Source: Verrucomicrobiota bacterium
GTDB lineage: Bacteria; Verrucomicrobiota; Verrucomicrobiia; JAWXBN01
Reading direction: 5' to 3'
Length of the DNA stretch: 36,047 nucleotides
NCBI GenBank assembly: GCA_034440155.1
Contig: JAWXBN010000045.1
Span: 1-36,047 of the forward strand
Under the pieces are notes generated by a model. The model saw only the letters and a list, made by a program, of their open reading frames with translations. It did no database searches and was not told where the DNA came from. Numbering within the stretch: position 1 is the first letter of the stretch; each line of letters starts with the position of its first letter. The position numbers and the translations under genes were made by a program. Shown here in pieces: positions 1 through 36,047 of this stretch.

Positions 1-63
1 GCCAGACACCGGATCTGCCCCCAGGTTTACAAGGTGCACCGGCTGGCGCATAACTCTGCGTAA
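1..63 (+). other. possible 3' end of an upstream plus-strand gene
   Basis: The first bases are open on the plus strand from the window edge. One frame stops at 51-53 and ends in a Pro/Gly-rich tail (QTPDLPPGLQGAPAGA); another stops at 61-63. Either could be the C-terminus of a gene that starts outside the window. The third frame runs into the gene at 71, so an upstream start for that gene cannot be excluded either. Nothing else can be said from so short a piece. Confidence 0.25.
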
Positions 64-70
64 AGAACAA

Positions 71-424
71 ATGAAATTCATCCGGATTCAGCAAAATGCA
101 ACGACTGAACTTGTGGTCAACCTTGATCATATTTCAGTCGTTCAAATCACCTCGACTCACGCTTATATTTCGATTATCCATCAGGCAGACAAGATGATGA
201 TTTCGGCAGCGGAATGGGAACGGATATCCATCTATTTTACCCCAAAACAATTTCCCCGTGTGACTGAAACAGCGCAAACACTTTATCTGGTCAACCTCGA
301 AAATGTGACCCATATCAATATCACATCAAGTTTTAGTTATCTCTATGTCCGTGGTTTTCAAGACAAGATCATGCTCAAGCCTGAAGTATGGGCTGACATG
401 TCTATCCTTTTCCCTGCCCAATAA
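71..424 (+). CDS. small protein of two 58-residue tandem repeats, function unknown
   Basis: This 117-residue protein is not one I recognise. It consists of two copies of one unit that align without gaps at an offset of exactly 58 residues: VNL 16-18 with 74-76, ITS 26-28 with 84-86, DK 40-41 with 98-99, W49 with W107, and SI..F 53-56 with 111-114. Each unit looks like alternating beta strands followed by a short EW/VW helix. I see no signal peptide, membrane segment or cysteine, so it is probably cytoplasmic. The ATG at 71 has only a weak A-rich leader. It converges on pyruvate kinase with 3 nt between the stop codons. It could be a duplicated small beta domain, but no function is proposed. 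Confidence 0.7.
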   Translation: MKFIRIQQNATTELVVNLDHISVVQITSTHAYISIIHQADKMMISAAEWERISIYFTPKQFPRVTETAQTLYLVNLENVTHINITSSFSYLYVRGFQDKIMLKPEVWADMSILFPAQ

Positions 425-427
425 ATC

Positions 428-1879
428 TTACTGGATCAACCGGACTTCGACGGAGTTAACACTCCTGCGAGGAACTGAACGGTCAATCACATTATTTGTC
501 TGAAACTCAGTTACCGCAACAATGACACTACCCGGCAATAAAAAGTCCTTCTCCAAAAGCATTCTTTCCGCCCGCTGGATATTGATTTCGGAATCCTCCT
601 CGAAACTCAGGACAAAAGGATAAACAGCACGGCAGAGTGTGAGTTTTTGGGCGATTTCTTTTTGTTCGGTAAAAGCATAAATCGGCGACCAGCCTGGCCT
701 GAATGAAGCTGCCATGGAGGCCATATAACCCGTTTTTGTGAATAGAAGAATTGCCGAGGCACGGATATGATCTGCCAGTAATACCGCCGAGCGGACGAAT
801 TTCTCGAGGCTTCCCTCGAGCTCGACCGAGCTAATATGGTCTGTTCCCCCACTCCGCTCTGTTCTACGGGATATGCGGTCAAGCACATCCACACATGAAA
901 CCGGATACTTTCCGACAGAGCTCTCCCCCGATAACATCACGGCATCTACTCGCTCAAAAACGGCATTAGCCACATCGGTAATTTCAGCCCGTGTGGGATA
1001 AGGATTCTCGATCATACTTTCAAGCATGTGCGTGGCGACAATAACAGGTTTAAAGTATTGCAGGCACGTCTTGACGATTTTACGTTGGATAATCGGGAGT
1101 TCTTCCAATAAGCATTCGATTCCCAAATCACCACGGGCTACCATAACCGCATCTGCCTCAGAAATGATTTCGTGCAAGTTGCGCACAGACTCCTGATCTT
1201 CAAATTTCGCCACAATACGGGGTGATTTTCCGAATTTTTGACATAGGGCACGAAGTTGTTTAATATCACCGGCTTCACGGCAGAATGAGAGTGCGACGTA
1301 ATCCACATCCAACTCGCAACCTAACTCCACATCACTAATATCTTTTTCGGTCAACGCAGGGAGGTTTACCCTCACCCCGGGTAAGTTAATGTGTCTGCGG
1401 CTGCCCATGACACCTTCCGTCAAAACCTTACAACGCAGTGAGTTGTGTGATTTCTCAAGGACTTCCATTCTTAAAACTCCATTATCAACAATAACCTCAT
1501 CCCCCACATGTAAGTCATTAATCAATCCATCATAATTCACATCAACACTATTATTCTCGGCACTTTTATAGCCCAAAACGGTAAAGGTAAACTCATCACC
1601 AGGTTTTAAATTGAGTTTAGTGGGAAGCTCACCGGTACGGATAGCCGGCCCTTGTGTATCCAACAGTATCCCGATTTGTTTTTGTTCTTCAAAAGCTATT
1701 TTCCGGATCAATGGGACAATTCGCCGGATCGTCTCATGTCTGGCATGCGACATATTTAACCTGAAAATATTCACTCCTGTCTTAATCAATTGTGTGATTA
1801 ATTCTTCACTTTCCGTAGCCGGACCAAGAGTTACGATGATTTTTGTTTTTCTCACGGGATAAGCTTTAGGCAACTTCAT
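428..1879 (-). CDS. pyk: pyruvate kinase
   Basis: Catalyses phosphoenolpyruvate + ADP to pyruvate + ATP, the last step of glycolysis, in the cytoplasm. The 483 residues match the usual bacterial length of about 470-480. Visible family motifs in order are KTKIIVTLGPATES near the N-terminus, RLNMSHA (about 40-46), DTQGPAIRTGE (about 74-84), the active-site lysine context VAKFEDQE, the metal/substrate loop VMVARGDLGIE, ATHMLESM and DAVMLSGESSVGKYPV. In the active-site lysine context KFE replaces the more usual KIE, a conservative change. ATG start at 1879. The upstream 112-nt AT-rich gap is shared divergently with the pilus-type operon, so the two probably have separate promoters there. It appears to be a single-gene unit converging on the small repeat protein. 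Confidence 0.96.
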   Translation of the reverse strand: MKLPKAYPVRKTKIIVTLGPATESEELITQLIKTGVNIFRLNMSHARHETIRRIVPLIRKIAFEEQKQIGILLDTQGPAIRTGELPTKLNLKPGDEFTFTVLGYKSAENNSVDVNYDGLINDLHVGDEVIVDNGVLRMEVLEKSHNSLRCKVLTEGVMGSRRHINLPGVRVNLPALTEKDISDVELGCELDVDYVALSFCREAGDIKQLRALCQKFGKSPRIVAKFEDQESVRNLHEIISEADAVMVARGDLGIECLLEELPIIQRKIVKTCLQYFKPVIVATHMLESMIENPYPTRAEITDVANAVFERVDAVMLSGESSVGKYPVSCVDVLDRISRRTERSGGTDHISSVELEGSLEKFVRSAVLLADHIRASAILLFTKTGYMASMAASFRPGWSPIYAFTEQKEIAQKLTLCRAVYPFVLSFEEDSEINIQRAERMLLEKDFLLPGSVIVAVTEFQTNNVIDRSVPRRSVNSVEVRLIQ

Positions 1880-1991
1880 GCGAGTTGGACAGGAACAATT
1901 CAGAAAAATAATTAAAAAAAACGATGAAACCGGATAAAATTGATGTTCAATCTTGTAATTTCAAAAAACTTTGACAATTATAAGAAAAGTT

Positions 1992-2906
1992 ATGCCTGAA
2001 GGAAAAGAGGATATCGCACAGCTCATGTCGACGATTGAAATGTTTGAGGTTATTTCTCAAACAAATCCTGATGATTACCAATCATTAGAAATCCTCAAAG
2101 AAGCTTATGTCAAGGTAGGACGGGAGTCGGATGCCATCCGTATTTCGAGGCAAATTGCTGATGCTTTTGTCAGAATGGGGCAGATATCCTCAGCTATCCT
2201 TGAATATGAAGGAATCCTTCAAAAGCAGCCAGATAATGTCGAGGTTTTGATGGCCTTGGGTGAGCTGGAAGAAAAACTCGTTGGGATGACAGCAAAAAAG
2301 ACAGTAGCACCCACAGCTCAAGTCCCCACTAGTGATGGTAAAACCGCTGATGCCACTGCCGAAGCTGTCCAAGAGGAAGAACATGTCGTAGCCAGCCTCA
2401 TTGAAACCAGCCATACCAAGACAAATAAACGTGCCAAGCTCGATCTTTCGGGTGATCCGAATGAACCTTTTATTAAATATCTCGCAAAACTCGGCACACT
2501 CAAGGAGGAGCAGGCACAAAGGGTGTCTGACATCACCAAAAACCGCATCCCGAAATCAAATAATGACCTTGGTGTATCACTTATTCAGGTTTTAAATGAT
2601 GAAAAAATCATCGGGCACGATGATTTATTGAATGTCTTGGTCGACCGTACCCACTTGGGTTATGTCCCTATTGGGGAATATGATATTGACCGTTCAATCG
2701 TCAAAATGCTCCCTCCTGAAATTACCTTAAACCGTTTGATCCTGCCCTTTGACCAACTGAGCCGCACCCTGATGGTAGCTTTGGTTAATCCTTTTGATGA
2801 AATCGGCAGACAATCTGTCCAGCAATCCCTTGAATACAATATCCACTGGTATCTCGCTTCCCCTGAGGCGATCATAAAAACCCTGAAATTCGTTTATAAA
2901 CTCTAA
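1992..2906 (+). CDS. TPR and MshEN-domain protein without ATPase domain
   Basis: The first ~110 residues are TPR-like helices (NPDDYQSLEILKEAYVKVG and MGQISSAILEYEGILQKQP). A charged Ala/Thr linker follows, then a C-terminal domain of about 140 residues resembling the GspE/MshE N-terminal (MshEN) domain (LGVSLIQVL..EKII, LPFDQLSRTLMVALVNPFD). There is no Walker motif, so it is not itself an ATPase. It is followed after 5 nt by a full PilB/GspE protein with the same kind of N-terminal domain, suggesting that the two proteins bind a common partner or ligand. I chose ATG 1992 over an in-frame TTG at 1971. TPR domains are usually protein-protein adaptors; a role as adaptor for the assembly ATPase is inference. 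Some MshEN domains bind c-di-GMP, but the binding motif here is not clear enough to claim it. Confidence 0.75.
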   Translation: MPEGKEDIAQLMSTIEMFEVISQTNPDDYQSLEILKEAYVKVGRESDAIRISRQIADAFVRMGQISSAILEYEGILQKQPDNVEVLMALGELEEKLVGMTAKKTVAPTAQVPTSDGKTADATAEAVQEEEHVVASLIETSHTKTNKRAKLDLSGDPNEPFIKYLAKLGTLKEEQAQRVSDITKNRIPKSNNDLGVSLIQVLNDEKIIGHDDLLNVLVDRTHLGYVPIGEYDIDRSIVKMLPPEITLNRLILPFDQLSRTLMVALVNPFDEIGRQSVQQSLEYNIHWYLASPEAIIKTLKFVYKL

Positions 2907-2911
2907 TTCCT

Positions 2912-4645
2912 ATGGCTGCAAAAAGTTTTGGTGACCGGATTGCTGATGTCCTCATTGAGGACGGGTTGCTCATGTATGAACAGATTGAGGAGGTCCGTGA
3001 ACAACAAAAACAATCTGGAGGCCAACTTCTCAAACTCCTCATTGAAAAAAAATATGTCACTGAAGAAGACATGATGATCAGTATGGGGAGATGTTTGGAT
3101 ACACCTCCCCTTAATGTCAGTAAAATCCGTGTCCCAGATGACATCAAAGCCCTTGTTCCCACCGATTTGGCTAAAAACTACAAACTTATTCCTGTGGCTC
3201 GACTGGGGAATAAGCTTTTTGTGGCTATGGCCGACCCTCTTAATGTCCTTGCCATAGACGATCTGCGCAGTATCACGAAAATGGAAATTTTCCCCATGAT
3301 CGCCACCCAAAAGGCGGTCACGGACGCCCTGAGCGGAATAAGTGGTGGTAGTGGTGGCTCCCTCAGCATGGATGAACTCGCTGACGAAGAGGCTCATGAC
3401 GCGCTTACTGACGTCGAGATGGTGTCAGAAAAGACAGATAATACAGATTTGGATCGGTCACTGTCTTCCACACAAGAGGCTCCTGTTATTAAAATGGTAA
3501 ATTTAATGTTGGTTCAAGCCATTCAAGAGGGGGCCAGTGATATCCATCTTGAGCCTTATGAAAAGAAAATGGTGCTCCGTTACCGCGTAGATGGAGCCTG
3601 CTCCGAATATAAAGCACCACCAAAGTCCCTATCGAATGCGGTTTGCTCCCGTATTAAAATCCTGTCAAATCTTGATATCGCCGAAAGACGCCTCCCTCAG
3701 GACGGACGTATGAGGATCAAGGTCGGCGGTAAGGACTTTGATTTGCGCGTAAGTATCCTGCCCATGCTTTACGGTGAAAAAATATGTATGCGCGTCATCG
3801 ATAAGAATAATTTGTCTGCTAGTATTGACAAAATAGGATTGGATGAGGCGACATTAAAACGTTTTATGCGTGCGGTGGATGCGCCCCATGGATTGATCCT
3901 GGTTACCGGACCTACGGGCTCAGGTAAAACCACCACGCTTTATTCAGTCTTGCAGGAACTTAACAAACCCCAGTACAATATTACGACCGTTGAAGATCCC
4001 GTGGAATTCAATGTGCCCGGAATCAACCAATGCGCTGTCCGCTCCGATATCGGACTCACCTTCGCAGCGGCACTTCGTTCAATCTTACGTCAAGACCCTG
4101 ATATTGTCATGATCGGTGAGATTCGTGACGGTGAAACTGCCGATATTGCTGTCAAAGCCGCGCTAACAGGCCACCAAGTTCTCAGCACTCTCCATACAAA
4201 TGATGCAGCAGGAGCTATCGCCCGCTTGGACGATATGGGTATTGCCCCATTCTTAATTTCTTCATCAGTGATCCTTACTTGTGCTCAACGCCTTGTCCGC
4301 CGTATTTGCTCTCATTGTAAGGAAGAAGTGGAAGCCCCGACAGTGGATGCCCTTGAAAAAATTGATTTAACCGCAGAGGATATCGAGGGGGTGACTTTCT
4401 TTGGAGGCCGTGGATGTGACCGCTGTAAAGGAAAGGGTTACGCAGGGCGTTTAGCGGTTTTGGAAGTTCTTGAAATGTCCGAGCGTATCCGTAAAATGGT
4501 CATTAAGCGGGCGAATTCTAACGAAATCAAAAAGGTAGCTGTCGAAGAAGGGATGAAAACCCTTCGTATGGCCGGATTTGACAAGGTCAAAGAAGGTCTT
4601 ACGACCCTTGCAGAAGTGGCTGCAGCAACATCAGAAGATCATTAG
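2912..4645 (+). CDS. PilB/GspE-family assembly ATPase
   Basis: Hexameric secretion ATPase that would power type IV pilus extension or type II secretion from the cytoplasmic face of the inner membrane. The N-terminal ~150 residues form an MshEN domain. The ATPase core shows Walker A GPTGSGKTTT (about 333-342), the Asp box TTVEDPVEF (about 357), Walker B DPDIVMIGEIRD (about 395-406) and the His box STLHTNDA (about 424). Four cysteines in two CxxC pairs (C466/C469 and C502/C505) form the zinc site typical of PilB and GspE. The 577 residues fit the family. The gene lies in an operon with MglA- and roadblock-type proteins and not with gsp genes, which favours a pilus or polarity role. Pilus structural genes are not in the window, so PilB versus GspE stays open. 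Confidence 0.93.
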   Translation: MAAKSFGDRIADVLIEDGLLMYEQIEEVREQQKQSGGQLLKLLIEKKYVTEEDMMISMGRCLDTPPLNVSKIRVPDDIKALVPTDLAKNYKLIPVARLGNKLFVAMADPLNVLAIDDLRSITKMEIFPMIATQKAVTDALSGISGGSGGSLSMDELADEEAHDALTDVEMVSEKTDNTDLDRSLSSTQEAPVIKMVNLMLVQAIQEGASDIHLEPYEKKMVLRYRVDGACSEYKAPPKSLSNAVCSRIKILSNLDIAERRLPQDGRMRIKVGGKDFDLRVSILPMLYGEKICMRVIDKNNLSASIDKIGLDEATLKRFMRAVDAPHGLILVTGPTGSGKTTTLYSVLQELNKPQYNITTVEDPVEFNVPGINQCAVRSDIGLTFAAALRSILRQDPDIVMIGEIRDGETADIAVKAALTGHQVLSTLHTNDAAGAIARLDDMGIAPFLISSSVILTCAQRLVRRICSHCKEEVEAPTVDALEKIDLTAEDIEGVTFFGGRGCDRCKGKGYAGRLAVLEVLEMSERIRKMVIKRANSNEIKKVAVEEGMKTLRMAGFDKVKEGLTTLAEVAAATSEDH

Positions 4646-4692
4646 AGAGCAGTTCTTTACATTTTTAAATAAAAACATATAATAAAAAAATT

Positions 4693-6678
4693 ATGGCATT
4701 CTCATTTTTCAAGAAAAAAAATAAAGATGACGATCAACAAGTAGAGTCTGGTCCACAGATTGTTATCCCTCCGGCCGCTCTTCCAAATGCAAAAAATGCA
4801 GCAGAAGGGGCATCCGCAACATCAGATCTAAGTAAACCTTCATTAGGTATGCCAGTTCCGAAAGTTCCGCCTGCACCTGCTACCGCCAGCCTGAGTAAAC
4901 CTACACTGAGGGCCGCCACATTACCGCCTCCTCCTCCTGGTGCACCCGCATCATTACAACCTCCACCCTCTCTTGAAAATAAGATATTGACACCTCCCAG
5001 CATAGGATCGGTCCCCCCATCTTCAGCCACAAAAAAACTGCCTTTACCTAAAATCAACTTGGGAGCACCGATGTCGGCTCCCCCTTCAGCGCCTAGGCAA
5101 CAAATACCTCAGGTCGCACCAGGCGATTTGAGTGGAGCCAGACTGCCCATGCCATCTCTCTCTGACCCCAAGACACTGGGCTCATCTGTTCCTCTCATTA
5201 AAAAACCAAATCAAACCATGTCCCTACCAGGCATGTTAGGAGCAAAAACATCAGCTCCAGTACCTAGTGGTCCACCCCCTGCTATTATTCCCAGCGTCCA
5301 GAGCGTGGAGATTCCTCTCTCAGTAATCGCAAAAGCAATTCCTGAAGACATGGTAAATCCTTCCGAAATCAATAGCTCAGGACATTTTGTCTACGATGCA
5401 AAAAAAATGATTGAGCAATTATCACTTGGTAAGGTGACTCTCTCTTTGGGTGAAATCGCGCAAGTCGCACCCCATTTACTTCTGGATCCGACACAGCATC
5501 ATGATCAGATTATTAATTTACCTCTTGGAGAGATCGTTAAAATCGCTCCAAAGGGATTACTCCAAAAACGGGCCGATCAGATTGAGGAAAAAATGGAAGG
5601 GGTTAATATTCCCACTCCATTCAGCGAAATAGCCAAAAAGGATGCTCTAAAAGCTGCAACACCTGCTCCAGCAGTCACTCCGCCGGCACCCTCTCAATTA
5701 TCTGCAACTCCCCCTGCCGCTCCTCAACCACCCTCTGCAGCACCTGTTCCTACCCTCGGGCAGAAAGTGGAACCGAAACCATTTGCTCCTCCAATTCCAA
5801 GGACAGCACCTATTTCACATTCTACCCCATCCACTGGACCAATCGTAAAAACAGGGCCTCAACCCCTTCCGGCGATTCCGATCTCTACTATCATGTTGAA
5901 TAGACCGGGATCAAGTAAACCTACTATTCCTATCGCGCCCGCAACCACTCCAATCAGCAAAAGTATTCTCACTCCCTCACAAAGGGGAGTTCAGGCACCA
6001 AACTTGCTGAATAGAATATCCCCCTCTAGCCTAGGAGCTCAACTCTCTGCACCAGCCAAATCACTCTTACCTTCACCTCCTAAAAAGACAGAGTTCCCCG
6101 AAGCAACTAAAACGATTACACCCCCGGTAAACCCACAGGTTTCAGTCCCTGTGCTGACACAACCGGCACCGCAAGCCCAACCGCCTGTGCAGGAAACAAC
6201 ACAGGAAACAACACAGGAACCCACAGTTTCCGAACCAAAGCAAGAACAGGCACCAGCTACGCCCACAGCACTTGAGTTAACTCCCGGCCTTTTAAACCTA
6301 ATGAAAAAAGCTGGGATTACTGAAACCGGAACAATAGGGGTACACCAACTCATTAAGAGTATTTCAGGAATAGACAGTTGCCTGATTTCATCTGTTTCCG
6401 GAAATATTCTCCTCGAAACAGATCCACTCCCATCCAATCAGGCAGTCGCTCAAAATTTTGCAGCAACCTACGTAAACAAAGTTCTCCGCCATGCAGAACC
6501 TCTTCATCTGGCCCCAATTAAAAAAATAACCATAAGGACAGGTGGAAATAAAAATATCAGTATCTTTAGAGCTCAAAATATTGTAATGATTGCAGAACAC
6601 CATACAAACCACCTTTGTCGTAAGTCATCGACTTTATTAAATGATATTGTTGGTGAACTGGTGAATTCAGTATCCTAA
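4693..6678 (+). CDS. proline-rich scaffold protein with PLxEI repeats and C-terminal roadblock-like domain
   Basis: A 661-residue protein. It starts with FSFFKKKNKDDDQQ and then has a long Pro/Ala/Ser-rich, probably disordered region. A central block at about 204-317 repeats a short hydrophobic motif four times: IPLSVIAKAIP, LSLGEIAQVAP, LPLGEIVKIAP and PFSEIAKK. A second disordered proline-rich stretch leads to a globular C-terminal domain (about 525-661) whose alternating strands and helices resemble Roadblock/LC7 (MglB-like) domains. It sits between the PilB-like ATPase and mglA, so it may tether the GTPase/roadblock pair to the pilus machinery; that is inference. A 12-nt tandem duplication encodes QETTQETTQE near residue 500. 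Low-complexity composition makes the roadblock call the only recognisable fold; I hold it at moderate confidence. Confidence 0.72.
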   Translation: MAFSFFKKKNKDDDQQVESGPQIVIPPAALPNAKNAAEGASATSDLSKPSLGMPVPKVPPAPATASLSKPTLRAATLPPPPPGAPASLQPPPSLENKILTPPSIGSVPPSSATKKLPLPKINLGAPMSAPPSAPRQQIPQVAPGDLSGARLPMPSLSDPKTLGSSVPLIKKPNQTMSLPGMLGAKTSAPVPSGPPPAIIPSVQSVEIPLSVIAKAIPEDMVNPSEINSSGHFVYDAKKMIEQLSLGKVTLSLGEIAQVAPHLLLDPTQHHDQIINLPLGEIVKIAPKGLLQKRADQIEEKMEGVNIPTPFSEIAKKDALKAATPAPAVTPPAPSQLSATPPAAPQPPSAAPVPTLGQKVEPKPFAPPIPRTAPISHSTPSTGPIVKTGPQPLPAIPISTIMLNRPGSSKPTIPIAPATTPISKSILTPSQRGVQAPNLLNRISPSSLGAQLSAPAKSLLPSPPKKTEFPEATKTITPPVNPQVSVPVLTQPAPQAQPPVQETTQETTQEPTVSEPKQEQAPATPTALELTPGLLNLMKKAGITETGTIGVHQLIKSISGIDSCLISSVSGNILLETDPLPSNQAVAQNFAATYVNKVLRHAEPLHLAPIKKITIRTGGNKNISIFRAQNIVMIAEHHTNHLCRKSSTLLNDIVGELVNSVS

Positions 6679-6696
6679 ATTCCAGGAGAAGTTAAA

Positions 6697-7329
6697 ATGT
6701 CGATTATTAATTACGCGACAAAAGAAATACAATTTAAGATCGTGTATTATGGTCCTGCCCTGTGTGGTAAGACCACAAATCTTGCTTATATCCACTCTCA
6801 AATACAGCCTGAGAATAAAGGTGATTTGGTATCATTGGCCACAGCAGCGGATCGCACCCTATTTTTTGACTTTCTCCCGTTACAGGCTGTTGTCATCAAA
6901 GGATTTAAAACAAAATTCCAACTTTACACAGTGCCAGGACAAGTTATTTATAACGCTACACGCCAATTAGTCTTAAGAAGTGTGGACGGGGTGATATTTG
7001 TCGCAGACTCACAGTGGGATAAAATGGAAGAAAACGTGGAAGCACTCGGCAATCTCAGGGAGAACCTCACAAAACAAAATATGAATATGGACGATATTCC
7101 CGCTGTTATCCAATTTAATAAACGAGATCTACCTGATGTGGCACCTGTTGATTATATGGATTTCCTTTTGAATAATGCAGCTAAAAAGGTGCAAACATTC
7201 GAGGTTATCTCCACCACGGGGCAAAATGTGTTTATGGCTTTGAATACCGTTGCCCAGCTTCTCCTTTATAAATTCACCAAAGAAAATGCGGGCGGCTCAT
7301 CCCAACCTGCTGAAGTCAAAGTCGTTTAA
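6697..7329 (+). CDS. mglA: MglA-type small Ras-like GTPase
   Basis: Cytoplasmic GTPase switch; in Myxococcus the MglA family sets front-rear polarity of pili and gliding machinery. In 210 residues the expected motifs are all present: P-loop GPALCGKTT (19-27), the DRT loop at 52-54 with R53, the MglA-specific TVPGQ (78-82) with Q82, and NKRD (141-144). R53 and Q82 sit at the positions known in MglA structures as the intrinsic arginine finger and catalytic glutamine, so it should be GTPase-competent when helped by MglB. The start is supported by a good Shine-Dalgarno AGGAG at 6684-6688, 8 nt before the ATG. It lies in an operon between the roadblock scaffold and the MglB-like protein. Confidence 0.93.
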   Translation: MSIINYATKEIQFKIVYYGPALCGKTTNLAYIHSQIQPENKGDLVSLATAADRTLFFDFLPLQAVVIKGFKTKFQLYTVPGQVIYNATRQLVLRSVDGVIFVADSQWDKMEENVEALGNLRENLTKQNMNMDDIPAVIQFNKRDLPDVAPVDYMDFLLNNAAKKVQTFEVISTTGQNVFMALNTVAQLLLYKFTKENAGGSSQPAEVKVV

Positions 7330-7340
7330 CTTTTTTTTAT

Positions 7341-7808
7341 ATGCAACCAATTCCCATCCTTACAATCGAAGACGTAAATCAAATCGACCACGTACTGTCC
7401 AATTTTCTTCAGAAATCTGAAACGCAGTTGGCTGTAGTGATTGACCGTGGGGGAAATATTATTTCTCAACAAGGTAATATTACCATTATGGATACGACCG
7501 TAGTAGCTGCGTTAGCTGCTGGATCTTTTGCCGCCACAATGGAGTTAGCCCGACGTATTGGGGAAATGGAATTCAACGCTCTTTATCATCAAGGTAAAGG
7601 TGCCCACTTATTCATTTATTCTGTCGATGAAAATACAATTATTGTCACTGTATTTAATGACCAGACCACTATTGGACTTGTTCGTTTTTATGCCGAATCA
7701 GCCGCGACTGACCTTGGTGAGCTCTTGAACAAATTACGACAAAAGAATGTTTCTGAAAGATTTGAACTGACTACGAAAGACATTGAGCAAGCTGGTAAAC
7801 TCTTTTAA
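7341..7808 (+). CDS. mglB: MglB-like Roadblock/LC7 domain protein
   Basis: A 155-residue protein with a single roadblock/LC7 domain over about 10-130 (helix, then ETQLAVVIDRGGNIISQQG, helix AALAAGSFAATMELARRIG, then strands ending TIIVTVFNDQTTIGLVRFY). MglB homologues form dimers that act as GTPase-activating partners of MglA, and immediate downstream position to mglA fits that pairing. The C-terminal tail after ~135 is helical and charged, like the MglB C-terminal helix. Its stop codon overlaps the start of the next gene by 1 nt (TAATG), so translation of the ABC importer genes is probably coupled to it. The paralogous domain in the proline-rich protein two genes upstream may compete or co-assemble; this is inference. 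Confidence 0.85.
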   Translation: MQPIPILTIEDVNQIDHVLSNFLQKSETQLAVVIDRGGNIISQQGNITIMDTTVVAALAAGSFAATMELARRIGEMEFNALYHQGKGAHLFIYSVDENTIIVTVFNDQTTIGLVRFYAESAATDLGELLNKLRQKNVSERFELTTKDIEQAGKLF

Positions 7809-8860
7809 TGCACCTTTCCTACCTGAAAAATAGTACCGGAGCCGCCATTTTGACGGCTCTTTTTTCTGCCCTACTCATCCTCACGATGCCCACATTCATC
7901 CAAAAGATTCTCGATCGCGAAAGTGAATATCAACCAGTAAAAGTACAAGGTGAGGGCTATCCACTCCTTATCAGCGATAGCCTTGGACATTCCACAATAA
8001 TAAAAAAAGCCCCAAAGAGGATTATCAGCCTGACCCCCAGCCTGACGGAGACACTCTGTAAAATCAATGCGACGGAAGATCTACTGGCTGTGACATCCTT
8101 CTGTAAAAAATCAAATCCCCAATTCAAAAAAGTGCTTGAAGGGAAAATTGAAATCGTCAATGGGATCAATCCCAGTGCCGAGCAAATTGCAGAGATGGAC
8201 CCCGACCTGATCCTCACGGTGTCAAACTCCTCCCCCGAATTTGTCTCTAATATCCGTAAATTAGGAGTGCCCGTCATTGTCTTTGGGAATGAGTCACTTG
8301 AAACAGTGCTCGGATTTATTCCGGTTTTAGGCCAAATAACGGGCCATAGAAGTGAATCTCTCACGCTTCTGGAAACCCTAACAAAACGCTTAACAGATAT
8401 TGATACTCACGTCTCCCATATCCCCTATACCAACAGGCCTTCGGCCCTGATTATGTTCGACCTCAGTGGGGGTGGTGCGGGGGGGGAGAGTTCATTCATG
8501 GGAGATATTTTGGAAAGGGCCGGAGGAAGGAATCTCGCCATTGAGACGGGATCACGATGGCCAACCGTATCCACCGAATGGATGATGGAGAAGGATCCGT
8601 CCCATATCTTCCTTGATGACTACCGTGAAGGAGATGAGCTCGGGAAAGCCGTTCTTGTCTTAAAGGAAGAGGTCGCCAAACACCCCATTTTCGGCAAGCT
8701 CTCTTCTGTGGAAAATGACCGCCTACATATTATCGGTAATAACCTGATCGTCATACCCGGTCCCCGTACCGTTGATGCCGTGGAGATACTACACTCCCTT
8801 TTATATCCCGATTTTGTAAAAAACATCCCTGAGCAATCCCCCCATGAACAATCCCTATGA
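7808..8860 (+). CDS. ABC importer substrate-binding protein, BtuF-like
   Basis: Periplasmic binding component of a class of importers for cobalamin, haem or siderophores. A hydrophobic segment at about residues 12-31 is a signal peptide or membrane anchor; no lipobox cysteine is visible. The body shows the helical-backbone metal/cofactor receptor style: PKRIISLTPSLTETL, AEQIAEMDPDLILT and GVPVIVFGNESLETVLG. The 350 residues slightly exceed typical BtuF (about 270-300) because of the N- and C-terminal extensions. It overlaps the MglB stop by 1 nt and overlaps the downstream ATPase gene by 17 nt. Cobalamin is the preferred substrate because an adenosyltransferase gene abuts the operon end, but haem or iron chelates cannot be excluded by sequence. 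Confidence 0.85.
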   Translation: MHLSYLKNSTGAAILTALFSALLILTMPTFIQKILDRESEYQPVKVQGEGYPLLISDSLGHSTIIKKAPKRIISLTPSLTETLCKINATEDLLAVTSFCKKSNPQFKKVLEGKIEIVNGINPSAEQIAEMDPDLILTVSNSSPEFVSNIRKLGVPVIVFGNESLETVLGFIPVLGQITGHRSESLTLLETLTKRLTDIDTHVSHIPYTNRPSALIMFDLSGGGAGGESSFMGDILERAGGRNLAIETGSRWPTVSTEWMMEKDPSHIFLDDYREGDELGKAVLVLKEEVAKHPIFGKLSSVENDRLHIIGNNLIVIPGPRTVDAVEILHSLLYPDFVKNIPEQSPHEQSL

Positions 8861-9641
8861 TCTCAAAATCCATGTCGAGAAGGCGGGTTATACTCATCCG
8901 ATTGTCAAAGACTGCTCTTTAGATATCCCCCAAGGGAAATTCTGCTGTATTGTCGGACCAAATGGTTCGGGTAAAAGTACCTTTTTAAAATCTCTTTTAG
9001 GATTACTGCCGATCAATGAAGCCCAAGTCAAAATTGGGGAAAAACCTTTTTTTGATCTGCCCCTTAAAATGCGGGCACGCCAAATCTCATTTATGCTGCA
9101 AAAGCTTGAAATTGATTTTCCTTTTTCTGTGGAAGAGCTTGTGTCTCTCGGTCGTTACCCACATAGCGGGCTCATGACTGAATTAACATTATCGGATAAA
9201 GAAATCGTTACTTCCTGCTTGGAGCTCACAGGCACTGCCCACCTTCGTGAGCGCCGGATCAATGAGCTCAGTGGTGGGGAGTACCAACGAGTCCTACTTT
9301 CAAAGACCCTGGTCCAAAAAACCCCTATTCTCCTTTTAGACGAACCCACAGCCCACATGGATCTCGGCCACCAAGTACAAACCTATGAATTACTCAAAAA
9401 ACTAGTGGTGAGTGAAAACAAAACGGTCCTGAGCGTATGCCACGATTTGAATCTAGCCGCCGAATATGCAGATTTGATCGTGATCATCACGCAGGGATCC
9501 ATCCGTCTCTCCGGCAGCCCTGCTGATACCTTGACAAAAGAATCAATCGAATACCTTTCGGAATCGACGTGCTTGGTCGTTGATAAAAATCCATTTACCC
9601 AGAATCCCCATATTTATATCCGTCCCGGTCGATCATCATGA
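8844..9641 (+). CDS. ABC importer ATPase, BtuD/FecE-like
   Basis: Nucleotide-binding subunit that energises cofactor uptake at the cytoplasmic face of the inner membrane. In 265 residues: Walker A GPNGSGKS (about 38-45), Q-loop region near MLQKLEIDFPFSVEELVSLGRYPH, the signature LSGGEYQRVLLSKTL (about 140), Walker B ILLLDEPTAHMD (about 161) and the switch histidine in VCHDLNLA (about 198). The VEELVSLGRYPH segment is typical of the FepC/BtuD subfamily. It overlaps the substrate-binding gene by 17 nt and the permease by 4 nt (ATGA), so the three subunits are translationally coupled. No cobalamin riboswitch can precede them because there is no leader space. Confidence 0.93.
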   Translation: MNNPYDLKIHVEKAGYTHPIVKDCSLDIPQGKFCCIVGPNGSGKSTFLKSLLGLLPINEAQVKIGEKPFFDLPLKMRARQISFMLQKLEIDFPFSVEELVSLGRYPHSGLMTELTLSDKEIVTSCLELTGTAHLRERRINELSGGEYQRVLLSKTLVQKTPILLLDEPTAHMDLGHQVQTYELLKKLVVSENKTVLSVCHDLNLAAEYADLIVIITQGSIRLSGSPADTLTKESIEYLSESTCLVVDKNPFTQNPHIYIRPGRSS

Positions 9642-10678
9642 AAGAGAAAAAAAACCATCCCCTCCTTTTCATTTTTTCCCTGACAGCTATTTTAGCTGTG
9701 AGTATCATTGTGGCGATTAGCACAGGATACGGACCTTGGGCCGGGTTGACTGATACATTCCGCATGTTTACTCATTTCCTTACAGGTACACCGATGACAG
9801 CACGCGATAATATTTTGCAATCTGTATTTGTAAATTTGAGAATGCCCCGTGTCATCCTTGAGATATGCGTTGGGATCAATCTTTCGATTGCAGGAGTCCT
9901 TCTACAGGCCCTATTCCGAAATCCTTTGGCAGAACCCTACTCTGTGGGTGTATCCTCTGGAGCGGCCCTAGGGGCTGTCATCGCTGTAAGTATCGGTTTC
10001 CGTGAATCGATAGTCGGTATTGGGCTCCAAGGCTTTTTTGCATTTGGAGGAGCCTTGGCTATTACCTTTTTAGTCTATGTCATCGCACGACAAAACGGGG
10101 TGGTCCTGACGACCAAACTCCTCCTTACGGGACTTGCCGTAGCAGCCGTGATACAGGCAGTAACGACATTAATGCTCCTTCAATTTGAATTCATCCGTCT
10201 CCGCAGTGTGCTCGCTTGGACCCTCGGCAGCTTTTCCAATAAAGGCTGGTCCCATGTCATAACGATCGTTCCCTTTACATTTATCGGACTGGTTTTGTGT
10301 TCCTTCCTCGCCAAGCCTCTTAATATTCTTTGTCTGGGGGAGGAGAAAGCCAAATCTCTGGGATTAAATGTCGAGAAGTTCAAGCTCTCGATTTTTGTCA
10401 TCAGCTCATTATTAACCGGGACAGCCGTGGCAGTCAGCGGCATTATTGCTTTTGTCGGGTTGGTAGTGCCCCACATTATGCGTGTGATCCTGGGCCCAGA
10501 TCATAAATATCTGATTCCTGCTTCTGCACTGGGAGGAGCCCTTCTCGTCGTTTATGCGGATTTGATCGTCCGCATCCTTTCAAAATCCCAAGAAATCCCG
10601 ATTGGGGTAGTCACCAGTGTATTCGGGGGGATTATTTTTATCCAACTCCTAAAAAATACTCAAAAAGGAATTTCTTAG
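9638..10678 (+). CDS. ABC importer permease, FecCD/BtuC family
   Basis: Multi-pass inner-membrane permease of the FecCD family, 346 residues with roughly nine or ten hydrophobic segments. Family landmarks include LRMPRVILEICVGINLSIAG, LLQALFRNPLAEPYSVGVSSGAALGA, GEEKAKSLGLNV and GIIAFVGLVVPHIMRVILGPDHK. It pairs with the ATPase it overlaps by 4 nt. Its stop codon overlaps that of the minus-strand adenosyltransferase by 4 nt, so the two transcription units converge with no room for a separate terminator. The transported substrate is inferred as cobalamin from that neighbour and is not proven by sequence. Confidence 0.93.
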   Translation: MKEKKNHPLLFIFSLTAILAVSIIVAISTGYGPWAGLTDTFRMFTHFLTGTPMTARDNILQSVFVNLRMPRVILEICVGINLSIAGVLLQALFRNPLAEPYSVGVSSGAALGAVIAVSIGFRESIVGIGLQGFFAFGGALAITFLVYVIARQNGVVLTTKLLLTGLAVAAVIQAVTTLMLLQFEFIRLRSVLAWTLGSFSNKGWSHVITIVPFTFIGLVLCSFLAKPLNILCLGEEKAKSLGLNVEKFKLSIFVISSLLTGTAVAVSGIIAFVGLVVPHIMRVILGPDHKYLIPASALGGALLVVYADLIVRILSKSQEIPIGVVTSVFGGIIFIQLLKNTQKGIS

Positions 10679-11295
10679 TTTTTCCGAGGAACCCACTTCT
10701 GTTCCTGATCATAATTTTCCGTATTTGCTGCGACACGTGCCAGAATAAAAAGATAATCGCTGAGACGGTTAAGATAAACAACCAACTGGGAAAGTTCTGG
10801 AACTTTCTCGATCCCATTACTATGCAAGTAGTGGATAATGACCGACTCGACATGGCGGCAACTCGCCCGGGAAACATGGGCTTGGGATGCAAGCAAATTG
10901 CCACGGGGCATGATAAAAAAACGCATTGTCGGCAATACTATTTCAGATTCTTTAATCTGATCTTCCAAGATGGTAATCGATTCTGGAGAAACACGAGGAA
11001 TAAGGCTGAAAGACTCACTATCGTGTTCTGTCGCCAAAAGTGCCCCTATGTTAAATAATTCAGGCTGCACCTTACCGGCAAGGTGATCAAGAATACGGTC
11101 TAATATTATGGCTAAATCCCGGGCGGCGGGATGGTCCTGTGGCACTGGGACTGGCTGTGATAAAACGACACCGATTTGACTATTGAGTAAGTCTACCAGT
11201 CCGTAAGTCAGGACCCTGTGGTCTGATTTGAGGACTCTGCGTCCATTAAATAAACTGGTATATCCTGCATCCCCGCCTTTTGTGACTACTCCCAT
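10675..11295 (-). CDS. PduO-type ATP:cob(I)alamin adenosyltransferase
   Basis: Would transfer the adenosyl group of ATP to cob(I)alamin, making coenzyme B12. The 206 residues start with TKGGDAGYTSLFNGRRVLKSD (residues 5-25), the ATP-binding region of the family. They continue with VDLLNSQIG, the central helix MPRGNLLASQAHVSRASCRHVES and YLNRLSDYLFILAR (174-187). The usual VDELN motif reads VDLLN and the usual RRAER reads RHVES, so this is a divergent member; the arginines of HVSRASCR remain. It lies 1 nt downstream of the zinc-ribbon protein gene, at the end of the purC-rnc-ribE minus-strand series, and faces the BtuFDC-like importer. This suggests uptake and activation of the same cofactor. 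Confidence 0.85.
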   Translation of the reverse strand: MGVVTKGGDAGYTSLFNGRRVLKSDHRVLTYGLVDLLNSQIGVVLSQPVPVPQDHPAARDLAIILDRILDHLAGKVQPELFNIGALLATEHDSESFSLIPRVSPESITILEDQIKESEIVLPTMRFFIMPRGNLLASQAHVSRASCRHVESVIIHYLHSNGIEKVPELSQLVVYLNRLSDYLFILARVAANTENYDQEQKWVPRKN

Positions 11296-11296
11296 A

Positions 11297-11668
11297 TTAG
11301 TTCCTGCTCCTGAGTAAAAGATTTATGCCAATGACAAAGAGTCCGATACTCGAAATCAAGAAAATAACTGAAAGAATTCCCTGAATAATTTTCACATCGA
11401 TGGCCGAGGAAATAAAATAACACATAAAGTTCACCGTCGTGAGACCTAATATCCAAGTTGAAAGCACTTTGTAATCAACTTTTAAAGTTTTCTGACTGGT
11501 TTGGACCAGCTCATCAAATTCCTTAAAATCGACATCTAACCTCCCGGGTACCACGATGTGACGGCCACAATTAGGACAATCAATCTCATCAGGCACCTCA
11601 GGAGTAACCCCGATCATCTGGGCACAATAGAGGCAGCGGAATTGGTCCGGTGGTAAAAGGTCTGACAT
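11297..11668 (-). CDS. zinc-ribbon protein with two C-terminal membrane segments
   Basis: A 123-residue protein. Two CxxC pairs near the N-terminus (CLYC and CPNC, about residues 12-15 and 31-34) form a probable zinc ribbon. A linker follows, then two hydrophobic segments of about 20 residues each (about 70-90 and 95-116). The protein should therefore be anchored in the inner membrane with a small cytoplasmic zinc domain. This architecture is common among uncharacterised verrucomicrobial and planctomycetal proteins; I do not recognise a specific function. It is followed after 1 nt by the adenosyltransferase gene and preceded by a 54-nt gap. Confidence 0.75.
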   Translation of the reverse strand: MSDLLPPDQFRCLYCAQMIGVTPEVPDEIDCPNCGRHIVVPGRLDVDFKEFDELVQTSQKTLKVDYKVLSTWILGLTTVNFMCYFISSAIDVKIIQGILSVIFLISSIGLFVIGINLLLRSRN

Positions 11669-11722
11669 AAGCTTGTATTGAAATTATCGCAAAATCCTTT
11701 TCATGCAATAGCTTTATCATAT

Positions 11723-12445
11723 TTACTCGGGACAATCTATCTCCTTGCAAACAATGATGCCCTGCCTGAAGAATCTGGCCTTTTCATGTTTGAATCCCTT
11801 TAATCCCGCGTCTAGTGCCATGGATTTGAATTCCTCCCCGGTAAATGCCCTCCTTGCCGATACAATCGCATCATTCCTGCTAATAGGATTATTCGTGGTC
11901 TGGATAAGAATACTCGCACCTAACAGGGCCAAATCAGCCCGGACGATGTCGGTGCAATAAAGAACCCCTGATGTCACACGCCATAATTCCTTGAATATCG
12001 CGATGACCTCCAGGCGACTAAAGTGATGGAGTGCCATGTGGCACATGACCAAGTCAAATGACTGATCCGGATATGAAAGGTTAAAGAGATTTTGTATCTC
12101 ATAACCGATAACGGGATCATTTGTATTTTCCCGCGCAATTTGCAGCGTAACAGGATTAATATCAGTCGCCGTAATCTCTACCGGTTGATTCTTTTTTATG
12201 AACCAAGATGACATGAGCCGGGGGATGTCTCCAAAACCGGTTGCACAATCCAAAATCTTCGCGGGCCTGCCTGTAAAAGAATGATGTTCAAGAAACCGGG
12301 TCATCTGGGCATGAGACCCAAAATAACGGTTGATCCAACCGATAAACCTCAGGTCCTCAAGCATTAACTCCTTTGGCTGGGGCAGATCCATGAGTTCCTT
12401 CTGCTCTTCATGATATGCACGGTGGCGACAAATAAAATTCATCAT
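11723..12445 (-). CDS. class I SAM-dependent methyltransferase
   Basis: A 240-residue Rossmann methyltransferase. Motif I is ILDCATGFGDIPRLM, the acidic motif II is ITATDINP, and FDLVMCHMALHHF is the motif IV/post-IV region. The N-terminal signature KELMDLP...LEDLRFIGWINRYFG resembles methyltransferases that lie beside type III polyketide synthases and FAD oxidoreductases in other bacteria (recalled family context, not searched). Here it overlaps the PgeF-like gene by 4 nt, and the FAD reductase is one gene further upstream, so two of the three usual partners are present. The substrate may be an alkylphenol, quinone or lipid; this is inference. It is alternatively an unrelated small-molecule methyltransferase. 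Confidence 0.82.
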   Translation of the reverse strand: MMNFICRHRAYHEEQKELMDLPQPKELMLEDLRFIGWINRYFGSHAQMTRFLEHHSFTGRPAKILDCATGFGDIPRLMSSWFIKKNQPVEITATDINPVTLQIARENTNDPVIGYEIQNLFNLSYPDQSFDLVMCHMALHHFSRLEVIAIFKELWRVTSGVLYCTDIVRADLALLGASILIQTTNNPISRNDAIVSARRAFTGEEFKSMALDAGLKGFKHEKARFFRQGIIVCKEIDCPE

Positions 12446-13104
12446 AAAATCATCATTACCCCAAAGAGCCTGCCGGTTTTACCTTTCTCCATGCGGTATG
12501 AATAGTAGCGGCTCAAATCCCCAGCCGTATCCATCTGGCAATCATAAACACGTTCCACCCCGCACTCATAAAGCTGACGTTTGATCTCGGCGGGAATATC
12601 CATCTCGTAATGCTCCTTGCGGATACAAGGGCCTAAGACCGCCGTAAATGAGGACGAGGGCACCTGAAACTCATTTTTCATCTTGGTGACTGTTTTCCCC
12701 GTGATATTCAAAAGGGTCCCCCTCTTACCTGAATGGATTAAAGCAATGGAAGGAGTGGACTGCTCATAGATAAAAACAGGACAGCAATCTGCCACGTGAA
12801 TACCGATCGGTAATTGCCTACAGCGGGTAATCAATGCATCGGCATCCGGGATCACGCTGTCCTGCAACGACTCGACAACCACACTCATATCCCCATGGGT
12901 CTGCTCGCAGCGGACTATGGAGCCAAAGTCGATATGGTGGCGCAGTGCAATTTGCGTGTGTGCCTCCTCCAAGTCCTCTACGACCTTTTTTTTGTCTTCT
13001 GAAACGGCGATCCCCGGTATCCTTAATGTAAAAAAATGGACGAGGCCGGCCGTCTGGTCCAGCGGTGTAAACTGCTCGGAAAGTTGAGAATAATTCATCA
13101 TCAT
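12442..13104 (-). CDS. PgeF/YfiH-family (multicopper polyphenol oxidase-like) protein
   Basis: Members of this family were named polyphenol oxidases; some act as purine nucleoside phosphorylases or edit peptidoglycan precursors (PgeF). The 220 residues show the family's metal ligands in context: CEQTHGDMSVV with its histidine, DALITRCRQLPIGIHVADCCPVF with its cysteine, and the second histidine in ALIHSGKRGT. GPCIRKEHYEMD is the conserved C-terminal motif. The nearly invariant HAGWRGT is here HSGKRGT, losing the tryptophan, so this is a divergent member, though the metal-binding His is kept. It overlaps both neighbours by 4 nt, so it is co-translated with the methyltransferase and the FAD reductase. 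Which of the family's activities it has cannot be told from sequence. Confidence 0.85.
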   Translation of the reverse strand: MMMNYSQLSEQFTPLDQTAGLVHFFTLRIPGIAVSEDKKKVVEDLEEAHTQIALRHHIDFGSIVRCEQTHGDMSVVVESLQDSVIPDADALITRCRQLPIGIHVADCCPVFIYEQSTPSIALIHSGKRGTLLNITGKTVTKMKNEFQVPSSSFTAVLGPCIRKEHYEMDIPAEIKRQLYECGVERVYDCQMDTAGDLSRYYSYRMEKGKTGRLFGVMMIL

Positions 13105-14210
13105 TTTGAAAAGCGGGGTTTCATCAGGTTCTTGAGCATCAGATTAACGGGAAAGCGGGCTCCTGCCAGCAAATTTGCGCCCAAACTAGCTATCGGTGGA
13201 TTCCGTAGAATGGGGGCTATCATGAGATTTGTAGAGATTAAAGATTTTATCCCTTTCTCGATTTTTTTACCCAAAAGACTCATTTCCGTGCGTATATCAC
13301 TATCTGGATGGCAGGCTGACAATACACGAGCAGCAGCACTCACCCCTGAAGCTAAGGCATAAGTAATCCCCAAACCCGTGAATGGTTCCAAAAACCTTTT
13401 AGCATCCCCTGCCAGGATAATTCTTGGATTCTGGTTTCTACAGTGGTGAGGAAACGCCTTAGGAACGACTTTTGGGGCACACACCAACTGATAGTTTTTG
13501 AGAGACTCGCCGAGTAATTTGTCTTGGTGAATAAACCCTTGAAGGATTGATTCCGGCTGACGGCAATCGGGGGGGATCCTGTCCATATTAACAACAGCCG
13601 AAAAATCGAAATATTCATCCTGGTAGGAGCAAGTGCCCATGTACCCCCAACCGTTAAAGTGTAATGCTAATACGCCGGCAGGCAAATCGGATGTTTTAAT
13701 GATATATTGGATCCCGACACGTTTGGCCGTATTCCTTTTCTTTAAAGATTCCGGATGGGCAATAGAATTCATCCCATCGGCGCAAATTGCATAATCGGCG
13801 CTGCTTTGTCCCGTTGCCGTCTTCACCACGACCTTATTACCTTCGGAAAATAGTTCACGAATATTCTCCCCTTCTGAAATATTGATCCCCCGGGATTCGC
13901 AGAGTTCCCAAAGGCGTAAGTCGAACTCCTGCCGGGACAATGAATAAACGATCGCTGGGATATCCCAAGATTGGGAGGCTTGTCCTGTCGAAAGAGCAAG
14001 TTGCTTAATCTCACCTTTTGATACCTGCTCTAAAACCGGGGTGGCCTGGATCATATCAAGGAGGAAAAATGCATTTGTATTTAAAAAACCACCACAAACC
14101 TTCGGCCTCCCCTTTCTTTTGCCTTCAAAGACATGAACCGGCATTTGGTAACGGTCCAGGAAAAGTGCTGCGGCTAATCCTGCGGGTCCCGCCCCGACGA
14201 TGGCGATCAT
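13101..14210 (-). CDS. FAD-dependent oxidoreductase, geranylgeranyl reductase-like
   Basis: A 369-residue flavoprotein of the GGR/UbiH-like superfamily. The N-terminal dinucleotide-binding motif is IVGAGPAGLAAALFL (residues 4-18). The acidic ribose-binding end of strand 2 is VFEGK, followed by PKVCGG, typical of geranylgeranyl reductases. The second FAD motif is ILAGDAKRFLEPFTGLGITYAL. Such enzymes reduce isoprenoid chains or oxidise aromatic or polyketide substrates. It overlaps riboflavin synthase by 4 nt upstream and the PgeF-like gene by 4 nt downstream. Pairing with the methyltransferase two genes on suggests lipid or polyketide tailoring, without direct evidence. The adjacency to flavin biosynthesis may only reflect co-expression. 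Confidence 0.85.
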   Translation of the reverse strand: MIAIVGAGPAGLAAALFLDRYQMPVHVFEGKRKGRPKVCGGFLNTNAFFLLDMIQATPVLEQVSKGEIKQLALSTGQASQSWDIPAIVYSLSRQEFDLRLWELCESRGINISEGENIRELFSEGNKVVVKTATGQSSADYAICADGMNSIAHPESLKKRNTAKRVGIQYIIKTSDLPAGVLALHFNGWGYMGTCSYQDEYFDFSAVVNMDRIPPDCRQPESILQGFIHQDKLLGESLKNYQLVCAPKVVPKAFPHHCRNQNPRIILAGDAKRFLEPFTGLGITYALASGVSAAARVLSACHPDSDIRTEMSLLGKKIEKGIKSLISTNLMIAPILRNPPIASLGANLLAGARFPVNLMLKNLMKPRFSK

Positions 14211-14821
14211 GTGATTGTTTGACCTTTTGCCAAACGGGCATCGAGGATATTATTAATATACTTACCGATCATATCACTCTCCAAATTCACTTTGATCCCC
14301 GGGCGTGCATTTTTAAGGTTCGTCATGTCACGAGTATGTGGAATGATCCAGACCACCAGCTCTTGACCATTTATCTCCGCTACCGTCAGGCTGATTCCAT
14401 CGATGGAAATAGAACCTTTTTTCACACATAACGAAGCCACATCCTCCGGACAATCAATCACCAGTTTAAAATCATTTCCCGACTGGCTCCATTCCTGGAT
14501 GATCCCTACCCCATCCACATGTCCTGTCACAAAGTGACCACCCATCCGGTCTGCAGCGCGTAAGGAGCGTTCGAGATTCACGCAGGCACCCTGATCAAGG
14601 TAGCCCAGATTGGTGACCCTGAGTGTTTCATTCAGCACATTAAAAGTCATCACCCCGGCATTTGCAGCCACAGCGGTTAAGCAAACCCCGTTGACAGCGA
14701 TACTTTCACCGAGTGCTACATCATGAAAGGCGGCGGAAGCCCGGATCGTCAGGTCTGTGGACTCATTACCGGCTAGGAGTGATTGTAAAATGCCTGCTTC
14801 TTGGATAATGCCTGTAAACAT
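14207..14821 (-). CDS. ribE: riboflavin synthase alpha subunit
   Basis: Dismutates two molecules of 6,7-dimethyl-8-ribityllumazine to riboflavin, the last step of riboflavin synthesis, in the cytoplasm. The 204 residues contain the two tandem lumazine-binding barrels: MFTGIIQEAG with VNGVCLTAV in the first, and GGHFVTGHVDGVG with SIDGISLTV in the second. The C-terminal helix (SDMIGKYINNIL) is the trimerisation helix. The ATG at 14821 is preceded by an AGGA Shine-Dalgarno 5 nt away, and the gap to rnc is 9 nt. There is no FMN riboswitch because there is no leader. It is expressed as part of the rnc series and not with other rib genes. Confidence 0.96.
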   Translation of the reverse strand: MFTGIIQEAGILQSLLAGNESTDLTIRASAAFHDVALGESIAVNGVCLTAVAANAGVMTFNVLNETLRVTNLGYLDQGACVNLERSLRAADRMGGHFVTGHVDGVGIIQEWSQSGNDFKLVIDCPEDVASLCVKKGSISIDGISLTVAEINGQELVVWIIPHTRDMTNLKNARPGIKVNLESDMIGKYINNILDARLAKGQTIT

Positions 14822-14830
14822 AATTTTCCT

Positions 14831-15559
14831 TTAATCTTCCTTCATGTTGGTGGTCTTATTTTCAAGTGTATTTAATCGGTCAAGGGCATCTCGGGCGGCG
14901 GCGGTTTCCGCGTTCTTTTTGCTTTTCCCCTCACCACTGCCCCATTCTTTGCCTTCCCAGACCACCTTTGAGATAAAAGACTTATCATGATCCTGGCCGG
15001 ATTCTGACACAATCATGTAGGAAGGAGTCTCGCCGGATAAAGCTTGGATTCTTTCTTGTAATAATCCTTTAGGGTTACTCTCATCAGCAAATTGCCCTAG
15101 TAACGGAAGTTCTTCAGAGAACAGGCTCATGACAAAGAATTCTGCGGCCTGAATCCCTGAGTCGAGATAGATAGCCCCGATGACAGATTCCAAAGCATTT
15201 CCTAATGTCGAAACCCGGGTTCTTCCCTCAGGGTTATTCTCCGTAGGTCCCAAAACCAAGTCAATGTGTAACCCGATCTTGGCAGCCAGTTCCCCTAGTT
15301 TTTTACGGTTAACGAGCCCTGCACGCATTGTCGTGAGAACCCCCTCGAATTCATCGGGAAACGTGCGATATAGGTAATCCGAGAGGACTAACTGGAGCAC
15401 CGCATCACCGAGGAACTCCATCCGTTCATTGTCATTAATCTCTTTTTCACGGGCTTTCGTGACACTGGAATGGGTCAGGGCCTCAGTCAAAAGGCTTTGA
15501 TTACGGAATGTATAACCAAATAACTCGAAGGATATCTGGCTGGAAGATTCATTTGTCAT
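14831..15559 (-). CDS. rnc: ribonuclease III
   Basis: Cleaves double-stranded RNA in rRNA and mRNA processing. In 242 residues the N-terminal nuclease domain carries the signature NERMEFLGD (44-52) with E48 and D52, and NALESVIGAIYLDSG (121-135) with E124. A C-terminal dsRNA-binding domain spans about 163-232 (NPKGLLQERIQ and KSKKNAETAAARDALDRL). At the position of the E. coli Asp114 metal ligand this protein has Asn121; some other RNase III proteins also carry Asn there, so I do not take it as inactivating. It overlaps the recombinase gene by 4 nt (ATGA), indicating coupling, and precedes ribE by 9 nt. Confidence 0.96.
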   Translation of the reverse strand: MTNESSSQISFELFGYTFRNQSLLTEALTHSSVTKAREKEINDNERMEFLGDAVLQLVLSDYLYRTFPDEFEGVLTTMRAGLVNRKKLGELAAKIGLHIDLVLGPTENNPEGRTRVSTLGNALESVIGAIYLDSGIQAAEFFVMSLFSEELPLLGQFADESNPKGLLQERIQALSGETPSYMIVSESGQDHDKSFISKVVWEGKEWGSGEGKSKKNAETAAARDALDRLNTLENKTTNMKED

Positions 15560-16539
15560 GGAGTATCCTTCCGTGCTTGTTTGCGCCCACTGCGGGGATG
15601 ATATAGGCTGTGGGCATTTTTGAGTCTTTGCTGGTCCACTGCCGTGTAAATCTGTGTCGTGGTAATATCCGCATGTCCGAGCATTTCCTGGATAACCCTT
15701 AGGTCGGCCCCCTCCTCTAATAAATGCGTGGCAAAAGAATGCCTGAGTAAATGCGGGTATATCCTTTTTTCATAACCCGCCTTGCGGGCATGATTTTTCA
15801 CAATATCACGGACTCCCTGTGCGGAGAGTTTCCCTCCACGGTGATTGATGAAAATCTGGTTCACGCTTGATTTTCCGTTGGTTAGCCGGGGACGCCCACT
15901 TGTTAAATACCGGTCCAAGGCTTTCATTGCCTTCGCCCCAATTGGAACAAAACGCGTTTTATTCCCCTTACCCGTTACCCGTGCTGTTCCTGACTCTGTA
16001 TCCACTGATGATAATTCAAGGTCTTTAAGCTCGCCCAACCTCATTCCACTCGCATAAAAAAGCTCCATCACAGCCTGGTTACGTAATTGTAATGCATCAT
16101 CCCCTACGGAAGCACTCTCCAAAATGAGGTTCACATCCCCTTGGGAAAGGGTACCGGGCAATTTGCGTTGTGATTTGGGAGTCGGGCTATCTTGGAGGAG
16201 TGGTTTGATCCCGGGAAACTCTACTGAGACATGACGGAAGAAGAGGCGTAAATTAATATATAAATTCTGATAAGTGGCCGGAGCAATTTGCTTTTTGCGG
16301 GACTCGAGGAATTCACCGAATTTCTCTTCGGTTAATGCCTTCCAATCCATGATCTCCTGTTTCCGGCACCAATGGGCCAGCTGCGCAACTTGCCCGCATT
16401 CTAAGGTGACAGTTTTGGGGGAGAGTCCGCGCTCTGTGAGACGGTAAATGCGATATTCCTCAATCACCCGCAAAAGTGAAGGAGGAAGGGGCATTTCCTC
16501 CGTAGATCCTACGGTTAGAACATGGTGCTTATGCCTCAT
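15556..16539 (-). CDS. tyrosine recombinase, XerC/XerD family
   Basis: Site-specific recombinase of the type that resolves chromosome dimers at dif. An N-terminal SAM-like core-binding domain (IEEYRIYRLTERGLSPKTV) is followed by the catalytic domain with all expected residues: Arg in YASGMRLGEL, Lys in GKGNKTRFVP, His-x-x-Arg in HLLRHSFATHLLEEG, His in LGHADITTTQIYT and the following Tyr. The reading frame is open further upstream into purC, but the ATG at 16539, 1 nt after the purC stop, gives 327 residues and avoids the overlap. An ATG at 16494 gives 312 residues and is also possible. XerC and XerD cannot be told apart here. The housekeeping neighbours argue for Xer over a phage integrase. 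Confidence 0.9.
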   Translation of the reverse strand: MRHKHHVLTVGSTEEMPLPPSLLRVIEEYRIYRLTERGLSPKTVTLECGQVAQLAHWCRKQEIMDWKALTEEKFGEFLESRKKQIAPATYQNLYINLRLFFRHVSVEFPGIKPLLQDSPTPKSQRKLPGTLSQGDVNLILESASVGDDALQLRNQAVMELFYASGMRLGELKDLELSSVDTESGTARVTGKGNKTRFVPIGAKAMKALDRYLTSGRPRLTNGKSSVNQIFINHRGGKLSAQGVRDIVKNHARKAGYEKRIYPHLLRHSFATHLLEEGADLRVIQEMLGHADITTTQIYTAVDQQRLKNAHSLYHPRSGRKQARKDTP

Positions 16540-16540
16540 G

Positions 16541-17446
16541 TTAAGTTTGTACGGGTAAGGGAGAACCTGTGATCCTCCTGTAAGCCTCGAGATAAAGTGC
16601 CGTGGTCCGCGAGACGACATCTTCCGGTAAGTCAGGTGCTGGAGGATGATGATCCCAACCAGCATAATTCAGGTAATCCCTGATAAATTGTTTATCCATG
16701 CCATTCTGGGGTTTACCCGGGACATACTGTGCCCTATTCCAAAAACGTGAAGAATCAGGAGTGAGACATTCATCCATGAGGACAGTCTCGCCATGCTCAA
16801 ATCCGTACTCGAATTTTGTATCCGCAATGAGGATGGCAGCGTGGTCGAGTGATTTTGAGGCGGCTTCGTAGAGTCCGATACTCGCTGTTTTAAGCTTTGC
16901 TGCATTGCCCCAACCGATCGTGTCAGCCATTTGCTCAAAAGTAATATTCTGGTCGTGCCCCTTGTCATTTTTCATGGCCGGGGTAAAAATCGGCTCGGGC
17001 AAAACATCCGATTCTTTCAGACCTAAAGGGAGCTCCACTCCGCAAACCATTCCATTTTCCTGATATTCTTTCCAGGCAGAGCCCGCGAGGTAGCCACGAA
17101 CGACACATTCCACCGGGATCGGGCGGAGTTTTTTGACAAGCATCGAGCGCCCCTCTAGCCAATGGCGGTATTCTTGGAGCCCTTCAGGAAATTCATCATA
17201 ATTAACCGAACGGAAATGATTCAGGACAATATTATTCAGCTTTCTAAACCAATAAGCTGAAATCTGGGTCAATACACGTCCCTTTTGGGGAATAGGGGTT
17301 GGCAAAATACAATCGTATGCGGACAACCTGTCTGTCGCTACAAAAAGGAGGTCTTCCCCCAAATCAAAAACTTCCCTGACCTTTCCACTTTTCAGCTTAG
17401 GAATCCCGGGTAATTCAATATCGTACAAAGTCTCTTCAAAACTCAT
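16541..17446 (-). CDS. purC: phosphoribosylaminoimidazole-succinocarboxamide synthase
   Basis: SAICAR synthase joins CAIR and aspartate using ATP in purine synthesis, in the cytoplasm. The 301 residues correspond to the longer PurC form. Motifs visible: SGKVREVFDLGEDLLFVATD (about 20-40), the nucleotide loop; DRLSAYDCILPTPIPQKG; VECVVRGYLAGSAWKEYQ; ILIADTKFEYGF; and LMDECLTPDSSRFW. It is the first gene of the minus-strand series that runs down to the adenosyltransferase, with a 170-nt divergent gap to the glycoside hydrolase/glycosyltransferase gene. It was probably placed in the series for co-expression; no other pur gene is nearby. Confidence 0.96.
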   Translation of the reverse strand: MSFEETLYDIELPGIPKLKSGKVREVFDLGEDLLFVATDRLSAYDCILPTPIPQKGRVLTQISAYWFRKLNNIVLNHFRSVNYDEFPEGLQEYRHWLEGRSMLVKKLRPIPVECVVRGYLAGSAWKEYQENGMVCGVELPLGLKESDVLPEPIFTPAMKNDKGHDQNITFEQMADTIGWGNAAKLKTASIGLYEAASKSLDHAAILIADTKFEYGFEHGETVLMDECLTPDSSRFWNRAQYVPGKPQNGMDKQFIRDYLNYAGWDHHPPAPDLPEDVVSRTTALYLEAYRRITGSPLPVQT

Positions 17447-17542
17447 AAAGAATAATTAACACAAAATGTTTTTTTAATTCAAGCACCACCATTTGAAAAG
17501 ATAGTGAATTTAAGATTAGTGATGCCAATAAGGAGTGTGACT

Positions 17543-17570
17543 TTGTAAAAAAATACTTGATTATTAATAT
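17543..17570 (+). promoter_or_regulatory. candidate promoter for the GH-GT2 fusion gene
   Basis: In the 170-nt AT-rich gap between divergent purC and the fusion gene, TTGTAA (17543-17548) and TAATAT (17565-17570) are 16 nt apart and would start transcription about 40 nt before the ATG. A second candidate, TTGACC at 17580-17585 with a weak -10 at 17603-17608, would start transcription almost at the ATG at 17617. Neither is a strong consensus match. Confidence 0.22.
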
Positions 17571-17616
17571 GGCCGTAGCTTGACCTGCCTCACGATGACT
17601 GCTAAATCCTATCCCC

Positions 17617-20184
17617 ATGTCGACGATCTTGGAGACACCGTCTCCTTATTACACACCTACAGCTTTTCATCCCCGTGGAAGGGTTAAAGCTAATGCTAAG
17701 TTCTTTTTCCGTGGCGGACTCAAATTTTTTGTTAAGGGAGTGACCTACGGTCCTTTTGCCCCCTACGTCAATGGGGTCTATTTACATTCGCCCGATCTTA
17801 CACGTAGGGATTTACAAATGATTAAGGAACTCGGGGCCAATGTCCTGCGTTTGTATCATGTGCCCCCACGTTGGTTTCTCGACATGTGTTATGAGTACGA
17901 CCTCCAAGTACTCATCACGATTCCTTGGGAACAACATGTGAATTTCCTCGATAGCCAGAATAGCCGGAAAATTATCGAGAATAAAATCCGCACAGGCGTT
18001 CGTCAAAACGAAGGGCATCCTGCACTTTTTGGTTATATGGTCGGTAATGAGATCCCCCCTTCGACAGTCCGTTGGTACGGACTCAGCCGGGTACAGTCTT
18101 TCTTAGAAAATCTCGTGAATATCGCCAAGGAGGAAGACGATAAGACTTTGGTGACTTATGCGAATTTCCCTTCCACAGAATACTTGATCCCGGCAAATAT
18201 CGATTTTTGCTCATATAATGTTTACCTGGAAAATCCGGCTTCCTTTGAAAAATACCTCGCGCGGCTTCATAATATTTCCGGTGACAAACCCCTGATGCTT
18301 GGGGAGTTTGGCCTTGATTCGATCCGCAATACAGAAGAAAAACAGGCCGAGATACTGGGTTGGCATGTGAAAACCGTCGGACAAATGGGTTTGGCAGGAA
18401 CCATTCTTTTCTCGTGGACGGATGATTGGTACACGGGAAACCATCAAATTACCGATTGGGCTTTTGGACTAGTGGATGCCGAGCGCCGCCCGAAAAAATC
18501 CTATTTCAGGATACAAGACTGTTTCCTCGATGAGGCCGATGGGAAAGCGGGCCAGAGGGTACCCCTGAGAGAATACCCCAAAGTCTCCGTGGTCGTATGC
18601 TCCTATAACGGGGGGAAAACACTGCAAGCCTGTCTCCAGAGCCTGACGGAAGTCGATTATCCCCATTATGAAATTATCCTCGTCGATGATGGGTCCACGG
18701 ATGATACCCAGACAATCACCAAAGACTTTCCCCACATGATCAATATCCGCCAGAAAAACATGGGTTTGAGTTATGCCCGTAATGTCGGGTATCAGCATGC
18801 CACTGGGGATATCATCGCCTATACTGATTCGGACTGTATGGCCGACCGTGACTGGCTTTATTATCTGGTATCGACCATTACGAGCGGAAACTACGCGGGT
18901 GTCGGAGGTCCAAATATCTCTCCTCCCGCACAAAACTGGGTTCAAGCCTGTGTTGCCGCAGCACCAGGTTCCCCCAGCCACGTACTTGTCAGCGATGTGG
19001 TGGCGGAGCATATTCCTGGTTGCAATATGGCTTTTTGGAAATGGGCTATCGATGCGATCGGCGGATGGGATATTGAGTACCGCAAAGCGGGTGACGATGT
19101 GGATTTTTGTTGGCGTCTCCAACAGGCCGGGTATGAGATATCATTCAGTCCTTCGGCGATTGTCTGGCACCATCGTCGTTTTTCGGTAAAAGCATTTTAT
19201 AAACAGCAAGCCGGTTACGGGGAAGCTGAAGCACTCCTGAGGTTTAAGCATCTCATTTTTTTCACCCCAAACGGGAATGCCAAATGGCGCGGAATCGTTT
19301 ATGGGCTTCCTATCGGCCCGAGCATCATTCAAAAACCCATCATTTACCACGGTCTCTTTGGCATGGGCCTTTTCCAATCAATTTATCCTTCGGATGATCC
19401 CGCCATCCTTGATTATACAGGTTCACTCGAATGGGTTTTAGCCGCCATCTGTGTGGGGATTATTTCCATTACTTTCCCGGTTTTAATCCCGATCGTGGTC
19501 TTGATGTTTTTGACCACCCTCTTTGCTGGACTGATGTATGCCGCACGCACGAAGCTGGAACCCAAATATGACACTTTAGCGAGCCGTTTTCTCGTCTGGG
19601 GCTTAGCAGTTTCACAGCCCCTGATCCGAGGCTGGAACCGTCATTACACTTGGATATCCCATAAGACGACTCCCTCCAAAATCCTCACGGGTGAGTCCTC
19701 CCATAAACCAAGTAACCAGTTCACACGCGACAATTCTCTGGCGTATTGGAGTGAAGAAGGAATCGAACGCGACCGGGTCATTACAAAAGTGTGTGATTTG
19801 CTTGAAGCTGAAAACTGGTCATACTCCCTGGATACCGGCTGGACAGACTGGGACATCCAGATTTACGGGAATTACTGGTGGGATATCAGGCTGCGGACCC
19901 AGACTGAAAATCACGGGGGTGATAAACGCCTGACCCGTATCCAGATGGATCCCAAAATGACACCTTTGACGATTGCATTAACCATACTGGTCGGGTTATT
20001 GACATTTACCCTTTATTTTTCAATCGAAATCCAGATAATTTACCTTCTCTGCGTTTTGAGTTTGATTGCCGTCTTCCTGATCTTCTGGGCCTACCGGATC
20101 AGGAGCCGTATCGGGCAAATCGTCATGGAAGCAGCCATCATCATTGGACTCACCCCGGTGAAAACGGACAAAAAGAAATCATAA
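17617..20184 (+). CDS. glycoside hydrolase (TIM-barrel) / GT2 glycosyltransferase membrane fusion
   Basis: An 855-residue two-enzyme protein. Residues 1-310 form a GH2/GH5-like TIM barrel: VKGVTYGPFAP, LRLYHVPPRWFLDMCYEY, the acid/base NE in GNEIPPS (about 143) and the nucleophile in LGEFGLD (about 230). From about 320 a family 2 glycosyltransferase begins: VSVVVCSYNGG, ILVDDGSTDD (about 355), the DxD TDSDC (about 402), and the acceptor region GDDVDFCWR (about 493) with WHHRR. Two membrane segments follow near 605-650, a soluble region near 690-780 and two more membrane segments near 782-830. No signal peptide precedes the GH domain, so both catalytic domains may face the cytoplasm, which would be unusual for a hydrolase. 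It may build or remodel a glycan at the membrane, or the GH domain may act as a transglycosylase; both are inference. Confidence 0.88.
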   Translation: MSTILETPSPYYTPTAFHPRGRVKANAKFFFRGGLKFFVKGVTYGPFAPYVNGVYLHSPDLTRRDLQMIKELGANVLRLYHVPPRWFLDMCYEYDLQVLITIPWEQHVNFLDSQNSRKIIENKIRTGVRQNEGHPALFGYMVGNEIPPSTVRWYGLSRVQSFLENLVNIAKEEDDKTLVTYANFPSTEYLIPANIDFCSYNVYLENPASFEKYLARLHNISGDKPLMLGEFGLDSIRNTEEKQAEILGWHVKTVGQMGLAGTILFSWTDDWYTGNHQITDWAFGLVDAERRPKKSYFRIQDCFLDEADGKAGQRVPLREYPKVSVVVCSYNGGKTLQACLQSLTEVDYPHYEIILVDDGSTDDTQTITKDFPHMINIRQKNMGLSYARNVGYQHATGDIIAYTDSDCMADRDWLYYLVSTITSGNYAGVGGPNISPPAQNWVQACVAAAPGSPSHVLVSDVVAEHIPGCNMAFWKWAIDAIGGWDIEYRKAGDDVDFCWRLQQAGYEISFSPSAIVWHHRRFSVKAFYKQQAGYGEAEALLRFKHLIFFTPNGNAKWRGIVYGLPIGPSIIQKPIIYHGLFGMGLFQSIYPSDDPAILDYTGSLEWVLAAICVGIISITFPVLIPIVVLMFLTTLFAGLMYAARTKLEPKYDTLASRFLVWGLAVSQPLIRGWNRHYTWISHKTTPSKILTGESSHKPSNQFTRDNSLAYWSEEGIERDRVITKVCDLLEAENWSYSLDTGWTDWDIQIYGNYWWDIRLRTQTENHGGDKRLTRIQMDPKMTPLTIALTILVGLLTFTLYFSIEIQIIYLLCVLSLIAVFLIFWAYRIRSRIGQIVMEAAIIIGLTPVKTDKKKS

Positions 20185-20189
20185 AGTCC

Positions 20190-21185
20190 ATGGGGTCTAT
20201 TTTTACTCCCTTTTTCATTCATGAGGGTGCCTCAGGCGACTCATCATGCGGGAGTTTACTTGCAGACCTCGGCACACGCAGGATTTCACCCGCTCACCTA
20301 TATAATAGTCCTGTATTAAGTTCACTCTGGCACCGGGTCCACCTAGCCCATAGCCCGTTAAGACAATCCCCCAAAAAAGGATCATGTGAATACAGTCGTT
20401 TTGCCCAGTCCATGCTTCCATTGGTCTCAGGTAAAAAAGTCACCGTCACAAGTTTAGGCTGTGGGGATGGATATAAAGATGCCCTATTCCTAAAAACCTG
20501 GCAAAAAGCAGCATCTTCAATATCCTATCAACCGGTGGATATCAGTGCCCATCTAGTAAAAAAAGCTTGTGATTCCTGTAGTAAACTATCACGGGTCCAG
20601 ATCATGCCCGGAGTTTGTGGAAACCTAGCCGATCAGCAGTTTATCCAAGATATCAGCCATCTCCAAAAGGATAAAAGCCTCAAAATCGGTTTTTATTTCG
20701 GGATTAACCCAAATTTCCAACAGGTTGATTTTTTTAACCTCTTAAAAAAATCATTCCTCCATTTTGATCATGTGGTTTTCAGCGCAAATCTCGCCCCAGG
20801 TGATGATTATGAAAAAGGTGTCCGTAAAATATTTACTCAATATGACAACCCGGAAACACGCGACTGGTTTTTGGAGTTCCTCGGTTCACTCGGGATTAGG
20901 GCACAAAAAAAGGCGCTGGAATTCTCAATCCGAAAATTCCTGCGCCCCCTACCCCACTACGCAATTTGCGTAAATTATATTTTCCCTGAAAAAACGGCCC
21001 TCTCTCTTTACGGTCAAAGGGTTTCCTTTAAAAAGGGTGAATCACTCGATATCTTTCATTCCTTCCGCCATACATTGCAAACCCTCAAGGGTTTTTCCTT
21101 ATTGAGCCAGCTCACGATTACCCGTGAACAAGTTTCCCCCGATCAACAAGAGGCCCTCCTGTCAGTACAGAAAAAAAGCGCGTAA
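20190..21185 (+). CDS. EgtD-like SAM-dependent methyltransferase
   Basis: A 331-residue protein with a Rossmann motif I, VTSLGCGDGYKDALFL (about 86-101). Its C-terminal half has the style of histidine-specific methyltransferases (EgtD domain): LPG-like SANLAPGDDYEKGV, IFTQYDNPETRDWFLEFLGSLG, VSFKKGESLDIFHSFRHT. EgtD trimethylates histidine in ergothioneine synthesis, but the EgtB partner is absent and the N-terminal ~70 residues differ from EgtD, so the substrate is unknown. It starts 5 nt after the GH-GT2 fusion and is probably co-transcribed with it. Its last codons overlap the hairpin of a terminator used by the opposite strand. It could also be an unrelated class I methyltransferase. Confidence 0.6.
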   Translation: MGSIFTPFFIHEGASGDSSCGSLLADLGTRRISPAHLYNSPVLSSLWHRVHLAHSPLRQSPKKGSCEYSRFAQSMLPLVSGKKVTVTSLGCGDGYKDALFLKTWQKAASSISYQPVDISAHLVKKACDSCSKLSRVQIMPGVCGNLADQQFIQDISHLQKDKSLKIGFYFGINPNFQQVDFFNLLKKSFLHFDHVVFSANLAPGDDYEKGVRKIFTQYDNPETRDWFLEFLGSLGIRAQKKALEFSIRKFLRPLPHYAICVNYIFPEKTALSLYGQRVSFKKGESLDIFHSFRHTLQTLKGFSLLSQLTITREQVSPDQQEALLSVQKKSA

Positions 21186-21207
21186 CCCTTTTGAGGTAAA
21201 ACGCGCT
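21171..21207 (-). terminator. rho-independent terminator of the polysaccharide cluster
   Basis: Read on the minus strand, arms AGCGCGT (21207-21201) and ACGCGCT (21183-21177) form a perfect 7-bp stem, followed by a run of seven T residues (21177-21171). It lies 21 nt beyond the stop codon of the WcaF-like gene. On the plus strand the same bases are the last codons and the stop of the EgtD-like gene (stop 21183-21185). The hairpin could also slow plus-strand transcription, but there the T run is missing. Confidence 0.75.
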
Positions 21208-21228
21208 AGGGGCGGGGGAGACAAAAAG

Positions 21229-21762
21229 TTATAACGATTTAATGAGAAGGCACGGGTTGCCGCCATAAATCCCGTCCCCGGCAATCTCCCCTCGTACCAC
21301 AGAGGCGGGCTGGATGACGGCATGAGGCCTGATATGTGTGCCCGGACAAATAAAGGCGCGGGCGGCCACCCAGACACTTTCATCTATGATGATGGGGCCC
21401 GTCACGAGATCAAATGTCTCCTTGCGATAGTCGTGGCTGCCCGTACAGAGAAAGGCTTCCTGGGATATACAGACATGGGCCCCGATCCGAACCTCATCAA
21501 GGGAGAGAATCGTGGTCCCCTCACCGATCCAAGAGTAATCCCCGATTTTCAACCTCCACGGCATGGTAATATTCACTCGGGGACGAATCACTACTCCCGC
21601 ACCCACTTGCGCGCCAAAACACCTGAGTAAAAAACGTTTGAAAGAACCGGGATAAGGCAATGCACTTAAGAAAAAGGCTGCTTTTACGAGATACCAGAGG
21701 GACTCGGTGAAGAAGCTTTTTCCCCGGGAGTAACTTTTGTTATTAAACTGGTCGAGTCTCAT
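21229..21762 (-). CDS. WcaF-family O-acetyltransferase
   Basis: A 177-residue left-handed beta-helix acyltransferase similar to WcaF, which acetylates colanic-acid precursors. It opens with the family-typical MRLDQFNNKSYSRGKSF and a hydrophobic stretch (about 22-38). The hexapeptide repeats run from about 55 to 165 (VGAGVVIRPRVNITMP, IGDYSWIGEGTTILS, IGAHVCISQEAFLCTGSHD). The motif GSHDY contains the catalytic-type histidine, and GGNPCLLIK ends the helix as in the family. It is the last gene of the minus-strand polysaccharide cluster, 3 nt after a GT4 gene and 21 nt before the terminator. It probably decorates the glycan with acetyl groups. Confidence 0.9.
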   Translation of the reverse strand: MRLDQFNNKSYSRGKSFFTESLWYLVKAAFFLSALPYPGSFKRFLLRCFGAQVGAGVVIRPRVNITMPWRLKIGDYSWIGEGTTILSLDEVRIGAHVCISQEAFLCTGSHDYRKETFDLVTGPIIIDESVWVAARAFICPGTHIRPHAVIQPASVVRGEIAGDGIYGGNPCLLIKSL

Positions 21763-21765
21763 TTT

Positions 21766-22890
21766 TTAAAGTTTCTCCAGTGCACCGACCATTTGCGAGG
21801 CAATTTTTTCCCAAGTGTATTTTTCGCGGACAAGTGTCGCTCCCTTTTGCCCCATTTCATCGAGGTAATACTCAGGCAGACCGAGCAAATTGCGCAACCC
21901 CTCCTCAATGGAGGGTTCACTGGCTTCCACGATTTTTCCCGCCCCCACGGCGTCCACTTCAGGGAAATTACAGTTATGGGTGATGAGCACGGGTAATCCC
22001 GCTGCCAAAGCCTCCAGTACGGCCATACTGAAACCTTCCGAACGTGAAGGGAGCACAAAAAGCTGGGCATTTTTTAGCAGTGCCGCTTTTTCATTTCCAT
22101 GGACAAGGCCCAGTAATGTCACCCTTTTCCTGAGGTCACAAGAGTCGATCATCTGGTGCAGAATATCTCCGTATCCATCATCCCCCCCTGCAATGACGAG
22201 CTGCCATCCCGGGAAATCACGGTGCAATTTGCTCCAGGCTTTCACTAATAAATCCAAACCCTTTTTCTGATGCAGGCGGGAAAGAAAAACGATCCATTTT
22301 TTATTAAAAAGCTCTGGATGTTTAGCCGTTAAATCGAGCGCGGAAACTGGTCCTTCAAAATCCCCGGCCATAATCCCGTTGGGCAGAGTGACCACATTGG
22401 CTTGCGGACAATAATGTTTAATCTGGGCGGCCTCAGCTTCTGTCAAAGCCCTCCAGAGCGCGGCATCGCGGAAATTTTGGTTCTCAAAAAGCATCCTCAT
22501 GACCGATTTTTTATAAACCCCACGTTTCATCGCCCAGGGTTCGAGCATTCCATGGGGATGGATCACCAAAGGTTTATGCAGCTTGCGCGACAGCTGTCCG
22601 GCGACGAGATTCGGATATACCCACAGCCCATGGACATGGATGGAATCACACTCCCGGGCAAATTGCTCTGCCTGAATACCGTATGATCGAGAATAATAAA
22701 ACCGAGGGAGCAAATGGGGTTCAAAGCTATAAAGCCGAGGCACACTCTCCTGATCCCCCAGATCAGCATCCAGCCCCAGCAGGTCTGAACCATGTCCGGA
22801 ACTCAGGATATGCCCGTGCAAGGGATACAATGCCGTGGCAAAGCCCCCCATCTTCCGGTTCAACGTCTGGGATAGCTGGAGAAGTCTCAT
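21766..22890 (-). CDS. GT4-family glycosyltransferase
   Basis: A retaining glycosyltransferase with the GT-B fold. MRLLQLSQTLNRKMGGFATAL begins the N-terminal Rossmann domain, and HVHGLWVYPNLVAG and HPHGMLEPWAMKRG are acceptor-side motifs. The C-terminal donor domain shows IVFLSRLHQKKGLDLLVKAW, the VIAGGDDGYG strand and the GT4 E-x7-E in SEGFSMAVLEALAAGLPVL. I chose the ATG at 22890, which overlaps the upstream methyltransferase stop by 4 nt; a TTG at 22905 adds five residues and a 19-nt overlap. The protein is cytoplasmic or peripheral and would add one sugar of the repeat unit. Donor and acceptor cannot be told from sequence. Confidence 0.9.
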   Translation of the reverse strand: MRLLQLSQTLNRKMGGFATALYPLHGHILSSGHGSDLLGLDADLGDQESVPRLYSFEPHLLPRFYYSRSYGIQAEQFARECDSIHVHGLWVYPNLVAGQLSRKLHKPLVIHPHGMLEPWAMKRGVYKKSVMRMLFENQNFRDAALWRALTEAEAAQIKHYCPQANVVTLPNGIMAGDFEGPVSALDLTAKHPELFNKKWIVFLSRLHQKKGLDLLVKAWSKLHRDFPGWQLVIAGGDDGYGDILHQMIDSCDLRKRVTLLGLVHGNEKAALLKNAQLFVLPSRSEGFSMAVLEALAAGLPVLITHNCNFPEVDAVGAGKIVEASEPSIEEGLRNLLGLPEYYLDEMGQKGATLVREKYTWEKIASQMVGALEKL

Positions 22891-23636
22891 TGATTTTTTC
22901 GACAAACGTAAATCAAATTAAACCCAAAACGATTCGCCAATATTCCTCCAGCAAAGAATCTCTCGAATGCGAGTGAAAATGTACGGGGAAGGAGTGGAAC
23001 TAACCGCCCACTCAGGAATCCTAAACCATAAACCTTTTCAATTCGAAAACCATATTCGCCAAGGAGACCCCTCATCTGACGAGTGGAAAGATATTTAGGG
23101 CGTGGCTTTTTAAAGAAAAAACTCATGAATTGATGATAAGGATAAAATAATGCTTTGAGGCTATAGGGGTTAAGGTGCGTATTAATGATCATTATACCAT
23201 CAGGCTTGATTACTTTGGCAAGCCAATCAAGGGCTTTGAGCCTGACCTCATGCTCTACATTTGGGAAAAAACGAAATGACGTGATTAAATCATAACGTTT
23301 ATTATATTCACACGATTGATCAATGGAAACATCCAAGCAAATCAATTTTGATTTTTTGACTTTTGAAGCGGCGATTTTTAGCATCGCCTCTGAAATATCA
23401 ATCCCCTCTGAAGATTCCACCAAAGACTCTGTGACTTGAAGAATTCTACCCGTACCACAAGCAAAATCGAGATAACAACTCTTTTTTTCTGAAGTCAGCC
23501 CAGAAATAAAATGCATGAGGAAGCCTTTTTCGACCTCCCAATAAAGAGCTGATCCTGATGAAGGTGCATATTCATTTTTTTCATATTTCTCAGCTAATAC
23601 ATCCGTTTGAAAAAGGCTTTTATAATTCTCATTCAC
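22887..23636 (-). CDS. class I SAM-dependent methyltransferase
   Basis: A 249-residue Rossmann methyltransferase. Motif I is YLDFACGTGRILQVTE (about 57-72), the acidic motif II is EGIDISEAMLKIA, and motif IV is YDLITSFRFFPNV. LAKVIKPDGIMIINTH is the post-motif strand. The start is a GTG at 23636 that overlaps the stop of the upstream gene by 8 nt, in keeping with coupling; no better start is in frame. The C-terminal third has a basic stretch (YHQFMSFFFKKPRPKYLS) that may be membrane-associated. Lying between two glycosyltransferase genes, it probably methylates a sugar or glycan end, but the substrate is not determined. Confidence 0.82.
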   Translation of the reverse strand: MNENYKSLFQTDVLAEKYEKNEYAPSSGSALYWEVEKGFLMHFISGLTSEKKSCYLDFACGTGRILQVTESLVESSEGIDISEAMLKIAASKVKKSKLICLDVSIDQSCEYNKRYDLITSFRFFPNVEHEVRLKALDWLAKVIKPDGIMIINTHLNPYSLKALFYPYHQFMSFFFKKPRPKYLSTRQMRGLLGEYGFRIEKVYGLGFLSGRLVPLLPRTFSLAFERFFAGGILANRFGFNLIYVCRKNQ

Positions 23637-25848
23637 GCTCCACCTCCCAATAACGGGCGATAGCCCGGGCCAAAGAGTTCCCCCTAGTACACAAGTATAA
23701 GATTGCCATCTTGATATTCTTTCTAAATTCCCTGTCTTTGATGTCGTAACCCATTAAATGCTTCAAATGCTCCATGCCATGAGAAGGTTGTGGAACAATC
23801 GTCTTGATTAATAAAGAAAGATGAAAACTGAGATAGTCAGTCAAAACAGGGGCATTCATAGAGGAATACTCCCAATCGCAGAGGATAATTTCACCTTTAA
23901 CCTTAAATAGATTCCATGCTGTAAAATCCCCATGACAAAGGCATACGTCTAGTTGTGTATCCGTATAATTCTCCACAAAGTGCCTCAATGAAGAGGATAA
24001 ATGAAGTTCCTTGAGCTCAGTGATCCAATCTAATTGATTAAGAGATACCGTCCTATATCCAACCATCCTCAATCTTGAGGTAATGAGGGAAGGCATTTTA
24101 TCCCAAGTAAGGCAGTTAAAATTAGAAATGAGTGGTTCATAATCAAAACACAAAAAAGGAAAATCCCCGATAAGATGCACTAGAAATAAACGGGGAGCCC
24201 TAAATATCCCTTCATTTTTTAATTGTGCTACGGAAACAATACTATCAGCCTCATTTTGCATCTCCTTTAATGACCCATTTGAAAATCCTATTTTAATAAA
24301 ATATCGCACTTGCCCTGAGGCATCACATAAATACACATAGACTTTCCCTCGTTTAACTGTAGCTGGGTAAGTGATAAAATAACCATTGGCAGGTAATTTA
24401 AGTTTTTCGAGCAATGGTGATACCACTTCATTGATGATCTTTTTAACAGGATAATCACCGTAAGGACTCATGTTTGTTTCCTGCCTAAAAAAACAATCCA
24501 TACCCAAGGTATGAAGCATCTTTAATCCTGTGCGTAAAAATCTCTTTTTAAAACTCCTTCCCAGAATAAAGTCGTATGGGGATCGATCCTCTAGACGTAC
24601 AAACGAATCAGGAAGGGTCATGATAGGTTTGCCCCCGATAATAATGGACTGAGTCCCATGAAAAACACTCAAGGAAGATTTTTTCCTCGAATTGATCACC
24701 CTCCTTTTGAAAACGAATTGACTAGCTGAATAAAGATTCTTTCCGAAATCCAATGGTGAGAATCTTTTAATAATATCAAGCGAAGCTTTCCCCATTTCAA
24801 TAAGGCGATTGGAATTCGAAGAGATTTTCCCCATTAATTCGGATAATTGGGTAACAGAACGGGAGTTAAAACGATAACCATTTACATCATCTACGACTAA
24901 ATCAGCCGCAGCCCCAGTCGCATGCGTGCCAAGTACGGGCAAACCTGAGGCCATAGCCTCATTTACAACGAGTCCCCAAGGTTCATTATGGGCTGGATGA
25001 ATAAAAACTGATGCTAATCCATAATATGCAGGCAACTCTTCAATCTGCCTGAATCCCGGAAGATAGACCCCTTTAATCCCCCGATCTATGATCATCTTTT
25101 TGAGCTCAGGCATGAGTGGACCATCGCCTAAAATCACTAAGTCCCACGGAGAGGAATGATTCTTACGATAAAGCTCAAAAGCCATAATCAGGCCATCAAT
25201 ATTTTTTCTCGGAATAAAACGGCTGGACGCGAGAAAAAACGGCCCATTCGGTATATTTAGTTTTGACCGAAGACTCTCGTCACATTTTCCCTGAAAGCTC
25301 TGACTCTCCTTAAAAAAGTAATCATTATCGACAATATCATATTTCTCAAAAATCTGTTGATAAGGCACTCTTAAACTCTCAAGATATCGGCGGTGCTCCG
25401 AGCCGCCGCAAAATGCTGCATCGATACTCTTTAAATAAATTTTCTTCAGAAATTCAACAGGGAATAACCTGAACTTATCATCCCCCTTTGTTTCCGTCAT
25501 GAGTATGATTTGTTTCCGATTCTCCCTGGCCCAGCGGATCATGCACCGTGAATCAGGAAGCCTATACCCACAGACAACTAGAATATCAGGATTAAGAGAG
25601 TCTAACTCCTGACTGATTTTCGACGACATTACTCCGGCTGGAATATCCTCGTAAACCAAATCCGGGAAAAGAGTAATCCTCTTAAACCCACAATCACCCG
25701 TAATTTTATCCCATAAATAGGTTTTATCGGAACCCGCAATCTCAAGTGCGGTTAATTCATCACCGACACTATTAAAAACTCCGTAGGCCGCCTTGATCCG
25801 GGCCAAATGATAAGGGCCAAAACGCGGCCATGAAATCAGGACTTTCAT
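23629..25848 (-). CDS. GT4 glycosyltransferase / APH-type kinase fusion
   Basis: A 739-residue protein with two enzymes. Residues 1 to about 390 form a GT4 transferase: FFLASSRFIPRKNIDGLI, VILGDGPLMPELK and the E-x7-E in EPWGLVVNEAMASG (about 288-296). After a linker, residues ~450-739 form an aminoglycoside-phosphotransferase/choline-kinase-like fold: a candidate ATP-binding lysine in YFIKIGF (about 516-520), the catalytic loop HGDFTAWN (about 639) and the metal-binding CDWEY (about 658). In glycan pathways such kinases may phosphorylate sugars or lipid-linked intermediates or cap a chain; which applies here is unknown. It overlaps the upstream GT2 by 4 nt and the downstream methyltransferase by 8 nt. 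The stretch is more AT-rich than the housekeeping region. Confidence 0.88.
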   Translation of the reverse strand: MKVLISWPRFGPYHLARIKAAYGVFNSVGDELTALEIAGSDKTYLWDKITGDCGFKRITLFPDLVYEDIPAGVMSSKISQELDSLNPDILVVCGYRLPDSRCMIRWARENRKQIILMTETKGDDKFRLFPVEFLKKIYLKSIDAAFCGGSEHRRYLESLRVPYQQIFEKYDIVDNDYFFKESQSFQGKCDESLRSKLNIPNGPFFLASSRFIPRKNIDGLIMAFELYRKNHSSPWDLVILGDGPLMPELKKMIIDRGIKGVYLPGFRQIEELPAYYGLASVFIHPAHNEPWGLVVNEAMASGLPVLGTHATGAAADLVVDDVNGYRFNSRSVTQLSELMGKISSNSNRLIEMGKASLDIIKRFSPLDFGKNLYSASQFVFKRRVINSRKKSSLSVFHGTQSIIIGGKPIMTLPDSFVRLEDRSPYDFILGRSFKKRFLRTGLKMLHTLGMDCFFRQETNMSPYGDYPVKKIINEVVSPLLEKLKLPANGYFITYPATVKRGKVYVYLCDASGQVRYFIKIGFSNGSLKEMQNEADSIVSVAQLKNEGIFRAPRLFLVHLIGDFPFLCFDYEPLISNFNCLTWDKMPSLITSRLRMVGYRTVSLNQLDWITELKELHLSSSLRHFVENYTDTQLDVCLCHGDFTAWNLFKVKGEIILCDWEYSSMNAPVLTDYLSFHLSLLIKTIVPQPSHGMEHLKHLMGYDIKDREFRKNIKMAILYLCTRGNSLARAIARYWEVERE

Positions 25849-26678
25849 TTGATATCGAGTATCCTTAATGGACTGATTTTCACAAGAAACATATCCTTCA
25901 GAGCGATCAAATTACCTGAAATCCGTTCAGGACTGCCTCTTAATAATTTTGAAAGATTTGATATTAAGGCTTTACCGATAAATGAAGTTATACATTCTGA
26001 TAATAAGAGTTCACCTTTGCAATGAAGATAATAGGGATTAGCGATCTGGGCATATCCAAATTTCTTGCCACCGATTCTTGATTCAGGCGACTTCAGGTGA
26101 ACCAGCCTACTCCCCAAATAATAGAGTAATTTACCTCTACTTTTAAGATAGTTTGAAAATGGGATTTCAAAAAGCCAAGAATATAGAGGTAGATTCTCAT
26201 CAAAGGAATATCCCTCAAGCGCAGTTCTCCTCACCATCATATTACACCCATAGAGACATACACAGGGATGAATCGATTCATTATCATTCTCATACTCTAA
26301 TAACTCTTGAGCAGTATTCCTGTCCATGAATTCGTCTTTTACGAGTAACCCATTAAACCCCACCGTTTCAGGATTCTTATCTAAGAAATTTATTCCTTTA
26401 AATATATAGTCGACTGCTATCTCCACGTCATCATCAAGAAAAAGCACATACTCCGTTTTAGCGTCTAAATGTTGTAGTGCCTGATTCAGCTGTTTTGTAA
26501 GACCCGGCTCAGAATAAACTACCGTTATTCCCTCAGCGACGCTCAGAGGCAGGTCTGCCGGAGAAGTCACCGAGAGGATCACCTGACTGGGGACAAACGA
26601 TTGGCGGGCTAGGCTCGTCAATGTATCAGCGAGCACTGCCGGGCGACCTTTAGACGCAATGATAACGGTTAGGGACAT
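25845..26678 (-). CDS. GT2-family glycosyltransferase
   Basis: An inverting GT-A glycosyltransferase of 277 residues. MSLTVIIASKGRPAVLADTL opens the nucleotide-sugar domain, LTKQLNQALQHLDAKTEYVLFLDDDVEI carries the DxD-type metal motif at about 84-86, and NMMVRRTALEGYSFDENLPLYSWLFE resembles the acceptor-side region. There is no C-terminal membrane segment, so it is cytoplasmic or peripheral. It is the first gene of the downstream section of the polysaccharide cluster and follows a 355-nt gap that holds a repeat block. It overlaps the GT4-kinase gene by 4 nt. Confidence 0.88.
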   Translation of the reverse strand: MSLTVIIASKGRPAVLADTLTSLARQSFVPSQVILSVTSPADLPLSVAEGITVVYSEPGLTKQLNQALQHLDAKTEYVLFLDDDVEIAVDYIFKGINFLDKNPETVGFNGLLVKDEFMDRNTAQELLEYENDNESIHPCVCLYGCNMMVRRTALEGYSFDENLPLYSWLFEIPFSNYLKSRGKLLYYLGSRLVHLKSPESRIGGKKFGYAQIANPYYLHCKGELLLSECITSFIGKALISNLSKLLRGSPERISGNLIALKDMFLVKISPLRILDIK

Positions 26679-26950
26679 GGGGGTGGGTAGGATATTAAAG
26701 ATTAAAGATGGGATCGAGTTAAAAGTTCAAAGGAGTAAGTTAAAAAAAAATGTTTGCAGATAACCCTTTGTCGGCTGCGTGATGGTGATGAGATTTGCTT
26801 CTGTGTAAATGGTTTCCAGAGGATTTCCTCCCCAAGAAACGAAATAGGGTATGCGTGTGTAGTCTAATGTACGAGGAATAAATCCAGAATCCCAGCAAAA
26901 CGGCGGTGCGGGATCACACGCCCCCCAGATGGAACATGCCCGCCCTCGCT
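26679..26950. other. intergenic stretch without a recognisable gene
   Basis: Apart from the candidate promoter at 26701-26730 I see no coding pattern, RNA gene or strong hairpin in this part of the gap between the GT2 gene and the toxin gene. The remaining part of the gap, from 26951, is repeat sequence described separately. Confidence 0.5.
26701..26730 (-). promoter_or_regulatory. candidate promoter before the GT2 gene
   Basis: On the minus strand TTGAAC (26730-26725) and TTTAAT (26706-26701) are separated by 18 nt and would start transcription about 16 nt before the ATG at 26678. The -10 box matches five of six consensus bases and the -35 four of six. It would give the five-gene section down to the WcaF-like gene its own promoter behind the toxin-antitoxin insertion. 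Confidence 0.32.
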
Positions 26951-27033
26951 CCCGGTCGAGCGAGAATCTCGACCCTCCATTTTATGCGTTCCGATCCTCA
27001 ACCTAGCACCTAGTACTTAGAACTGTTTTTCCC
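26951..27033. repeat. dispersed palindromic repeat, copy A
   Basis: Contains the hairpin with arms GGTCGAG (26954-26960) and CTCGACC (26968-26974), then CCTCCATTTT and a tail CTTAGAACTGTTTTTCCCC (27017 onwards). The same two pieces, in the same order and orientation, recur near 27904, 28168 and 34642. The tail ends exactly at the stop codon of the VapC gene (27034-27036). On the minus strand each copy reads GGAGGG followed by the hairpin, downstream of a gene end. Confidence 0.85.
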
Positions 27034-27435
27034 CTATTCCCCGCAATCCACGGTTTTCACAGAAGTATAATCGAGTAACTTTTTGTCGGCCGTCAGCAAA
27101 ACCAATCCATGATGGAGAGCTGTTGCGACTAGAATCCTATCTGCTGGGTCTTTGTGGATAGGTTCGGCCAAAGAGTAGGCCGCAGCGGCGATGTCGGATG
27201 AGAGTGGTATTTGTGTCAAATTTAGCTGTGCGACAGATGCTTTGATCCATTCGGGGGCTTTCATGGGAAGGAGAATTTTGCCCGCCCAAGACAATTGCGC
27301 GACCTCCAGCGAAGAAATCGCGGATACATAAAGTGAATTAGTCTCATCAAGTAGCAGTCCGGTCGTATGTGCGCCGAGTTTATCCGGACGAGATGCCGCC
27401 CAAAGCCAAACATGTGTATCCAGGAGGTAATTCAA
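27034..27435 (-). CDS. VapC-like PIN-domain toxin
   Basis: Predicted metal-dependent ribonuclease toxin. The acidic PIN residues are in place: Asp in NYLLDTHVWLW near the N-terminus, Glu in AISSLEVAQL, Asp in HKDPADRILVATAL and Asp in LLTADKKLL. I chose a TTG at 27435, which gives the family-typical start MNYLLDTHVWLW and overlaps the antitoxin stop as TTGA. A TTG at 27450 would add five residues (MGKSF). The 133-residue length is normal. It lies directly downstream of a Phd-type antitoxin gene, within the polysaccharide cluster. The stop codon falls at the edge of repeat copy A. Confidence 0.88.
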   Translation of the reverse strand: MNYLLDTHVWLWAASRPDKLGAHTTGLLLDETNSLYVSAISSLEVAQLSWAGKILLPMKAPEWIKASVAQLNLTQIPLSSDIAAAAYSLAEPIHKDPADRILVATALHHGLVLLTADKKLLDYTSVKTVDCGE

Positions 27436-27665
27436 GAAAGACTTTCCCAATCTGAAACGGAACTTTCATATTCAATGCCATCAGGAATCTGGGCACCATC
27501 CGTTAATCCTCCGAGGATCACTTTTTTTTCATTTTCCGCATAGGCGTGGATGGTTACTAGGGGTTTTCCCCGCAAAGTGACGACCAAGGGATGCCCGCTC
27601 TGATTCACCTTTTTGAGACTCTCGATACATTTTGCCTTGAATTCAGAGATTAATATCTTTTCCAT
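27432..27665 (-). CDS. Phd/YefM-type antitoxin
   Basis: A 77-residue antitoxin that should neutralise the downstream PIN toxin and repress their shared promoter. ISEFKAKCIESLKKVNQSG followed by PLVVTLRGKPLVTIHAY is the typical Phd/YefM DNA-binding N-terminus. The acidic C-terminus (GIEYESSVSDWESLS) would occupy the toxin active site. ATG start at 27665 has no Shine-Dalgarno sequence. The promoter at 27673-27701 would begin transcription within about one base of that ATG, so a leaderless mRNA is likely. The toxin start overlaps its stop by 4 nt. Confidence 0.85.
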   Translation of the reverse strand: MEKILISEFKAKCIESLKKVNQSGHPLVVTLRGKPLVTIHAYAENEKKVILGGLTDGAQIPDGIEYESSVSDWESLS

Positions 27666-27672
27666 AAATAAA

Positions 27673-27701
27673 AATGTAACCTAGTCACATGACTAAGTCA
27701 A
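27673..27701 (-). promoter_or_regulatory. toxin-antitoxin promoter with embedded operator palindrome
   Basis: On the minus strand TTGACT (27701-27696) and TACATT (27678-27673) are exactly 17 nt apart. The spacer holds a perfect inverted repeat, arms TAGTCA and TGACTA separated by 2 nt (27682-27695), a fitting operator for the antitoxin. Only 7 nt separate the -10 box from the ATG, so the transcript would have essentially no leader. Confidence 0.7.
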
Positions 27702-27860
27702 ATAACATCCCCGGCCACAAAACTCAAAACGATTGATGTGTGATTTTTAGGTTTGATACCACCTACTTTGACACGCTAGTTGTTGAATTTACCGGGCTTT
27801 TGACTGGAGAGGACTTATCTCTTTTTGCTAAATGCTGTGAAGACCGAGCCCTCGTTGCCT
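27702..27860. other. intergenic stretch, possible gene remnant
   Basis: This part of the 588-nt gap upstream of the antitoxin holds no clear gene. A plus-strand frame from GTG 27740 to a stop at 27875-27877 encodes 45 residues with a protein-like beginning (VIFRFDTTYFDTLVVEF), but its end lies in repeat sequence and it has no start signal. I regard it as chance or a relic. Confidence 0.35.
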
Positions 27861-27976
27861 TGGGCAGGACAGAGTAATTTGCCCGACACGTTTGTCCACA
27901 CACGGTCGAGCGAGAATCTTGACCCTCCATTTTTTTTTTAACTGAGCACTTAGTTCTTAGAACTGTTTTTCCCCTT
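27861..27976. repeat. dispersed palindromic repeat, copy B1
   Basis: Begins with GGGCAGGACAGAGTAATTTG, shared with the blocks at 33655 and 34448, then the GGTCGAG hairpin (27904-27924; its right arm is CTTGACC, which keeps the stem through a G-U pair in RNA), CCTCCATTTT and the CTTAGAACTGTTTTTCCCC tail at 27957-27974. No gene is associated with this copy. Confidence 0.85.
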
Positions 27977-28075
27977 TATTCCATCTACCCCGGACAATCA
28001 GAAGATTGTCCCTCCGGTTGAGGAATCTGTGTTAATCAGTGAAATCTGTGGATGAAAATCCTAAAAAGACGGCAA
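27977..28075. repeat. 99-bp repeat with GGACAATC palindrome, copy 1
   Basis: This 99-bp unit recurs at 35949-36047 with the same length and only about seven differences. It contains a perfect hairpin, arms GGACAATC and GATTGTCC around a 4-nt loop (27992-28011), followed by CCTCC. On the minus strand it reads as a GGAGGG plus stem element, like the other repeats here. Confidence 0.9.
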
Positions 28076-28230
28076 GTGAGGGCTCGCTGCCGATGTCTGC
28101 CGTATCCGTGAAACTCTGACCTGTGGCAAGTGAGGGCTCGCTCGCCCTACACATTTGTCCGCACACGGTCGAGCGAGAATCTTGACCCTCCATTTTTTTA
28201 ACTCAGTACCCAGCACTTAGAACTGTTTTT
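28071..28230. repeat. dispersed palindromic repeat, copy B2
   Basis: Two direct copies of GGCAAGTGAGGGCTCGCT (28071 and 28115) flank a spacer that is also found in the block at 34566-34601. They are followed by the GGTCGAG hairpin (28167-28187), CCTCCATTTT and the ACTTAGAACTGTTTTTT tail. The tail lies about 24 nt downstream of the polymerase-like gene's stop codon. A small GC-rich hairpin (28238-28252) sits between them. Confidence 0.85.
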
Positions 28231-28253
28231 TCTGCCTCCTCGTTTTGCGAGGC

Positions 28254-29837
28254 TCACTCCTGTGTGGCTTTATTCGGGGTCGGGGGATTCATTGTCCGTT
28301 TGGGATAACTGATATTCCTCACATGGGAAACAGGCCCTGTAGGTTGCGGGACTTCTTGATCTTCATTTGCAGGTGCGAATGGAGGAAAAGAGGGAGCAAA
28401 TCCTGCATCTGGATTCTCGAGTGAAGTTATTTTTGAACGGTCGCCCTGTGGGAACCATTTCGCCCCAGGTGCCCTATAGATGATGATAACAAGAAGCACT
28501 GGCAAATATCCCATAAACGCATTGGCACCGTCAATCGCGACAGTTCCTCCTCGTGCGAGACCTGGCATAGCCGCTAAAAAACATGCATAAAGGGTTTGAA
28601 CATTGATGGAGAAATACCTTCTTGTCACCCAATTATAAAGTAAGGCCAATCCTACCCCCTGAATAAATGCGCAAATGACCCCACCCACAAAACCAAAATT
28701 CTCATAATTTTGTCCTAAAAATGTGGGGGAAAAACCCAATGTCCCACTCTCGCGGTTAATATTTTCACTCAGTCGATTCGAGTCCGCCAAAAAAATACCT
28801 TTAAGATGTATCCCTACCGTAAGGGGCTTTTTAATCCCTAAATATTGTTCAACAAAACTCCTCGGCCACCAATGCCAGAGGACAGCAGCATAACTTTTCC
28901 CCCACAGATAACCCTCTTCATCATTAAAATATTTCATATTCATGGCCATTCCTTCGACCCCATTAAAATCTTCAGAAGCTGATAACCTCTCTGTGTAGTA
29001 GCGATATATATTGGAAAAGTTAAGTTCATTCCCCTTATTTTCCTCGTCATAAGCCACGCGCATGGCACCGGCAAGATTAAAAAGAAAAAGTCCAAATAAA
29101 AACGAAAGAATTAATACTGATTGAAGCTTTTTTGATGTAGGATTAAAGCGGAGAAGGAGAATACCAAACGCCACCAAAGGAGCAACTAATTGGAATCTCC
29201 CCTGTGTAGAAAAACTTGTGTATAAATAAATCGCAAAGGCGATCAAAAGAATAAAATATGTCGGATTAAAAATGGATGACCTGAACTTATAGGGAATCCG
29301 TCCGACAATATAGACAGTAATCAGCGTTAAAATACCTGATTTTGTAAAAATCAACATATAAACATAAGCAGATGTATTCCCATACCCATTCATCTGCAAC
29401 TTTTGGGTACTCCATTGACCTAAAGAAAGAAATATCACGGTAAAAAGTATAAGTCCGAAAGGCCCAAGGCGTGCCATTCCTTCCCCATGTTCTTTCGACC
29501 ACTTAAGTGAGATACCTGGAGAATTTACTTTTGGATGGGCAAAAAACTGATAACCGCATAACATAGCGATCATTGAGCAAATCACATAATAAGCAATCTT
29601 CTGGAAAGTAGCTAAAGGATCCACTTCCCCCGTTAAATTCTGAAAAAGTCCCCAAGACTCAGGACTACTCAGGAAAACCAATCGGAATCCCATAAAAAGG
29701 GCTAAGAGGGCAAAAGGAATATGAATCGGATTGTCAAAAATAATTCTACGGTAACGGATAAAATCAACTAATGCCGGGCTCAATGAGAGGGCAATAATCC
29801 AATAACCATACACTTCAATTTCTAATATATTATCCAT
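28254..29837 (-). CDS. polytopic membrane protein, putative Wzy-type polysaccharide polymerase
   Basis: A 527-residue inner-membrane protein with about ten or more hydrophobic segments (for example IPFALLALFMGFRLVFL, FGLILFTVIFLSLG and FVGGVICAFIQGVGLALLY). A large extracytoplasmic-type loop lies around residues 260-380. The last ~65 residues are a Pro-rich hydrophilic tail (FAPSFPPFAPANEDQEVPQP). The layout fits O-antigen or exopolysaccharide polymerases, a family that varies greatly in sequence, so the name rests mainly on topology and context. It overlaps nothing but lies 3 nt after the FkbM gene. An integral membrane protein of unrelated function remains possible. Confidence 0.6.
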   Translation of the reverse strand: MDNILEIEVYGYWIIALSLSPALVDFIRYRRIIFDNPIHIPFALLALFMGFRLVFLSSPESWGLFQNLTGEVDPLATFQKIAYYVICSMIAMLCGYQFFAHPKVNSPGISLKWSKEHGEGMARLGPFGLILFTVIFLSLGQWSTQKLQMNGYGNTSAYVYMLIFTKSGILTLITVYIVGRIPYKFRSSIFNPTYFILLIAFAIYLYTSFSTQGRFQLVAPLVAFGILLLRFNPTSKKLQSVLILSFLFGLFLFNLAGAMRVAYDEENKGNELNFSNIYRYYTERLSASEDFNGVEGMAMNMKYFNDEEGYLWGKSYAAVLWHWWPRSFVEQYLGIKKPLTVGIHLKGIFLADSNRLSENINRESGTLGFSPTFLGQNYENFGFVGGVICAFIQGVGLALLYNWVTRRYFSINVQTLYACFLAAMPGLARGGTVAIDGANAFMGYLPVLLVIIIYRAPGAKWFPQGDRSKITSLENPDAGFAPSFPPFAPANEDQEVPQPTGPVSHVRNISYPKRTMNPPTPNKATQE

Positions 29838-29840
29838 TAA

Positions 29841-30572
29841 CTATCTCAGGCTATCATTAACATATATCTTCTGAATATTACCACCTGTACAAATTGATCT
29901 ACCAACAGGAATTAATCCATACTCTTCTAGTAATTCATCAAAGGGAATGATTTGTTTTTCATCAAATGTATGAATCTCCACTAGAAAAATGCGTGTTCTT
30001 TTTAATATCTCTCCATAGGTCTGGATAAAATCAAACTCACTTCCCTCAATATCACATTTACAGACATCAATCGTTTGTGTTCCCAGTATCTTATCCAAAT
30101 CAACATAATCAACTGATTTTCCTTTAGCATTGAGATTAATGGTCGTTTGTAATAAATTTGAGGGATTGACCATTAGACGTACCGATCCTGCCCTTTGTCC
30201 AACAGCATTAGAAAATATCTGTAACTTGCTTGATTTTATATGATTTGCTATGTTCTTTTTCAGTCTGGAAATTAAATCTGAATTAGCCTCAAAAAGATAA
30301 ATGTGCTCAGGAGAACATCTGAATAATTCTTTTTGCAGATAGGAAATAAAAATCGTAAAGTGCCCGAGATGTGCCCCCAAATCAACGACAGTCCGAGCAG
30401 GGCGTTTCAAAATCACTGACAATTGCCAATAAAATGGTGAACAAAATACATCCTGAAAGCTGGCAAGCTGGTATTTTGAGTCTAGGGGAATCACACCATA
30501 GTCTGCGAGCCTGATCCCACAAGTAATCCAGCGTGCCAGACGCCGATATAGAAAATATGAAAGTTTTTTCAT
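29841..30572 (-). CDS. FkbM-family methyltransferase
   Basis: A 243-residue O-methyltransferase. TVVDLGAHLGHFTIFISYLQ is SAM motif I, IYLFEANSDLISRLKKNI motif II, and VDYVDLDKILGTQTIDVCKCDIEGSEFDFIQ carries the family-defining D-[IV]-EGxE signature near residue 180. FkbM-type enzymes methylate hydroxyl groups of sugars and secondary metabolites and are frequent in surface-glycan clusters. The gene follows the neighbouring methyltransferase by 4 nt and precedes the polymerase-like gene by 3 nt, so all three should be on one message. Confidence 0.9.
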   Translation of the reverse strand: MKKLSYFLYRRLARWITCGIRLADYGVIPLDSKYQLASFQDVFCSPFYWQLSVILKRPARTVVDLGAHLGHFTIFISYLQKELFRCSPEHIYLFEANSDLISRLKKNIANHIKSSKLQIFSNAVGQRAGSVRLMVNPSNLLQTTINLNAKGKSVDYVDLDKILGTQTIDVCKCDIEGSEFDFIQTYGEILKRTRIFLVEIHTFDEKQIIPFDELLEEYGLIPVGRSICTGGNIQKIYVNDSLR

Positions 30573-30576
30573 AAAC

Positions 30577-31173
30577 TCATTTTTTAACAGCTATGGTGAT
30601 AGTATCAAAAGACTTTTCGACTGGAAACCCAATTCTCCCGACAATATTAAAAAATAAGTTTAAAACTTTTGGTTGCCACTTTGCTGAACGCCCTGGAATT
30701 GACCTTTTAAAATGGGTATTTTCAAGTGACTCGAATTTCGATAACTGGATAGTTAGATCGGCATGTTTACATAAAGCCTTCATCCCCTCTGGATAAATCC
30801 TCCAACAATCAATTGGTGCTTGATGGTATGGCCAACTTACTGGATTAATTGTAACCACAAACCCCGACTTTTTTGTAACCCTCGCTAATTCGGGTAGCCA
30901 ATTCCAAATCTCTGAAACATGCTCAATCACCTGAGCTGAAAAAACCATATCATAATGATTATCGGGGATATCAAAATGATAAAAATCACTTTTTGAATAA
31001 GTTAAATTTTTCGATTCATATATATCTAGTGTATCCCAAATGATATTATCGATCTTTACAAGAGACCTGTATGAAGATGGAAAACCATCAGGGCCAATTT
31101 CTAATATTTTCATACCCTCAGTGATCATTGGCATTACATATTTACAAAACAAGAGTCCACTATTTTCATGCAT
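30577..31173 (-). CDS. class I SAM-dependent methyltransferase
   Basis: A compact 198-residue methyltransferase. Motif I is MKILEIGPDGFPSSYRSLV, in which the usual GxGxG is replaced by GPDGF, motif II is IWDTLDIYESK, and motif IV is YDMVFSAQVIEHVSEIWNW. LARVTKKSGFVVTINPVSWPYHQAPIDCWRIYPEGM matches the post-motif region of Methyltransf_11-type proteins in glycan clusters. The ATG at 31173 is supported by GGAGG (31187-31183), 9 nt upstream and lying in the end of the ligase gene. It probably acts on a sugar or glycan intermediate. Confidence 0.85.
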   Translation of the reverse strand: MHENSGLLFCKYVMPMITEGMKILEIGPDGFPSSYRSLVKIDNIIWDTLDIYESKNLTYSKSDFYHFDIPDNHYDMVFSAQVIEHVSEIWNWLPELARVTKKSGFVVTINPVSWPYHQAPIDCWRIYPEGMKALCKHADLTIQLSKFESLENTHFKRSIPGRSAKWQPKVLNLFFNIVGRIGFPVEKSFDTITIAVKK

Positions 31174-31174
31174 A

Positions 31175-32530
31175 TTATATATCCTCCAAGTATTGTTTAT
31201 CCTTAAAAAAAGTAATAGGAATAATGACTGCCAAAGACATTAATAACCCGTACATCTGAAAAGGAAAATCAATCATTGCATAAATACAAAACCCTAAAAA
31301 TGAAACCATACCCGCACGCACAAACATCTTCTGCAAACGATCATGTGACAAGGCAACGAGAGTATACTGTTTAAAGGTGATTAATGTCAAAAACAGCAAA
31401 CAGAGACTGAGTCCTATAACACCTGTCTCTACTAAAAACTGGAGGTAATCATTATGCACATACTCCACCTTTAAATAAATCTCTGGACTCTTGAAAAATG
31501 GATAAACGATGGAGAAACTACCTAATCCCCAGCCCATAACGGGGTAAACAAAAAACATTTTTAATGAATCCTGGTATTGTAACCATCGCCAATCGTTTAC
31601 TAACCTTTGGCTTGAGTCACCAAATAATGAATGACTAACCCGGGCTGACATATCTCCTCCAAATAATATAAAGCAGAATAAAAATACCACAGATACACTT
31701 GTCAAAAATATCCAATTAATCCCAGACAAATATTTTCTCGTGATAAAAAACATCAAACATAATTCGAAAAATAGTATTAATAACCCCCCACGGCTAGCCG
31801 ACAAGAATACACCTCCTGATAAAACTAAACCAATAATTACGGTAAGATATTTCACATCATTTCTGCGATCATCATGCAGCTGATACCGCTCCTGTATCCA
31901 TACCCATAATACCCATATAAAAGGAAAAATGATATTAATATAGGCTGAAAAATGATTCCTGTTCACAAAAGGGCCGACAAACGTAACAGGAGTAATCGCA
32001 TCCCCCCTCCAGCTCAACGGGCGGAACCAGAGTAACTCCTCGGTTCCTGAAATCTTTTGTAGTATAGCGATAAAAACAAGTAATAAAGCGTTCACGATTA
32101 TGGCCATCAGGAATATTTTTTTATGTTTCGCACTGAAATCTGCACAAAAAACTGAAAGTGCCAATAACATGACAAAGAAATACCTGAAAAACTCATGATA
32201 TACCTGATTTGACCTGAGATGTGATGGCAGAAAAGAATGGGCTTTTTCAAGCATTGGTGTGCCATTAACTCCAAAAATATCTAATTCTGATGAAACAACG
32301 AGATAACTTGAAAAATAAAATAATAAAATCAAGCCCACAACTTTGATTATTCCCAGCCTATATAAATTCTTGTTTCTGCTCTTGTCCACAACTACTAATA
32401 TGAATAAGCATATTACTAAACAACACGCTATTTCAATAGACCATGATTCTACCGTTCCAAATGCCCAGGGAAGAAAAATAGTTAAGAGAATCAAAACAAA
32501 AAGCCTGAGGGAAGATAAAAAAACACTCAT
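31175..32530 (-). CDS. O-antigen ligase/polymerase-family membrane protein
   Basis: A 451-residue inner-membrane protein with about twelve hydrophobic segments. It has the WaaL/Wzy_C features: FVGPFVNRNHFSAY before a central segment, SASRGGLLILFF, GWGLGSFSIVYPFF and the large periplasmic-loop motif HNDYLQFLVETGVIG near residue 350. These proteins ligate O-antigen to lipid A core, or polymerise or ligate other lipid-linked glycans. It overlaps the GT4 gene upstream by 4 nt. Together with the polymerase-like protein at 28254 the cluster could hold one polymerase and one ligase. Which is which cannot be told from sequence. Confidence 0.9.
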   Translation of the reverse strand: MSVFLSSLRLFVLILLTIFLPWAFGTVESWSIEIACCLVICLFILVVVDKSRNKNLYRLGIIKVVGLILLFYFSSYLVVSSELDIFGVNGTPMLEKAHSFLPSHLRSNQVYHEFFRYFFVMLLALSVFCADFSAKHKKIFLMAIIVNALLLVFIAILQKISGTEELLWFRPLSWRGDAITPVTFVGPFVNRNHFSAYINIIFPFIWVLWVWIQERYQLHDDRRNDVKYLTVIIGLVLSGGVFLSASRGGLLILFFELCLMFFITRKYLSGINWIFLTSVSVVFLFCFILFGGDMSARVSHSLFGDSSQRLVNDWRWLQYQDSLKMFFVYPVMGWGLGSFSIVYPFFKSPEIYLKVEYVHNDYLQFLVETGVIGLSLCLLFLTLITFKQYTLVALSHDRLQKMFVRAGMVSFLGFCIYAMIDFPFQMYGLLMSLAVIIPITFFKDKQYLEDI

Positions 32531-33585
32531 ACGTGAATTTGTTCTGAAAGAAGGTTAATGACAGACTTACAAAAATGGTCTGGATGAAAAAGAAGGGCTC
32601 TTTTTGTAGCAAGGGATGAAATAGAGGAATAATCCTTTGATTCTAACATGAGCGCCTCATGTAGTTTTAGGGTAAGCTCTTGTACATTATTCTGGGAAAC
32701 CACCCAGCCCGCATCATCAATGCATTCAATAATCGCCTCTTGATCTGATCCGATGACGGGCAACCCTTGGGAAAATGCTTCTCCAATCACCAAGGGGCAT
32801 CCTTCCAGATGCCCATAGGGTACTAAAACCAGAAAACGAGAAGAAGAATATAACTGCATCAGCTCTTGACCATATAGCCCGGTAATGAGATTCACTTTAT
32901 GCTCCATTTTTTTATCTATGATCAGGCTCCTGATTTTTGACTCTTCTTCACCTTTCCCGCAGATTGTCGCTTGAAAGTCGACCCCATCAAAATGTAAATG
33001 TCCTAATGCCTCTATAAATTGATAGATACCCTTGTACCGGTAAAGTCTTCCTATAAAAAGAAAATCGTTTTTTTTAGTTTGTGAGGTTATTGGACTATTA
33101 TCCTTGAAGAAAAACTCAGGGATCGGATTAAAGCAAACATGTGCATCATGGATATTCACAACTTTCTTAACAGCATGACTCACGCAAAGGTGGTAGGCCC
33201 GACGCGAAAAAAACACCCTCAGAAAATTGAGACTTCTTATCAACTTTCCACCCACAATTCTCACTACAGGAACAGCCATCTGATGGATGATCAGCGGTTT
33301 TTTTCTAGCAAAAAAGCATCCTGCTTCAGCCCTTAAACTCGATCCCCCATTGATTATTACCGAATCTGCCCGTAAAGATTCTATAAAAATCCGGAGTAAT
33401 GAGGGCTTACGGATAATCGTGACCCCTTGGAGTTCTGGTGGGGTAGATAAGGCACCAGCTTCCGACATCGTGAGAACAATGGGAGTATGACCATTTTTTT
33501 TAAGGAATGATGCCAATATTAAGGAAGCATTCTCCATTCCGCCCATGGAAGGGAAAAAAAAGTGGCTATATATTAGGAATTTCAT
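32527..33585 (-). CDS. GT4-family glycosyltransferase
   Basis: A 352-residue GT-B retaining glycosyltransferase. The N-terminus YSHFFFPSMGGMENASLILASFL is the typical GT4 opening; FLFIGRLYRYKGIYQFIEAL starts the donor domain, TICGKGEEESKIRSL follows, and the E-x7-E appears as LEGCPLVIGEAFSQGLPVIG. It should act on the cytoplasmic side. It is the first gene of the section that runs to 28254 and overlaps the ligase/polymerase gene by 4 nt. Sugar specificity cannot be read from the sequence. Confidence 0.9.
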   Translation of the reverse strand: MKFLIYSHFFFPSMGGMENASLILASFLKKNGHTPIVLTMSEAGALSTPPELQGVTIIRKPSLLRIFIESLRADSVIINGGSSLRAEAGCFFARKKPLIIHQMAVPVVRIVGGKLIRSLNFLRVFFSRRAYHLCVSHAVKKVVNIHDAHVCFNPIPEFFFKDNSPITSQTKKNDFLFIGRLYRYKGIYQFIEALGHLHFDGVDFQATICGKGEEESKIRSLIIDKKMEHKVNLITGLYGQELMQLYSSSRFLVLVPYGHLEGCPLVIGEAFSQGLPVIGSDQEAIIECIDDAGWVVSQNNVQELTLKLHEALMLESKDYSSISSLATKRALLFHPDHFCKSVINLLSEQIHV

Positions 33586-33654
33586 TAAGAAAAATATCTG
33601 GAATTTTTGATGGGTTCATTTTTTTTCTTGGAGGGCAGACGGATCGCCCCCTGT

Positions 33655-33732
33655 GGGCAGGACAGAGCAATTTGCTCGGACAATATTTCTGAAACTCTGA
33701 CCTGCGGCAAGCAGGGCCGCTCGCCCTATACG
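33655..33732. repeat. dispersed palindromic repeat, copy C
   Basis: GGGCAGGACAGAGCAATTTG starts the unit and is shared with 27862 and 34448. The near-palindrome GAGC..GCTC lies at 33665-33677. It continues through GAAACTCTGACCTGCGGCAA and ends in CAGGGCCGCTCGCCCTATAC. It lies between the GT4 gene and the second toxin gene. The preceding bases also contain GGAGGG on the plus strand, the opposite orientation to most copies. Confidence 0.85.
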
Positions 33733-33739
33733 TTTTGAT

Positions 33740-34123
33740 TTACCACGCTATTTTAATATCATATTTGGTAATCATGGGGTCTGGTGTCACAATCGTCATT
33801 GTATTCTCAATGGCTGTAGCAATAATCATCCGGTCACAGGGGTCTTTATGAAACGGAGGAAGTGTCGCTGCCCTACTAGCAATAGCGAGACTGATCGGCA
33901 AGGTGTCTATCCCATAAAACTCAGAAATACCCTCTATCCACTCAGTCGGCGGAACGGGTAAATCCAGTTTTCCGATAGAATGTTTCCGGGCAATTTCAAA
34001 TGCTGAAATAGAGGAGATAAACAAAGACTCCTGACAGGTTTCTATTAGCTGTTTGGCCTTTTGCGAAAGGGATTCCTGATCCAGCCCTAGCCAGAGGAAA
34101 GTGCAGGTATCGAGTAAAAACAT
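33740..34123 (-). CDS. VapC-like PIN-domain toxin
   Basis: A 127-residue PIN-domain protein, predicted to be a metal-dependent RNase toxin. The acidic residues are in MFLLDTCTFLWLG near the N-terminus, SAFEIARKHSIGKLDLP, HKDPCDRMIIATAI and IVTPDPMITKY. It starts exactly where the antitoxin stop ends (0-nt gap), so translation is coupled. It is a different subtype from the toxin at 27034, with low similarity outside the motifs. The gene is flanked by repeat copies C and D and interrupts the polysaccharide cluster. Confidence 0.88.
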   Translation of the reverse strand: MFLLDTCTFLWLGLDQESLSQKAKQLIETCQESLFISSISAFEIARKHSIGKLDLPVPPTEWIEGISEFYGIDTLPISLAIASRAATLPPFHKDPCDRMIIATAIENTMTIVTPDPMITKYDIKIAW

Positions 34124-34363
34124 TCAACGAAACTCCTCCGGCCAATCATCTTCATCCAATCCTTTTACTGGATCATAAAGAATTTTTCCTTGTGAGAGGG
34201 TTGGATGCTTTTTGAGGATATGTGCCCCCCTTTTTATAATAGGTTTGAGATCGGCAATCGCTTTCCCATTACGGCAAATTCGGACAGTCTCCCCTTTTTC
34301 ATCCACTTCATTCAGCAATGAAGAGAGGTGGGTCTTTGCTTCATAAATATTTACTAATTTCAT
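34124..34363 (-). CDS. Phd/YefM-type antitoxin
   Basis: A 79-residue antitoxin. VNIYEAKTHLSSLLNEVDEKG and VRICRNGKAIADLKPI form the Phd/YefM DNA-binding domain. The acidic C-terminus KGLDEDDWPEEF is the likely toxin-binding part. The ATG at 34363 has no Shine-Dalgarno sequence and lies only 6 nt downstream of a good -10 box, so the mRNA is probably leaderless. It is expected to repress that promoter together with its toxin. Confidence 0.88.
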   Translation of the reverse strand: MKLVNIYEAKTHLSSLLNEVDEKGETVRICRNGKAIADLKPIIKRGAHILKKHPTLSQGKILYDPVKGLDEDDWPEEFR

Positions 34364-34369
34364 AAAAAT

Positions 34370-34397
34370 ATTTTACCACTTAGTCTAGTCTGGTCAA
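34370..34397 (-). promoter_or_regulatory. promoter of the second toxin-antitoxin module
   Basis: On the minus strand TTGACC (34397-34392) and TAAAAT (34375-34370) are 16 nt apart; each matches five of six consensus bases. The spacer contains a direct repeat GACTAGACTA, a possible antitoxin operator and similar in content to the palindrome at 27682-27695. The -10 box ends 6 nt before the ATG. Confidence 0.68.
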
Positions 34398-34447
34398 GTT
34401 AATAGAATGGTCGATTTTTTAATGGCTAACTGAGCCGTCATTACTCT
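34398..34447. other. short unique spacer
   Basis: Between the second toxin-antitoxin promoter and repeat copy D there is about 50 nt of unique sequence with no gene. The 342-nt gap 34364-34705 otherwise consists of the promoter region and repeat copy D. Confidence 0.5.
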
Positions 34448-34720
34448 GGGCAGGAGAGAGCAATTTGCGCGGGCAATATTTCTGAAACTCTGACCTGTGG
34501 CAAGCAGGGCCGCTCGCCCTACACATGATAGCATTCGTTTTTTGTAGGGCGACGGAGCCCTTGTTGCCGATGTATGCCGTATCCGTGAAACTCTGACCTG
34601 CGGCAAGCAGGGCCGCTCGCCCTACACATTTGTCCGCAAACGGTCGAGCGAGAATCTCGGACCCTCCATTTGTCGCGTTCCTACTCTCAACTTAGTTCCT
34701 CGCACTTAGAACTTTTTTTC
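34448..34720. repeat. dispersed palindromic repeat, copy D, with long inverted repeat
   Basis: A composite of the same modules as B and C. A GGGCAGG...CAATTTG unit at 34448 is followed by a GGCAAGCAGGGCCGCTCGCC copy (34499). An inverted copy comes next, so 34543-34568 and 34602-34626 form an imperfect inverted repeat of about 25 bp per arm around a 33-nt spacer. The GGTCGAG hairpin (34642 onwards, one base longer on its right arm) comes next, and a CTTAGAACTTTTTTT tail at 34705-34719. The tail extends into the end of the downstream-coordinate GT4 gene and supplies its stop codon (34706-34708). Confidence 0.85.
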
Positions 34721-35905
34721 CACAACCTCCTGCCATCGGGCTGAAACCGATTGAATGGAGAAATCTTTTAACCTCAAGGCAGCGGCCTTTGCAAAATCTT
34801 CTCTATTTGAAACAGACATATCCTGCGCAATTTGCCTGATAAGAGCCGCAATTTGCTCCGGACTGTAGGGCTCACAAATCTTTCCCAAGACATCATCATT
34901 CACGACCTCACCCGCATTAGTGGTTGTTAAAACCCTGCATCCTGCGGCAATAGCCTCGAGCTGAACCATCCCAAAACCTTCCGCAATAGACGGGAGGACT
35001 AAAATGTCATTCCCCGCAAGAAGCCCGGGAATTTGGTCTTTTGAAATTACCCCGAGATAACGGTATTTTCTTTTTAACTCCTCTAACCGGGAGGGTTTGA
35101 GATTTGAAGGCCCCGCGATAGTCAGATCAAAGTCAAAGCCCGTCGCGCTTAAGGAATCAAGGGCTTGATCCAGATAATGAATGCCTTTACGCAGACAGAC
35201 AGTACCTAAGAAGATTAATTTAACTTTATCCCCCCGCTTATTGTGATTTGATCTGAAATCACTTTTAATATCATAGGCCAAGGGCACAATAGAGATTTTA
35301 TTTTGATCCACCCCAGAAAGGGTTAAACATTTTTTACTAAAGGGAGAATTCACCACGATCGTATCGGCTAATTGCTGTTCAACGCCATGTCGCCCGTTGC
35401 CGATCTCTAATACCCCAGCCGCAGGCTCTTCCCATTCGGGATATTTTTCCCGTTCACGCTGGACAATCCTATCCTCCTCTATCCCTCCGTCGATTTGATT
35501 CAGGATTAATTTTGCTTTGCCATTAAATTCCTGAAAGATTTCTGCTGCCGTGGTAGAAAATGAAACAATCACATCCGGGGCAAATCGCCTAAGCTCAGGC
35601 AGACACAAAAGAGCAAATTGTTTCCCATACTGATGGAATACCGCCTCCATCTCATCAGCAGAGGTGGCATTTTTGCGAGCGTATGAATATTGCCAGGAAA
35701 GGAGTGGTGTATGATGAACCCGGCACGCGGGCAAGTCAGGGTGATATCGGCGCGCAATTTGCGTGGAAATAGGAGCCAAAAATCTCCCGACCCCTTTCCG
35801 GTAAATATCCGTAAAGACTCGGACATCATGCCCTGACTCAAGGAGCATCCGAGGGATCGAATAATATTCCCTTGCCCCCAAATGAATGATCGCGATTTTT
35901 TTCAT
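34706..35905 (-). CDS. GT4-family glycosyltransferase
   Basis: A 399-residue GT-B glycosyltransferase. MKKIAIIHLGAREYYSIPRML opens the acceptor domain. LIFLGTVCLRKGIHYLDQAL begins the donor domain, followed by FDLTIAGPSNLKPSRLEEL and the E-x7-E AEGFGMVQLEAIAAGCRVL. Its C-terminus (EVVEKKF) and stop codon lie within repeat copy D. Earlier genes of the cluster probably lie beyond the window edge, since this is the first visible minus-strand gene. Sugar specificity is unknown. Confidence 0.9.
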   Translation of the reverse strand: MKKIAIIHLGAREYYSIPRMLLESGHDVRVFTDIYRKGVGRFLAPISTQIARRYHPDLPACRVHHTPLLSWQYSYARKNATSADEMEAVFHQYGKQFALLCLPELRRFAPDVIVSFSTTAAEIFQEFNGKAKLILNQIDGGIEEDRIVQREREKYPEWEEPAAGVLEIGNGRHGVEQQLADTIVVNSPFSKKCLTLSGVDQNKISIVPLAYDIKSDFRSNHNKRGDKVKLIFLGTVCLRKGIHYLDQALDSLSATGFDFDLTIAGPSNLKPSRLEELKRKYRYLGVISKDQIPGLLAGNDILVLPSIAEGFGMVQLEAIAAGCRVLTTTNAGEVVNDDVLGKICEPYSPEQIAALIRQIAQDMSVSNREDFAKAAALRLKDFSIQSVSARWQEVVEKKF

Positions 35906-35917
35906 GTTAATTTTTTA

Positions 35918-35947
35918 GAGGGTCAGGCTTCTGCATGACCTGCCCTC
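35918..35947. repeat. GAGGG-type hairpin upstream of the GT4 gene
   Basis: Arms GAGGGTCAGG (35918-35927) and CCTGCCCTC (35939-35947) pair with one bulged base. It lies between the GT4 start and the second 99-bp repeat. On the minus strand it again reads GGAGGG followed by a stem, a third stem sequence in the same layout. Confidence 0.6.
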
Positions 35948-35948
35948 C

Positions 35949-36047
35949 TATTCCATCCACCCCGGACAATCAGAAGATTGTCCCTCCAGTCGAAGAATCT
36001 GTGTTAATCAATGAAATCTGTGGATGAAAATCCTGTAAAGACGGCAA
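35949..36047. repeat. 99-bp repeat with GGACAATC palindrome, copy 2
   Basis: Matches 27977-28075 over its full 99 bp with about seven substitutions, most of them transitions, and no gap. The perfect hairpin (arms GGACAATC and GATTGTCC) lies at 35964-35983 without a change. The window ends inside or at the end of the unit, so the repeat block probably continues beyond the edge. Confidence 0.9.

Follow-up and report, generated by a model that had tools for sequence, protein, structure and literature searches.

The fusion gene and its surroundings

The window, as the whole analysed stretch of 36,047 nucleotides is called here, carries on its forward strand a gene that starts with ATG and encodes a single protein composed of a clan GH-A TIM barrel, a GT2 glycosyltransferase domain and a C-terminal membrane part, in this order (Table 1). 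The gene is the sole full-length copy of the fusion in its own genome, and the AlphaFold model of its product reached a pLDDT of 82 and a pTM of 0.78. Two further elements were discerned beyond the GT2 domain: a conserved YHGxFGxGLFQ segment, which is a possible gating or interface loop, and a small alpha/beta domain.

Table 1. Features of the fusion gene, its product and its immediate neighbours (positions in the window)
Feature	Position	Strand	Basis or remark
purC, divergent upstream neighbour	16541..17446	-	conserved in 8/41 regions compared
GH(clan GH-A)-GT2-membrane fusion protein	17617..20184	+	855 aa; ORF, Pfam, orthologues
Clan GH-A TIM-barrel domain, aa 24-305	17686..18531	+	profile search, AlphaFold model, structure comparison
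E145, predicted acid/base (N144-E145 motif)	18049..18051	+	invariant in 32/32 relatives and in short forms
E230, predicted nucleophile	18304..18306	+	aligned with E224 of LaGH157; invariant in 32/32 and in short forms
GT2 (GT-A) glycosyltransferase domain, aa 320-545	18574..19251	+	Pfam, fold
DxD motif D404-S-D406	18826..18834	+	invariant in 32/32
D493-D494, GT2 catalytic-base motif (AGDDVD)	19093..19098	+	invariant in 32/32
QQxGYG motif, aa 530-535	19204..19221	+	at the place of processive Q(Q/R)xRW, without RW
YHGxFGxGLFQ segment, aa 577-587	19345..19377	+	strong conservation, low model confidence
First membrane pair, helices aa 604-617 and 621-644	19426..19548	+	hydrophobicity, model
Small alpha/beta C-terminal domain, aa 706-781	19732..19959	+	AlphaFold model; without Pfam family
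Second membrane pair, helices about aa 783-802 and 807-828	19963..20100	+	hydrophobicity, model
EgtD-like (Methyltransf_33) SAM methyltransferase	20190..21185	+	5 bp downstream of the fusion gene

The opposite strand holds a convergent polysaccharide cluster (21229-35905, minus strand) with a WcaF-like acetyltransferase, several GT4 and GT2 glycosyltransferases, an O-antigen ligase-like Wzy_C protein and methyltransferases. One gene of this exopolysaccharide-type cluster (23629-25848, minus strand) encodes a GT4 glycosyltransferase fused to a C-terminal choline-kinase-like phosphotransferase domain. Two related PIN-domain proteins, possibly VapC-type toxins, are encoded within the cluster as well (27034-27450 and 33740-34123, minus strand).

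Distribution and conservation of the fusion

Relatives with the same architecture were found in 60/93 genomes of the same class. They also occurred in 36/388 genomes of the phylum sample, in 13/199 genomes of the phylum around an Acidobacteria-labelled carrier and in 7/201 around a Chloroflexota-labelled one. The 41 named loci with the fusion are mostly labelled Verrucomicrobia or Methylacidiphilum and in some cases Acidobacteria, Planctomycetes, Chloroflexi or Gemmatimonadetes, the labels being the submitters' own. A search of the plasmid collection gave no match. A preliminary description of the locus had allowed that the fusion might be absent from relatives and due to assembly; its recurrence across the class, the phylum sample and two other groups rules out an assembly artefact or a chance fusion. 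One apparent relative with a GT domain only, in genome G599, is no counterexample, as a run of N (L130) covers the place of its GH part.

When the GH part alone was used as query, 60 close homologues were recovered, every one of them in a fused frame of 808-1241 aa; beyond these came a gap, followed by matches of 25-35% identity over short stretches. The distances between GH domains and those between GT domains were correlated with r = 0.91, a value that 0/2000 permutations reached and that a single ancient fusion passed on as one unit should give. The fusion is thus old and obligate. Mean pairwise identity is lower in the GH domain than in the GT2 domain (51% vs 64%).

The glycoside hydrolase domain

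The TIM barrel is complete and has the features of a retaining glycosidase of clan GH-A, namely an NE acid/base motif at strand 4 and a glutamate nucleophile at strand 7. E145 lies within the tripeptide GNE and supplies the glutamate of the NE motif, and E230 aligns with the residue of LaGH157 that was replaced in its E224A mutant (PDB 9G4N). R78, N201 and W271 are likewise invariant across the 32 relatives, N144 is kept in 31/32, and Y203 is either Tyr or Phe. A wider alignment of 79 rows showed the catalytic residues kept throughout, including L092, L112 and L118 when read in the correct frame. On these alignments both E145 and E230 occupy catalytic positions, as the preliminary description had supposed when it assigned to the locus a hydrolase with both glutamates in place; its proviso that they might lie elsewhere did not apply.

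Assignment of the barrel to a family is less direct. The Pfam model Glyco_hydro_2_C matched weakly, though above its cut-off (30.4-35.2 bits vs 21), and Glyco_hydro_72 matched the N-terminal half only (27.0 bits vs 25.9). A profile built from 21 relatives had as its top match the GH157 enzyme LaGH157 (3e-21), followed by GH2 beta-galacturonidase and beta-glucuronidases, GH72 and GH158. Structure comparison with the AlphaFold model also placed GH157 closest, with a Z of 31.8 and 2.5 A over 289 residues; GH2 enzymes, beta-glucuronidases next, followed at less than 1 Z unit and must be considered tied. LaGH157, solved with laminari-oligosaccharides (9FZ9, 9G4N, 9G5G), is therefore the best relative in both sequence and structure, yet shares only about 21% identity with the GH domain and, unlike the fusion, is a protein of 537 aa without a glycosyltransferase. 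Neither Pfam nor the model revealed the N-terminal jelly-roll and Ig-like domains of GH2 ahead of the barrel, which starts at aa 24.

The GH domain is, with high probability, catalytically competent. It could alternatively be a carbohydrate-binding platform that merely keeps the nascent glycan in reach of the GT2 domain, a role with which the obligate fusion and the lower conservation of the GH domain would agree. Binding-only GH domains, however, usually lose their catalytic residues, and here both glutamates, R78, N201 and W271, as well as, with few exceptions, N144 and Y203, persist in distant relatives and in soluble forms. The invariance of these residues argues against mere binding, which we consider improbable. 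A GH domain with intact catalytic residues can still act on an unrelated cytoplasmic substrate.

The glycosyltransferase domain

Pfam Glycos_transf_2 matched aa 324-432 with an E value of 1.2e-29 and 103.8 bits, against a cut-off of 23.3. D358, D404, D406, D493 and D494 are invariant in the 32 relatives, which places the domain in GT2 and bears out the earlier reading of an intact DxD. By fold it lies nearest to single GT-A enzymes and to chondroitin and heparosan synthase. With hyaluronan and cellulose synthases the alignment extends over about 270-320 residues and takes in the first membrane helices. The Q(Q/R)xRW motif of processive GT2 synthases of the cellulose and hyaluronan type is absent, and an invariant QQxGYG occupies its position. 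Since the RW is lacking, the GT2 domain may be limited to the addition of a single sugar. Among NCBIfam models, MftF (TIGR03965) gave the top match to the GT2 part, covering aa 317-545 only, at 150.4 bits, which is far under the equivalog cut-off of 280.

Membrane part, sidedness and soluble relatives

The protein has four membrane segments, perhaps five, as the helix at aa 654-682 may be a fifth segment or an interface helix. Ahead of aa 602 no membrane-spanning hydrophobic segment was detected in any of the 32 relatives (19-residue Kyte-Doolittle mean ≤1.55), and past this residue the same mean reached at least 1.93 in all of them. The N-terminus of the window protein does not resemble a signal peptide, and many relatives have almost nothing N-terminal of the barrel, leaving no room for one. 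The number of segments, the lack of a signal peptide and the placement of both domains on the same, cytoplasmic side accordingly agree with what the preliminary description had proposed.

The strongest evidence for a cytoplasmic GH domain comes from membrane-free relatives. Twelve loci (L138-L142, L144-L150), all within one family of the same class, encode proteins of 684-732 aa that contain the GH and GT2 domains with all catalytic residues and no membrane segment at all; they appear to retain part of the small C-terminal domain. One genome (G370) has both a membrane copy with an ABC neighbour (L143) and a soluble copy (L144). The donors of GT2 enzymes, nucleotide sugars, occur in the cytoplasm, and this is where the soluble forms should be active; a cytoplasmic location of the GH domain is therefore very likely throughout the family. 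Both domains thus most likely work in the cytoplasm, and we hold this placement to be highly probable. No exporter gene was found beside the soluble forms, whose neighbours (QueA-like, dehydrogenase-like and similar genes) follow no pattern. Export is hence not essential to the family.

Gene neighbourhood and exporter linkage

At 23 of about 79 distinct loci, an ABC half transporter of the MsbA/ChvA type lies directly downstream of the fusion gene on the same strand, and only in three cases was such an exporter found elsewhere in the same regions. It is adjacent at 7/8 loci fetched from two other phyla, and also at L143. By our own estimate, based on the five full-length exporter genes in the genome of the window, chance adjacency would be expected at a rate near 1 in 1000 per genome. 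None of the neighbouring ABC transporters reached a specific NCBIfam cut-off, those of glucan exporters included. One or two GT-B genes often come after the exporter gene, and genes for polysaccharide deacetylase or YdjC do so in some cases.

Sets of ABC exporter and GT-B genes beside the fusion gene recur at L048 (10525-17392), L132, L133 and L137, those of L048 and L132 also holding polysaccharide deacetylase and YdjC genes. The recurrent set looks like an undescribed biosynthetic cluster.

In the window itself no exporter gene adjoins the fusion gene, and an EgtD-like methyltransferase gene, probably co-transcribed with it, takes that place. As a general partner this methyltransferase was discarded, being found beside the window gene only among the loci compared. 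None of the five exporter candidates in the genome could be assigned as partner; the best ABC relative (G000:C16) is close to an LpxK-like gene and for this reason may be the lipid A MsbA. The purC gene, conserved but divergent and housekeeping, was also dismissed as a functional partner, and its adjacency is probably housekeeping synteny.

The resemblance of the GT2 part to MftF raises the alternative that the fusion oligoglycosylates a small molecule, a lipid or a peptide and that its GH domain cuts the chain to a defined length, with no connection to exported polysaccharide. MftF itself puts a cellulose-like chain on a cofactor (PMC7491314); soluble forms without an exporter exist, and the EgtD-like methyltransferase encoded next to the fusion gene could act on a small molecule. 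Against this stand the score far below the MftF cut-off and, in the relatives, the linkage to exporter and polysaccharide-modification genes, so that such a role is unlikely. The GH domain might instead serve salvage or quality control: it would remove wrong or excess sugars in a form of proof-reading, or recycle a faulty glycolipid, and have no part in shaping the normal product. Placement on the same side, obligate fusion and the fact that the gene is solitary in many genomes would suit this role, which we find rather improbable, though sequence evidence does not separate it from normal trimming.

Comparison with known synthases

Among open-licence papers, the only precedents found for this GH-GT2 pair were the GH17-GT2 proteins and the cyclic glucan synthases (CGS). 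CGS combine GT2 with a GH189 transglycosylase and GH94, and their product leaves through an ABC exporter (Cgt/ChvA/NdvA) (PMC11842490). The fusion resembles them in being a single membrane protein with a GT2 and a glycoside-processing domain, and in having an ABC half transporter as partner gene. It differs in that the GH189 and GH94 domains of CGS have other folds than its TIM barrel, in being far smaller and in its exporter, which is only sometimes adjacent and does not come within the cut-off of the ChvA model. No Pfam match to the CGS-defining domains, GH94 among them, was obtained in the fusion, in which the TIM barrel is the only domain besides the GT2 and membrane parts.

The GH17-GT2 'Orphan'/NdvB proteins of pseudomonads have about the same length and the same general order, with a TIM-barrel GH at the N-terminus and the GT2 and membrane helices after it; their GH17 domain is periplasmic, and a signal peptide and three TM helices precede their GT2 (PMC10237404). 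That shared combination could suggest that here, too, a periplasmic GH acts on a chain pushed through the membrane. However, the GH of the fusion is GH157/GH2/GH72-like, no GH17 match was found in it with Pfam, and no TM helix precedes the GH domain or separates it from the GT2; together with the 12 relatives devoid of membrane segments, this makes a periplasmic GH very improbable. The fusion would work in the manner of cyclic-glucan synthases, yet it belongs to neither known type.

A proposed build-and-edit synthase

The fusion would be a cytoplasm-facing, membrane-anchored bifunctional glycan synthase. Judging by its family, the GT2 domain would move sugars from a nucleotide sugar to a growing oligosaccharide at the inner membrane face. 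The retaining clan GH-A barrel, whose catalytic residues are present, may then trim or transglycosylate the same nascent beta-linked chain, with length setting, branching or cyclisation as the outcome. Finally, the MsbA/ChvA-type ABC exporter, whose gene is linked in many relatives, would carry the product out. That the two activities are coupled on one glycan is likely, because the fusion is obligate. For the whole chain of events, ending in an exported oligosaccharide, our confidence falls slightly short of even. A beta-glucan is the leading guess for the product, as GH157, GH72 and GH158, families active on beta-1,3-glucan, are among the closest relatives of the GH domain, although GH2 relatives of other specificities score nearly as well.

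More tentatively, the family may constitute a previously uncharacterised multi-phylum class of cytoplasmic synthases in which a retaining clan GH-A transglycosidase and a GT2, joined in one polypeptide and working in one compartment, make a new exported oligosaccharide, perhaps cyclic or branched, with a natural soluble form doing the same without the membrane. If this were true, it would represent a compact conserved system in which chain-building and chain-cutting domains share one side of the membrane, and the manner in which bacteria set glycan length would become testable by means of two point mutations. The soluble relatives would ease the biochemistry. Moreover, such a system would suggest that Verrucomicrobiota and other phyla make a glycan not yet described.

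Follow-up and report, generated by a model that had tools for sequence, protein, structure and literature searches.

A glycosyltransferase joined to an APH-type kinase in a polysaccharide gene cluster of a Verrucomicrobiota bacterium: a candidate enzyme for building a phosphorylated surface sugar

The stretch of DNA analysed here, referred to as the window (36,047 nucleotides), is the entire contig C45 of a Verrucomicrobiota genome of 2.76 Mb, which is 97% complete and in 132 contigs. On its minus strand is a tight run of five genes: a GT2 glycosyltransferase, a GT4 glycosyltransferase fused to a kinase, a SAM-dependent methyltransferase, a GT4 glycosyltransferase and a hexapeptide acyltransferase (Table 1). 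The fusion open reading frame (ORF) overlaps both the GT2 gene and the methyltransferase gene, which suggests that the run is one operon. Upstream of it, on the same strand, are genes for a polymerase-like membrane protein, two methyltransferases, a Wzy_C protein and two GT4 glycosyltransferases. Genes for a PhdYefM antitoxin (27432-27665) and a PIN toxin (27034-27450), on the minus strand, divide the polysaccharide cluster in two, and a further PIN gene is at 33740-34123. A 56-nt intergenic repeat is present in three copies (26931-26986, 27881-27936 and 28144-28199; core GGTCGAGCGAGAATCTYGACCCTCCATTTT), with one exact core on contig C132 and two looser copies elsewhere in the genome. On the plus strand, 17617-20184 encodes an 855-aa protein, in which an N-terminal glycoside-hydrolase-like TIM barrel is followed by a GT2 domain.

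Table 1. Features of the GT4-kinase gene and of the surrounding cluster; positions are those of the window, residues those of the fusion protein.
Feature	Position	Strand	Basis or remark
GT4-kinase fusion ORF, 739 aa	23629..25848	-	ORF calling, Pfam domains
GT4 (GT-B) glycosyltransferase domain, residues about 1-384; PF00534 core residues 192-354	24697..25848	-	Pfam
GT4 EX7E motif, E289 and E297	24958..24984	-	near-invariant columns of GT4 alignment
Short linker, about residues 384-393	24670..24699	-	AGGAGG adjoining (codons 382-383); TTG at residue 393 as a candidate internal start
APH-fold kinase domain, residues 393-739	23632..24672	-	family profile, alignment, AlphaFold, Foldseek
ATP lysine K519 (K133 of the kinase half)	24292..24294	-	conserved in all of 20 sequences and in at least 90% of 85
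Catalytic loop HGDFTAWN, residues 639-646	23911..23934	-	no variation in H, D, W and N across 85 sequences
Mg-binding DWE motif, residues 658-660	23869..23877	-	D and E without variation, W in at least 90% (85 sequences)
GT2 glycosyltransferase gene	25845..26678	-	4 bp overlap with fusion ORF
SAM-dependent methyltransferase gene	22887..23636	-	8 bp overlap with fusion ORF
GT4 glycosyltransferase, in the fusion's gene run	21766..22905	-	Pfam
Hexapeptide-repeat acyltransferase, in the fusion's gene run	21229..21762	-	Pfam
Multi-spanning membrane protein, probably a Wzy-like polymerase	28254..29837	-	sequence inference, no Pfam match
Wzy_C O-antigen ligase/polymerase family protein	31175..32530	-	Pfam

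The fusion ORF begins with ATG and has no internal stops; given the base composition of the window, 739 codons in a row without a stop would arise with a probability of about 2e-18. The exact fusion is supported by one assembly (132 contigs), and there was no genome of the same genus or family among the genomes compared in which it could be checked. The linker is short and contains AGGAGG, which makes an internal start at TTG393 possible, and this TTG coincides with the usual start of stand-alone kinases. Thus, the fusion could be an assembly error, or could be made mostly as two proteins. That is very improbable, as one open frame spans both domains without requiring a frameshift, the spacing of AGGAGG to any standard start is poor, and independent fusions of glycosyltransferases with kinases are known elsewhere (see below). 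A candidate frameshift in the linker via a tandem out-of-frame stop was rejected, the letters reading GTGATC rather than GTGATAA.

The N-terminal half matches PF00534 (Glycos_transf_1) above the curated cut-off (residues 192-354, E 7.4e-31). It has the EX7E motif and, also in a near-invariant column of the GT4 alignment, a basic residue (K215), and its nearest annotated GT4 relatives are cyanobacterial genes from Gloeothece (35% over residues 1-375). The catalytic residues of the GT4 half are intact, and it is predicted to be an active glycosyltransferase.

Pfam sees the kinase half weakly and around the catalytic loop, as Choline_kinase (3.5e-5) and APH (0.007), both below the cut-off. For PF01636 (APH) it scores 16.6-19 bits where 23.2 are needed, because it is divergent; several of its homologues do pass. 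For PF01633 (LicA/choline kinase) it scores 23.7-25.2 bits where 29 are needed, over residues 617-666 only. An AlphaFold model, with the family alignment as input, has a pLDDT of 85.1 and a pTM of 0.85. The best Foldseek matches of this model are aminoglycoside phosphotransferases, with APH(3')-IIa the top match in the PDB (E 4.7e-7), and maltokinase is among the top 50 PDB matches. Assignment of the domain to the superfamily of APH and choline kinases (PF01636, PF01633; APH(3'), LicA, maltokinase) is by fold and residues only, i.e., the kinase fold, the ATP lysine, a conserved glutamate, the HxD...N loop and the D-x-E metal motif. The domain differs from that superfamily in its distinct N-terminal segment, in the tryptophans of HGDFxxWN and DWE, in its polysaccharide-cluster context and in having whole-domain similarity below the Pfam cut-offs.

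Eight residues are invariant in 85 family sequences (E147, H253, D255, W259, N260, D272, E274 and D285, in kinase-half numbering). The window kinase has all eight, together with K133; in the numbering of the fusion, K519, E533, HGDFTAWN and DWE align with invariant or near-invariant family columns. With no variation at these eight positions of the active site, and with the ATP lysine kept in at least 90% of the 85 sequences, loss of ATP binding is unlikely. Perhaps the domain is a non-catalytic module that binds an acceptor or has a regulatory role: its N-lobe is divergent, and the near-invariant G107 of the family is a threonine in the window (FITYPATVKRGK). Given that every catalytic and metal residue is kept, this is extremely improbable. 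By sequence and fold, the kinase half is an intact enzyme, from which we infer activity. A first-pass annotation of this DNA had described a GT4 glycosyltransferase and an APH-type kinase in one ORF within a polysaccharide cluster, and had judged the kinase likely active from its candidate ATP lysine, HGDFTAWN and DWE. That description agrees with the domain match, the modelled fold (pLDDT 85), the family alignment, in which the homologues retain the ATP- and Mg-binding residues, and the GT2, GT4, acyltransferase and Wzy_C genes around the fusion; activity remains a prediction.

From its profile match and its invariant residues, the window kinase belongs to a large, divergent and uncharacterised family, whose members are called just "phosphotransferase" where they are annotated and can be traced through many phyla. 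Scanning the single kinase sequence against the genome contigs gave zero matches, as did a plasmid search with the window kinase alone. A search with the kinase half of 384 genomes of the same class gave weak matches, several of which are stand-alone proteins of about 350-390 aa inside glycosyltransferase clusters. A profile built from those relatives and the window kinase (A1) matched 21 of the 384 genomes, all but one with E < 1e-45. The window kinase itself matches a 7-sequence family profile, in which it is included, with E 4.9e-104. A 20-row profile was run against 260 genomes of one family, of which 42 matched, and 40 of another, of which 11 matched. A conserved pattern, taken from the 20-sequence alignment, was scanned across 84,980 species and picked up 230 related stretches. 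The 80 that were retained represent Bacteroidota, Planctomycetota, Acidobacteriota, Pseudomonadota, Calditrichota and others. Against PDB sequences, the family profile scores best with choline kinase, APH and fructosamine-3-kinase (E about 1e-5). Few members have diverged as far as the window kinase (end branch 1.97, best identity 22%), whose position in the tree is uncertain for that reason; a join of the window with L078, between two long branches, was not relied on. Literature searches found no paper on the family and no assayed member in the literature searched.

Joining of the kinase to a glycosyltransferase has occurred repeatedly, whereas the exact architecture of the window is rare. 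Pfam identifies a kinase-GT4 protein, reversed in order relative to the window, in a gammaproteobacterial MAG (L116), and kinase-GT2 fusions in L042, L054 and L190. L192 is probably a GT-B-kinase fusion in the same order as in the window: its N-terminal half has a 91% profile probability to GT4, a reading based on profile comparison, the model of that half having a pLDDT of 49; there, Pfam detects no glycosyltransferase and NCBIfam a marginal one. Thus, a search for the domain pair in other glycan clusters, as the first-pass annotation proposed, showed that fusion is not unique to this sequence. In L046 and in L078, the nearest row of the tree, a separate GT4 gene is directly upstream of the kinase. 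Two of the kinase-GT2 fusions (L042:7781-10612, minus strand; L190:1393-3930, plus strand) run on into a C-terminal region with a PAS-like match.

The neighbours of family kinases were counted in loci picked by similarity to the window kinase, rather than in a random sample. Directly upstream are Wzy_C (15/66), GT4 (13/66), thymidylate kinase (9/66) and flippase-type proteins (3/66); directly downstream are GT4 (22/52) and hexapeptide acyltransferases (11/52). A GT4 gene is somewhere in the locus in 89 of 99 cases, and SAM methyltransferases are rare as neighbours (about 1/66 upstream and about 1/52 downstream). Two annotated plasmids, outside the set from which the profile was built, give the same picture. 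In Leisingera sp. NJS204 the order is GT4, flippase, phosphotransferase, EpsG polymerase, thymidylate-kinase-like protein, double GT4 and rhamnose genes; in Agrobacterium leguminum a similar cluster has the kinase among sugar transferase and glycosyltransferase genes. The two kinases (WP_164982827.1 and WP_304984092.1) match the profile with E 5e-23 and 6e-28, respectively.

Taking together the Wzy-type genes of the window, the neighbours of its relatives, the plasmid clusters and a genome in which Wzt_C (PF14524) was not detected (97% complete), the cluster pathway is most likely of the Wzx/Wzy type. A search of the genome for Wzx with PF14667 gave a match below the cut-off, located elsewhere, and no flippase was identified in the cluster. 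The type of pathway bears on a suggestion of the first-pass annotation, namely a phosphate cap that stops chain growth. WbdD of E. coli O9a is a kinase-methyltransferase terminator, with a kinase like eukaryotic protein kinases, in an ABC-exported pathway [see PMC3482155]. By analogy, the window kinase would phosphorylate the non-reducing end, the adjoining methyltransferase would methylate the phosphate, and growth of the chain would stop. In both cases a kinase would act together with a methyltransferase, on glycans and from within a glycan cluster, and in the window the two genes overlap by 8 bp. However, the window kinase is APH-type and GT4-fused, the match of WbdD to the family profile is sub-significant (E 0.31), and the cluster has a Wzy_C protein and a second polymerase-like protein, with no Wzt carbohydrate-binding domain, as expected for ABC export, detected in the genome. 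In addition, a homologue is flanked by a flippase and an EpsG/Wzy polymerase, and few family members have a methyltransferase gene next to the kinase. A chain-stopping cap is not borne out, and a terminator of the WbdD type, with its methyl-phosphate, is quite improbable. Separately, one ORF (L060:7852-9990, plus strand) has a methyltransferase-like N-terminal half (by eye) and an APH-type kinase; it resembles the domain pair of WbdD but differs in the type of kinase.

Most APH-fold kinases whose function is known, e.g. the choline kinase LicA and maltokinase, have small molecules as substrates. In the main rival to the preferred reading, the substrate of the kinase half is a small soluble precursor (a free sugar, polyol or amino alcohol), as for LicA or maltokinase, and the fusion serves to pass the activated precursor on to the glycosyltransferase. 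In keeping with this, the best PDB sequence match is a choline kinase with a similar stretch, DWEYSSMN; that similarity is below the Pfam cut-off and limited to the catalytic loop. Maltokinase has an APH-like fold with an extra N-terminal subdomain, acts on a sugar and is often fused to a sugar enzyme, the bifunctional TreS-Mak being the precedent for such a fusion [see PMC4306142]. It shares the APH-like kinase fold with the window kinase, and differs in partner enzyme and pathway, the match being of fold only and not of sequence at family level. The neighbours of the family are assembly genes, and among the immediate neighbours (66 upstream, 52 downstream) there is no recurrent cytidylyltransferase or sugar-1-phosphate nucleotidyltransferase, which makes a soluble substrate somewhat unlikely.

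The fusion joins a glycosyltransferase to an apparently active kinase from a family of polysaccharide clusters, and its probable product is a phosphorylated surface sugar. From a single ORF, two domains with intact catalytic residues, the cluster context of the family and the recurrence of such fusions, we infer a bifunctional enzyme of the Wzx/Wzy pathway in which the GT4 reaction is coupled to phosphorylation of a glycan rather than of a soluble molecule; for this reading as a whole, the balance is about even. The N-terminal domain would use a nucleotide sugar as donor and add its sugar with retention. The C-terminal domain would transfer phosphate from ATP to a sugar hydroxyl. The likeliest acceptor is the lipid-linked repeat unit under assembly, possibly at the very sugar that the GT4 domain has just added. 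The phosphorylated repeat unit would then be flipped and polymerised.

The most interesting by-product of this analysis is the pairing of the kinase with a thymidylate-kinase-like P-loop protein, which is present in 84 of 99 family loci (L041-L059, L061-L140). It is fused to the kinase in 26 loci, and a further 37 have it on the kinase's strand at a distance of no more than 150 bp. Its N-terminus is usually extended by about 200 residues or more, and this extension has no match in Pfam. This partner is common rather than universal, and hence does not define the family. There is none in the window, and the genome has one gene only above the Pfam cut-off for Thymidylate_kin, presumably the housekeeping tmk. 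The kinases of Leisingera and Agrobacterium share the kinase profile and the glycan-cluster setting with the window kinase; they are stand-alone and have the partner, whereas the window kinase is fused to GT4 and lacks it. As most members have the partner, the function of the window kinase may have drifted. Perhaps the APH-fold kinase and the thymidylate-kinase-like protein constitute an unrecognised glycan-phosphorylation system of Wzx/Wzy clusters, from which the window has lost the partner and hard-wired the kinase to GT4, coupling sugar addition to phosphorylation. This is a tentative proposal, with somewhat less than an even chance of being right.

If the reading of the fusion and its family as glycan-phosphorylating enzymes is right, many bacterial surface polysaccharides described by their sugars alone would bear phosphate added by a kinase, and the enzymes responsible would be a family whose annotation says no more than "phosphotransferase". 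The fused gene indicates the place where the kinase acts, i.e., beside sugar transfer, and the cultured hosts Leisingera sp. NJS204 and Agrobacterium leguminum AT13 make the function of the family open to experiment. A thymidylate-kinase-like partner was also noted for two other loci, L218 and L219.
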